Assembly: GCA_001574975.1 (NCBI GenBank) | Contig: KQ965737.1 | Location: forward strand, 412,288 to 476,287 | From: Gonapodya prolifera JEL478 | Lineage: Eukaryota > Monoblepharomycota > Monoblepharidomycetes > Monoblepharidales > Gonapodyaceae | Direction: 5' to 3' | DNA: 64,000 bases | Shown: positions 1 through 64,000 of the stretch, one piece after another | Numbering within the stretch: the first letter of the stretch is position 1 | How the letters are laid out: the number at the start of each line of letters is the position of its first letter | The notes under the pieces: generated by a model | Seen by the model: only the letters and a program-made list of their open reading frames with translations | The model's database searches: none | What the model was told of the DNA's origin: nothing | Position numbers and translations under genes: made by a program

Positions 1-1786
1 AGAATATCGAGGACTTCGACAACAGGACGCGCATGAGGCACTTCGGAGATTGCTGGACGGCGTTGGTGAGGAGGCAAAGAAAGCATATGCTGAATCACTG
101 GGGAACGCAGAGCTGAAAGAGGGCGAGAAAGATGCCCTGAAGTCCGCGAGAACGTTTGTGGATGATGTCTTTGGTACAAAGGTTGTTTCGGTGGTTGTTT
201 GCGATGTCTGTAGAGCTGTGAGTTTTCAAGCTGTTTGGTGCCGTGGTTGGCTTGCCCTTCTCATGACGTTCGAACCTTAGATATCCACAACGCGATCTTC
301 CGAGCTCGATCTGTTCCTTCCCATAGTCAAACGAAATGGAGAAGTTGTGGGGTTGAAGCCTGGCGCTCTCGAGGTGCGTTGTTTCCTCGTAGAGCTATGT
401 TTTGCCGTTTAAACATTCGTCGAATGCACGATGCGCTAGAACCCATGGGAGAAAAGAAAGCAAAAGGTAAGGAAAGTGTTAAACATTTTTTAAAACGTAA
501 TATTGATGTTCATTTAGGGCATCACTTCTACCGAGGGAGAGCAACAACCTCAAGTCGCCATCGATGCCACCTCAATATTATTGCCATGCGATAACAGAAC
601 TACAGAGTTCTATGCAGACGAGCTTTCAAGTGTTCTTTACCACTACGCTCCGGATTCGGTTTCCTCTTCGCAACCAAATGGCTCCAATCCTCCGAAGAAC
701 CGGAAGAATAACGTTTCTAAACCTGTTGATCCTGCACACCTCCGTCGTGTCGCATTGCTGACCCGCCCAGTAACCGCCCGGGATCTCTCTCGACCGTCGG
801 ATGTCGTTGACCACCCAGGTGACGTCAGCTTGACAGGATGCCTGGAGCGCTTTTTTGCGGTGGAGAGACTCGAAGGGCGGGAAGGATACGCTTGTACGTC
901 ATGCTGGAAGGAAGCGTATCCAGATTGGGAAGGAAACAACCCGCAGTCAAACACGGTTGGGAACGGACACTTGAATGGGACGACTCGGGTTATGGAGGAC
1001 GCCGTGGTGCCTTTGAACGATGGAGACGACGGGAACAATGGCGATGATGATCTAAGTTCTGAATTGGACTCTCGCGAACCGAGCAAAAAGCCACCTCCAA
1101 TCTTGCGCCCGGCTGCCAAAAGATTACTTCTCCTTGATCCATCACCTCAAGTTTTCGTGGTGGGTCTCAAGAGATTTCAAACTTTATGGTCCGGAAGGAC
1201 ATCGAAAGTGCAAGATTGGGTGGAGTTCCCCGAGCGCCTGGACTTGACGGGCTGTTTCATCGAAGAAGCGGAGATAGCAGTTCCGGGCCAGAATCATACC
1301 ACGTCAGATGCAGCACAAAAACTCCCGAAGACAAATGGAGTTGGTCATCAAGAAGAGGACAGCGCGGACGAAAGTGACCACGCTGTCCCAAACGTCTCTG
1401 AAGTGCTTCAGCCTGATGATGATGGTGTTGTACCATCACACGAGGTTGGAACGCCAACTAAAAGCAAGAAGAAGCGACGAAAAAAGAAGAAAGCTGTGTC
1501 ATCACAAACGAAGCTGAAGCCGATTTATCGACTGTACGGCGTCGTTGTGCATTCAGGTTCCACACTTGGGCTGGGACACTATGTGGCCTATGTGCGTGTT
1601 CGTTTGCCCTCCCTGCCAATGGATGTCACAGGTACTGAGCGGGAAGGGGCAGTGCCGGATGACGTTGTTGCGGAACCCGAGGAGCAATGGGGTTGGATGT
1701 ACGCATCTGATCAAATGACTCGAACGAGCTCTTGGGAGGAGGTTAAAAAGGCACAAGCATTTTTGCTCTTCTATGAACGTGAATGA
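1..1786 (+). CDS. Ubiquitin carboxyl-terminal hydrolase, USP16/45-like (3' part, gene starts before window)
   Basis: C-terminal part of a USP-family cysteine protease that removes ubiquitin from proteins. Exons: 2-217, 281-373, 518-1786; both introns are GT-AG and the frame closes across them. The reading frame is already open at base 2, so the start and the catalytic Cys box lie upstream of the window. The QQDAHE motif (about bases 20-37) is the conserved USP Gln/Asp-box region. A Cys-x2-Cys pair and a second Cys-x2-Cys further on match the zinc-binding finger insertion of the fold. The His box (GHYVAYVR, near base 1575) and the following Asp in the WMYASD segment complete the triad near the C-terminus. 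A lysine-rich stretch before the His box is probably a nuclear localisation signal. Assignment to the USP16/45 group rests on the overall layout and is less certain than the USP call. The gene ends 58 bp from the end of the convergent MAPKKK gene. Confidence 0.85.
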
Positions 1787-1844
1787 TACGATACCATGGA
1801 ATCAATACAATACGTAGCACTTTGTACAGTAGGGCCTCCTTTAC

Positions 1845-4800
1845 TCATAGATTGGCATCCTCATCAAACTCTTTGTCCTCGCCATCGGGTGAAACATCAT
1901 CCGTCGATGGGACGGGTGGAGCGGTACCCAAAACGTCTGTGTCAGGCCGACTGCTCAACGACAAAACTCCATCGTCCACGTACGCCCCGATATCGATTTC
2001 ATCCCCCAGGTCTTCCACGTCCTCTTCGTCCGAAGAGTAGTCCCCGTCTTCTGTCTCATCATCACCAACCACATCATCTTCGCTCCCCAAAATAGTACTC
2101 GAATCATCATCATCATACTCGGCTCGCTCTGCCGCCTTTCTCGCTTCGTACTCTCGGAAGTTGAACTTTTCGTCGATCACGCAAAACGGATGGTCTAATA
2201 ACTCAGTTGCAGTTGGGCGAGAGTCCGGATCCCTTCAAATGATATGTACACCTCGTGAACAGTGAGTAGACTTCACCACTCGAGATTCAACTCACGAGAA
2301 ACACTTTTGAAGAAAATCTTTTGCTTCGGCAGAGAGGGAGTCGGGAATTGGAGGTTGCGCATTGGGTTGCCCAAGCTAGGGGAGGGAAACTTGCAACAAT
2401 CCTGGCATCTGCAACGACTCAGGAGCACCTTACCTTATACAGAACGGTAACTTCGGATATTTCATCGTGTCTTTGTCGCCAGGGGTGGTGCCCAGTGAAC
2501 ATCTCCACCGTCAAGCAACCCAAACTCCAAATATCGACTTTCGCACTATATCCTTTCCCCTTAATGACTTCGGGTGCCATCCTGGAAAATGACTTTGCAT
2601 AGGTAAGAAGAAAACCAATATCGATATGAAGACTCACCAGAAGACGGATCCTTGTAACGACATTCGAGAGTTATACTTGTAAGCCTCCATGTCTAAATAC
2701 GGATGTGAAAATTTTGAAGCCAAAGCGTAATTCATTAGTCTTACTTACCGTTCTTTTTCGAGATCCCAAAATCCGATATCTTCGCAATACCATCTTCATC
2801 CACCAAGACTACAAATCATCGTTCTTGGTTTGACGTTTTCCCAGTGATAAAAGCGTGACTGCAACCCACTGTTTGCACCCTTGATGTCTCGATGAATAAT
2901 GCCTCTCGTATGAAGGTATTCGAGTCCATACAAAATTTGTGCAACCAGACTCCGAACGAGAACTTCCTCAAACTTGCCGATTTTCGACAGCATAGAAGCA
3001 ATCGATCCACCTGAAACGTACTCGAGGAATACGTTTAGAGTCAAATCGGTACCTTCACATCCTGTATCGTGATTGAAATGGTGAACTTCCATCGCAGAAT
3101 ACGCCGTGGAAAAATACGAAACACACCGAGATATCGAACAATATTTTGATGGTCCAGTTCAGAAAGAAACCGAATCTCATTGATTAATGCCGAGATCTTC
3201 AACATATGAATGTCAAGCTTTTCATCGCGGTGGCGTTTGTCTTTCCATATCGACACTCACGAGCTTCTGACGTTTTGAAGTAATCGCGTCCGCTTGATTG
3301 CCTAACATTCGCGGTGGACTGAGCTCGACTTGCTTCACTGCTACAAGTCCCCACTCTCTGGTGATGGCCAGGTATACGGAACCAAAACTTCCTTTGCCAA
3401 TCAAAACACCCCGCTCCCACTTGACGTGTTCAAGGCTGCTCTGAATTCCCGCCAGATAATTTGGTTGAGTCGGTTTAGTGGATTTCACAGCACTTGTATC
3501 TGCTTCCACCGGTGGGATCGCAGACGAAATTTGTGGCCCTTCCGACACAGTGAAACTGATTCCGGGAGAAGAGGCTCCTTGTAATAGTGAAGAGGATGGC
3601 CTCTCCCCCAGTTCTGATAGCGGAGGAATCGCTGTCTTCTCCGCGTCACTCATTTCGTCTCCAGCATCGATCAGCGACGGTTGTAGTGAGCCTGGATCCG
3701 TACCTCCAGTACTTGTGCTTCCCTGGGTAGCACCAGTAGATGACTCCGACTTGGGAGGGTCAAGTGTGGACCTGTCTGTACCCGTAACAGATACAGACGA
3801 CAGGCCACTTTCGTAGCTTACACCGCTCACAATGCTGGCCGCGTCAGTGTTATCGGGGAGACTGTGATGCGCTTCTTGTTCCTGCAAGATCGCTGATACG
3901 CGACCCTTCAGTGCAGGAAGCTTTGCACGCTGAGCAGAGTCAAGCTCATTAGATCCTTCTTGAATGACATTCAATTGAGCAGAGGAACTCAATCTTTGGG
4001 AAGCTGTCACGTCGAGATCGGGTACCGGTCGATCTAACGAGCCATACCTCTGTTCAATGGCATTCTGCATTGCAGCAGACCCCTGAGTGTATCGCCCTTG
4101 CCTCTGAGTACTCGACCTCCTCGAAATGAACTCCTGTAGCGGTAAAGGCTTCTTCTCACGCTTTTTCGTGATATTCATGTTAACGAAAGAACGAAGCGAC
4201 ATATGCCGATTGAAATTCGGGTCGTTCGGATCCTGGGGCTCAAGAGGTTGTCGGAAGGATTCCGTAGTTGAAATCTGCGGCGTTTCTTCTTGCTGGATAC
4301 TAGAGTTTCTTCGGACCATTGGAGAGAGTCCTTGCGATGAGCCCAGCCCAGGCGTTGTTATTGGGAGTGGAGGACCAATTGGTGGGCGCTCCTCCAGGCC
4401 AGAAGGAATGCCGGTCACGTCCGGCATATCATCTGCAGGTTTGTCCACATCGACCCCTGGGAAGTAAAGTGTAAGGTTATCTGCAATGAGATCACTGTTT
4501 GGTCGGTCGTTGAACAATTGGCGAGCTTTGCGTGTGTTTCGGGACCTGTCGAGACTTGGAGGCCCAGAATATAAGTCTATCCCAACTGATGCACCCCTCT
4601 GGAACGAAGGATTGCGCGAGCCAGTTGCAGATTTTGGTTTTTGGTTGGTATAGCGGTCTGTCGAAAACCCATGCCCATCTTCCACTTGCTGATACTCCCT
4701 TGCAGTCCACAAGTTCGAGTATTCTGGATTATTTATATCATTCATGCCAGCCTTCGTCATTCCGTTTGCACTTTGATAGAGATCGCTTGAGCTTTGCGTT

Positions 4801-6720
4801 ACAGGATTTGTCACCATCATCTGCCTTGCAAATGATTGCTGGAGTGACCCTGAATCTCCTCGATCCATTTTCCGTGCGGCATCACCTTCATTTGCAGACG
4901 ACTCGAAGAACATGTCACGAATCTTTTTGAGCCCTTTCCCAGACTTTCCCGGTCCTTCGGCACCTTTCGGTCTGCCTTTTCCTTTAGTTGTTGTTCTCCC
5001 GTTCTTCCCGAGTGTGGACATGCGCTGTCGGTCCCTGTTGAGGAGCTGGAGATGGTTGTAGTCGGGAGGGCGATCGAGTCGGGACAGAATTAGAGCAGGT
5101 CGTGCAGGGTGTGAGGGATCTGAACAGATGCTAAGAAGCTCTGGGTCCGACAGCGGATGAACTGATTCATGAATGTTCAAACACGTTCACAAAAGAGCGT
5201 CACATAGAAAAAACCCCGTCAAAACTCACATGACTTGCTGGTGGAGTCAAACATCCAGAGTCCAAACGTGCCTCGTTGAGAGAGATCGATACCACACTTT
5301 TTGTTCACCCTGTCACGAATGTAGGCCGCATCTTTGAGATCTTCCACTGGAATGAAGTGTGACTCCATTATTGAGTCCATGTCAGTGGCGTAAACTCGAA
5401 TGCATTTCTGATGGGGATGAGCTTTGTTGGAAGCATATCAGCGCAAGTGAACAATGCGAGGTACCCCACCAATAAAATATCGGGTATAACTTTCTGTGAG
5501 GCACCCGTTGAGCCACTCTGGCTTGTACGCTTTGGCCCGTCCCCCCTCTTAATGTTAGCATTAAGGTCACCCTGTGATCCCATCCGAGACAATTGTTCTT
5601 GCGGATCCTGAAAGACACACTATGATACATTGAGCGACATGTAAGGATGGCAAAACTTCGCACCTTGATGGAGACATATTTCGAAGATCTTGCCGAAGCT
5701 CCTTCGGGATCGTATCCATATGAGCTCTCCCTCGCTGGCGGACCATTCATAGCGCGAATGGAACTTGACCGAGGTGTGATAATTGGAGGAAGCTGCGGTC
5801 CATCGTTTCGTCTTCCGCGGAGTGACGTGACACGGGTAGGAAGGCTCACAACCTCACGCCGAGAACTTGCACTCGGGTTCACACGACTTCCTCCTGAAGT
5901 CTCGACCGATGCCACGGTGGAAGCGGCCTGAAACGTCGCGTTTGAAGAAGCAGAGCCGGTCCTATCCGGGACAGCCTGCTGTCTATACGTTTCCGAAGGG
6001 TCGTAATAAGAACCTGAAACGGTCCCCGTCGCCGCAACCGAAACGGCCGACCGCGGGGAGTTCACCCTCCCCGTTTTACCATCAGATCTTGATGTCCGCG
6101 CGGTGTGCGGAGAGTGGGGCGACGTTGGAGCAGGCGACCGCGATGGCCGAGCAGTTTCGCGTTCTTTGAACCCAATGTCAGGGTCGCGCTCTGCTTGGTA
6201 CACAATGACGCCCTCGGCATTCGTCGTGCTCTTCAATCCATGTCCGACCTGCGGAAACAGAAAACCTTCGGCACTTCGCGGGCCTTCTCCGTCCGACAGG
6301 GTTGCCGAGAGGGGGCCGTTGGACTTCAGAGACGCTGCTTTAAGTCTCTTGATAGCGTTCAGAATTTTCGCCCTCTCTCCAACAGTTTGAATGCCTATCT
6401 GCTTGAGCGTGTCGTAGTTGAGGTCGCAAAGGACGATTCCCGTAATGTTGTTCACTTCCAATATCGAAACGGGCATCATGATTCCACGCCGGCCGGATTC
6501 GTTTCACAAGGATCGCAATTCATCGTGATGAAAATGTGCATTACAGAGACCTGAAACACTTCGTCGGCCACTCACAAACGAACGAATCCCTCCACTTGCC
6601 GAGTCCATGCTCTAGAAGCCATGATCCCACCTCCACTTCCCCCCACTGCTGAACGTTCGTCAAGCCATTGAGTACGACGCCGGGGACATCGAGTCCCCTG
6701 GGGCCGCCATTTTGGGTCAT
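1845..6720 (-). CDS. STE11: Ste11-type MAP kinase kinase kinase (SAM - Ras-association - kinase)
   Basis: Twelve-exon gene giving 1385 aa: 6576-6720, 5664-6454, 5470-5607, 5230-5407, 3261-5161, 3127-3217, 3053 side at 2870-3052, 2749-2808, 2638-2692, 2434-2581, 2296-2375, 1845-2232. Order: SAM domain (about residues 20-90), Ras-association domain (about 355-440), a long Ser/Pro-rich linker, then a Ser/Thr kinase domain (about 997-1285) and an acidic tail. Kinase landmarks are all present: glycine loop [12 protein letters not shown] lysine near 1027, [11 protein letters not shown] near 1155, an activation-loop SVFWMAPE and a subdomain IX DIWSLGC. SAM plus RA upstream of a C-terminal MAPKKK domain is the diagnostic Ste11/Byr2 layout, where SAM binds the Ste50 adaptor and RA contacts Ras/Cdc42. 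Expected role: top of a MAP kinase cascade for mating, filament or stress responses. One intron is only about 43 bp. At 1385 aa it is longer than yeast Ste11 because of the linker. Confidence 0.92.
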
Positions 6721-6817
6721 GCCGAAGTCGTGTTCTCGAGCATGAGAGCCTCGAACATCACTTCAGGGATTATGTATATTGACTGAATACGTCAAATAGA
6801 AAACATGAAAATTAAAT

Positions 6818-8125
6818 TTATCTCTGCTTTTGCTGTCGTAAAATCTCAAGCTGTGGGATGTAAAGGTACATTGGAGTTGCAAGCGAGGTCACATCACGAA
6901 TGAGACAAACCTGTTTCTTCACCGCGTTGTTGCGCTCTGTGATACTCAGATATAAAGGCGATACTATGCGATCAAGTATCTCAAGCATATTTGTAGAGTA
7001 CACGGAGCTTGCATAAAGTGCGTTCACGCGCTCGGCAGGGTTTTGCATGTCAAGCGCGGGCGTCCTAATGGATACTGAAGAAGAGGATGCCAACCGGAAA
7101 TTCGACCCCGAAACCGACCAAGTTCGATGAGGGGGAGCTCCTTGCATGTCACGATCAGCATCACCAGACTTGCCAATGGATGTGAGGAAGTTCGTTCGTT
7201 CGTCGTCGACAAACATTCGTGGAAGGGTAGTAAGCTGGTCGATGCAGTGTTGAGACATCCGCCAGTCAGGTATAATGGTAGTGGGTATTTCGACAAGCCT
7301 GGAGGTCGGCGCGTTTCGGTACTGGAGCGAAACTCAGTCGCAAGAATTCTCACGAAGGTATTCCAGCTTCATTTTGGGCAGATTGAAAGCTTATTAGCTG
7401 GATTCGGTTGGAATACTTTGGAGATGCGATGGATCCTTCAAAACTGCATGTCGCTTGCACACGCAAATGTGAATAAGGCTTACATCAGCGTCGCTGTTAA
7501 AGCAAGATATGATGAGCCCAATCCATCGAGGATCCAGTTGTTGCTACGACAAGCTCCTTTAAGACAGTCACATGTTGTCCATGGATTCCGTACATACCAT
7601 GTTCAACTGAGTGCGAAGATCTGGATTACAGGGTTTGTTGATATGCCCTTTAAATGATATTAAGCTCGCGACGCAACGTACCAACGCTGGATGGCATAAC
7701 AATAAGCCTTGGGTGCGAGTGCAACCAACTGATACACCCATCTAAGTTTGCGAAGAGCCGGGCTCCATCAAGCAAAACTCACCCAACAACCCTCATATTC
7801 AGTTTTTCAGCTTCTCCGATGGCATTAGACAGAGTCTCGGGTGATATTTCCACACGATCCTTGCGCTTGTCGAGACGTTTCACGATCGTAACAGCTTCAA
7901 TTCGCACAATCGAATCTGAAGGATTCGAAGGAGACGAGTCCCAGTTTCCGTAGAGAAGTGTCATCACCTGTCATCAAGACAAGACATGGAATGATTAAAT
8001 CGTAAAATCGTTTCGATGCATTTTGTGGACCCTCGGCGGCGTACCTCTTCACGTTCTGTGGACAAAGCATATACCATATTAAAATATATCACTTGCGTGC
8101 TGACGTGGACCGCGACAACACCCAT
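6818..8125 (-). CDS. BRCC36: BRCC36-like Lys63-specific JAMM deubiquitinase
   Basis: Seven exons, 312 aa: 8045-8125, 7783-7967, 7682-7728, 7598-7620, 7484-7543, 7354-7415, 6818-7298; all junction phases agree. The MPN+ domain occupies about the first 190 residues. The JAMM zinc-metalloprotease signature is complete: the catalytic Glu in the STEREEV segment near the N-terminus, and GWLHSHP with the Asp spaced exactly as H-x-H-x10-D. The downstream segment RIQLISFQSA and the motif VEIPTTIIP match the BRCC36 core, and a C-terminal helical region follows, as in animal BRCC36. BRCC36 works in BRISC/BRCA1-A complexes with an inactive MPN partner (Abraxas/KIAA0157) to cleave Lys63 ubiquitin chains. 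The family is absent from budding yeast. The start chosen is the first Met before the conserved strand; an in-frame upstream Met at 8230 is possible. It shares a 219-bp divergent promoter with PHS1. Confidence 0.88.
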
Positions 8126-8344
8126 GTTCGTTTGGGGATAGTGGGGGCGCAGCGCAACTCTGGTCACAGTCTCGGGTGTCGTTCGTCCCGAGATTTTCCC
8201 CAATCCAATCTCCAGTCCAATCCAAACCAATCCTCACTTCTAAACTACCAAACGTGCTCATGTCTGTCTCAAAGATTGAAAAATGTGAGTTTTTGGTTCC
8301 ATCATAGCAGGCATCGATGGTGCTTGCCTCACCCATCCGCACCT
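8126..8344. promoter_or_regulatory. Divergent promoter interval between BRCC36 and PHS1
   Basis: A 219-bp non-coding interval separates the two start codons, so both promoters must lie here or overlap the 5' ends of the genes. No specific factor site was recognised. The inference is from gene geometry only. Confidence 0.5.
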
Positions 8345-9260
8345 ATGGAATTCGAACCAGCGAAGGGCCCAAACCCGTTCGTCCGCGCATACCTCGTCGC
8401 CTACAATGTTGCATCTCTCGCCGGATGGGGCTACATGGTCTTCAAGACCGTCAAGCACTTCTTCGTAGAAGGAGGCTCCACGGCAGACTTGTTCGAGAAA
8501 ACCGGAGAGCTGACCATTCTGGTACAGACCGGAGCCCTTTTGGAGGTGAGAAGTGGCACTTGGAGAGCACATTTCGTGTGCCGCTCACAATGGCATATTG
8601 CACGACAGATCGCACATTCCCTCTTCGGTTTCGTCCGCTCCCCTGTCAGCACTACGGCCATTCAAGTGTCCTCCCGGATTCTCCTCACCTGGGGAGTTTT
8701 GAAGCTGTTCGGTGACCACACCGAGGTGAAATCCTTTCTGTAATTTGTGCCGTTCGGTTGCGCCGAGACTTTACCTGATCCCCCAGGTCACACAATATCC
8801 CGCATACACTTCCATGACCCTGGCGTGGGGTGTCACTGAGATCATTCGGTACTCATTCTACGCTCTGGGTCTCCTGGGTGACGGAATGATCCCATCATGG
8901 CTCACTTGGATGCGGTGCGTTGTAGCAGAATGGAACCGAAACATAGCAAAACCCTCATTCCTTCCGCACCGCCGCTAAGGTACACCACATTTTACCTTCT
9001 ATACCCTATCGGTGCCGGCTCCGAAGCAGCCCTCTTGTGGAGGTCGCTCCCCTTCGCGAAATCTTACTCCTCAGCTCTCTATTACACATACTTCGGACTT
9101 TTGGTCATTTACCCGCCTGGTAAGTTAATTACCTCTTTTATGTGTCCAATACCGAGATACTGTGCTCATGCTGGACGTTTCAGGATTGCTCCAGATGTAC
9201 ACCTACATGATTGGTCAACGGGCGAAAGTCATAGGCGGTGGGGCAAAGAAAACCAACTGA
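8345..9260 (+). CDS. PHS1: Very-long-chain 3-hydroxyacyl-CoA dehydratase (PHS1/PTPLA family)
   Basis: Five exons, 220 aa: 8345-8545, 8609-8725, 8787-8914, 8980-9119, 9184-9260; phases agree throughout. The product is a small, multi-pass ER membrane protein that dehydrates 3-hydroxyacyl-CoA, the third step of the very-long-chain fatty acid elongation cycle feeding sphingolipids. Recognisable family segments are EIAHSLFGFVRSP, the TQYPAYTSMTLAWGVTEIIRYSFYA region carrying the conserved Tyr and Glu used in catalysis, and RYTTFYLLYPIGAGSE. Length is almost the same as yeast Phs1 (217 aa). The C-terminus ends in a short basic tail with two lysines near the end, which may act as an ER-retrieval signal (inference). 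Confidence 0.93.
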
Positions 9261-10541
9261 GCAGTTTTTGTGTAAGCGGTACCAAATTACATGCCGTCAA
9301 TCCAGTGAATGAAATATGGCGTCCACGGCATCATGTCCGTTCCCTTTTTTGGTCATTCAACCCATTTTGATCCAGTATTTGTCAGTATCGTCAGTTGCGC
9401 TTCGTTGTGCCCTTCTGTGATTGGCCCTGGGAGTCATAAACCGTGCACCGGCTAAATTCATTGGCCGCTGACCAAGGCAAGGTCCCCAAAGGAAATAAAA
9501 ATCCCCAATGTACTTTATCCCAACATTGCGCGCAACCTCTCGATGTGTAGACTTTGATTGACTTGTGAGTGTTCTCGTCTGGCAAACTGGACATCACCTG
9601 GGCCCAGAGTGACAGGAATTGATGATGGGAGAACCGTGTTTCGGAGGAGGTCCTCAATCAATTGCGTCACGGTCGGGAGCGGTAGTGGCCCGGCGGGGGT
9701 CACTTGTTGTGCGACCCCAGAAGTTTAGCGGTTAAGGGTTTCTTGCAGAACCTGTATCGTAGAATTTCGGAGGAGGCCAAACCACGTTCTAGTCAGGGTT
9801 CTTAATGCACGATGACATAAAACCCGTTACAATCGTGGAAGATCAAACGCGGCACCATGCCATTCTTCCGTTCTTCACCTGTTCCAACTTGCCATTCCGT
9901 TCACGTCTTGTGGGTGGACGTTACATAAAGGTGACGCGCTTCGTGGAACAAGTGGCCAAAAGGGCGGAAGCTGGTTGGAGCTATCTAATGGTTTCGCTTG
10001 AGAGTAGAGCTATACGATACACAGGATGTGCTCTTAGAAGGGAAACCGACATCATTGTTCGATGTGCCGGGAGAGGAATGAACCTTCAGCGCGTATTTGT
10101 TTCCATCTTCTACCAACCTTACCTTCGTTTCCACCTCATTCGGCTCTCACACAGGTCATGTCCTATTGAAGCACCACAAGCTGCGCTGATTTTGTCCAAC
10201 CTAGCGGAGCCACCACAACATTACGATGAGTATATCATCTGGAGACAGCTATCTTTTCCAAAAGAGTCTTGTTCCTTCCGGTACATCATGTTACTCTTCA
10301 TAGTGCTTTACCTCTTTCGCGACCAAGTGCCACTGCAGTGGCACTTTCTAAAACGCCTCGTGTAACATCACCAAGCAACATTTAAGTGCGCGAAAAAAGA
10401 GCCCCGAGCAAGCAAATACATTGCACGTTATGGGAAAACCTAAAAAGGGGCAGAGAAGAAAAGGGATATTGCCAAATACTTTGTGGCGATCACACCAGCA
10501 GCCAGAGGGAAGGCGATCGCCTGTTACATATCCCAATAGGG
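9261..10541. other. Intergenic region, no supported gene
   Basis: About 1.3 kb between PHS1 and the RasGAP gene. It contains one 186-codon open frame on the plus strand (9805-10365) with no recognisable domain, no splice-supported extension and no family resemblance; I do not call it a gene. A 13-14 bp motif beginning ttcggaggagg occurs at about 9645 and again at about 9765. The last few hundred bases must hold the promoter of the downstream gene. Confidence 0.5.
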
Positions 10542-13500
10542 ATGACCTTCGAATCAGTTTCGGAGTATTCCGATGCTTCGCTACGGGCCAGTGAGCTGGT
10601 TCTTGGCTTCCTGCAGAAGAGGATGAACATCGAAACAGAGTACTCCAAAAGCTTAGCAAAGCTGGCCCAATCTTACCCGCAACTGGATGACCTTCTGTTC
10701 ACTCGAATGACGAAGCAAGGTTCTGGCAATGCGCTCAGCTCCTTTTTGCCTCGGCTGGCATCAATATCCCAAATTGGTCAGAAGGACACTGACCAGGAGA
10801 GCTCAGACGGATGGAAAGAATCCATGAAGAATAGTGCCTTGTGGATGGGATTTAAGGACTTGGTCATGAAAACTGATCAATTAGCCATTACTCATGTGAG
10901 TCCTCCACCTTCGTGAACCTCAAACGCGATGAAATGCTCATTCATTTGCCAGCGCAATGTCGCGCTTGGGATCGAGAGTACAGTGGGATCCTTGGAATCA
11001 TACGTTCGACAGTTTGATGAGAATAGAAAGGCAATGGTGGAATGTGGACTCTCCTTCCAAATGCAACTGCAAGACCATTACACGGAGTTGAAAAAAGCGA
11101 AAACACAAGCTCAAGACCTTCAACAGAAAATGAACTCGCTTAAAGAAAAGTCGGACTCAACCCGGCCGGAGCAACAATCCAGCAAAGTAGGTACATGGCG
11201 ACAAGTATTTACTATTACACGAGCTGAAATGGTTCCACCAGACACAGCTGAAAACTGCGGCGACACAAGAAAAATTGGAGGAGGCAATCCGTGCGATGCA
11301 AATCGCAGAAGCCGCCGCAACGGAAGCCCAAGCCCGTTATTTTGCCGTCAGTATGCCCACTCTACTCGGGAAATTTGCTGTAGAGGAAGAGCGGCGATCA
11401 CTGACGGTCAAAAACAGTCTCCTGGAATTCCACCGGACAGTAAAATTTTACCAGGAGGTGCAGACTCGAATTATCGACTCTCTCGGCGACATGCTGAACA
11501 ATATCGATGTTAAAGATGATCTCGATAGCTTCTTGGAGATGCACGTGAATACCGAAGAACTACAGGACCACAAGATTTCGGTCAGAAACTTAATGAATCC
11601 GCGCATCTCCGGACGTGTGGAGCTATGCATGGCGGAGGACGAATCTTGGAAGCCACGATTCATGGTTCTAATGGGAGAAGAGAAACGGCTTTATTGCTTC
11701 CTGGCGGAAGATTCCAACAGGCCGAAATTCGTAGCTGTGAGTGCTCGCACCGTTCTATTTTCTCTTCTCCAAGCTCTATGTGTGCCGGTTCTTTACTGTC
11801 AAGGACCTTTCTCGACGAAACCAAGTCTCCGTTGTCGACGACAGTTTGTTTGGGAAGCCTAATTGTTTCCACATTGTTATCGACTCTGCCGATTTCAACG
11901 ACTTTAAGACACCCTCGGAGTTGGCGGTTGCTGCGCCACGCGCGGCGGTGATTTACATCTGCGCGGACACGGACAGTCTCCGAGAGCAATGGGTTAAGGC
12001 GATTCGAGAAATGAGCGTCTGCTGCGAGCAATGCGCCGAAGCGGCCTTGGAAGCGACCTTATCCCGACGCAACACTTCCACTGAGAACAAACCTGCTCCC
12101 TCGGATGCGGTTGGATACAAGACGACTCGAAGCCTGGATATCAAAGTGCTGGAAGCGAAGGACATAGTGTCGGGTGCGCCTGCGGATGTGTACTGCGTCG
12201 TTCTACTCAATGACTTGAGGCAGGCTAAGACGAGACCGTGTCATGGATCGAATCCATTTTGGGGGGAGAGCTATATTTTCGAAGAAGTCCCCCCTTGTGC
12301 CCGAAAACTGAGGTTCGTCTTGTATTGCAAGCAGAAACTAGGGAAGGACCAAGAAATTGGATTCGTGAGTCTCAATCTGCTGAAACTGAAGTCAAGACAT
12401 AAGGTAGAGGAATGGTGAGTGTAATTGCTTGTGTACTGTCTACAAATTGACCAAAATTTCTTTCAGGTTTCCTGTCGCGCCTGCCCGGGGTGAAGCAACT
12501 TCGGAAAACTTGCCGTCACTTCGATTGTCGATAATGTTGCGAAACGAGGTTTGTCGTCAATGTGGCGCCAGATCACCACATCCTCATCAAAAGTTATTAT
12601 TCCACACCCTTGTCAGTGTGTACTTCCGCTAACTGACTACGCAAATTTTGTGGAGATTGTGATGGAGCCACGTGCGACTTGTATCCAGGTGCTGGCGCAA
12701 GCCAGTCCCAAGAGGGAAGAAATTGCAAAGACGGTCCGTCATCTCGTTGTAGTCAACCAATTGCTCATCTTACAGAACCACACTCACAGTTTGTAAATGT
12801 CCTGATCGCGCAAGGGAAAGAAACAGAAGTTGTCTCATACATTACATCCGAAGAAATTCGGAGAACTGGTAGGTCATTGAAAATTTTCCTGTCTTACCGC
12901 AGCGACAGTCGACACTTCTACTAGACGATCCAAACGTTTTGTTTCGAGCAAACTCGCTGGCAAGCAAAGGCATGTCACTGATTTGACATCTGCGATGTAC
13001 ATGGTATTTTATTCCACTCATCACTAGCTCTCGATGTGTACTTGAAATCTGTTGCTTCGGAATACCTCAAGTCGACAATTGGCAGCTTAATCAAGACAAT
13101 ATATCGGAACAATCGAGAGTCGCTTGAGGTACGAAGCTCATTGACACTAGCTTTTTCATGTAACATCGCCTCAAATACTTTCTTGGAAGAAAGATAGATC
13201 CAACGAAGGTTTCGGATGTCTTTGAGCTCAAACGGCGTTGGCAAAAGCTCCTTGGTTACTGTGGATCATTTGTGACAGCGATCAGTCGCTCTAGTGATTT
13301 CATTAATCCACAACTACGGATCATTTTTCAAGAAATGTCGAAAGCCGCATTCGAGACATTTCCTACGACCCCCGACATTCAAGCTCGTGCCATCAGCTCT
13401 TTCATTTTCCTCCGCTTTTTCTGTGCTGCAATATTGTCCCCGAAGTTGTTCAACCTCGTCAATCAGCATCCCGACTTGATTATCGGAAGGAACTTGACCC

Positions 13501-14424
13501 TTATTGTGAAGATTCTGCAGAACCTCGCGTCTCTGAGCCTCTTTGAAGCGAAGGAGCCACATATGCTCGACGCAAATGCCTTCATTACAGAGCGCATTCC
13601 TGAAATGAGAGAGTACCTGCAAAGAATTGCTGTGAGAATTTGCTCACATTTTTATGTTTCCTGCGACCTCCTTTGACTCCGAAACCATGAAGATGCCTCT
13701 CCCCGAGCTTTCTCACTCGAAATCCCCCTCGTTCGTGATGCAGGTTCCAGCTTCAATCCGGGTCGATCTCAGTCGTGAAATGGAGCAACTGTACTTTTAC
13801 TTCCTCGACTCTCTGGAGGAGGTAAAAATAACTGCAGGAAAACAGATCAGCTTGCTCTCAGCCCCAAAGGCGGATGAGACAAAAAAAACGAACAGGTCTC
13901 AATTTCTCTTTTACAACCAAGAACCCACCGAAGTAGGGGTGACAATGTCTCGATTGTACTCAGCCCTCGCGGATCTCCAACAGAAACATGAGGAGTGGGA
14001 TACACAACGCCGACATAACTTGTCCAATTTCGAAACATCGGAATTGACTTCCCCCCAAAAGTCCAACCCACAGTTAATGTCAATAAAGACGGAGGTCTCG
14101 GGGTCGGGACTGGCCCAATGCGAGGACTCACCGTCTATTGTTCCGAATGACGACATTTCAAACTATGGTCATGCGGGCAGCAGTCATCGACATCCGTCTC
14201 GCTCTCGCATGGGCGGAATGATGATACGGGACAGTGAAACTGGGAAGCTCTTGGGGGCTGTCGTTCCTTCCCAGCACGTTAAATCAGTTTCAGTCGGCAC
14301 TGCTGCGCTGTTACCTGCCTCTCCTATCACTGCACATACACCTAATCTTCAATCGAAGCCGCGAAAATCGTCGGCAAACGCCAACGGAGACTTTGCTGAA
14401 CTATACAGACTTTTTGAGAAGTAA
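10542..14424 (+). CDS. F-BAR / PH / C2 / RasGAP multidomain Ras GTPase-activating protein
   Basis: Eleven exons, 1095 aa: 10542-10895, 10953-11186, 11242-11736, 11804-12414, 12467-12548, 12617-12733, 12790-12868, 12925-12969, 13028-13128, 13194-13631, 13693-14424. Domains in order: F-BAR membrane-bending domain (about 1-295, with the FCH-like start and long coiled helices), PH domain (about 305-430), C2 domain (about 470-590), RasGAP domain (about 600-850) and a Ser-rich tail. The GAP domain shows the arginine-finger loop (VLFRANSLASK, Arg near 665), the YLKSTIGSLI helix and the FIFLRFFCAAILSP signature, so it should be catalytically competent. It would switch off Ras at curved or lipid-marked membranes. 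The intron between 12970 and 13027 uses a GC-AG donor. PH-C2-RasGAP resembles the SynGAP/RASAL group; the added F-BAR domain is unusual to my knowledge. The gene ends 30 bp from the convergent Treslin-like gene. Confidence 0.88.
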
Positions 14425-14454
14425 CGAATGTGAATATTAATACTACTATTTCGA

Positions 14455-17400
14455 TTACATGAAATTAAAATCAAGTTTTTGCTTTCGCGGACGAATCTGG
14501 AGGAGTTCTGCCTCATGAGTGTTTTCTTTGCTTCCCTCTTTTACCAATTGTTCCATTGTATTTGTCGCTTCCACGACTTGAGCAACTCCAAGCTTACGTG
14601 TCGGTAGTGTTCTCGACAGTGTAGGCGAAACCAACAAATCGGGTTTCAAAACGGAGGATTTCCCTGGTGATCTCCGCGATCTCGGAGTTGGAGATCCCAG
14701 TATCGTCTTTAGTCCGTTGTTTCGTCGGATGGGTGCGGATTGCTTCCTGTTGACGGGGGTAGGAGGTATTACGAGCTGTGGTAGCGCTTTTAATGATATC
14801 CGTCTCTCCTTAAAAGCTCAAATGGGTGACCCACATCAGTTTTATCGACAGCCTTCCTCTTTTTACTTCTCAAGGAAGTGTTTGGAAACCCTGCAACTGT
14901 TGGAACTAGGGTAAGGAAGGAGTCACACAACAAAACAGAAAAGTTGCGGAAGTCCTTACATTCTGTGTTCTGTTCCCTTTTTCGCTTTCCACTGAGACCA
15001 GTCAGTTGTTTATCTTTCTGCAAAGCAATAACCTTCAATCCTTGCTTTTTGGCAACCTTGGGCTGTTGGAACTCGATGAATGTGAGAGGCCCAAATTCCC
15101 CTCGCCTCTGTTCCATGCGACGCCCTTTTATTGCGCCGGTACTCTCTTCCAGTCTAGAATCACCGGTCTGTCCTCGTTCGCTGGTTGTAACGGACCGACG
15201 TTTCGAGTACGCAGTCAGATTGACTGCCGATCCACCAGAACGCCACGAATCTCCGAGAATGGGCGTCCTGTTATCGTGGTGAATAGTCTTTCGGCGAGAC
15301 CGAGAATGAAGAGCACTGTACCCTCGGCCGCGAGGTGGAGATTGCCAGCCATCGTCAAACCCACAGAAATCCGCAACGTCAAATACTCGATCGTAACTAT
15401 CATCTGCAAAGTCATCATTCGCCTCAAAGACGTCGCTTGGCGACTGTTGCTCCAGCCCACTGAGGACTCTTGGTGCCAGGGGTGAGGCCAAGTCCATACC
15501 GTCAACACCACCCACACTGTCTCCAAGAATCTCGTCGACATCCCGAGTGATGGTCTCGATTACGCCCATGGTAGCTTCATCATCGCTACTGACACAACGT
15601 GGAAGTTCTTCCAAGTAGGCCTTGAGTGAAGAATGAACAACGCGAAGACCGGAGCCTTGCACGTCATCGCCACCGTGACCAAGCCCTTTTTCTTCACGTC
15701 CGAGATCCTCATCCTCGTTGTCGATCGATTTCAGAACAGTTTTGCGAAGGTACCTCTTGATACGGTACAAGTAAGGCTCCAGTCGGACCATTTCATCATT
15801 CCGCAAGTGTCCTTGGCGCTTTGACGCGGGTGTGGCAGGGGTAAGAGGAGCTGGGTCGTGGAGGACCGGAAGAGTGCAATGGGTTGCGGAGTGAACAACC
15901 ACAATAGTAATGTGCAATAACAATTGGGCGGAAAGACTGATAGAAAGCGGGCAAGCTGAGTTTCACAGGCAGTGAAACTGGTGGTCGTGATCCACGACTC
16001 ACCTCCCTGTTGCGGCACCACTGTCCGCAACCTTCTCCCATTCCTCCACACTCATCGCTCTGAAGCTTCCCTTCGTTTTCTGCGGTGTCTTGATCGCACT
16101 AGTGCACTCTTCGTTTGTAATGTCCAGACCTGAAATGGCCGAACGCAGAAACTCAGCGGGCTCCCATCTGTTTTCCCCATTCTCGGAGGGGTAGTGTTCA
16201 TCCAGGGTCTGCTGTGAGTCATCGGATTCGGGACGCATGGTCAAACGACGCGTGATCGATAAGAGGCTAGAGGCTAGTGCGGAAAGGGGGAGCTGGAAAA
16301 CGCAGCAAGTTCTTCCACACCCAGTGTTACGGAAAGTCATCAAGAAGCACTCACGATTCCACTGGAAACACCGTCAAATACTTTCGACATATCCGACAAT
16401 GCATCCGCCAAGGTTGCAAAAGCAGTGTCCAAAATTTTGTCATCATCTCGCTGTTCCACCGAAACAATAAACTCGGGGCCAACATGCACTGGTGGCTCCT
16501 GCTGCAGCGCGGCCTCGACAGCGCCGTCCTCGGACCCATTCCTCAGCGTCGAATCATTCCCCTTACTCGAGCTTGTACGCTCAGCCTTCTGTCTGCGCCT
16601 AAGTGACGCTTTCCCAATCCGCTGAATTTCTTCCTCCCACACTGCCTTCACGCTCTGCCAGTCCACCTTGACGCCATGGTCGTCGTCCACGTCCTCTTTG
16701 GGGACTTTGGTCGCGAACGGGCTCGTCTCGGCCAGAATCCGCGGGAGCTGTTCCACGGGAACCGTCCGCGCGATCGCGACCTCCCATGGCTCCGGCGCGG
16801 GGAACACCACGACGCAACACGTCACGGCGGTGGACGTGCTCGAGGACGCGGACGCGCTCCCGAGTGGGTACGCGGCGCAGAGGAGACCGCACGACGAGCG
16901 CCGCAGGGATGACGAAAGAGAAATCCAGTCTGGGGACGAGGCGTCGGCGGGGTTGAGGATGATAGGTTGGGACGGTGGGGGTACCGAGGGGTGCGGTTGG
17001 CTTGCGGCGCCGTCGAGCCAGTGTGGGTCAATGGAGGGGATCGGGATGCGGCGAAGAGGTCGCAAGCGGAGTGCCTGCGGTGGCGACGGTGACGGTGACG
17101 GTGCGGTGGATCCCGATGCTGATCCCGGTAGGGCTGGCGCTTTGGCCGCGACAGAAGCCACGACGCCGACCGTGCGCCCTTCTGCGGGAACTTGGACCGC
17201 ACTGCCCGAAGTAGACGCGATTTCGAACATTACCTGTCTTCTTCCCTGCACGACCGCTGCATCGAGCGCCTCGGCCGCGCGTCGTCGCCGTCCCTTGACC
17301 AGGACGCGGCCCCACTCCGAGTTTCCAGCTGCGGGCACGAGGGTGGGGAAGTAGTCTGAGAAGCGCAGGAGCGAGAAGCGCGGGAGGAGGAGAGACGGGA

Positions 17401-18801
17401 GCGGGATGAGCGTGCCGGAGAGAGACGCGAGGATGGTCGAGAGATGGAGCTGCGTGGCGGCGGGCGGCGGGCGGCGAGCGGCGAGCGGCGGCGGAGGAAG
17501 GGGTTACGATACTGCAGGGCGGGACGGCCATTGAAGAGATGGAGAAACTGCACCTTGATCCTATGTTCCATGCCTGAGTTTTCCTCCAACGGTCCTTTTC
17601 GCTCCCACCCCGCGGGCGTCTCCCACCCGGCCGTGTCAATCCACGACATTCCAACACCAATCTCTGCGCACCGCGCCCACACGGCGCCATCCTTGCCCAG
17701 CAGCGCGTCTTGGGTGCGGTCTAGGAGAACTTCTAGCTTGGCGGTGTCGGGGAGGTCGGGGACAGCGGTGTGCCCCGTGGCCGTGGCCGTTGCCCAGGAG
17801 GAGAGGGTGCCGTGTGTGGGCGCGCGGGAGAGGACGAACAGCCGCGCGGAGAGGGGGATGGGTGTGGGTGGATGGTGCGGGGATGTGAGGAGGGGGAGGA
17901 GCTGTGCGAAACGAGCGGAGCGGGTGGGGTGTGAGATGAGGTTCAAGGACAGCGCGGCCCGCGGGTAGAGCGACAGATTTCATACTTGCAAGCGTTTCCG
18001 CGCGCTCGAGGTCCTAAGGGTGAGGTCCGAGTCGTGAAGCGCCGCGACGCCGCCGACCTGCGCGTGCCAGTCCCAGTCGACTGTGTGCAGGAGGGATCGG
18101 AGCGAGTGTGCGAGCTGCGACATTGCAGGGAGGGCTTCTGAATGGGCTCTTCTTTGGCGCCCTCCCGCGACGCTGTTATTCCGGGCGGCGGCGGCAACGA
18201 TGTCCCTGGCTTCCTTCCTGACAGCTGCGTCGATCCACCTGACGAGGTTTTTCCAGATAGCGGGCTCGTCGATGGCGAAGGCGGGCGAGACGGTGAGGTG
18301 GGCGTGGTGTTGCGGGCGGAGTGCGGGGCGGGAGGAAAACGTCGCGACGACAAAGTAGGGCGGGGAGTCGTGCGATGCGGCGTCGGCGGATGAAAGAAGG
18401 AGTTTGAGGATCGGGACGATGGCCTGGCATGCGATGGAGGTGAAGGGGGTGATGCCGTCTGTGGAGTGAGGATTGGCGGTGGTGGTGGTGGTGTAGGTGT
18501 GGTGCGTTGTTGGTGTCGCCGTCCCGGTCCATCGGGAGGCAGATGCGGCGGTCAGGTCCGAGTCCGGGTGCTGCAGAGAGAGCGAGTGGCGACTGGCGTG
18601 GCGTGCGGCTGTTGCGGGCTCGGGCGGGGCGCTGGAGAGTGAATCAATTCCAATTCTGTATTCGTCCCGGCCGACGTGCCCGTTCCCGCCCCCGCGAGCG
18701 CAGATCTCGGTCCAGTGCTCGGCGGCCTCAGCGACGTCCACGAGGAACACGGAGAGGTTCGCGCAGAGGCGGATCGAGGCCGGATCAGACTTTTCCGCCA
18801 T
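14455..18801 (-). CDS. TICRR: Treslin/TICRR (Sld3)-like DNA replication initiation factor
   Basis: Seven exons, 1293 aa: 17986-18801, 17554-17901, 16355-17449, 16003-16292, 14960-15936, 14867-14890, 14455-14786. I first saw two genes here, but an in-phase intron at 16293-16354 joins them. The N-terminal half resembles the von Willebrand-like domain of Treslin: a hydrophobic LSVFLVDV start, a HTVDWDW segment before a basic SSARKR stretch, then RLFVLSRAP and a WIDTAGWE motif close to WVDTTEW of human Treslin. A middle segment (RNDEMVRLEPYL onward) resembles the Sld3-Treslin domain, and basic Ser/Thr-Pro-rich stretches follow, as expected for CDK-phosphorylated Dpb11/TopBP1-binding sites. Role, if correct: loading Cdc45 onto MCM at origins in S phase. 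Sequence similarity is weak by eye, so the family call is moderate; the exon structure is better supported. Shared 5' interval with the GH5 gene. Confidence 0.55.
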
Positions 18802-19715
18802 TAATTTATGGATTGGAGTTTGAGAGCCGGCTTGGAAGAAACGGGTTTGGAGACGGTGATTTCCGTGGTCGGGATCCAGAAAGCGCCAGAGAGTGAGATC
18901 AGAGGGAAGACATCCGTGATGGATTGTTCGATTTCGGCGGGGGAAGAGAGGAGCGAGAAGGAATCTAGGAGGTGCTTTGGTCGTCAAGTGTCAATGAACG
19001 GTCCAGACAGAAAACATTGATTCGCATTTTCGCGAACAATGACCACTTCAATACGGTCTTTCTCAGCCATTTCTGTTGAGCTACAAGAGGGAGAGCGCAA
19101 GACGCGAGTGATGCCCGGCTTCGCGACTGTATGCAAGGGGGGGTGCACGAAAAGCATAACGCTACCGTTGCAGTTTCCGATCCTTATTGCGAGCCTGTAG
19201 ACCACAAGGAGTGAAGCGGACTGTGAGCCGAGTTGCGAAGCGGGAAGTTTGCGACCACGAATATGCCTAGGGTCTCGTCAGGGCGCGCCTTTCAACCGTG
19301 TGTCGCAACAGCGAGGTGTTTTATGGTCGGAATATGTAGACGAATTCTGCTGTTTCCAGGTTCTGTGAGTTATTGTTGCCTCCCCACCACTTCCCACGCG
19401 ACCACGCCTTCCCGTTACCCGACACGGGGCAGAATCGGAACCGCAACATCTCAGGAAAGCGATTCGGGCCCTGTCTAACGGGTAGCTTCCTCGCTGCTGC
19501 GAGCCAGGTGCGTACTTGAGCTTCGACTAGGCCGAACTCGCTTATTATTGCTATTCAATTGCGAGAATGTTGAGAAATTCACTTGTCTTTTGATGAGGTC
19601 CGATTGATTGATCACCACTGACCACAGCGGCCGTTTAGCCGGTCGGGTTGCCACTCCCCGAGATCGCCCACGCGCACGACGCACCGCACGATCCACGCAC
19701 TCCCCTGCGAAGGCT
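18802..19715. promoter_or_regulatory. Divergent intergenic interval (Treslin-like / GH5 genes)
   Basis: A 914-bp interval between two divergent start codons. No coding potential with family support was found. It must include both promoters and 5' leaders, but I recognise no defined factor sites. Confidence 0.4.
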
Positions 19716-22700
19716 ATGCCGCTGGCGACAAACGGCCGCTGGTTCCGCGACGAAAACGGGCGCGCGCTGCTGCTTCGCGGGGTAAATCTCTCAGGAAACG
19801 CGAAGCTGCCACTCTCCCCCCACGTCCCATCCCACGTCAGCGAGGGGTTTTTCGACGCCGAGACGGTCTCGTTTGTCGGCAGACCATTCCCGCTCGCAGA
19901 GGCAGACGCACACTTCATCAGGCTCAAGAGGTGGGGGTTCAACTTTCTCAGGTTCAATGTCACGTGGGAGGCACTCGAGCATGCTGGGCCGTGAGTTGCG
20001 CGTGTCTCCTGCTGCTGCTACTGCGTCAGGTGTGGACATTTAAACGGATGACGTGTTCGTAGAGGATCTGTCGACCATGACTTCATCGCCTACGTCGTCC
20101 AAGTCCTCCTAAAAGCCAAGCAGCACGGCTTCAAATGTTTCATCGATCCGCACCAGGACGTGTGGTCCAGATTTACCGGAGGTTCAGGCGCGCCGTACTG
20201 GACACTCACGGCAGCCGGTCTTGTTCCACCTCGGTTTGCAACCACCGAGGCCGCAATCGTCCATAATACCTGGAATGGTGGCGGAAGGTCCGACTTTCCG
20301 AGGATGATGTGGGTTTCGAGCAAGTGATGGAGTGCGAAGCACGGAAGACAGGGCAGTCTAGCGGAGCGAGAACACCAAGGATTAAGCGCGATAGCGCTGG
20401 CCGAGGCTGTTGAGAGAAGTGAAACGTTCGCCGGAGTCGGATACCTCGCGAAGCGGAACACTCTCGCGGAGGAGCGCACCCTCGAGGCCTTGGTATGGAA
20501 GCACTGACGGACGACATGAGCAGAGCGAGGAGTCGAAGTCTCCGTGGAGTGGAATATTTCTCTTTCTCCCCCGTCTCCACTTTTCTCGCGGAAAACTCGT
20601 TTTTCTCACCTGTCTCACCTTGTTCGTCTTTCAAAGATGGCCCACGAACCACGGTAAACTCGCCTGCGCCACCATGTTCACCCTCTTCTTTGGCGGATCC
20701 GTGTACGCCCCTCGTCTCCTCACAACCTCGCCCACATCCCTCCCAAACTTCCACCCGTCGCCTCTCTTCCCGACCTCCACACTCTCGCCTTCCTCTGCCC
20801 CTCCAACACCACTCGTCTCCATCCAAGACGCCCTCCAACACCACTTCATGTCCGCCTTCTTCCACCTGCACGCCGCGCTCGTCGCGGCCGGGCTCACACC
20901 CGACACGGTCCTGGGCATCGACACGCTCAACGAGCCCCACTTCGGGTTCATCGGTCTCCCCCTCGTATCGGCGCTGGACCCGCGCCTAGACACGCGCAAC
21001 GGCAACACCCCGACAGCGCTCGAGGCCATGGCACTCGGCGAGGGGATCGCGACCGACGTCGACTTGTGGGCGCTCGGGCCGGTTGGGTTCTTCAAGAAGG
21101 GCCGCACGAGAGTCGACCCTGGCGGCGCGTCGTGCTGGACGGGGGAACCGCGCGTGGGGGGCGGTGGGGCGGGGTGCGTGTGGAAAGACCACGGGGTGTG
21201 GGAACGGGCCGAGTCAGCACCGGGGTACCGCGTGGTGAAGGACGACTACTTCGCGACGGACCCGCGCACGGGCGAGGCGGCGCAGTTTGTGCGTGATTTT
21301 TGGATGCCCTTTGTGCGCGCGTTCGGGCACGGGGTAAGGCAGATCGATAGTATGGCCGTCATTTTTGTTGAGCCACCCGTGAATACCCCGCCGTCGGTGT
21401 GGGAAAGGGACGAGTTTCGTCCGGGTGAAGCTGTCAAGGATGGTGCGGGTGCGTTGGAAGTGGATGAGAAGGGTGTTGTCACACCCGCGGCTGCGTGGCG
21501 GTTCAAGAAGACCGAGGGACGTGTTGAGGACTTGGGTGAAGCGACGAAAGACGAGCGAATCTGCTTTGCGCCGCACTGGTACGACGACGTGACACTTGTG
21601 TTCAAAGAGTGGAACGGGAGGTGAGACATATTCATCCACCTTAGTTGTTGTCGTGGTCATTCATCACGCTACCATCCTCTTGTACAGGTTCACAATCGAC
21701 TACCTGAACTACGTCCGCGGAAAGTACTCCTTCCTCGGCGCAGTCCGGCTCGGCGAGACCGCGAAGCGAAGGATGTTTGGCGACGTCATGGACACCCTGC
21801 GCGAAGAAGGGCACGAGCATATCGGTGAGGCTCCATTTCTTTCTCGATTGAGCGCATTGACCTTAACGGAGGCTCATATGCCATACATCAACCAAATCTT
21901 ACCCTCCCCCACCTCCCGCTCTTTTACTCTCCCGCTCTCCCAGGCATGCACCCAACCACCATCGGTGAATTCGGTGTCCCCTTTGATCTCGACCAGGGCA
22001 TGTCCTACCGCACACCCTACCCGCACGATTACCGTGCCCAAACGTCTGCCATCGACTACAATTTGTCCGGCCTCGAGCGCGCGCTGGTGGACTACGCGCT
22101 ATGGAACTATTGCGGGGACAACACGCACACGTGGGGGGATGGGTGGAACGGGGAAGACTTGAGCGTGTTTTGCGCGGATGAGAGAGCAGAGGGTGTTGAC
22201 AGGGTGGTGAAGAGTAAGGCGAGGGAAGGCGGTGCAGCACCAATTGGGGAAACAACGACCGGCGTGATTGCGCTTCGTAGGGATATACGGAAGCGGCTCT
22301 TGGAGAGTGCGGGGTCCGCAGCAGCCGTCACAGGCGAACACGCGGGACTCTCCCTCGATGATCTGGATGCCCTAGACCTCGGTGGCCGGGGTCTTGACGC
22401 TCTCATTCGACCTTACCCAATCTGCACACCTGGCGACCTCGTCTCGCTCTCTTTCTATCCGAAAACGCGGGTATTTCGGTTCTCGTTCTCCCACGCGACG
22501 CCGCCACCAGCACCCCTCCGCCTCGCCGGTCGCACGGAGGCTGACGCGATGGCGGCCGAGATCTTCATGCCGCGATGGCAGTACCCAGACAAGCGGGACG
22601 TGAACGTGCAGGTTTCGGCCGGCAAGTGGGAGTGGGTCGAGGAGGCAGAGCCGGGTGAGGTCGATGGGATGCCGAGTTGGGACGAAATGGCCTCGGAGTG

Positions 22701-22902
22701 GAAAGTGGGGCGGAATAGGAAGACTGCCCCAAGATTTCGGTGCAGCGCGGGTGGGGTGCGCAAGGTTGTGTGGCGGTGTGGGTGTTGGGGTGGTACAGGT
22801 GGCGGCATGAAGGAGGGAGGTCAAAAGAATGTGACCCACGAGATGCTTGTGACGGTTGGTGCGGGTGGATCACCGAGGGAATCCGCGTGCTGTATTTCGT
22901 GA
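19716..22902 (+). CDS. GH5 subfamily-12 glycosidase, steryl/glucosylceramide beta-glucosidase-like (Egh1/EGCrP2 type)
   Basis: Five exons, 866 aa: 19716-19990, 20063-20308, 20637-21620, 21688-21824, 21944-22902. The frame closes at all junctions; the second intron is 328 bp, long for this window. The TIM-barrel glycosidase opens with the typical [12 protein letters not shown] segment. The motif [21 protein letters not shown], split here only by description, is the GH5_12 core. The acid/base Glu lies in TLNEPHFG (residue about 272) and the nucleophile Glu in IGEFGVPFD (about 555). A C-terminal beta-sandwich domain follows, as in the cryptococcal and yeast enzymes that remove glucose from ergosteryl glucoside or glucosylceramide. 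No signal peptide is seen, in line with the cytosolic or vacuolar members. The protein ends in CCIS, which fits a CaaX prenylation box and would tether the enzyme to membranes (inference). Confidence 0.9.
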
Positions 22903-25058
22903 TGTCAGCGTCTTGTTCGATTCCGTCGCGGAGGTTGATCGCTGTCTGATTCGTCGACAATTTATGGTCGGCTCTTAATTTATTTCTGCGCCAAAAATTG
23001 GCGCTTCTTGAATGGTAGTTATGTGGTGTTTGCTTTCTAACAGACATGACTTACTTCAAATGTAATGAACAAAACTTTGAGTTGGGAGTTAATCCAACAA
23101 TTCGCCCTCCCCAAACACAGAACTCCCCTTTTACGGCTCTCCCTGCGCTCTCCTTGCCTCATCCCGCATCTTCCTTTCCCTCCAATTCCTCCCTCCAGCC
23201 CCCTCTCCCATTTCCCCGCCGTTCGTCACGTCTCACCAATCCGTTTCTCCCTGCCCCATCCCTCTAATAGGACCGCGCCTCTCTTCCTTTTTCCTCACCT
23301 TCGTATTCCTCCTCAATGCATCATTGAACTCCGGCTTGCTGCCTGACCTCCTGTGAGAGGATTCCCCAGATCCTCACCTTTGACGTCAATCGTACTCATC
23401 TGCACTCTCTCAATCCAGTTCCGTTACCTCTCTACACTGCTGAGCTGCGGCGCGCACTGGTGGGTACTTGAAAAGCTGCCCATCAAAAACCTATGCTGGT
23501 GGCCCTGGAAACACCGCTTCCCAGTTATTCTACGGCGTGTGGTCTGATGTCGAATGAAGACGCAGTGAGCACTGTGAACGGAAGGTGTAGGAAGGTGGCA
23601 TGGGAGGTGCAACGGTTTACAGCGACGGCTTTTAGGTATGTATGAAACTGCCCGCTCTGTGAATAGCGTCGACAGCACTGACGTTGTCGCGCATGCTCCC
23701 TTTCGACTTCTCGTCTTTAGTCCACGTTGCTGTGTATGGTAGTAGGAGGCCCCAGTCGCGTCGCCGGGGGAGGTTGTGCGGTTCAGCAACACCTCCAAAG
23801 GACTCCCCCAGTTTATCGATGCACTGGAGGTGTGAAATAAACGTCACACCCGCACAATCTCTCTTTCTTGCGTTGTGTGCATGTTCCCTCCTGTGTCCCA
23901 TCGTGCGAAGATAGTACGGTAGCGTATTGAACCCATGTCGTCACCCTCTGCCTGTCGGGTATGTTATAGTACATTGTGAGACAAAGAGGAATGCTGTTGG
24001 CTCTCATACGTTCTGTGAACCTCACCGTACACTGTAGGTTACGTGCTTATGGAAATTCTGAAGAAACATAGACCGCAGCTTTCTTCCCAGTTGGAGCGGG
24101 TGTGTAATTTGGCTCAGATACTGATATCTTTACTCCCCTTGCTCATCACCGTCTTCGTCACAGAACGGTATTCTTCCTGAAATTTGGTTCCAGCGCATTC
24201 GATGCGGGCTCTGTGTTCACGTACTTCGCCTCGTTGCTCTGTTCCCATTCCGCGACCACTTCTTCACCTCCGGGCAGCCATTCTTGCGTAAATTCACACT
24301 TGCGCTGCTCGCCCTCCTTGAGACTCGCATCGCTAAGACTGGAAACAACACCAGTCGGATCCTCGAAATCATCCACTTGGATTTGGAGGTGACCCACCTG
24401 GACATTCAGACATTCCATATTTCAACCAACACCGCCCCGCTCACACTTCTCACCGTCCCACTTTTTAAACCTTCGAGAACACACCTGCTTCTCCGTCTCT
24501 CCAACCTCCCGCGTGTGCCGCTCCGTCTCCTCTTCTCGACAACTGTCATCCTCTTCGACTCCCACAACCCTCGCCCGACACGTCTCTCCCACGCATCCGC
24601 ACGACTCACCTCACCGTATTGATACTCCCGTGCCGCTGTCTCGCGTCCAAACCTTACTAGCCGCCTTTCATCGCAACCAACCCGCAACACTCGGTCACTC
24701 TTTCGTGCCCCCCGATGCCCAACCCGACCTTCAAAACGACTCTCCACTGGATGCAGACCGCTCTACGGACAGAATCGGCCCCGTCCGACTGGAGCGCGTC
24801 TCCTCTTTGTGGACATGGATTCTTGGGCATCACTCAGGTTTCACATTCCCAATTCGAAAACTACACGCCCAGAAATTTGCTCGAGATGCTTATCGCACCT
24901 CGTAATTCCTAGTATTTCCAATTGGAAGTCCTAGCGATCACTATTACTAGTGTATCCTAGAGGGTATTAGAGCTAGTATTGCAACCGATACATAGGACTT
25001 CAACCGTTCAATTCAATTTGCCACTGCTTCGAATCTTTTCACAGCTCTTTGAGAAAGA
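22903..25058. other. Large intergenic region, no supported gene
   Basis: About 2.15 kb with no coding frame that I can support. 23100-23350 is strongly pyrimidine-rich on the plus strand, as is 24420-24720. Open frames up to about 130 codons occur but are low-complexity or Ser/Arg-rich and show no domain. The right end (24905-24980) is dense in the tetranucleotide CTAG (see the repeat entry). Confidence 0.5.
24905..24980. repeat. CTAG-rich cluster, left of the zinc-finger/RG gene
   Basis: Five CTAG tetranucleotides fall within about 70 bp, including the 11-mer gtatcctagag, which recurs in the matching cluster right of the gene at about 27188. The cluster lies just upstream of the start at 25059. 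Its function is unknown. Confidence 0.55.
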
Positions 25059-27049
25059 ATGCCACGGGCAATGAAAGGGAAGGCACAAACACTGAAACTT
25101 CCAACGTGGGCTGTCAAGGAAGCCGGCCGAGTCACATGTGGCCTTTGCCAAACACGACCATTGAAGTCCACGGCTCCAGCACATCTAAAGCACCACCAAA
25201 ACTCCGAGAAGCACCAAAAAGCTCTCGGTAGGATTTTGGACTGCGGGGATGGTGGCTCCTTCATCGAGGATTCGCCACCGGGCAAGTTCCTTTTCACCAT
25301 TGCGCAGCCATCATCTCGAAATCGGAGACCTGGACTTGCCTGAGGATAGTGATGACAATGATATGGTAAGCTTTGAGTGTGTTTTCTGGCATGTTCTCTT
25401 GTCAAGTCATCTGAAAATGTTGAAGTTCGAAGGGAGCCCCGACAGTGAAGATGGTTGGGCGGACGCCGAAGAAGAACTAATAGACGTCGACAATGTACGT
25501 ACAACAATATGCGTTTTCTCGGGGCTATTCTCGGATTGATTCGTTCGTTCTGTGTTGTCGGATGGGTCAAAGCATCCGACCGATCGACTGTTCAAGATGT
25601 CAGGAACAACGCAGCCTACAGGACTCAATTTGGAGGATCATCGGACGCAAATGACGTCTTTAGCAGTCCGCAAGCATTATTTGGACTTTGGACGAACGAT
25701 CAAGTAAGTTTTTCGGCAGCTGACGTCATTCTACTTCTTCACTCACAAAGTTTCAGATCATACAAGCGCTTCCTGGCTTCATTCTTGAAACACGACAATT
25801 TCAGATGGAAATGCGGAGCAGAATGCCTGCAATAGAGGCCCGTCTTAGAGATCAACCGCAGACCGATTTCGCTGTCACTCCTCCCAGCACGTCAAGCATG
25901 GCTCCCAAAGGAAGTGAAGCTCCTTCAAATTTGCTCACAGATTCTCTTAAGGTTGTATTTTGGATTAAAGCATCATGTCATCGTTTTCACTCATTCTGTG
26001 GCCCGTTTTGTTTTCACTTCAGAGCGCTGTCACGAGGGAAATACAATCTCGTCTACTTGATATTAAAGCTCCAGTTATGATTACAAGTCCCGCTGTTCAC
26101 GAAATTAAGGTTTGATGTTCTATGTGTCTCTCGTCATCTGTCAGAGAGCCGAGAGGTTAATCACGATTTGCAGGACGCGCTCATAACGCACAAAACCCTC
26201 TCGCGACGCGAATACACTGAAGCAGCGGACATTTTCGACTCTCATATAAGTACCCGCGTGAACACATCGAGGTCAGAATTTAAGCAACGAGTAAGTTTTC
26301 TTGTTCATCGCTACAAGACACAAGGATAAAACATCTGGAGCAAATTCATTGTGATTTCAGATACTTGGAGTGGGCAAAGGCGCTGACGGTATCGCAAATG
26401 TCAATCTTGATTCGTACACTGAGCATGTCCTCCGACCAAGCCTGTTTTCATCTCCGATAACTGAGAGCCACAGTATTCGTGCAGCTTTGCTGGTGAGATG
26501 CTTCCGTTATTGCTTTACCCTNTGATTATTGTCATCATTTTTACCCCAGCGGTATGCTTCAAAGGTCGTGGAAAGCACTGATACTGATTGGTGGAAGCGC
26601 ATGGCATCTGAGGTTGCAAAGTTTGAGTGAGTCATTATTGATCCTTTTGTACAGCTGGCTTCATTTACAGTGTTATGCCAAGCTTGAACTCTGACGACGA
26701 CGCGGATTCTCAAACAGCTGCCGACGATCATGCCAATATTAACAAAATCTTGGAACAAAACCGAGCCTTATATATCGGAGAGATTCAAGCAAAAGGGATG
26801 AAGCGAAAGCGGATAATCAAGGAGGTTAATGAAACGGGTGATGATGCGGGCGGCGACGGAGAAGTGGAGCCAGAGGGAGAGATGGAGACGGATGAACTCG
26901 CTGCGGGTGCTTCGACACGTGCACGTGGGCCGGGTCTGCTAAGGCGAGGAAGGGGTCGCGGGAGGGGTGGTACGAGGGTGCTGAGGGGCGGGGGCGGTCC
27001 GGGCCGAGCTGGAAGTGTCACTGGGAACAGTCCCACGCACGATGTGTGA
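25059..27049 (+). CDS. Unknown zinc-finger protein with RG-rich tail
   Basis: Ten exons, 465 aa: 25059-25227, 25328-25365, 25426-25498, 25573-25703, 25757-25951, 26023-26109, 26174-26290, 26361-26492, 26550-26626, 26671-27049. Near the N-terminus is one Cys-x2-Cys ... His-x4/5-His finger (TCGLC ... HLKHH ... SEKH), reminiscent of U1-type or BED-type C2H2 fingers. An acidic linker follows, then a helical middle with no family I recognise, a KRKR nuclear-localisation-like patch (about residue 390) and a C-terminal glycine/arginine-rich tail. A nuclear nucleic-acid-binding role is likely from composition alone. The donor of exon 3 (gtacaa) is weak and that junction is uncertain. An ambiguous base (n) sits in the intron at position 26522. 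CTAG-rich clusters lie on both sides of the gene. Confidence 0.7.
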
Positions 27050-27633
27050 GGTCGAAACAGTGGTGCTTAGTCTCAATATCTTACATGCATGTAATAGGCA
27101 AATCATACAAGCATCTGAAAAGAACTGACAAGCACGAGGATGGGAAAATAAGGTGGCGAACCTAGCGCAACCAATTGTGTCATAGGGTATCCTAGAGAAT
27201 CCGAGGTACATCCTCTTAATTTCTAGACTAGGATGCACTAGGTTCTCCTAGAGATTCCTATTATTGGATTTGCTAGGTTGAGCTAGGAAATTCCTGGGCG
27301 TGATATGGAACCAATTCTTCTCAAAAATATGAAACGCGTCTGTAACACCATATCTAGCTGTTCGTGTGATTTCATCAAAATCGCAATCAAAGATTTTGAG
27401 AAATGCATTGCTGCGTTTGCGCAGAAGTTTCACATTCCCAATCCTCACAAACCCAACGAAATCACGATATAACCATGTAATCTAAGGCTTCCATATAACG
27501 AATTCTAAGTGTAGATCTAAGTCACTAAGACTTGTATAACAACTTCTACGGGTCTAAACACAATACCACCGTGGAAAGTCAGTAGTCACACCATGCATAA
27601 TCAACTCACAGGTCCGCCCACCCCCACCCCGCC
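27050..27633. repeat. Intergenic region with CTAG-rich cluster (27185-27290)
   Basis: No gene. Seven CTAG tetranucleotides fall between 27191 and 27290, and a further run of taag/ctaag words lies at 27480-27540. The 11-mer gtatcctagag is shared with the cluster left of the neighbouring gene. Confidence 0.5.
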
Positions 27634-29311
27634 TCAGCACACTCGCCCACCAGCACCCTGACCGCGCACAAACACCGTATACGAGAACTTCTGCACACGT
27701 ACATCCTCCCCGTCCTCCCCCTCCTCCCAATTCTCCCAATCCTCCTCATCCACCGCATCCACCTCATGCCTTCCCACCTCCTCATCCCACGCTCCCACCA
27801 CACCACCACCACCACATCCATACCTCCCCTTCTCCACCAGCCCCCCCACACCAACGCCACACGCCCTCCCATCCTCCCCCACGACCTCATCCCACACGAC
27901 CCCAAACCCCCTACGCGCCATCTCTTTCCTGAACAGCACCTCCTCGCCCTCGTACCGAATCCTGTGCGGGGTCATCACGTGGACCTCGCAGCCGGGCGAG
28001 AGGTGGAGGAGGCGGTCGGCGGCGCGCGAGACGAGGTAGGGGTGGTGTGGGTGGAAGAGCACGTCGAGGGCGAGGACGAGGGGGGCGGTGCGGGGGGGGA
28101 CGGGGTCGGCGGGGCATTGGCGCTGGAGATGGAGATGGCGATGGGGTGGGGTGGTGGGGGCCGCGCCTGAGGAGGTAGTGATGGTTTCGACCTCGCAACT
28201 CTCCTCCGCCACACCCCGTGCTTCGTCCCACTCTGGCATCTCCTCCCAATCCGCCTTCACGACCACCACACCCGCTTCACCCGCTTCCCCCTCTGCCCCA
28301 TCCACTTCCCCCGCGCCGGTCCCGCTCTCATTCAGGGCCACATTCTCCCTGGCCACCTCGACGACCGTCGGGTGGTAATCCGACATGACCAGCCTCGGCA
28401 ACCCGGCGATGAGGTGCAGGGATATCCCGCCCAGACCTGTTCCGGAGCCGAGCTCGACGGGTGGGGTCGAGGAGAGGTGTGTGAGGGACAGGAGGTGGGC
28501 GCGCAAGGGGGGGCGGGCGTCGAGGATACTAAGGGGGGGGATGGTGAGCCAACGGACTGACTTTCCATCGCAGTACTATCCATCAATTGATCCACTGCTT
28601 CATATGCCAGCACTTGGCCCCACTGTTCCATCTGTGGGCTACCCCATCTCGCTACCATGCCATTCCCCGTCCCAATGAAATCAAATCCGCAAGAGAGGAC
28701 CACATACATACTTTGCAAACGCGACAGACGCACCCCACGTCAATGACCCGATATCGCCCGCGCACCAGCTCGGCTCGTCGAGCAAGATTGTGGCGCGGGA
28801 GTGAGGGAAGTAGAATCTGCGGCGGAGTGGACCCGACGCTGAGGTTCGTGGAGGGGCACGTTGACATGAGAGGACCGTTGACACCACGGCCACACGACAC
28901 GACACGACAGGACTCACATCCTTTGCCACTCAGATTCGCAATCAAGACCGAGATCCTGTCCGTGATGTCCTCACCATCGCCACCGCGGCAGTCTGCGTCC
29001 GAGTCGGTATCGTCGGTGGCGTACCCGTCGTCGACCCCATCATCGCCCAGCCGCGCAACCAGCCACGCGACCGTCCTCTGCCTGACACGTGCAAGGATCC
29101 TGTCCGCGCGGGCTCTCTCGACGGGCGAAGCCGCGTTGATGGAGTGGACGTGCGTGTCGAGAAAGGCGGCGAGGAATGCGAGGATGTCGCGCGTGGCGTG
29201 GGCGTGTGCTGTGCTGCGTGGGTGCAGGAGTGCGGACAGCAGCAGGTCTGCGTCTGCGAGAGGGTCAGCAGACACCCGCAGCTGCGTGCGCACTCGCGGA
29301 CACTCGCGCAT
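27634..29311 (-). CDS. Class I SAM-dependent protein methyltransferase, EFM2/METTL21-like
   Basis: Three exons, 471 aa: 28918-29311, 28712-28838, 27634-28528. The C-terminal half is a seven-beta-strand methyltransferase of the family-16 lysine methyltransferases. The strand TILLDEP followed by SLTWGASVAFA is the typical pre-motif I region. VELGSGTGLGGISL is the AdoMet-binding glycine motif, MSDYH is the acidic end of strand 2, and LALDVLFHPHHP is the post-motif that replaces the D/NPPY box. Yeast Efm2 and animal METTL21 proteins methylate translation factors and chaperones; the substrate here cannot be read. The N-terminal helical region (about 140 aa) matches the extended layout of Efm2. An upstream in-frame Met would lengthen it; the start chosen leaves 295 bp to the divergent cofilin gene. 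The C-terminal part is acidic and glycine-rich, partly low-complexity. Confidence 0.75.
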
Positions 29312-29606
29312 GGGAAGGAGAAGGCTGCGGTCGGGGGGGGGGCACGGCGGCCGCAGCAACCTGCTCTGGCCCGCTTCACAATCCCCGCACCGCGCGGGCG
29401 CGCTCTGCTCGTGGCGACCATTGCAGCACGCCCAGGCAGCGCTGGAATCGGACCGCGCATCGGAGGATGACGCGGCAGCAATGGGCCGATAGCACAGGGA
29501 CCGCACCCCAACCAATCCACACAATCCCGACCAATCCAGGTCGCCATATAAACACCCGGTGGCAACCTGCTCACCACAACCCCCAATCCCGAAAAGCAAC
29601 TCTCTC

Positions 29607-30493
29607 ATGGCTGTCAAACGCGCGTACGTGGCCACTATCCCTCTCGCGACGTCGCTTCGATCTCACAACCAAAGTTCATTTCCCCGGCCTGACGTTTGCA
29701 AAAGTCCCATCATCGTGATTCCTGACCTCGACGCCAACTGTGCTGCAGACTACAAGGCGCTCGCGAATGGCGTCAGGCCGGCCCATTTTATGCTCGTTTA
29801 TAAACTGTCGGATGATGAAAAGGTGAGGGACTGATGACTGACCCTCCAATGCTACAACCATGCACTAACCCTCGAATTCCTACAACGACACACAGTCCAT
29901 GATCCTCGAACACAAAATACCGTACAGGGGCTCAAGTCGCATACCCTGGAGCTCGCTCGAGGACCTTCTTCCTGATCAAAATGTAGGCAAACCAACCCGC
30001 CCACGCCCGCTGTTTGGGCCGTTTCGGTGGTAACCTTTGCTTCACTCACCCCTCTCCACTCTCCAGCCCCGATGGATCTTTGCCAACGTCGAGTACGTCA
30101 TGGCCGGCGGAGACATGCGACGAAACAAGGTCCTCTATGTGGCCTGGAGCCCGGACACCATCACGCGTCCGACCATGCGGGAGTCTGCACGGGTCAAGTC
30201 GTTGTCGGTGTTGCTCGAGCAGGTGTTTCTGCCAGGTGTGTGATGCGCTTTGTGGCACAGCGAACGAGCTTTTTGAACCTCACCGCTCCGGGTCCGCCAT
30301 CATTCCCGTTTGCGTTCGCCCCCTTGAAGCCGTCGGCGCCCAAAACCCCGACGTGAAGATGCAAGCCAACTGCAAAGAAGACCTGGACGTGGTCGAGGTG
30401 CTGAAACGGGTGTCGCGGTTCGAACGAGGTGGAGAAGTCAACATGGATATGAGCGCGTTCGCGCTCGAGCATCCGCAGGAGAAGTTTGTGTGA
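29607..30493 (+). CDS. COF1: ADF/cofilin actin-depolymerising factor
   Basis: Five exons, 184 aa: 29607-29623, 29705-29822, 29896-29982, 30067-30235, 30330-30493. One ADF-homology domain fills the protein. Matching segments are MLVYKLSDDEK (beta strands 2-3), SSLEDLLP, the EYVMAGGDMRRNKVLYVAWSPDT stretch described by its ends EYVMAGG and AWSPDT (F-actin and central helix entry), and EVLKRVSRFERGG at the C-terminus. Cofilins sever and depolymerise actin filaments. The tiny first exon, with an intron soon after the start codon, is a common layout in fungal cofilins. It is longer than the usual 140-150 aa because of an N-terminal strand extension and an insertion near 29930. Divergent from the methyltransferase gene with 295 bp between starts. 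Confidence 0.87.
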
Positions 30494-30836
30494 TTTTACC
30501 CACTACTTATTTTATTGTTGTGTTTTGTTTTGCAAATTGGAATTTCGTCTGAAGCCGCAATTATCTCGGATGACGCAAGGACCGTCCTCGTCAAACGGCG
30601 TCTGCACATTGCTTATCTTGCATGCCACACGCACGCAGTCGCCCCCCTCACGAGTCATGTACGAGCTTGTACTATTCTGTACTAGTCTGTACCTGCCCGT
30701 TGTTACACGTGAAAAATACAGGGGAGATGATTTGTCCTGACTGCCGAGAGCCGCCGTCAGTTTGAGATCATCAGGGACAACTTAGTGACAGGCCCCCACA
30801 GCCCAGGGGCCCTCCCAACACTCCGCACGCACAATA
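30494..30836. other. Intergenic, nothing recognised
   Basis: About 340 bp between the cofilin stop and the ABC ATPase start. No open frame of interest. It should carry the cofilin terminator and the promoter of the next gene. Confidence 0.4.
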
Positions 30837-32288
30837 ATGCCCGTCTTCCAAGTCTCAGACCTCACCCACTACGCGCCCTCCTCCTCCCCCACCGATGCCC
30901 CCTCCTACCCGCCGAGCCCCCTCTTCCGCGCCCTCTCCTTCTCAGTCTCCTCCCGCACCTCGGACCGACCCGTCGTCGTGGCCGTAAAAGGACCCTCGGG
31001 CGCGGGCAAGACCACGATGCTGAAGTTGCTGGCGGAGCTGGTCGTGTGTGATGGGAAGGGGAGGGCGATGTTGGATGGGAAGTGAGTTGGGAGGGGGGTG
31101 GGGGGAGGGTGAGGACGAAGAGGAGGAGGAGGAGGAGGAGGAGGAGGAGGAGGGGAAGGGGGGACCATATGGCCCCGATGGCTTGCTTGGGCAGATTGAC
31201 GCTGTTGCGGGAGACGATTGCGTGGTATCAAAGATGGGAGACTGGACGAAAGGGGGATGGCCACATGCCACCATCATCAACGGCCGAATCGCCCACGACG
31301 ACAGCCGAGAACATTGCCAACAGAAGAGTCATCAGCCGCAGCGACGAAGAGCGTCCACACGTCCCACTTCACGCGTTCCACCTCCACCCTTACCATTTCC
31401 CATCTCATCTCCGACTTCCCCCCTCCCCACCTCCTACAGGACGTCCGCCTCCCTCGGCGTTCCCACATGGCGCTCGCGCGTCATGTACGTTCCCCAACGA
31501 CCGCCCGTAATCCCCGGCACGCCCATCGACTTCTACACGGACGTTGTGGCAAAATTCGGGACGCAGAAGGAGGGGGCATCGGAGGCAGGAGGCCTGCGGA
31601 AGCGCACGTTTCAAGATCCTGTCGAGATTGGCAAATTGTGAGTCGCCTGGTGGTGCCGGCGTCGTGGTTGTACATTAGGACCACCTAACACACGCTCCTC
31701 ACCTCCCTCCCCGCCAAACTCAAGATGGACCCTCACACCGGACCTGTGGCAAAAAGAATGGTCCGCCCTCTCCGGCGGCGAAAATCAGCGCGTGGCCTTG
31801 GCGATGGCGCTGGCACGGGATCCAGACGTGTTGTTGCTTGACGGTGAGTCATGTATGGCACCTTGCCCGGTTTTGAAGCGGGACTGCAGGTGACTGATAT
31901 GCACGTGGTGCCTTTGCACATCATAGAACCCACGTCGGCACTCGATCCCGCGTCCACGCTCCTTGTGGAGGACACGCTTCTTGGTAAACATCATGCTTCG
32001 TCCTCATCCTCCCCAAACGGCAGCAGCCCCAGTACCCCGACCTCCCCAACTAATGCCACCCCTCAACCACCCTCATCCCGCATCATCATCTGGGTAACCC
32101 ACAACGAAAACCAACTGGCCCGCGTTGCTGACTACGTGCTCGAATTGCGCGGCGTCAATGCGGGGGGCGAGTGGTCGTTCGTGGAGGCCGGTGCGGCAGA
32201 CCCTGAGGCGGAAAAAGCAGGAGAAGGAGCGGGTGCGAACAAGGCCGGAAGTGCAGCGGGCGATGTGCTTGTAAATGTGGGGGAATAG
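30837..32288 (+). CDS. STAR1/FetA-like ABC transporter ATP-binding subunit
   Basis: Four exons, 307 aa: 30837-31081, 31440-31637, 31725-31843, 31927-32288. A single nucleotide-binding domain with no membrane segments. Walker A is GPSGAGKTT, the Q-loop lies in MYVPQRP, the signature is LSGGENQR, Walker B plus D-loop is VLLLDEPTSALD, and the switch His is in IIIWVTH. The VPTWRSRVMYVPQRPPVIPGT block is typical of the FetA/YbbL/STAR1 group, whose members pair with a separate permease (FetB/STAR2). In plants STAR1/STAR2 confers aluminium tolerance and in bacteria FetAB exports iron. No permease gene is seen in the window. The first intron (358 bp) contains a GGA/GAG microsatellite near 31103-31155. 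The C-terminal 40 aa are Ala/Gly/Glu-rich low complexity. Confidence 0.82.
31103..31158. repeat. GGA-type microsatellite inside ABC gene intron 1
   Basis: An almost pure run of gag/gga triplets lies within the 358-bp first intron of the ABC ATPase gene. A simple sequence repeat; likely length-polymorphic. Confidence 0.8.
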
Positions 32289-32515
32289 AATGGCGGCCTG
32301 GTGGGATATTATTCACTGTACATTTGTTACATACTTATCGTCGGCACGAAATCGCTCGCGCTGTTTGTCCCCCCAGCACGTGTGGAGCAAACATCTTGTC
32401 GAAGCCACGTGCCCCACCAACTCAGCCCAAACCAACTCCCCTTCCACCATCCTCGATTACTCAGCCACGATTACGTCAAGCGCTTGGAGATGTGACTATT
32501 TGCGACGTCCTCCCT

Positions 32516-35500
32516 TCAGACCCACCCACCCTCGATCGCCTCCACCAGACTCTCGTACACGTACACAAACTGCTCCAGTGTCTGCACGACATACATTCTC
32601 TGCCCACGCAGCACGCGCAGGATGTTCACAACGGGGTCGTCCCCTGGAGGGTCGGCTGCCAAATCAAGCACCGCGAGGGATGCAGGGACATGCGAAAGCT
32701 CCTCTGCAAGCGAGGCCGCCGTGAGAGAGTCTTCAGCTGCCGAGGCAACGTCCAGGACGCGCCCGTTTTGTGCGCTCGGCGCCCCAGTGACAGGGTCGGC
32801 GGGCGACGACTGAGACAAAGGCCCATGCCACGTGAGGTCCACCGAAACGCCACACCGAGCGCGCCACTCCTTGGCGATTTTGATCATGGTGTCGACGACA
32901 GCGAACGTCCCTGTGCGTCCCACCCCTGCGGAGCAGTGAACGATCATGGGGCCCACGGACCGCAACGAGGTTTGGAAGTGGTTCGCGAGCTGGATGATTC
33001 GTAGCAGTGGGCCAGGTTTCTCTGGAGAAGCCGCGTGAGAGGTTGTTTGAGTGGTGCGTGGAGTTTTCAAAATGGATTTCCTAAAGAGATGAGACATACC
33101 TGGCACACCATGGTCGGGCCAGCCGACTAGCTGAATCTGCACCACATCCATACCCTCCACAGGCCCTTGGGCCCTCTGCCCCTCGCCTGCGGCCGCATGC
33201 ATGGTGAGCCGCCGGACGATGATGTCATCCCCGTATCGCTCCTCGCTCGTCAGGGTGATCCAAAGGGTATACTGCGAGAGGTTCAAGTTGGGGGACGTCG
33301 TGCCTGAGGGCGACGAGGCAGACGGTACGGTCACCGTGTATCGGCTTGTGTGGCCGGGCTTGGTGGGCCAGTATGTATGGCATTTGATGCGGCCTCGTTC
33401 CTCGAGCTATTCAAGGGGTAGGAATCAGAATGGTAGAAAATTAGGATGAACATACACTCACGTTGGTCAGCATCACGACAACTCTGCTTCCGTGTTCCCA
33501 GACCATCTGCCAAAAGTCACCCACGGTAGCCGGTGTGGGTCCCTGAGTGAATATATACGTCGTCGACGGGGGCATTCCTCGCAATGCTGGGTGAGCGAGT
33601 GTTGGAAACGAGCTGCTCATCTGTGGCGGGGGAATGTAGTATGGATAGCTCGTAAGGTAGCTTGTTACGGGTTTGCGCAACAGGACGATCAGCAAATACA
33701 AGTCCAACCCAATTTTGAAATTCAGCGCCCCACCTCGCGTTAATGTAATCACTCCACCCGCTTTGCCCACCGCTTTTGGTGTTTGTGACAATGAGGCCAA
33801 GTGGACCCGACACAGTGCCGAATTTCGTCGAAGCGCTGGAATCTTCTTTCCCACTTGGCATACGCTTGCGCCCTGCGTCGTTGGACTGCGCTTCCGGTCT
33901 GCCTCGTTCGCCATTCTTCCCAGCGTCTCCGTTAAACCAAGAAAGTGGCCGACTTGGCCTCCTCTTGCGCGCCGCCTCACTCCCTGGAAGAATGTACTCG
34001 GGTGCACTCCCAGGTGGCCAACCTCGGCCTGGTGCGCGACCAGTGCCCAACCTTACTCGCGCACACTCATATGGCGTCACATCAGGATATCGGTTTCGAA
34101 CACGATTCCGTGGCTCCGTGCCTGTCGCAGTCGACTGGGCATGGGTAGGGTCGCCAGCACGATCCTCGAATCGAGCTTCGGACTCGTGGTCTACGAACGC
34201 ATACGAGTAGCCCAAGTAGGCAGCGAGCGTTGCCGGAGAAGACGTGGATGGGGACATGGCATTGGCGGAGAGCGGAGAGTTAGGGGGCGGTGAGGTGCGT
34301 GGAATAAATGCCATGATGGGAGAAGACCGCGGGATTGCCAACATAGCCGAGAGAAAGGGGGGGAAGAATCGTGGTTGAAACCTTGCTGGGGACGTAGAAG
34401 AAGATCCCAGCGCGAAGATCGACGGGGAATCAGTGACAGCGCGCGCTGGAGTCGGACGAGGTGTGCTAGATGCAGATCCAGATGCCGAGCTTGATGGCGA
34501 AGGGATGGTTGAAGACAGAACAATTGTATCTGACTTGGTGCGCCCAAGGCCGGAGAGAAAATTGAAAATACGGCGTTGGGGAGTAACACGTGGAAGTGGT
34601 TGTGAGGAGCCAGGGGTACTGTGAGAAGCACTCGCAGGTTCCAAGTGGGCGGATTGCGAAAACACAGACGGCGACGAAGCGGTCGCCACGGCTATAGCGC
34701 TGGGTAAAATAGAAGGCGAGCTGCTCGCTACTACTTGTGTGCCAACGTCTGTACTTCGAGAGGCACTGTAGTCCACCGCTTGTGATATCCCTTTTCCACT
34801 TCGATCCAGATCCTGGAAGTCCGAGATTGATGGGTTCTGCTGTCCCAGAGAGTACATTGCTTCTCCCGGACCGTTGAACGAAGAAGCCGATTGTGCTGCC
34901 TGAGTCGGTAGAGGGACCCTGGGAGGTAATATTCGTGTGGAGCCTGGACTTGGCAGAGACCACGGGGCTGACGATGGTCCCGACCCTGATGGCTCTCTGG
35001 CTCTTCTCACTCGTAACTCTCCAGCTTTGCGCGACCAAGAAGATGAAAAAAGTGGGGACCGCGATGGAGACGGTGTCGCAGAGCCATTGGAGGCGTTGAG
35101 CGAAGTAGTGGAGCTCGTCGATGAGGCGAGGGTCGGGATCGGTAAATTAAGGGGCCCAGCAGCAGAGAGAACAATGTATTTAGCTCGAGCTTCCGCGTTG
35201 GAGCGCTTGGCCTGAGGATGCAATAATTGAGACATGTTACAAACGGGACATGTCGGAACTCCAGACCCTTCTGTCAAGGAATCCGATGCCGCAACCACAC
35301 ATGAAAATATTCCAGTCTCAGTTCCGAGAAGACTTCTTCGGGTGAGCAGATTCTTGATTGTGACTCACCAGGTGTGCAGCTGCACGGAAGGAGGTTCTGG
35401 CAGCCTTTTGAGATGCAGGCGAGAAAACTGGGGGGTAAAGCGCAGAATCTGGAAATCCCCAAGAGTGCGTGGACTTTGGCGCAGGTGAAGGGCCGGAGGA

Positions 35501-35959
35501 AGGTGGTTCCTCTTGACGTTCCTGCTCGCCACCACCCCACGTTCTCGACTTCAAGTGACTGGAGTGGCGTTCAGCGCCACCGTCGTCTGTCCTTTCACCT
35601 CCTTCCGCTAGATCGTCATCAGTTTCAGTTTCAGTTTCGTTTTCGCCAGCTATGTCTGCACCAGTGTCGTTTGGAGAGTTTGGATGTGAACTGGAATTCA
35701 GCCTGGGAAGCCTGGGAATTTCCAGAGTCGTAACAACTGGATTTAGTCCACGTGCAAAAATGTGAGCGGGCAGCGAGAGCGGCCGTTCCCCTGCCTTCCG
35801 CCTTCGGAGGATCGGCGAATCTGCCAAGCGAGCGTTCGACGCTCCTGCACTGTGAGGCTCTTGCTTTGTGGATGAAATGGGCGCGACATTCAAACTTCCG
35901 TCGCTGCTGCTTGTAATATGGAGCGTCCCGTTCGATTTACGGTCGCGCGCTGCGCTCAT
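32516..35959 (-). CDS. Protein tyrosine phosphatase, large, with Ser-rich N-terminal region
   Basis: Five exons, 1040 aa: 35386-35959, 33734-35270, 33462-33660, 33100-33406, 32516-33021; all phases agree. The first 600 or so residues are Ser/Pro/Thr-rich and likely disordered, with one CPVC motif near residue 195. The classical PTP domain is C-terminal: [10 protein letters not shown] (substrate-recognition loop), [24 protein letters not shown], the WPDHGVP acid loop, the P-loop [11 protein letters not shown] with catalytic Cys and Arg, and the Q-loop QTLEQF. It should therefore be active. About 90 residues are inserted between the P-loop and Q-loop helices, which is unusual. By analogy with fungal Pyp/Ptp enzymes it may dephosphorylate MAP kinases; this is inference. 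A start 60 bp upstream (36019) is possible. The junction of exons 1 and 2 was picked from phase. Confidence 0.85.
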
Positions 35960-36065
35960 GGTGGCATGCTCAATCGGGGAACACGGAAAAGGTTCACCCG
36001 CGGGCACGGCACACATCATCATGTACAAACGGCAATTGTTTTTCTTACTCATTCAGGAAGCAGCG

Positions 36066-39000
36066 TCAGAAGAAGTCCGCTAGAGTAGTTCCACCAGCCC
36101 TCGTCGGTGGAGCATAATCATCATCCCTCCGCCCTCTTCCACCTCTTCCCCTCCCTCTATGTCCGCTTCTACCACCACCTCCACCCCGTGCTCCTCTACC
36201 CCCATCCCCACCTCCTGTACTTCCTCTGCCGGCGCCCCCTCGAGCAGAACCACCTCTGCTACCTTTGTCACCTCTGCCACCTCGCCGACCTCGACCTCGA
36301 CCACGTCCACGCCTTCGGGCGAACAGTCGAGCAAACCTGCGAACCCAAAACATGAGCGCAACGTCGATAAAATAACCTCACTGGAGGTTATTCTTACGTC
36401 GTTTCCACCACCCCCGCGAGATCTTCTTCATCACATTGGATGCAAGATTCCCGCAAATCTTCTCGTTCCGCTTTCTTTCCGAAGGATAGGTCCAAGAGAC
36501 GGCAGCCGCAATCTTCACATGATGTTGGACACAGTGTGACATCTGTTTAAACTTTAGTGACACGGTATGTGCGAGGACACCTGGTACCAAACTCACTGTG
36601 AACGCTGTCGTCGAATGACATGACCAAGGTGCATTGATTGCAGCAGATCTGGAGTAGGCAGAGACGGTGGAGGCATTCGCAATGTTGTCCAATCCCGATA
36701 AACTCACCTTCCATCGAGGAGCGCTCGTGGCATCCAGAATCATAACGCCCTTACACCGCTCCTCAGGGCATGGACATACCCCGCATCGTACCGCCGAATG
36801 CTCGCAAGTCGTCACAGGACACTGGTTGCATCCCTTCAAAACAGATTCTCCAGACTCTTAGAATATCGGCCTCTGAACATTGACTACTCACCATCGGAGC
36901 TTCCACCAGACCCTCTTCCACTATCGGGGGTGTGGAGTAACATCGAGGGCAAAAGGGGAAACCTTTGCCCTTGGAGCCGGTTGTAAAGTAAACGAGCTCA
37001 AATCCATCTAAAGGGCACTTCAGCTCCCGGTAAAGCTGATTTACACATTATTTTAGTCGACAACCTTTTAGGAATTGTGCAAACTTGACTTACCTTGATC
37101 GTGCCCCCTTGCGGAACCGCATAAGTCTCATCGCAAGTGCGACAGTGCAAGCGTTGCGGTCTCAGTGCTAGATAATTAAGGTAGCGCCGGCATCTGCCGC
37201 ACTTAGATAACGGTCGTCCAGATGAAGCGAGCGGACTAAAGGTAGCCTCGAATAAGTTGTCCTGGAAACGTGTGAGAGCTTCAACTGAGAGGAAGAAGAG
37301 TTCACACCCGTACCATCTTGTCAATATTTTCGGAGAAAAAACGGAACTTGGCGCGAAACACATCGAGCTCTTCCTTGAGCACTTCGTCCGCTGGTAAAGC
37401 TCCACTCGCGACCAATGAAATACGCTTCTCCATCGCAGAGCGTAGCCTAAATGTGATTGATAGTGTGGAGTTGGATGAACCGCTTAATTAACTGAACTAA
37501 GGTAAGCGATGTAACTCACGTGGGTAAGCTAAGTTCGGGATCAATTTTTTCTGTCAGATAAGAATGGGTCGCACTTGGCATATTATATGATTGCCGTGAG
37601 TTGACACTACTCACGATACCCGTGGATGAGAACTATCCCCAAATTTGTCGGCACAAGTCGCCGCCGAGGCCCCTCAACCTGTTTGACAGATGTCGTTAGC
37701 TGTGCCCATGTCGTGAAATACAACCGACTCACAGTGACGTAGCGACGATTGACAATATTTTCAATGTGTAAGGCCATCGATGCGTCCGTGCCAATACCCT
37801 TTTCCCAAAAGTGTGAGTTTTTGGCTGCCTGGTGTCAGATATCGCTGCTCACCAGTCTTTCCATCTCGCCCACCATCTCACCCTCCGTCAAATACTCCGG
37901 CGGCTTTGTGACACCTTCTCGCACCACCACATCCTCCAGCGGGTACTCTTTATCGGGTTCTAGTCCAGGCGGAAGTTCATCGCCTCCTTTCACTTCCCCG
38001 GACTCATCTTCATTATCGTCGTCCTCGGGCTCATCATCATCTCTATCGGAAGGGCCGTGCCGCCACGCCCAGTGCGCGACCGATGCAAATCCGAGATAGA
38101 GGAGGCGACGGCCGGTTGTGGTAAATGTGGGTTCAGTACCTCCTGCCTTTGCGTTACCAAGTGAGAATGTCACGCTTGTCCGCAAGTACTTCAAGTTGGG
38201 CGATAAAGAAGCGATAAACGTCCGCTGGCTCAGGCGAAACAGAGCTTATCGAACCGTCATATAAATCGTGTTTGAAGCCACTCACAGTGATCATATCATA
38301 CAACCGCCAGTCGCTACCTGCCAGATCAAACTCTGTGGCACACCGCGTTGGCGTTCTAGACAAGACAGCCGCTGCTTTCAAGTAAATTTTCGACATAAAA
38401 TGCGAACGTGCAGTCATACATAGGTGGATGGTCTCCCTTGTCAACTCCCCCTTCCGGTCTCTTTACACCTTCTTTGAGGAGCTCTCGCACATAGCTACCC
38501 CACGCAGGGTGATCTTTATGCGGCAATAACGCTCCAGCAAGATCAAAGGTGGGTGGGTACGCTGTCGTCTCTGTGCGTGGATAGGCTTCACGCAAATGTT
38601 AAGGAGTCTTCCATAACATGAAAAAGACAGGCACACATACATATGAACCCCGATGTATAGAGACGTTCGGAAATGGACATCTCATGACAGGTATTGATTT
38701 TTTCGTTGTTCGTTGGACCTCAAGGTGTACTCACTGCTTCGGCCGGGGACATTCCAAGTCGTTTTGATGCCGCTGAGATTTACATCCGTTGGTTCCATTT
38801 TCCCTTTTTGTAAGAAAGACATTTTCCCTTGTCCCACCTTTCAGCATTTCCACCGTGTTCAATGCACGGGGTCTTTGCACGGTTCGTTTGTCGTCCGAGA
38901 GTCTAACGACTCTGTGAATGTGGTGCAACAGAATGCAGCAAATGCAAAAAAAGTCAAGAGTCTTTGAGAACTTACCTTGCTACACCCTTTCCCCTGAGTG

Positions 39001-40139
39001 TGTCTCTCATTGCATTTGCTTTGTTCCTTTCCCAAAACCTGCCTTTGTCACTGGGAACGGCCAAGGCACGGCCGCTTACGGAGATTCGAGCTCGCAGAGT
39101 CCAGAACGAACGAGGCTCAAAAGAAAGAATGGCGTCGCGGCGCGCAACGGCAAGCGCGAGTCTAGTAGGTGGTAGGTTGTGGTTGTGATTATATCGCCAA
39201 CAAGGGTTAACTCAATGGCTTACGTGGGAGTCTGACATGGTCCAAATGAAATGGTAGACGAGTCTAAGTTCCCATACTTGCCTTGAAAAAACCGAGTTTG
39301 GAAACGAGTGAATGAAACACCAATTTTGAGGTCGAGTTCCTGTCTAACATCGACCGCCTTCGCCTCCAAGTGAGCATCTCAATACATAGACTAGATACTA
39401 TGACTCACTTTGGCTTCGTTCTCGTTTGGTAGGCCCAGCTTTGCCATCGCAGACTTGATTTCGGTCGCGGTTATAGCGGAGAAGCGAGCTCGAAGGATGA
39501 GAGATCGCTTCGATCCACCTCCTGGAGGTGCTCGCATGTTCGGTTGAGCACACTTCATTACCTCGTAGCAACTGGCATTCATTGGGTGAACTATCGAGGG
39601 ACACATTCCCGTTGTAAATAAGGACCCACATGTTCTCTCCTTCACGATCGCAATCGAGCCACAAGACGAGATAATTAGCACCCTTTGCCTCCACTTGCAA
39701 ATGCTTTGCGACATGCTGCTTCGGATTCGACTCATTCTTCTCGGTGGGAGCGTCATATAATTCGATGGGGGGAACAGCATCCCAGTTGTTGTAGGCCGAT
39801 GGAAAATCGATACTAAAAACGTGTCCCAGAACACTTGTAGGGACCATGCGGCACAGGAATGTAATTATGTGTCGAAGTTGAACATCCAAATGAAACGACG
39901 CACCTGGTCATACGAAAAGTAGCCTGCTGGTCATGCCACATTCCGTTCCACTCCCAAACGTTGGTAGCGATCCCTATGCCGTGCATATTATCGTTTCATT
40001 GCGGGTTAAGCGAGGGTTATCGATGACTAGGAATGCCCTCCCGCTCACCACGACGCATCTGGATCCCTCCACCAGCCAGGATCTTGGCAATAGATTCCGC
40101 AAGTGACGGTTTCTCCGCCACCATCAGCACAAGAACCAT
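36066..40139 (-). CDS. TOP3B: DNA/RNA topoisomerase III beta with C-terminal RGG box
   Basis: Twenty-two exons, 947 aa: 40049-40139, 39904-39973, 39630-39833, 39409-39571, 39224-39363, 38976-39161, 38838-38911, 38735-38772, 38641-38680, 38420-38585, 38286-38355, 37853-38224, 37733-37828, 37615-37678, 37520-37550, 37314-37446, 37094-37261, 36892-37035, 36708-36833, 36597-36648, 36398-36542, 36066-36336. Every junction keeps phase. The TOPRIM domain opens with [13 protein letters not shown] and contains the acidic [11 protein letters not shown] motif. The catalytic Tyr is in GFISYPRTETT (residue about 337, the same place as Tyr336 in human TOP3B). GDHPPITPT and KGIGTDAS follow. Several four-Cys zinc fingers (CGRC..CRTC, CPRC, CNQCP, CPCPE, CCNQC, CEDCGC) lead to a long Arg-Gly-Gly tail. 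TOP3B, with its TDRD3 partner, relaxes DNA R-loops and acts on RNA through the RGG box. Beta-type domain order and fingers separate it from yeast-type TOP3 (alpha). 5' half duplicated at 44.7 kb. Confidence 0.92.
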
Positions 40140-40560
40140 TTTCCCCTTCGTACGACAGGGAAACTAATGGACTGGCGATCGATTGCTTTGGTCGGCCGAA
40201 TTGTACTTCCTAAAACACTTCTCGGAATGCAGGCGGGAAATTCTGAAGCGCCTACTTCCAAGACTCCCAGTCACTACTGGAATCCGCAACGGCCAGAGAC
40301 GTCTCGCTGGTGGTCAATGTTCTCAAAGTATCCCTCGATTTGAACGTTCGGTGCGAGTCGCGCGACTCTAAGAAATGAATTGAATGAGTCGCGCATCAAA
40401 ACCTTGATTCTTTGGCTCACTGCTGTTCAATCGAGGGTGGACAGTGATGTTCATGAGAACACGGCTCTGCCTGTTTCTTGGGGGGGTGATGAAGGATGCC
40501 CTTCAACATCACGCTTTCAACACGCCGAAGCACTGGAAGCACTTTTTGCAGTGACTTGCT
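38731..40560. repeat. Tandem-duplicated segment, copy 1 (5' half of TOP3B plus ILK 5' fragment)
   Basis: This segment matches 44737-46620 in the same orientation with an offset near 5.9-6.0 kb. Identity is visible over long stretches, for example at 39950 against 45874 and 40107 against 46025. The left edge falls at the end of TOP3B exon 8; the right edge falls inside the ILK exon 2/intron 2 region. The two copies have diverged by substitutions and small indels. Confidence 0.85.
40160..40560 (+). pseudogene. Truncated 5' fragment of the ILK gene
   Basis: Bases here align with the start of the complete ILK gene (46.1-46.6 kb): the start region near 40228, the first ankyrin-like exon, the intron with its GT-AG edges and part of exon 2. 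Roughly 90 bp of exon 1 are missing relative to the complete gene, the frame is interrupted, and the homology stops before the second ankyrin repeat. The remaining ankyrin and kinase exons do not follow. It is the inner, truncated copy created by the tandem duplication and has no plausible product. It keeps the head-to-head position to TOP3B that the complete ILK gene has to the TOP3B pseudogene. Confidence 0.8.
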
Positions 40561-40935
40561 CTCCCGTGTCGCTCTTTTCCTCCTCTGGGCTCTTGGGATT
40601 TTTCGTGAGTTTACGCGTCACCTCGCCCCAACCAGCCACGCGCCCCATCTCAGTCGGAAAGGAGTTTAAGAACCGTGGATTTTGCTTTCAAATCTAAATC
40701 ATTTCCCACATTGGCTGCAGTGGTTCTGTGCCACCGCTCTCCATCGGTCCTGCAATCCTCCTTGCCCACCTTGACAACCTCCCCTCACCACTTGCGAGTG
40801 GAGAGTGTCAAACTTTTGGAACTGCTGGCTCAATCGGAAGATCCAAGTTTGTACTGATACCCTTGCAAGTTGCAACTTCAAATACAATACTCCAACTAGA
40901 CTGCAATGAACAATTATCATTTGGACGCATTCCTT

Positions 40936-42858
40936 CTAAAACCTCATCTTCTTCAACCAGTCACGGTAAAGCCAGTCGGCCATCTCTGATCCAAACAAAA
41001 ACCTCGAATTCACAAACCCTTCGTAGTAGAGCCCTGAGCCCAGCTCCAACATCACAGGCACAAAGTACCCGCCCAGCCTCTTCATCTTGTCCAACGGGAT
41101 AGTGCCGACCTCTGAGAGGTACGTTGGGCTCGGGGTGATACGCACTGGGGTCTTGGGACTTCCATGGACGCGAATTTGGACCCTGTGAAACGCCAACACA
41201 CAGCACCACAACTTTTGAATCTGTGCCAGTACCCTTCCAAAGTAGCAACTCGTACCTACCGCTTGGGATCCCCCACAACTGCCTCCACGTCCGCTTTCCA
41301 TGCCGAGCCGCGCGGTAAAGAATACTTCGAGCCCACCGCATGGGGCTCGGGGCAAACGAGTTGGTTCCCCGCCTCGGGAAGCATGTAGAGCTCCTTGCGT
41401 ACCAGCTTGAATTCGGCCGCCTCTTCCAATACGATCCATCGCGGGTCAGCGGGGACCCATGTGCTCCAGTCGCGGTGTACGTAAATGGTGGCGGAGAGTT
41501 TCACACGATGAACCTCGGTCGTGTAGCCCCAGATGATCTCCTCGTTGGCGGCCTTACGACACAGTACTCCTCCACGGTCGATTCTGGTTGGAAAATGGGT
41601 GTGGTGGGCTTTAAGCTCGATATGCACTGCACGGGGGTGATGGGTCAGACACGGTGAAACAGAATGACCCCACCACGTTTTCAAAAGTCAGAGTGCTCAC
41701 ATTGGCTAAGAATATGTGCCTGAATACTGCAAAGTCCAGCATCGATTTCCAAATGGTCAGGCGTGGTCGACGTTGATGCAGTGGCGATGATTGAGGATCC
41801 TGTCTCAACCGCTGGCGGTGTACCATAGGCTTCCTCCAGCCCCACCCTTTCGAAATCGGATGTGATGTTGGTTCCACTGCTTTCAGAAGCTGCGAACATA
41901 CGGGTTAGAAGCTCCGGTGGTCGTGGCGGGGGATGGAGATGTAAACACTCGTACATGTAGTTTCGTCTTCAATAAGAACATAGTCTGAATCGCCGGTGAG
42001 AGATAAAGTTGACGAAGAAGGCCGGTGCGATCTGGCATGTGCAGGGACAAAGGGTCCAAAGGGATGTTGATATGAAATTAAGCTTTGGCTCCCAGCCTCC
42101 AACAGACTCAACGTACCTCGTACTGGAGGTGCCCGTACTCGATTGGGAAGAAGACGAACTCGAATAGTTGAGGGACGGACGACTTTGCCAATTGGTCACA
42201 GGGTTGGCTTGTGACTCGCTCGGAGGCAGGGACGACATGGCGACTTCAACGCGCGGTTGATTGTTGATGCGTAAGAGTTCGTCACAAATATGTGGATGAT
42301 TTTTTCTGAAATGTTTCATGATGTTGTACGTGCTGCAGCCCGTGACCACCCCATTCGTCACGTCTTGAAGATCCCATGTGACTCATGAGATGGTGATGTA
42401 AATATCACACCAAGACGTGAACCAACCTGCTTTCCAACAAGCAATTTTACTACCCGTCGTCCAACAGGTGCGACATGTCACCACGGTGCGGCTGCCAGTT
42501 TTACGGAGACAAAGCAAGTCCGTCATATTTTTAAGTTGAATACTCGTCCTAGGCCCATTCCGACCCTGGAAACGCGAGCTGAATTGAGCATGATTTTCCT
42601 CGAAGTGGTTGAGGACGTTTTTGAGCAGGGAACCTTTAATCGTGTTGAAGTCGAGCGACTTTTCTGTTTGATCGTCGTGGAGGGGATTGGAGCAAGCAAT
42701 GTGGAAGCGATCCCCGATGCAAAAAAAAATAAGCTTCACTGACCATCTTCGAACTGGTGACTGCATTTGCGGCAGAACAGAAAGACCTTTGCGAGGTCTG
42801 ACCGGCGAAGGTATCCGCGGGCGACCGCGTTGTTGATGGGGACACTGGGCGCGGGCAT
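40936..42858 (-). CDS. Unknown protein with two BED-like zinc fingers and a novel C-terminal domain
   Basis: Seven exons, 492 aa: 42744-42858, 42427-42663, 42117-42363, 41955-42031, 41701-41889, 41260-41626, 40936-41182; phases agree. Two fingers of the pattern Cys-x2-Cys ... His-x4-His are visible: the first with FCRKCS and NHFEENH (about residues 32-70), the second with TCRTCW and KHFRKNH (about 100-140). The spacing and the aromatic context fit BED-type fingers, which are DNA-binding and often derived from hAT-type transposases. A Ser-rich low-complexity linker follows. The last 200 residues are a well-ordered, Trp/Tyr-rich region (WIVLEEAAEF, WSTWVPADP, MADWLYRDW) that I do not recognise. 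No DDE-type transposase catalytic motif was seen. The gene lies in the DNA between the two duplicated TOP3B/ILK segments. Exon 4 borders are the least certain. Confidence 0.7.
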
Positions 42859-44736
42859 TTCCGAGGATCGAATTGAGCTCGGTTGCTGACACACGCAAGT
42901 GGAGGTATTGAAGGTACTAATTGATATATGAGGGCCTATGAAGGTAAGCAGAGGGTGCGTGACCGCGGGTACTCGCTGAGGCCCCGTCCCCGGTTTGACC
43001 GGAAACGTGTTTTCGCGCCGCTGGGCTGGGGGACAGGGACGGAGACGGGGAGCGACTGCAATGACTGCGCCTGCCGGGCGTGGGCCGAGACGGCGGCAAA
43101 CAATCGAGCAAGCCACGCTCTCTCTCTCGCACACGCAACACTCGTACACCCTACACTCAATACACTCGCTTGTTGCAACGGAGTCTTTTAGCAGCGCGCT
43201 GACTTTGGCATTTCCCATCCTGAAGCCAGTGCGTGTCGTGCAAACGTTCGCACAGCCAGACGGGCATTTGGCAGTCTTGTAGCTGCAATTGCCTCTGAAC
43301 CCTTTCCGTTTCTGCATCTTCGCCTCTCTAGACTGACGACGGCATTGAAGGTGTTCCTGTCGTCCAAGGCGGCCGGGACCGTATCACTGAAATTTGAAGT
43401 GGCTGCCTTCGTTCGGGAATTCTTCCCTGCACTTGAATTCCCCTTGTCTGAGGAACGAGTTTCCTTCATACAGTCGTAATTTCGCGTTGTTGTTGACCGT
43501 GCCCTCCCACCCTCCCACTGTGCACTCGTCAAGCTCGTCGTCGTCACTTCTGGTGCTTCATCGCTCAACAGAGGATCCGTTGGACGTCCACAATGTCCAT
43601 TGAATCGGTTGGAACTAAGTAAGGCTCTTCTGGTGAAGCAGATTGCCAGGGTGAATGAGTCGTTAGATTCGTAGACGAGAGAATTCTTGGACATGCATGA
43701 GCTGTAGTGAGAGCAACTCTTCATTGTAAATCTCTCGCTTTTATGCATCATATGTTGTCATCAGTTCTGCAACCGCTGAACATTTCAGCGTCAGCTTCAT
43801 ACTTCTGACCCCATACCCGGTTTGTCTCACCAGATCAAGCAACTCGGACGAAACGGGACAATGGAACAATGTGCACAAATCGGATGGCTGTCCCGGATCT
43901 TTATTTCACGAACCGCCTGCCATTGTGGGCCGGGTACCCACGGCAAACGGTAGGACCTTCGGTTACTCTCTGTTAGACGGCTGTTGAACTACTCGTCCGA
44001 GGGGTGGTCGAGAAGAGTGTGCATGAAGAATAGAGTTTGCAGGAAATATGGAGTATCGAAATGTTCGGAGTTGCTGTGGTGGAACGAGAATGACATTCAA
44101 TTGGGAAATGAAGCTTTCTTTCAAATAATACTGTCAAAATGTGTTCATCTGCAAAATCTCTCGCTTCAAAAATGCGAATCACACGTTACAATACATACTT
44201 TGCTACCGCGAAATGTTCCAGCGCAAACGTCATCCTTCAGTCTGCACCAACTTTGACACATCCGATCAAGGATCACGCAACCTCTACACCTCCAACCACT
44301 CATTGACCAAAATTGATTGGACGACTCACCCGATAGTTTGTGGAGATGGCTGCGTACACGCAGTGTCCAAAGTCAGTGACCTTGCGTGTGATTCCACCTT
44401 TGAGACCATGTGCAAAGTTCGGCGGAGGAGTTGCTCTGGGGCCGAATGAACAATGGGTTGGGCAGCCACGCTAGCTGAAAGGACTGTTGAACATCGGTCT
44501 GACAACCTAAAATCCGAAGAAGAACACACAATGTTGGTGGGCCAATCGATAAGCCCGGCTTTTCTATGCTTACCAGCGCAGCCAACTCCACTTCCTTGTG
44601 GTTCTTTCATATCTTCTTGCATAGTGGGAAAGACACGACAACACGGGTATGAATTTGAATGTCTAGAGAGGTTCCGAAGAGGACTTACCATGTCAGGTGA
44701 TGACTTTCCGAATTGTTCTAGACTCTGCAATTGTAC
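42859..44736. other. Non-coding or unrecognised region between BED-finger gene and TOP3B pseudogene
   Basis: About 1.9 kb. The minus strand has a 187-codon open frame (43188-43751), Ser/Thr-rich and with no domain, and a Cys-rich frame just below it (42859-43317). Either could be an unassigned 5' exon of the BED-finger gene, but no splice chain convinces me. 43984-44730 shows only short frames. No terminal inverted repeats were found at the edges of the 40.56-44.74 kb insert by eye. Confidence 0.45.
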
Positions 44737-46055
44737 TCACTGGCCACTGCTTCAGCGTGGGACATTCCCAGTCGTTTCGTTACCGCTGAAATGAAGAGTT
44801 TCACCAGTTGAGTCAACTTTTCTCCCGTAAAAAAGTCATAGTTCGTCGTTCCACCTTTCAGCTTTGGCACCGCTTCCAACGCACGTGGCCTTTGCACGGT
44901 TCTTTTGCTGTCCGACAATCAAACGACACTGTAATGTGGTGCAACGTGATACCACAGATGCAATACAAAGTCAAGGTCTTTATGACCTAACCTCCTTTCC
45001 CCGGTGTGTGTTTCTCATGGCATGTGCTTTGTTCCTCGTGACGGCCAAGGCGCAGCTGCTTACGGAGATTCGGACGCGCAGAGTCCAGACGAACGATGCT
45101 CAAAGAAAGAATGGCATCGCTGCGAGCACCAGCAGCGCAAGTCCCGTACATTATGGTTGAGAGTATGTTGTCAACAAGGGGTAGATCGATGGCTTACGTG
45201 GGAGTCTGACATGGTCCAAAAGAAATCGTAGAAGAGTCCAAGTTCCCATATTTGCCTTGAAAGACAATTGAGTTTTGAAACGAGTCTATGAAACACCAAT
45301 TTCGAGGTCGAGTTCGTTTTGTCTAACATCCACCTTCCACTCCAAGTTAGCATCTACATATATAAGCTAAATGCTACGACTCACTCTGGCTGAATTGATT
45401 CTGGCGCGGCTATGGCGTCGAAGTGAGCTCGAACGATGACAACGCTTCGGTGCACCTCCTGGAGGTGTTTGCATGTTTGGTTGCGCACACTTCATTACCT
45501 CCTCGTCTCGAGAGGAAATCCCCTGCTTGAAAGAAGCACCCATATGTTCTCTCCATACGATCGCGAATCCAGCCACAAGACGAGATAGCTGGCACCTTTG
45601 GCCTCCACTTGCAAGTACTTTGCGACATGCTACTTTGGATTCAACTCGTTCTTCCTTGTGGGAGCGCCGTATAATTCGATGGGGGGAACAGCATCCCAGT
45701 TATTGTAGGCCGACCGAAAGCAAATACTAGAGACGCTATTTAGAACGCTTGTAGGAAGATGCGGTGAAAAAATATCATTGAATTGGAGGTGGTATGTAAC
45801 AACCCCATCAAACGACACACCTGGCCGTAACGAAGAGTAGCTTGTTGGCAATGCCACATTCCGCTCCACTCCCAAACGTTGGTAGCGATCCCTATGCTGT
45901 TTATGTTATCGTTTCATTGCGGGTTGAGTGAGGGTTATAAACCATGAGAATGCATTGCAGCTCACCACGCCGCATCTGAACACCCCACCAGTCAGAATCT
46001 CGGCAATAGATTCGGCAAGTGTCGGTTTCTCCGCCACCATCAGCACAAGAACCAG
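44737..46055 (-). pseudogene. TOP3B pseudogene (N-terminal half only)
   Basis: A decayed second copy of TOP3B exons 1-8 on the same strand as the complete gene. Recognisable pieces are [17 protein letters not shown] at the N-terminus, the [18 protein letters not shown] segment of exon 3, and KRLGMSHAEA of exon 8. It is broken in several ways: the start codon ATG reads CTG, exon 1 has a one-base loss near its end, and a Gln codon after the exon 3 segment NELNPK is a stop. The copy ends at the exon 8 border, so the catalytic Tyr exon, the zinc fingers and the RGG tail are absent. Divergence from the complete gene is moderate, suggesting the duplication is not very recent. Confidence 0.85.
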
Positions 46056-46620
46056 TTTACCCTTCGAACGTGGGGGAAACGGAATGTCTTGAAGCAGATC
46101 TATTGCTTTGGTCACTATCGCTTGAACTCTCTCTTTTCGAAGCTCTGAAACAATTCTCCCAATGAAGGCGGACAATTCTGGAGCTCCTACTGTTTTAGTT
46201 GAGCGCCTGTATGCGGCCGCACCCATTTCGCCAATCGCGGGTCCACTCATGCGGGATGAGGACGGCGCGACATCGCATTACAACTTTCAAGACTCCCAGG
46301 CACTGCTGGAAGCCGCAAAGGCGGGAGACGTCTCACTGGTGGTCGATATTCTCAAAGAAACACTGGATGTAAACGTTCGGTGCGAGTCGCGCGATTGTGC
46401 GAAAATGAATGGAATGAATGAACCATCCAAAAACCACGATTCTCTCGCGCACTGCTATTCAAATCGACGCTGTACAGTGATGTTCATGAAAACACGGCTC
46501 TACATGTGGCTTGCAGAGCTGGTGGGTGGTCGGTGCTTAAAGGATTGCTTCAAAATGCCCCCGTCCGACCGGTGGTCGCACTCTAACAGGATACGCCGAA
46601 GTCCTGGAAGCCCTTCTTGA
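44737..46620. repeat. Tandem-duplicated segment, copy 2 (TOP3B pseudogene plus ILK 5' region)
   Basis: Direct-orientation partner of 38731-40560. Here the ILK side continues into the complete ILK gene, whereas the TOP3B side is cut off. Together the copies show the classical outcome of a tandem duplication whose unit began inside one gene and ended inside its divergent neighbour. Confidence 0.85.
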
Positions 46621-48570
46621 ACGACGACCAGATCTGGAAGCCCGAAATATTGCAGGGGATACTCCCCTTATCGTCGCGACTCAAGAACTCCGCCCGGATT
46701 TGGTTTCCATGGTGGGTGATTTGCTTGCGAACGTGAGTGTCCACAATTCTCAAAGAAGCTCTTGTCACAAACGAAAGCTCTTGGAGGCAGGTGCAAGAGG
46801 TTTGTGTGGTAGAGGGGACGATTTCACAATCGTTTAAGCACTCGCTATGCGGGCTACTTACTCCTTCTCTTGTACCTCGTTGCAGCAAACTCCGCCAACG
46901 ATCATGGGAATACACCTCTTCACTACGCTTGTTTCCGGCATCGAGCTGACTTGGTGCAGATCCTTGTAAAAGAAGGTCGTGCCAAACTTAACATTGCGAA
47001 CAAATACGGGCGGACTCCTCTCAATATTGCCGGACCTACCTGGGAAAAGGAGTTGAAGAAAAGTCAGGGGCTTTTCTTTTTAGCATCATCGTTGCCTTCC
47101 TCATCAGAGTTTCATTTCTACTCCAGCGTATCTTGGCGATGAGGACGTGCAGGTTGCAGCTGTGAAGGCACAAGGTGCGTCAAATCAGAAGCTCTGCTCT
47201 CACTATCTACTAAACCATCGTTCCCAGCACGCAGTTTTGAAGAAGCATCCGACCAAGCTCGTGCACGATTCCTGGCGCAGAGTGGGCATACTCACACTTT
47301 TCTATGTTCTCAGACTGTTCATAACCTATTCGGCGCGATAGACACTGCCACCCTGCAAACCCCCTCCTCGACAATCACGTACCCTGCACCAGACCCAGCA
47401 GCACCAGACGTTCTTCCGGGCCTCCTCTCTCTGACCCGCCATGCGGAAACACGTCGGGCGCGATGGAATGGATGGGAGGTTGCTGTAAAACGTGTGGGAA
47501 TATGGGAGGAGGTACCCACTAACACCAGCGCAAAGGAAGCTGCAAGAGTGGAAGAAGTGAACTTAAAAAAGAGGAAGCAACTAGAAAGTGTGTGCAAAGA
47601 TGAGGTCGAGAGTCTGAGGTGAGCCTATACATAAATCTGTTGCTTGCACACCCATCTGATGTGCTGTCTCATAAAAGGAAACTGTGGCATGGGAACCTTC
47701 TTCCTGTCATTGGATTCACCAACGAGCCGCCTCACAACGTTTCCATCATGACCGAATATTCTGCTTTGGGGTCACTTCATGCACACCTCTCTAATCCAGA
47801 AGTTGTGATTGACGAACAAGCAGCATACCAGTTGGCCCTTGGAGCCGCACGAGGGGTGGCTTACCTTCACTCACAAGTTCCTCCCGTTCCCCACGGTAAT
47901 CTCAAATCCCGCAACATGCTCGTGTATAAAGGGAACCAAGTGAAGTTGGTGGAGTACGGCTTCGCAGTTAGCCCATTCGCAACCAGTCCGAACGCTGCGA
48001 ATCTTGGCTCACATGCGGGAAAGTACGTCACCGACCCCACGTCTGTACCACCTGAAGTCCTCAAGGGTAACTTTGAGCCCTGCTACGACGCACGATGGGC
48101 GGACAGCTACGCATTTGGAATGGTCTTACATCAGGTGGCTACCCGAGCACCGACTTGGCCAGAAAATTGGGGACCTATGACCATTGGCCTCAAGGTGGGT
48201 AGCTGGCCTGTCTAAGAACCGCTCTTGTTCCATCACAGACGATTTGCAGGTGGTTCTGGAGAACACTCGACCCGAGATACCCGAATACGTACCCGAGCCC
48301 CTAGCTGATCTCATTCGCCGATGTTGGGACTCTGAACCCCGCCAACGTCCAGACTTTCGGGATATTGTGAGTGTCCTGGAGGAGCTCCTTCGTGATGCCG
48401 ACCGCCGCAGTGGAGTTGTCTCCCCCGCGAGCCCAGCGAAACCAACTGTCATTGTACAGCAAAAACAAGCGCCAAAAGTCGCAGTTGTGGTGGAGTCCAA
48501 CGAATTTAAATCTAGAAAGGGTTCCATTGGGCGAGTGTTTTCGCCAGTGGCAACCACCAATGAACAGTAG
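46162..48570 (+). CDS. ILK: Integrin-linked kinase (ILK), ankyrin repeats plus pseudokinase
   Basis: Nine exons, 621 aa: 46162-46379, 46478-46521, 46590-46732, 46778-46799, 46886-47062, 47127-47174, 47243-47618, 47678-48194, 48250-48570; all phases agree. N-terminal ankyrin repeats include NTALHVACRAG, GDTPLIVATQ and, most tellingly, HGNTPLHYACF followed by NKYGRTPLN, nearly the same as HGNVPLHYACF and NKYGEMPVD of animal ILK. The kinase-like domain (about 285-600) keeps the VAVK lysine (about 300) but lacks a glycine loop, has PHGNLKSRN where an active kinase has HRDxKxxN, and EYG in place of DFG. IGLKVVLENTRPEIP near the end matches IGMKVALEGLRPTIP of ILK. It is thus a pseudokinase scaffold, as in animals, where it joins PINCH and parvin at adhesions. 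Longer than human ILK (452 aa) because of a linker before the kinase-like domain and a Ser/Lys-rich tail. An internal Met at 46249 is an alternative start. Confidence 0.87.
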
Positions 48571-48609
48571 CACCACTCATACCCATCTCAAAGTTCATGT
48601 GTACAAATA

Positions 48610-49973
48610 TCAATGTCGAACTACGTAGTTGGGCATTCCTTTCACCTCAAACCCCATATCCTGTGCGAGCTTCCCCAATGCCTCACTTTCAATCAAGTGC
48701 TTATAAGGTACCGTAGGAAATGTCAATCCTTTTAAGCTTCATCAGCTATAAGCAGTCAACGTACGGTTGAGCAACTCGGTTGAGCAACTCACCTTCTCGA
48801 TGACAGTCCCCTCTCACGAGCAAGACTGTCGCCCCGACACCATCCAAACCAATCATCTCTGTGCGATTGCCTTTTGGGTTGTAGAAAGTGCCCAACGGTC
48901 TGCACGTAGGTACACAAGCTCGTCGCGACAGACCAGTAATGCAAAGACGTGCTGGACGAACCTTCGACCGGTCCTCACGCCGAGCCATTCATACCCGTCA
49001 ACTAACACCTCATCGTCATCCATTTCCTTCATAATCCTTCGTGTTTCTTCTGTCTCAACAAAACTATTAAGGTCATAAGGCTGGAGCCTGCCACCACCAC
49101 TATCAAACATGCACGAGGGCGCAAGAACGTCGATATTTTGAGACATCAGATCTTCCAAGAGGGATTGGGGAAACGAGGAGACATCAACGTCGAGCCAAAG
49201 GACCCAGTCATGGTCTAACAAGGTGGAGAAGAGAAGTGTGTTGCGGCTTGCTGCGAGCAAAGCTGCAGTCTAATCAGATTTATTTTTCGTAACGAACCAA
49301 CGTCATTCACTCACCTCTCCGACCACCCTGTATTTCATACTGGTGCCTTCCCTCTTCACTGATAAATATTCCAAAATCCTTTTGCAGTATGGTTATCCGA
49401 CGGTACTCTCGAAAGTGGGTCACATCTGTTGGTGCGGATGCTTCCTCGGTTTCTTCAGAGTGAAATTGAGATGTTTTCATCCACAGATACTCCATGGTAC
49501 CATCAAGGGAGTCAGATACGAGGAAAGCTGCGGGAAAAGCACCAGATAGCAGGTTGAATCCATGAAAATATCCCAAGTCCACACTACGTACCGATGGATA
49601 TCAATCTTTTATTGTACGTCATACCCATAACTCTTTCAAAGTAGCCGTCCAAGTGCCTCCGCGCGTTCTTGAGAGGCGTGAGAATCAAAACTGTACCGTT
49701 CTGCACGAATCCTGTCTGTGTCACCATTTCCTGGAGTCCCATACGTGATGCCGACAGTGGTGGGTTCTCATCTGTTTCAAGGATCTGCAGAATATCGTTA
49801 GATGGGCTTTGTATCCCTTGATGATTGAGTCCGCCGGTCCTTTGAGGTGGGTCAAGCGACCATGACGGGAAGATTCTCGTTGACAGTTCCCAGATAAAAC
49901 CACACCACACAGCAAGAGCTACGATGCGCCGAAGGCTATAGAGAGTTGGGCGAGGGTGAGTGCAGAAGCTCAT
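48610..49973 (-). CDS. Anp1/Mnn9/Van1-family (GT62) mannosyltransferase
   Basis: Five exons, 353 aa: 49592-49973, 49315-49527, 48979-49262, 48793-48856, 48610-48728. A type II Golgi membrane protein: a basic N-terminus, one hydrophobic segment (IVALAVWCGFIW, about residues 15-35), then the lumenal catalytic domain. Family segments are VLILTPLKNA, FLVSDSLDGT, the WLDVDV (DxD) metal site, DLNSF..ET, LDGVGATVLLV and HREG..FP. The last exon ends in GMPNYVVRH. In yeast these proteins build the mannan backbone in M-Pol complexes. The intron at 48857-48978 was chosen because it alone preserves the frame; it shortens a loop that is longer in yeast proteins, so that junction is tentative. The gene ends 39 bp from the convergent ILK stop, so their 3' ends must overlap in the transcripts. 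Confidence 0.85.
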
Positions 49974-50137
49974 GATTCGGTCATCACACGTCATCGTCGT
50001 GAAATTAATCAAACGAAGTAATCCAACGAAGAAATATAACGAAGAAATATCCAACGAAGAAAATAATTAATCCAACGAAGAAATAAAAAGAACTAAATTT
50101 TACAAGATGCTCCGATTTCACTTCAACAACAATTAAT

Positions 50138-51709
50138 CTACGCATTGCCTACACCTCTCGCCGCCTCAACCAAGCACTCGTAAATGTAACCAAACTGTTC
50201 CGGCGTTTGAACCATCAACACTCTTTGTGTCCTTAAATGCTTCACGAGGGCCGCCACCGGATCTTCCTCCAGGTTTGTGGAACCCATCGCACGAACCAGA
50301 GGTTTCGTGGAACCGGGTTGCGCCCCCCACTCACGCATGGCTTTGATAAGCACGTCTACGACGATATACGTCCCGGTGCGACCAACCCCAGCAGAACAGT
50401 GGATAAGAGGTGGTCCTGGGGAGGGCGCAAATGGGGGACTGTTGGCAAGTCGGACAAGGTTGAGAAGTGAGGAAGGTCGCCCTTTAAGGATGAGGGAGAT
50501 TGCAAATGAAGGAAAGCCGGCGAGAAAAGCTGAGCACCTATTCATACTTACTTGGCACACCATGATCCGGCCATCCAACAAAATGGAGCTGCCACACAGT
50601 CATCTCATCCCGCCATGTTTCCCCTCTCTCGCGCTCCCCTTCCCCCACGAGATTTATCTTTCGAATGACGGTCTCGCCGCCAGAATCCATTCTCTTCTCT
50701 GCGAGTGCCACCTCCAAGGTCCACTCCTTTTGGCCTGCGCTGGCAGGGACATGATATCTTTCGCGGTCACCGACTTGGGACGGCCAGAACTGTGCGCACT
50801 TTGGGATTCCTCGCTCTTCTAAGCAGGCAAGGGACACGATGAGGGTTGTGCGGTGTTCAAAAATTGACCGCCAGTGGTCCCGGATGGTGTTGGGGATGGG
50901 GCCCTGTGAAGCGATGTAGGCGATTGGGGGAGGAATAACTGAGGAAACCGTAGCCTGTGTCGTAGACGGTGGGAGAGAAACGGTGTAGAGGGGATGGGAA
51001 GTAATGTAGCTGTGCAAATACATTAGGAAGTGTGAAGCTTTAGTCCCGTACTCGATGACCGCACACTTCCATGCCACACGATCAAGTCGAGATAAAAGAA
51101 AGTTGGAAGAGCTAACCTGGCATTGAAATAATCGCAGAACTCGTTCTCTTGGTCGTTGCACACAGAGCCATCTTTCTGACCATTACGGTAGGAAGAGGCA
51201 TCATTGCGCCCAATCGATCGAGGCTGAGACAATGACGCATCACCCTTGACGTTTTGTGTCCGTGTCGACGACGATTTCCCCGCAGACTCTTCTCCGTCAC
51301 GACGTTCTGTGGAACCGGCTTTGGAAGCCCCAACCGCACCACCACTACGACGCGACGGGTCCACGAAACCAAGCCGTACTCGATTGTGATTGTACGGTAC
51401 TACGTTTGTGTACCTATTCCGTTCCACTGATTGTGTCGCAAGGGCGTCGAGGCATGACCAAGCATTCCCGGGCAGTCCCATCATCACCGCCTTGTGTTTT
51501 TCACTGGATTCAGCATCAATGAGCAAAAATGTCTGCCACAGATGCTCCCTCTTCGTCAGCGGCTGCTGGAGCAGCGCAGTTTGCCCACGCCGGGCTTGTG
51601 GTTGTGAACTGCTGTTCGCTGGGGGCGGTCGAGTACGTGGAAGCGCCTCGATGGCGGCGAGAAACGGCGGCAATGACGCTGCCGATGCTGCGGCCCCTTG
51701 CGAGGACAT
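50138..51709 (-). CDS. Protein tyrosine phosphatase (second, compact)
   Basis: Three exons, 464 aa: 51117-51709, 50552-51009, 50138-50481; frames agree. A classical PTP domain fills most of the protein after a short Ala/Pro-rich N-terminus. Motifs: NRYTNVVPYNHNRVRL (substrate loop), CDYFNASYI, YIASQGPIPNTIRDHW, the WPDHGVP acid loop, [11 protein letters not shown] with catalytic Cys and Arg, and QTPEQF. An active enzyme is expected. It shares intron positions with the larger PTP at 32.5-36 kb (after NA-Arg/Ser and after HGVP), which suggests a common ancestral PTP gene, although the N-terminal regions are unrelated. Confidence 0.87.
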
Positions 51710-51932
51710 GGACCGGTCCAGCGCGAGGGAATGATGTTATTCGGAGCAGGATTATTACCGAACCCGTGGCCAGTTATGACTCCCCACTCCAGATGTGGAT
51801 GGCCCAAGATGTGTGAGAAATTATGCTAGAAAGGGTATTTACCGTGGCAATGCCACCTTGAAAGCATCAGAACACGCTCCAAATGAATTCCGCCTCTTAA
51901 CACTTTACACCCTACATTACCGCTTCCCTTCT

Positions 51933-52553
51933 TCCCCATCTACTCTACAGAGCTTCAAAAGCAATTCTTACAGCCAATGGTCGCAGACTTCCCTCACCTT
52001 CACTGACGTGTTGTTGGGTGAAATGAATGTTTAAGAATCAAACGAACATGTCATTGAACAAACGAACAAGAAGGGGATGTCTCTGATGGTGTATTATGCT
52101 GCGTTCGATCCCAAGCCAAGGTCACCGTCGGTCGAGTACAGAGTCCCCACCTTGCAGCATCGAAGACACTTCTATACAGTTCACTGGCGTTTCATCAACT
52201 CTCCACCCGGCGCGCGTACCAGCCCACGACGATTCCGATTGCTATTCCTCGCCCTAGTATCATCCGTCCTCGCACCAGTCGTCTTCGTAGAGCTCGACCA
52301 GCGCGCGCGGTGTGGATTGACCGACCTGACCAACCCACACTCTGAGTAGGCGCTCAAATGGGGACGTGCCATTCACACCAATGTGTCCCTTCCGATAGGG
52401 AAGGACGCGCTGACACCGTTGGGATGCTGATTGAGAAATGGGGTGAATTGAGACTGTCTTATCACACTGTTGCGAGGAGATTTACATTCCGTACTTGTGC
52501 AAAACAGATGGCAAATTTGAATGCTAGCGATGGTTGGTGTATGCAGATGCGAG
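51933..52553. repeat. Dispersed direct repeat, copy A
   Basis: About 620 bp that match 63196-63828 in the same orientation with many substitutions and small indels. The best-conserved block runs from the words atgtctctgatggtgtat (about 52076) to gggaaggacgcgct (about 52412). No frame stays open in both copies, so the shared sequence is more likely non-coding or a relic. No terminal repeats or tails were recognised. The rest of the interval 51710-52722 contains no gene. Confidence 0.75.
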
Positions 52554-52722
52554 TTGGCTGATCTCATGTCACTTGGACGTTTATTTTGGGGGCAGAATCG
52601 AAAAAGTGTGCAGATTTGTGGTAGCAGTGAGAGGGAATTGCTCAGAAAGCTAACGGCAAGCGTCTTTAAAGGCAGCAGAGCGCAGTGATGTGATCTTGAT
52701 CACCTCAAGACTTGGAGCTTCT

Positions 52723-53913
52723 TCACCTCCTTCCGCAGCAGCCGAAAAGCACTCCACACCCCACCCCAAGCGACACAAATCCAAAAAGCGCAGCCAGCAC
52801 GGCGCCCACCGTCCACCCCACCGCCGGTCCCAAATTCTCACTGACGGCCTTGACGCACGCCTGCTTGATGGGCCCATTATCCCACGCATTATAATCCGTC
52901 GCATAATTATGGCACATTGGAATCAGCGACGGGTACGGCGTGCTCCACACCGTGTACGTATTTGTCTCGCAGCTGGTGGACCCGTCGCTCTTCTTATAGC
53001 ACGAGCGCACCTCCCGCATCAGGCTGTGACTCACCCCGAGCCACTCCCCGCACTGCCCGATGGTCCACTTGGCAACCTCGTACGTGCTCGTGTCCGCGCC
53101 GAGATACTGCCGCCCGAACGCGAGGCTGTCCACGTCGGAGCACACAGCAGGGTCGACTTGGATGCACCGCGCGCGCCAGGTGGTGTTGGTCCGGCATGCG
53201 CTGCGCAGGATGAGTGAGCTGGCAGTGGAGGCGCTTTGGAGCGGGAGGAAGGACGAAAAGCGGACCCCAGCTTGCCACCCGAACACGCCCGCGCAGGCGA
53301 GGAGGGAGAGCGTGATGAAGCAGAATGAGAGCTTGACTTTTTGGTCGTTGGTGAGCTTGGCGCACTGGAATCCGCGGGCGCGTTTGCGTTCGTAGTAGGG
53401 GACAAATGGCTGTGGCTGCGCGGCAGGAGTCGGGGTCCATGCGGTGGCGATCGGCTGGGGGCTGGAGATCTGGTACTCTGGTTTGGTAGACGCCGGTGGG
53501 CCAAATAACCCGTCTGGCACCGAAGGTGCTGCGGTACCGACCAACCCAGCGTTCGACTTGGTCACGCCGTCTTCGTCATCGCTGATGCTGATATCGCCGT
53601 CGTCAAACAGGTCGTCGTTATCTTTTGATGGCGGAAGTGCGGGCGGGGCGGGTGAAGGGTGGGGATCGGTGTGCTGGTGAGGGGAGGGGGGAGTGTAGGC
53701 TGGCGGCGGGGACGATCCGGTGGTGTGTGTTCCAGCAAGCCAGGAGGGAATGATGTTTTCACCGTCGTTGTCATCGGGGGGCGCTGAGGGGGAAGCGTCG
53801 AATATCGGCGGCGGCGTTGAAAGTTGGATGGAAGTGGGGACGTAGTTTGGAAGCCCAGGTAGCGGCGTGAAAGTGGACGCTGCGATGGTGGGAGGGTTTG
53901 GAAAGGCGGACAT
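52723..53913 (-). CDS. Two-pass membrane protein with Cys-rich outer loop and Pro-rich cytosolic region
   Basis: Single exon, 396 aa. Residues 1-190 are Pro/Ser/Asp-rich and likely disordered, with an acidic DDGDISISDDEDG patch. Transmembrane helix 1 is about 195-220 (KLSFCFITLSLLACAGVFGW) and helix 2 about 360-390 (GWTVGAVLAALFGFVSLGVG). Between them lie about 140 residues with at least ten cysteines and two potential N-glycosylation sites, suggesting a disulphide-rich extracellular or lumenal domain. The protein ends right after helix 2 with GCGVLFGCCGRR; the two Cys at the membrane border could be palmitoylated. I do not recognise the family. The region before helix 1 (YYERKRARGF) is basic, giving the cytosolic N-terminus by the positive-inside rule. 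Confidence 0.75.
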   Translation of the reverse strand: MSAFPNPPTIAASTFTPLPGLPNYVPTSIQLSTPPPIFDASPSAPPDDNDGENIIPSWLAGTHTTGSSPPPAYTPPSPHQHTDPHPSPAPPALPPSKDNDDLFDDGDISISDDEDGVTKSNAGLVGTAAPSVPDGLFGPPASTKPEYQISSPQPIATAWTPTPAAQPQPFVPYYERKRARGFQCAKLTNDQKVKLSFCFITLSLLACAGVFGWQAGVRFSSFLPLQSASTASSLILRSACRTNTTWRARCIQVDPAVCSDVDSLAFGRQYLGADTSTYEVAKWTIGQCGEWLGVSHSLMREVRSCYKKSDGSTSCETNTYTVWSTPYPSLIPMCHNYATDYNAWDNGPIKQACVKAVSENLGPAVGWTVGAVLAALFGFVSLGVGCGVLFGCCGRR

Positions 53914-54304
53914 TGTGGATGCGGGGTGGATTTGGATTTGGATGTGTGACTGTCAATGTGACGTTGCGGGTGCAATTCAGATGTCCTTGCGAAGATTCGC
54001 ACACTTCGCACGCACCCTTTCCGAGTGGTGAAATTGGGGTGTAGACTCTTTAGTCTTTCGCACGATTAGCTGTCCAACTTGAAGCGAACGCGAAGGCGAA
54101 GAAATCTTGAGTCACATTGACGAGAGAGGGTTGTAGTCCTGTAGTCTTTCTCCCCTTCAGCGCGACTGGCTTTATAATTACGAGCGATTCAGCGATTACG
54201 TTTCTGAATTCCACCTTTGCATTTGGGGTATGAGCTGTGGACGGATAAGGCCACAGCGCTCCCACCAACTTTTCTCCTTTCTGCCGCATCGCCCATCGCG
54301 CACA

Positions 54305-56808
54305 ATGGCCAAGCGAAAACCCGACACCGACGACAAAAAAGAAGACGCGAAGGCCGCGCACACCCCGAGCGACACGGATGACGTGGACAGTGGGGACGGG
54401 AGCGACGTGGAGGATGGGAGTGATGTGGACGTGAAGGAGGAAGACGGCGACGACGCGGAATCCCCAGACGAAGACACCCGGACCCCCCTGTTCCGCGTCG
54501 TCGTGGGCAGCTACGAGCGGTTCGTGTACGGGATCAACGTGTACGGCGCGCACGAGGGCGGCGACGGGGATGTGAAGGAGGAGAAGACGGACACCGACGC
54601 TGACGCCGACGCGGACGGGGAACCCCACAAAGACGCCACCACCCCACCGGAGCTCCCTCTCACCCTATCCGCGCTATTCGTGCACCCCTCGCACGTCTCC
54701 TCGATCAAATGCCTTGCCTCCACCTCCACGAGCCACCTACTCGCCTCAGGGTCGGTCGACGAGTCCATCCGCCTCTACAACCTGCGCACGTTGCGTGAGC
54801 TCGGCTCGCTGTTCCACCACCAGGGCACGGTATCCCGCCTTGCGTTTGTCGGGACGCGGTACATGGTCTCGGCGGGTGAAGATGGGAAGGTGTGTGTCTG
54901 GAGGTCAAAGGATTGGGAGCTCGTCAAGGAGCTCAAGGGGCATAAGGGGAAAGTGCTTGATATGGCCGTGCATCCGTCAGGAAGGGTTGCGTTGACCGTG
55001 GGCGAGGATAAGACGCTGAGGTAAGTTCGATTGCAGTGGTGGGGGAGAATGAACAAGGTGTGCAGAATGCGTTTCGCAGAGTGAGAGTGTGTGGGGGGAG
55101 CACAAACGTGGAGCCCAATTGTTTCGGAGAGAGTTCGATACGAGTTGGCAAGGTATGCGAATGAGTTTTCGCAGAGTCCGTTGGAGGAGCACAAACGTGG
55201 ATCACAAGTGTTTAGAGGAGAGTTCGATAAGAGTGGGCAAGGTGTGCGGAATGCAGTTTGCAGAGTGCATGGAAGGGACACCACAAACTCGGATCCAAAC
55301 TAGTTCCGAAAAGTTGCACCACCAAACGATCATCCATTCTCGCTTTCCCCATCCCCTTCCACCCCCGACCCCCACCCCCACCCCCACCGCTCACACACTG
55401 CCACCACAGATGCTGGAACCTCACCAACGCCTCCCTCGCACTCACCGCCAAACTCCAGCGCCCGCCCTCCCCACCCACCACCGGGGGCGGGTACGTACCC
55501 CCACAACAACCCCTCCCGGACCGCATTCTCTTCACCCCCGACGGTGACCACTACATGCTTCTATGGCCTACTTGTATCCTCGTGTGCAAGACGACCGCCG
55601 CGGGGGGAGCGGACGGGGGCGATAAGGATGTGGTGATCCACCCGCCCAAATTGGGAAAGTTCCTTTCCGTGTGCGCGTTCCCCGTTTCGGGCAAAGGCGG
55701 GACCGGAACCGAGACGGTCCTTGCCGTGGGGTGCGAAGACGCCTCGGTGGCGCTGTACTCCCTGGACGGCACGCCTCTGCACGCCGACAGATGGGGTCTC
55801 ACGGCTGCCGCGTGCACCGCGCGGGTCAAGTGCGTCGCGGCGCGCGGAGCCTACCTCGTGGCCGCGACGAGTAAAGGCACCGTCGTGGTCTGGGATGCGA
55901 AGGAGGCCGTCAAGGCCGTGCGTGACGGGCGCGCGCGGGATGTGAAACCCCTGGGCGTGTTTGAGGCCGCGTGTAGAGTCACGTGTTTGGAGGTTGTTGG
56001 CGTGCCGGGGGTGAAGGAAGTTGGGAGGGAGGAGAGTCGGGTGAAGGAGGAGGGGAAGGAGGGGAAGGCGAAGGCGGAGGTGAAGAAGGAGGCGAGAGAG
56101 AGGAAGACGAAGGAGAATGAACGGGGGGAGAAAGTCAAGGCGGGGGTTAAGCGGAAGGCGGGCGAGGAGGAAGATGAGGAGGAGGATGGCGGTATGGATG
56201 ATGTTGATGATGTTGATACTGGGTCGGAGGAGGACGGGGAGGACGGGGAGAATGAGGAGGATGGCGAGGATGGCGAGAATGGCGAGGAGGACAGTGAAGA
56301 TGAGACTGAAGAGGACAGTGACGACAATGAGAGGCCGCGGGGGAAGCGGGACGCGCGGGGGCGAGGTCGAGGCCGGGGCGGGCGGGGACGAGGCGGACCT
56401 GGCGGCGGCGAAGGGGGCGGCAGGGGCGTTAGCAGGGGCAGGGGCAGGGCCGACTCGGGCTCATTCAAGCGCAAGGCGGAGCGCGACGATGGGCGTGGGC
56501 CGGGCGCACACAAGCGGGCCAAGCTGTCGCACGATGGGGAAAGGGGTCGCGGTCGAGGCGGCCGCGGGGGCGGGAGTGGCGGCGATGGTGGGGATAGGAG
56601 AGGCAGGCGCGGTGGTGGGGGAGGCTTTGGACGGGGACGGGGTGGTAGAGACAATGGTGGACAAGGCGGACGAGGGGGTGGCAAGTTTGGCGGGCGCGGT
56701 GGTGGGAGTCGAGGTGGCTTTGGAGGTGGGGGACGAGGCGGGCAAAGGGGCAGAGGCGGAGGTGGGGCAAGAGGTGGTGGAGGTGGACGAGGGCGGGGAA
56801 GGCGATGA
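54305..56808 (+). CDS. MAK11: MAK11/PAK1IP1-like WD40 ribosome-biogenesis protein with long RGG tail
   Basis: Two exons, 704 aa: 54305-55020 and 55410-56808. After an acidic N-terminus, WD40 blades start with VVVGSYERFVYGI, the hallmark of MAK11/PAK1IP1, followed by VSSIKCLAST, LLASGSVDESIRLYNL, MVSAGEDGKVCVWR and LKGHKGKVLDMAVHPSGR. The second exon adds further blades and then an unusually long C-terminal extension: a Lys/Glu-rich stretch (about 450-560) and about 130 residues of Arg-Gly-Gly repeats. Yeast Mak11 is needed for 60S subunit maturation and recruits Rlp24. The RGG extension is not part of the yeast or human proteins I know and suggests RNA binding or nucleolar phase behaviour. 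The intron (389 bp) is long and contains a minisatellite. The C-terminal codons are strongly G-rich. Confidence 0.82.
55055..55260. repeat. Minisatellite in MAK11 intron (about 89-bp period)
   Basis: The words agcacaaacgtgga, gagttcgata and ggcaaggt recur with a constant 89-bp offset (for example 55099/55188, 55131/55220, 55147/55236), and a third, partial unit lies just upstream near 55055. About 2.3 units in total, inside the only intron of the gene. Confidence 0.8.
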
Positions 56809-57018
56809 ACGGTATTTGGAAGATATGAGATGTATACCAAGTGGATAGATGTACTGTGATATTTTGGTAGAATGCATAGAAGTCACTTCTCGGAGCGCTG
56901 ACTGAGTGTGCGCACACACTGCATTCCGTCACTATCACGCTGTCGAAACAATACAAACAAAAAGTGTGCACGGCAAAATTCTTTCCATTGCAGCTACATA
57001 CTACGCACATCGCACAAT

Positions 57019-58802
57019 ATGCAACAGCAGCAAAACGGCGGAAAGACAGACCACTGTGCGTTCCTGTCTTTCCTAACTTCACCCACCGCGTTTCTCTCCC
57101 TACTCGACTTACCTCTTCTCTCCCCTCGCAGACCCAGGACCAGGCGAGTTTTCCAAGCAGACGCAACTCGACAAGAACCCAGGCCCGGGTATTCAGCGTG
57201 AGATGGAACCCAAACCAGTGAGTCCTTCCCTTGCCGAGTTGGCGTTACGTGCTGAGTCAGAGTTTCTCCGCTACACAGATCTCCACAGACTTGCCGACCC
57301 GCGATGGGTTGCAGGCGTACAAGGCTGCAAAAAAACTGGACGGAAAGGTTGCGGTGAGTTTCTTGTGTTGGTGCGGAGGGTGTGAATCCAACTGTAACGA
57401 AAGGCATGTCAGTGCGGGAGGAGGTGGGAACGTGGACGCTTCCCTGATGATTTCAATACAATACAACTTGCTGACTTGCTGGACTGGGTCTGAGACGTGC
57501 TAGTTGTTACCCAGAGGTCCTCCTGGATCCACCTGCTGCATTCGACTGTGGTCTATGCCGAGCACCTTTATCCTCACGTCTCTCTTTCCACCTCGCTCAC
57601 CGTACTACAGCTCATCACCGGCGGTGACTCCGGCATCGGTCGCGCAGTCGCTGTTCTCTTCGCAAAGGAGTCGTGCAACCTGGTTGCCATCGCGTACCTC
57701 CCTGAAGAAGACAAGGACGCTCAGGAGACGAAGGCGCTTGTCGAGCGAGAGGGGTGTGCATGTTTGCTTGTGGTGCGTACGGTCGTCGGATGAGGGTTGC
57801 GGTCGTCGTGGTGAACGGACGTTCAACAAACGCACATTTTGAGGGAGTGCTGCAACAAATGCTCACAGATCCACTCCACACACAGCCAACCGACCTCTCC
57901 AAAGGTGAAGGCGAATGTGCCCGTGTCATCCGCGCCGTCCTTGACCACCCGGCGGCCGGTGGGAAGATCAACGTGCTTGTCAGCAACGCCGCGACACAGG
58001 TGAGTCTGTTGGCACTCTGCTCTTCCCCTCCTCCTCCTGTGCTTATTTACTCTTGCTCTGGATTTTCTGTGACACCACGTGCCCCTTGACGCCCCGCCAG
58101 ACCATGCTGGACAAGATCGAAGACATATCGGAGAAGCAGCTCGAGCGCACGTTCAAGACAAACGTGTACCCAATGTTCTACTTCGCCAAGCACGCCGTGC
58201 CGCACATGAGCGCTGTGAGTTGGTGGGGTGTGTGTGGAAAGATCAACGGTTCGATGTAGGAAGTGGCACTTCCTTCTCATTTCTCACCTCTACCACGTAC
58301 CGTTCAGGGCGATTCCATCCTCAACACGACCTCAGTGACGGCGTATAAGGGAAGCCCGCGCCTCGTCGACTACTCCGCGACAAAGGGCGCTATCGTCAGC
58401 TTCACCAGGAGTCTCGCCAAGCAGCTTGCGCCGAAGGGGATCAGGTGTAACGCCGTCGCGCCGGGGCCTATTTGGTATGTGATTGAGTGGGAGGAGATAC
58501 TGGGGGTTTGGCGGAGAGCAGGTGGTGGCGAAGTGAAGAAGATACGAGATGTGGATGAAAAGTGCACATTCCTCGCCTGCAAACACCCCGCCTCGTTTCC
58601 TCGTAGGACACCCCTCCAGCCCGTCTCGCGCCCGCCCGACGGCATCGAGCAGTGGACCGGCGAGGGCTCATCCCCACCACTTGGAAGGCTTGGTCAGCCC
58701 GCCGAGGTTGCGACGAGCTACGTGTTCTTGGCGTCGGCGGACGGGTCGTACTTTGCGGGTCAGGTGTTCCACCCGAATGGCGGGGATGTTGTCAATGGGT
58801 GA
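57019..58802 (+). CDS. Short-chain dehydrogenase/reductase, GSP39/YhdF-like
   Basis: Eight exons, 316 aa: 57019-57055, 57132-57217, 57279-57353, 57611-57772, 57886-57999, 58101-58214, 58308-58474, 58607-58802. A classical SDR with an N-terminal extension containing GIQREMEPKP, as in bacterial general-stress SDRs. NAD(P) site LITGGDSGIG, the VLVSNAAT motif, catalytic Ser in TTSVTAY, YSATK catalytic Tyr/Lys, and CNAVAPGPIWTPLQP before the substrate loop. The end FHPNGGDVVNG replaces the usual DGG. The substrate cannot be predicted. The family is widespread in bacteria and fungi, often stress-induced. Exon 4/5 junction was set by phase. A decayed copy of the last exon lies 3.5 kb downstream. Confidence 0.87.
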
Positions 58803-58937
58803 GGATTGGCAGTGCGCGGGCAAGGGAGAGAAAAAATGAATTTTGTGAGAATTGGGGGAGAATAAATCGTGGAGTTTTGCCAAGTCCTCCTTTGTGTCGG
58901 AGAGCGGCAAAGGCTGGTTGAGCAGTGCCAGGACTGA

Positions 58938-59102
58938 ACAAGGTCGCGCCGCGATTTTGCGCATTCAAATTCATTAAATAATAAGGTGTACGTTTACCGA
59001 GTCAGGCGGATGAAGCTCGTTGAGTAGGATTGGACAAAATCGCATCGCGATTTTGGGTATTCCAATTCAATACAATATAAGTACACGTCTAGCGAGTCAT
59101 TC
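58938..59102. repeat. Short tandem duplication upstream of the dCache gene
   Basis: A unit of about 65 bp (58940 onward: cgcgattttg, cattcaa, aataataag, gtacg, gagtca) is repeated from 59038 with about 75-80 percent identity in the same order. It lies within the 392 bp between the SDR stop and the dCache start and could be part of that promoter. Confidence 0.65.
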
Positions 59103-59194
59103 AACAATAATGTGGTGCGTGTTGTACGGGTCTCCATGAAAAGGCAGCAGCCACTCATCAGGTTACCTGATCACCAAGGCGGTCTCATCTATCC

Positions 59195-61724
59195 ATGTCT
59201 GCTCTCGCAACCACTCCACTTGCCGCCGAGGACTCATCAACTTCGAGGAAGAACTCGTCTGCGAATGAGAGTGCGATCGAACCCAACAAGCGAGGATGTA
59301 CGCTTCCTCTCCGATCCGCCATCATTTTGATGGTGCTGATCAAGTGAGTTGGAGCGACTCTTTGACTCCTAGGAAATCATATTCATCATTCGTTTGTTTG
59401 CTCTCAACAAGCATCGCTATGATCGCTGTGATCCTCATCGTCATCACCAGTATTTCGTCTGGTGTGAATAACGATGATGCCATTGCACAAGGTATTTATA
59501 CGAACGCGCAGCAAATACTACGCTAATATTCAGTATCTATGGTCTCCAAATTATATCCCCAGGCACCTCGGACATTCGTTTATTGGCTAACGGGATTCAG
59601 AGAGATTCCTCAATTACTATTCGGAACCACATCGCTAACTACTTAGATAAGGTACTTCCCGCGGTCGCTCGCCGCCTTTTCTTTTTGTTCTTGTTGGATC
59701 TTTTCGTCTGACTCCTGTTGGCTGCTCGCCTCGCTGCATTTGGATTTGTTGGATTTTTTCGTCTGACAGATCATTGGGATGTGCAACACACAAGCAAGTT
59801 TCATGCAAAGGGGCTTCGCTGATCCGAGTGACTTTGAGTGCGTTCCGGAGACTCATGCAATCAAGAGTGTTCTCTTACCCTTCCGACGCTAAAACAGCAA
59901 AACCATACTTTTTATGAGAGACCAGGCTGACTTAGTCAAAGATGGCTTATACGTGAGTGTTTCAGGGAGCATCAGCACAGAAGGACGAGCAATGTTTCCA
60001 CTGTTTGTTTCTCGTGTTCTACAGGTGCACAGTTACTACAACAATAATACAATGGAGCAGCTGTCGATTGGCCCGATACTGTCCAACTATACCAATATCA
60101 GTGGGTTTAAGGGCCACACATTTCTTCGCAAGAATCTCGTTTTGACAGCGGCACCAGCTTACGACCCGGCGGCTCCTCTTCAATACTACGTTCTGTACTA
60201 CGCCAAGAACAAAACATGCGCAAACGTCTGTCCTGTTACCAACACTGCCGGAAGGCTCAATAAATACTTTTACAACGAGTGAGTCCGGGTTCCCTTCTTG
60301 CAAAGCGAGAAAGGTAATTTGACCTGTCTTGAAGCACCACGCAATCAGCGACAAATTTACTTGATATTGTGAGTGAATGACCTCTAAGCATGATGCGAAC
60401 CAGGTGAAAGTAAACTTTGAGCAGACACCCACTGAGTACAAAGCCTGGACCCGTGCTTGGTGGATCAAAAATCAGGTACGGGGAAAATATTGTCTACGTG
60501 AATGCATTTTTACTGCTCTCGACGGAACTAGCCGGCTGGTCAAGTCTATTTTACTCCTCCATATGTCACGGTGTTCTTGTCCATTGTTCAGACGATTTCG
60601 TATCCCATCTACAACAGCGCAAACCAATTTGTTGCCGGAGCCGGTCTCTTTTTCTCGGTTTCTTCCTTGTCAACCGTGCTTGATAGCTTGCAGGGGGTAT
60701 CCACGAACAATACCCTGTCGTACCTGATATCGCCAGAAGGAGCAGTTCTGGGAATATCTGGGCTGGGCTCCGACGCATCCGTAAGTCTTCTTCTACATAT
60801 AGCTCGTGGAAGTGAAGTCAGACAGCCTTTGCTCTTCCAGCAACTCCTGATTGGCTCACCACCAGCCATAAAAACCATATGGAATTTTCCCAAGAGCCAG
60901 TACCCACTGCTCAATATCTCTGCCGCCACAATCTATGACTATTCTGGGAGAAACCTTTCTTCAAGGTTCCCAGACGCGCAGTTTTCGATCGAAGACTATA
61001 TGTTCCAGGTTACGTCATACTACAACACAAACTACAAGTGGATAATAGTGTCCGGAGCGGTGAATGCCTCAATCGATTCTGCAGGTGCTTTAACCTGACA
61101 TGCCGTGGAACAGCCCAAATCCGATTATCTCCAAGGCACGGAAAACTTGCAGGCGAGATTGAGCAGTCGGTACTCTCAAACACAGAAAACGGTCATCGGG
61201 ATTGGTGAGGAGCTCTCGGTTCGAGGCATGTGTATCAGTAATTGATCTTCTTAATCTTCGAACGCCAAAACAGCTGTTGCCATCGTTGTAACAATGTCCA
61301 TTGCATCGGCGATATTTACGGAAGTGTTCATCGCCGTTCCTCTCCGCACGATGGTTGCCACGATCGAGAAAGGTAGGTGACGTCACACTAGGTTGCTTAC
61401 AAATCTTCTCACGAGGTAAACCGAAGCCACGACTTTCGATTTCAGCGCGGTGCGCGACGGGACTCTGAATAAGTATACACTCATTTCTGAAGTGCAGATC
61501 ACACTCGCGCACTTCATGACGATGCTCAAAGTGTTTGCCAACAGTCTAAAGCGTAAGGACATTCTATTCCTGACATAGGTTTGAAATTCTCACTTCTTAA
61601 CACTACAGAAAACAAGGAACTAACCCATCCAAAGAAAGCCGGCATGATGTCAAGTGTATCAGGTGGACATCCGAATGGTACCACCAGTCACCCCGTCAAA
61701 TCCGCTGCAGTCTTAAATCAGTGA
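59195..61724 (+). CDS. dCache-type membrane receptor lacking an effector domain
   Basis: About 14 exons, about 547 aa: 59195-59343, 59412-59491, 59563-59651, 59771-59838, 59898-59952, 60025-60278, 60335-60368, 60404-60475, 60592-60780, 60841-61084, 61136-61204, 61274-61372, 61427-61552, 61609-61724. Transmembrane helix 1 (about 42-75) is followed by an outer domain of about 350 residues with several N-glycosylation sites and dCache-like segments (LSYLISPEGAVLGI, SSRFPDAQFSIEDYMF, YKWIIVSGAV), then helix 2 (IVVTMSIASAIFTEVF) and a short HAMP-like stretch (FDFSAVRDGTLNKYTLISEVQI). In related chytrid proteins a cyclase or kinase follows this stretch; here the protein stops after about 40 further residues. 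It therefore may signal by dimerising with a full-length partner, or act as a decoy. The exon 8/9 junction is uncertain: the frame would also allow a start near 60545 with a shifted phase. Confidence 0.72.
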
Positions 61725-62091
61725 TGCTGAGGGTTGAATATATTTAGATCTCTCTGTCTTTTACTTTACTCTTCACAGTTCAAACGCGATTGGATTCCAT
61801 TGAAAGAAATGACCAAAACCAGCATGAGTATACGGGCGGTCAAGACAAACTTGCACTCCTTCTCCCTGTCACACCGTTCCGTACCGCACAAGAGCGCTGG
61901 AAGTTGGCGGGATGTGCACTCTATGCGCGGCGTTAGGTGTGGCGGGATTTTCGCGGAGTAGGAGTGGGTTCGAACGCACCAAGATAGAACAACAGTGAGC
62001 TGAACGTTGAAAGTGCTTTGCTGCTAGACGAAGAAGATATACTAAAGCGACGTAATGTCTTCGGAATAACCCACCCCCGTCCAACCCATTT

Positions 62092-62264
62092 TAGGTCCCC
62101 CTGAAGGCATCGTTCAATCGAGGGCTCAGACCCACCGCTTGGAGGGTGTAGCACCCTGCACCTGGCACCTGGTCAGGACGAGTTCGCGTTCCTGGCGTCG
62201 GAGATCGGTCGAACTTCGCGGGGCATGTCGTCCACCCGAAAGGAGGGCATGTTGTCAATGGGTG
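62092..62264 (+). pseudogene. Relic of the last exon of the SDR gene
   Basis: From the acceptor-like ttttag to the final gtcaatgggtg, this stretch follows the last SDR exon (58607-58802) in order: gagggctca, the CCACTTGGAGG-like block, gttcctggcgtcgg, a cggGGCATGTCGTCCACCC-like block and the terminal GGDVVNG codons. It has lost about 20 bp near its start and more in the middle, and the frame is interrupted. No other SDR exon is seen nearby. Same orientation as the parent gene. Confidence 0.75.
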
Positions 62265-63195
62265 CTTGGGCGTCTATTATCGCCCACAGGTGGGTGAGCG
62301 CCTCAAGTATGCTGGAGGGAAGAGTGGCGGGAGGCACGCGATCTTGAAAGCACTCCAAATGGATACTAATTTCATTACAGTTGACTCACAACATTTCCGG
62401 TCTCCGATAACACTTGAGCTCTAACAGAACAGAGCTCAAGGTCGTCATTCGTTCATGCACAAGGCAATTGTTCACAGATTACCGAGTTTATTCCTGATAC
62501 AAATGCTTCCTATGAGTTACTTTAGGGGGGAGAGATGTCCGCTTAGTCGATCCGTCTTAGTACTTTTCTTCGCTGAGTCGTGGGGCGAGCTGTCAGCCGT
62601 TCGCTGCCAAGTCGCAGCGAAACGTTTCCAGAACGCGCTTCGTGGAAGTCGCTCGCCAAAGCGTTCCAAAAAGTTTCATTCAGCGTGGAATCCTGGTGCA
62701 TCAAGGGGAAAGAGAACAAGGACACGTCAAGAGAACTGCGTTTTTCTTCACTGAAAAGCGAAAAGTTAAGTGATACTCATCATCTCGATTGTCGATCCAC
62801 TTGTCACCACCCAGCCACCCGTGAAGAGTATTATCCACGCACCCAGCACGTCGAGCAGACCGACAAGGCGCAGACACGTGTGACTCCGTTCCCACTCCGT
62901 CGATCTGGATAAAAGCCCGTGCATTTGATCCTTGCCACATCCATTTGCGTCCATAGATCCCGAAGCCAACGCACAGCACGCAATGAGCTGAAGCTCTGGG
63001 AGGGTCACAGGCGGTCTGTCCAGGTCTCCCTACAGGCTGTATGGGCGGTTGGGAGAGCGGAAGAAAGCACCTGGGCATTCCTTCTGCGACCCTCCTCCTT
63101 TGTGCTTTTTTACCTCGGGAGGGAAACCGACTTGGCAATATAATACTAATGAAAGGCTAATGTCGTTGGTAGTTGACACTCGACATTTCCTCTTA

Positions 63196-63828
63196 CACTC
63201 ATCTCCATCTGCACTACAAAGCAACTCTTACAGCATATGGTCGAAGAACCGCTCGCTTTCCCCAACTGGGTGAAGGGTGAAATGTAATGTCAAACGGACG
63301 TGACATTGGACAAACGAAGAATAAAGGGGTGTCTCTGATGGTGTATTTGCTGCGTACGAGGCCAAGGTCACCGTCGGTCGAGTACAGAGTCCCCCAGCGA
63401 AGAAGCTACAAGGCATTGGCGTACTTTCATCAACTCTACACCCGGCGTCCGTACTAATCCACCGCACGATGATTCCTCGCCCTAATGTCAGCGGTCCTCG
63501 CACTGGCCATCTACGTAGAGCCCGACCAGCGCGCGCGGTGTGGATTGACAGTCCCAAGCAGGCGACCAGCGCAAACCCAAACTTAGTAGCCGCTCTTATG
63601 ATTTCAGGGACGTGCCATCACACCGATATTTCCCTTCCGACAGGGAAGGACGCGCTGCCACCGCTGGGATGCGATTTGAAAAATGCGGAAATGTGGAACA
63701 AGATGTGTGGCACATCTTGCAACTTGTGTTGCTGGGGCCAACGGACCCACAGTTGCGCGGAGACTTGCATTGGTTGATTATGCAAAGCTGAGACAAAGTT
63801 GAAAGCTACCGACGATTGGTGAGTGCAG
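63196..63828. repeat. Dispersed direct repeat, copy B
   Basis: Partner of 51933-52553. Shared words include gtctctgatggtgtat, aaggtcaccgtcggtcgag, gcgcgcggtgtggattga and gggaaggacgcgctg. The two copies are about 11.3 kb apart and read in the same direction. Confidence 0.75.
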
Positions 63829-64000
63829 GAAAGGGTGAGAAAGTTCGATTATGTGCATTCAAACGGCATTCGTCGCCCTGTATGGAATTGGAATGAGGTG
63901 GAAGCAGGAGCTGGGGCAAAAGAAGGTGGAAGAGGGATTTGGAGGTAAAAGTCGAACCCGCAAATTGGGCGTTATTGGAGTCAAAAGTGGCAGCAGTTGT

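Follow-up and report, generated by a model that had tools for sequence, protein, structure and literature searches.

The question raised by this locus is whether the gene at 46162-48570 of the 64,000-nucleotide stretch of Gonapodya prolifera JEL478 DNA analyzed here (hereafter the window) encodes a fungal orthologue of integrin-linked kinase (ILK), as was proposed in a preliminary description of the same DNA. That description regarded the ILK-PINCH-parvin module as lost in fungi, which was too broad a statement, since all three proteins have been reported in Neocallimastigomycota (PMC5042518). According to that report, Orpinomyces and other Neocallimastigomycota encode ILK, parvin and PINCH but have neither integrin nor FAK nor Src, the focal-adhesion set is retained to differing extents among basal fungi, and Dikarya are described as being without homologues; a role for the scaffolding proteins at basal bodies and hyphal tips was offered there as speculation. 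A fungal ILK is therefore already in print, and current views of how fungi evolved are left unchanged by the present gene.

The gene is real, and its reading frame over the predicted exons is intact. It begins with an ATG at 46162 on the plus strand and ends with a stop codon whose last nucleotide is 48570, and both the coordinates and the number of exons agree with what had been described. The nine predicted exons are separated by eight GT...AG introns of 53-98 nt and encode 619 amino acids with a single terminal stop. In the predicted product, referred to here as the ILK-like protein, an N-terminal tail of approximately 40 residues precedes five ankyrin repeats, and a linker of approximately 90 residues connects these to a TKL-type kinase domain, which is followed by a C-terminal tail. 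Exon 1 (46162..46379) contains the start codon, the N-terminal tail and ankyrin repeat 1, and was aligned to ILK; exon 2 (46478..46521) holds the first half of repeat 2; exon 3 (46590..46711) covers repeats 2-3; and exon 4 (46778..46799) is a micro-exon of 22 nt in repeat 3 that was picked as restoring the repeat register. Exon 5 (46886..47062), with an uncertain 3' border, encodes repeats 4-5 (HGNTPLHYACF...NKYG), and exon 6 (47127..47174), which lies in the linker and is without homology support, is the least certain exon. Exon 7 (47228..47618), with an uncertain 5' border, encodes the rest of the linker and the kinase N-lobe, exon 8 (47678..48194) the kinase domain as far as alphaG, and exon 9 (48250..48570) the end of the kinase domain, the C-terminal tail and the stop codon. 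The introns were picked by hand and eye to restore the ankyrin register, with the borders of exons 5-7 being the least certain, and one of the four donor/acceptor combinations tried in that region keeps the whole frame open. Because the introns had been chosen in this way, human ILK was also searched by tblastn against the raw window, independently of any gene model. Matches of 59.7 bits (47676-48200, in the region of exon 8) and of 48.9 and 47.0 bits (46888-47034, within exon 5) were obtained, together with a fourth of 23.9 bits; the top match in 30 triplet-shuffled windows reached 26.6 bits, and thus three of the four matches stand out. In the Pfam search, the ILK-like protein matched PK_Tyr_Ser-Thr at 98.6 bits (cut-off, 23.1) as well as ankyrin families.

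A segment of approximately 1.5 kb that includes the 5' end of this gene occurs twice in the window, about 6 kb apart. In the unit at 45.0-48.6 kb, the intact ILK-like gene faces, in head-to-head orientation, the decayed remnant of a TOP3B 5' end (45031..46060, minus strand), in which the frame is broken by a stop, the TOPRIM acids are altered and part of the sequence reads DSRSYGEN. The sister unit at 36.7-40.5 kb has the reverse condition: its TOP3B gene (36700..40139, minus strand) is near-complete, whereas the ILK-like gene opposite, also head to head, is reduced to a decayed 5' remnant (40227..40491, plus strand), which has lost 94 nt from exon 1 and whose similarity stops near the border of exon 2 and intron 2. 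The TOP3B gene of the sister unit, matched in separate pieces within residues 1-747 of the 826 of human TOP3B, scored 225 bits with TOP3B against 98 with TOP3A among PDB entries, and 74.2 bits with Zn_ribbon_TOP3B. Identity between the two units was 822/1023 over the TOP3B part, 54/82 between the two starts, 81/97 in the main part of exon 1, 74/94 in intron 1, 35/44 in exon 2, 27/62 in intron 2 and 45/122 in exon 3. The simplest account of this arrangement, newly described here, is a tandem duplication of a head-to-head TOP3B/ILK-like pair, followed by the loss of a different partner from each unit. The codons of the intact and decayed exon 1 differ by 6 synonymous and 12 nonsynonymous changes, counts that are uninformative on selection because one of the two copies is dead.

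The decayed sister of the gene's own 5' end, only 6 kb away, might suggest that the ILK-like gene is itself a pseudogene or a contaminating fragment. This reading is extremely unlikely, given that a single open frame crosses the nine predicted exons, that its decayed twin is found in the same window, and that the surrounding genes are of fungal type. A Ste11-like gene (1848-6503, minus strand) carries SAM_2, a Ras_bdg_2 match below threshold (20.1 bits; cut-off, 27) and Pkinase pieces in Ste11-like order, and a reading frame at 48856-50066 matched Anp1. Ste11 of SAM/Ras-binding/kinase make-up and Anp1 are both fungal families, and the fungal setting claimed previously is supported to that extent. 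Furthermore, a reading frame at 6821-7333 matched BRCC36_C, and BRCC36 together with TOP3B suggests an early-diverging fungus. FCH (F-BAR), C2 and RasGAP matches follow in that order, in separate reading frames, at 10386-13673 on the plus strand and possibly belong to one gene. Adjoining Anp1, protein-tyrosine phosphatase matches were found in two reading frames at 50141-51182 (minus strand).

The motifs noted previously in the protein were all present, namely HGNTPLHYACF, NKYG, the missing glycine loop, HGN for HRD, EYG for DFG and IGLKV..TRPEIP. Within the kinase domain, the glycine loop is absent from the N-lobe encoded by exon 7, and in exon 8 the Asp of HRD is replaced by Asn (HGN) and the Asp of DFG by Glu (EYG); EYG was equated with DFG as a motif, at a place where the automatic alignment to ILK has gaps. 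Together, these three features make a pseudokinase the most likely state of the ILK-like protein, and a C-terminal TKL pseudokinase domain without the HRD Asp was scored as present on the PK_Tyr_Ser-Thr match and the HGN at HRD. Retention of the Lys in VAVK, the Glu in alphaC and the Asn in LKSRN would suit an active but atypical kinase that dispenses with the canonical HRD Asp and glycine loop; against the three losses just described, such an activity is very improbable. Since the glycine loop is absent, ATP binding is predicted to be probably weak or none, unlike that of animal ILK. Human ILK has other residues at the HRD and DFG positions, and the two proteins are thus alike in the place of their inactivating changes and not in the letters.

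With respect to identity, several lines of evidence point to ILK. The ILK-like protein aligned with human ILK end to end and collinearly, from the repeats to the kinase, with 157 bits in BLAST and 150 bits in phmmer at 31% identity, and five N-terminal ankyrin repeats in the ILK register were present, a result for which the introns had been chosen to fit the repeats but in which repeats 4-5 are independent of the model. As one stretch, the ankyrin block scored 78 bits with human ILK, and the fly and worm ILKs gave 82 and 73 bits, compared with 73 bits for the best ankyrin stretch among the alignments listed and 51 for the best stretch of RIPK4. In a kinase tree of 15 rows, the ILK-like protein joined the three ILKs with a support of 81/85, and in a tree of 17 rows, to which the pseudokinases MLKL and KSR had been added, it was again joined to ILK (77/87); neither node was starred. 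Moreover, when a residue was called ILK-typical if at least two of the three ILKs agreed on it and at most 10% of other kinases had it, the ILK-like protein held 15 of 99 such residues, compared with 3-10 of 101-105 for 13 other kinases scored under a leave-one-out scheme. It ranked first at four of the six thresholds and shared first place at the remaining two (3/28, with RIPK2 and SRC at 3/31; and 7/57, with MLKL at 7/64), although the thresholds were not chosen beforehand. Four of the 15 shared residues lie in the alphaG segment GLKVVLE, which spans M402 and K403 of animal ILK.

These positions are of interest because mutants of animal ILK at M402/K403 are reported to lose parvin binding, and mutants at H99, F109 and W110 to lose PINCH binding (PMC3871693). 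The ILK-like protein has L and K at the parvin-binding positions and H, F and R at the PINCH-binding positions. In comparison with the animal ILK structures (PDB 3KMU, 3F6Q and 2KBX), it is alike in its collinear order of five ankyrin repeats followed by a TKL pseudokinase, in retaining H99, F109 and K403, and in having a similar alphaG segment. It differs in its identity of 31%, in the residues at HRD and DFG, in the absence of a glycine loop, in its longer N-terminal tail, linker (by approximately 30 residues) and C-terminal tail, and in having R for W110 and L for M402. Thus, the earlier statement that the features match animal ILK closely was overstated, given both this identity and the different residues at the dead motifs.

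The scores of the kinase part alone tell a different story. Against PDB, this part scored 107 bits with CTR1 and 96 with ZAK/MLTK, the top matches, and 84 with human ILK. Human ILK in turn scored 137 bits with CTR1, 104 with ZAK, 100 with TNNI3K, 91 with TAK1, 90 with DLK, 87 with MLK and 84 with the window kinase, and a profile of the three ILKs placed the window kinase fourth among 14 non-ILK rows (CTR1, 160; ZAK, 124; TNNI3K, 124; window, 106). On these scores ILK is not the closest relation of the kinase domain, a comparison that served as a working test and not as a strict definition, with CTR1 and ZAK scoring above ILK and the profile favoring CTR1, ZAK and TNNI3K; for this reason the protein is filed as ILK-like rather than as an established ILK. 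CTR1 and ZAK are themselves unlike the ILK-like protein in that the printed alignments show them with HRD and DFG (one CTR1 chain, 3p86, has HRN) and in that their alphaG segment differs. With the whole protein as the query, ILK was absent among the best 60 of 1598 PDB rows, and among the rows listed the higher total scores belonged to ankyrins, designed repeats and KIDINS220; with the ankyrin block as the query, ILK was absent among the best 60 of 385 rows, and the proteins with higher totals were the same, joined by MIB1 at 107 bits. AU tests did not reject clades of the window row with CTR1 (p = 0.45), MLKL (p = 0.455), ZAK (p = 0.413) and TNNI3K (p = 0.533, with a likelihood slightly above that of the free tree), and both the window row and the ILK branch are long, with the result that long-branch attraction may contribute to the grouping.

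TNNI3K and RIPK4 are proteins that combine ankyrin repeats with a TKL kinase, the ankyrins of RIPK4 lying behind the kinase. The ILK-like protein resembles both in this combination, its clade with TNNI3K being unrejected in the AU test, and it is unlike RIPK4 in the order of the domains and in the 51 bits of the best single stretch. A serious, although less probable, alternative is that the gene encodes an ankyrin TKL kinase of fungi whose activity was lost independently and which is no orthologue of ILK; it would then act as a scaffold elsewhere, perhaps in a MAPK pathway. The higher kinase scores of CTR1 and ZAK, the placements left standing by the AU tests, dead motifs unlike those of ILK and the unspecific likeness of the ankyrins would all suit such a protein, whereas the collinear five-repeat match, the surplus of ILK-typical residues with its cluster in alphaG and the grouping with ILK in both trees argue against it. 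On balance, the ILK-like protein is probably a divergent fungal ILK orthologue, this being its likeliest identity as judged from sequence comparison. Of the original proposal, kinship with ILK stood as the best single reading, on the strength of the collinear match, the tree, the ILK-typical residues and the ankyrin stretch; orthology was no more than probable, with CTR1 and ZAK scoring higher in the kinase and the AU tests leaving four other placements. The tree that had been called for as a check likewise returned the grouping with ILK (81/85 and 77/87) and left the placements with CTR1, MLKL, ZAK and TNNI3K unrejected.

The ankyrin motif, which had been offered as a mark of ILK, proved not to be diagnostic. 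In a search of genome contigs with the alignment A1, 62 matches were obtained and 7 were confirmed, all in records named as bacteria and all within the ankyrin range; TPLHYACF occurred in six of these seven bacterial loci and the exact HGNTPLHYACF in one. The motif was consequently ruled out as an ILK diagnostic because bacterial ankyrin proteins have it too. Two Spiroplasma loci had 44% identity in the best segment, within residues 69-184. Another search of genome contigs gave 43 matches, none of which was confirmed. In viral contigs, no pattern match was found with the kinase part, and none of 40 matches obtained with alignment A1 was confirmed.

Should the protein be an ILK, it would be a divergent member from fungi, and it would reveal what remains of the adhesion scaffold once integrins are absent: portions of the binding surfaces, but not the nucleotide site. 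It would thereby help to distinguish the ancestral function of ILK from the one it has in animals. The ILK of anaerobic gut fungi (PMC5042518) would be its counterpart as a fungal ILK that occurs without integrins. The ILK-PINCH-parvin complex is reported to bundle F-actin through motifs of PINCH and parvin, with Mg-ATP on ILK tuning the bundling (PMC6203859). In the most likely scheme, built on the domain anatomy read from the sequence, the ankyrin block of the ILK-like protein would bind a LIM domain of PINCH, a parvin CH domain would sit on the alphaG face of its pseudokinase, and the putative complex would tie or cross-link actin filaments at a membrane site or basal body in an integrin-free manner. 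A tentative and rather doubtful proposal is that the fungal ILK lost the nucleotide-binding loop, kept part of its parvin- and PINCH-facing surfaces and might act as an ATP-independent, integrin-free scaffold, having been kept through a duplication whose other copy kept TOP3B.

Nothing was found over the 64-kb window with Rfam at gathering scores or with ARAGORN. Two further direct repeats, of 83 and 71 nt and 85-86% identical, lie at 52244-52443 and 63472-63688, approximately 11.2 kb apart. Furthermore, as noted for 16001-24000, 28001-36000 and 52001-60000, blocks with a G+C content of 55-61% alternate along the window with blocks of 48-52%.
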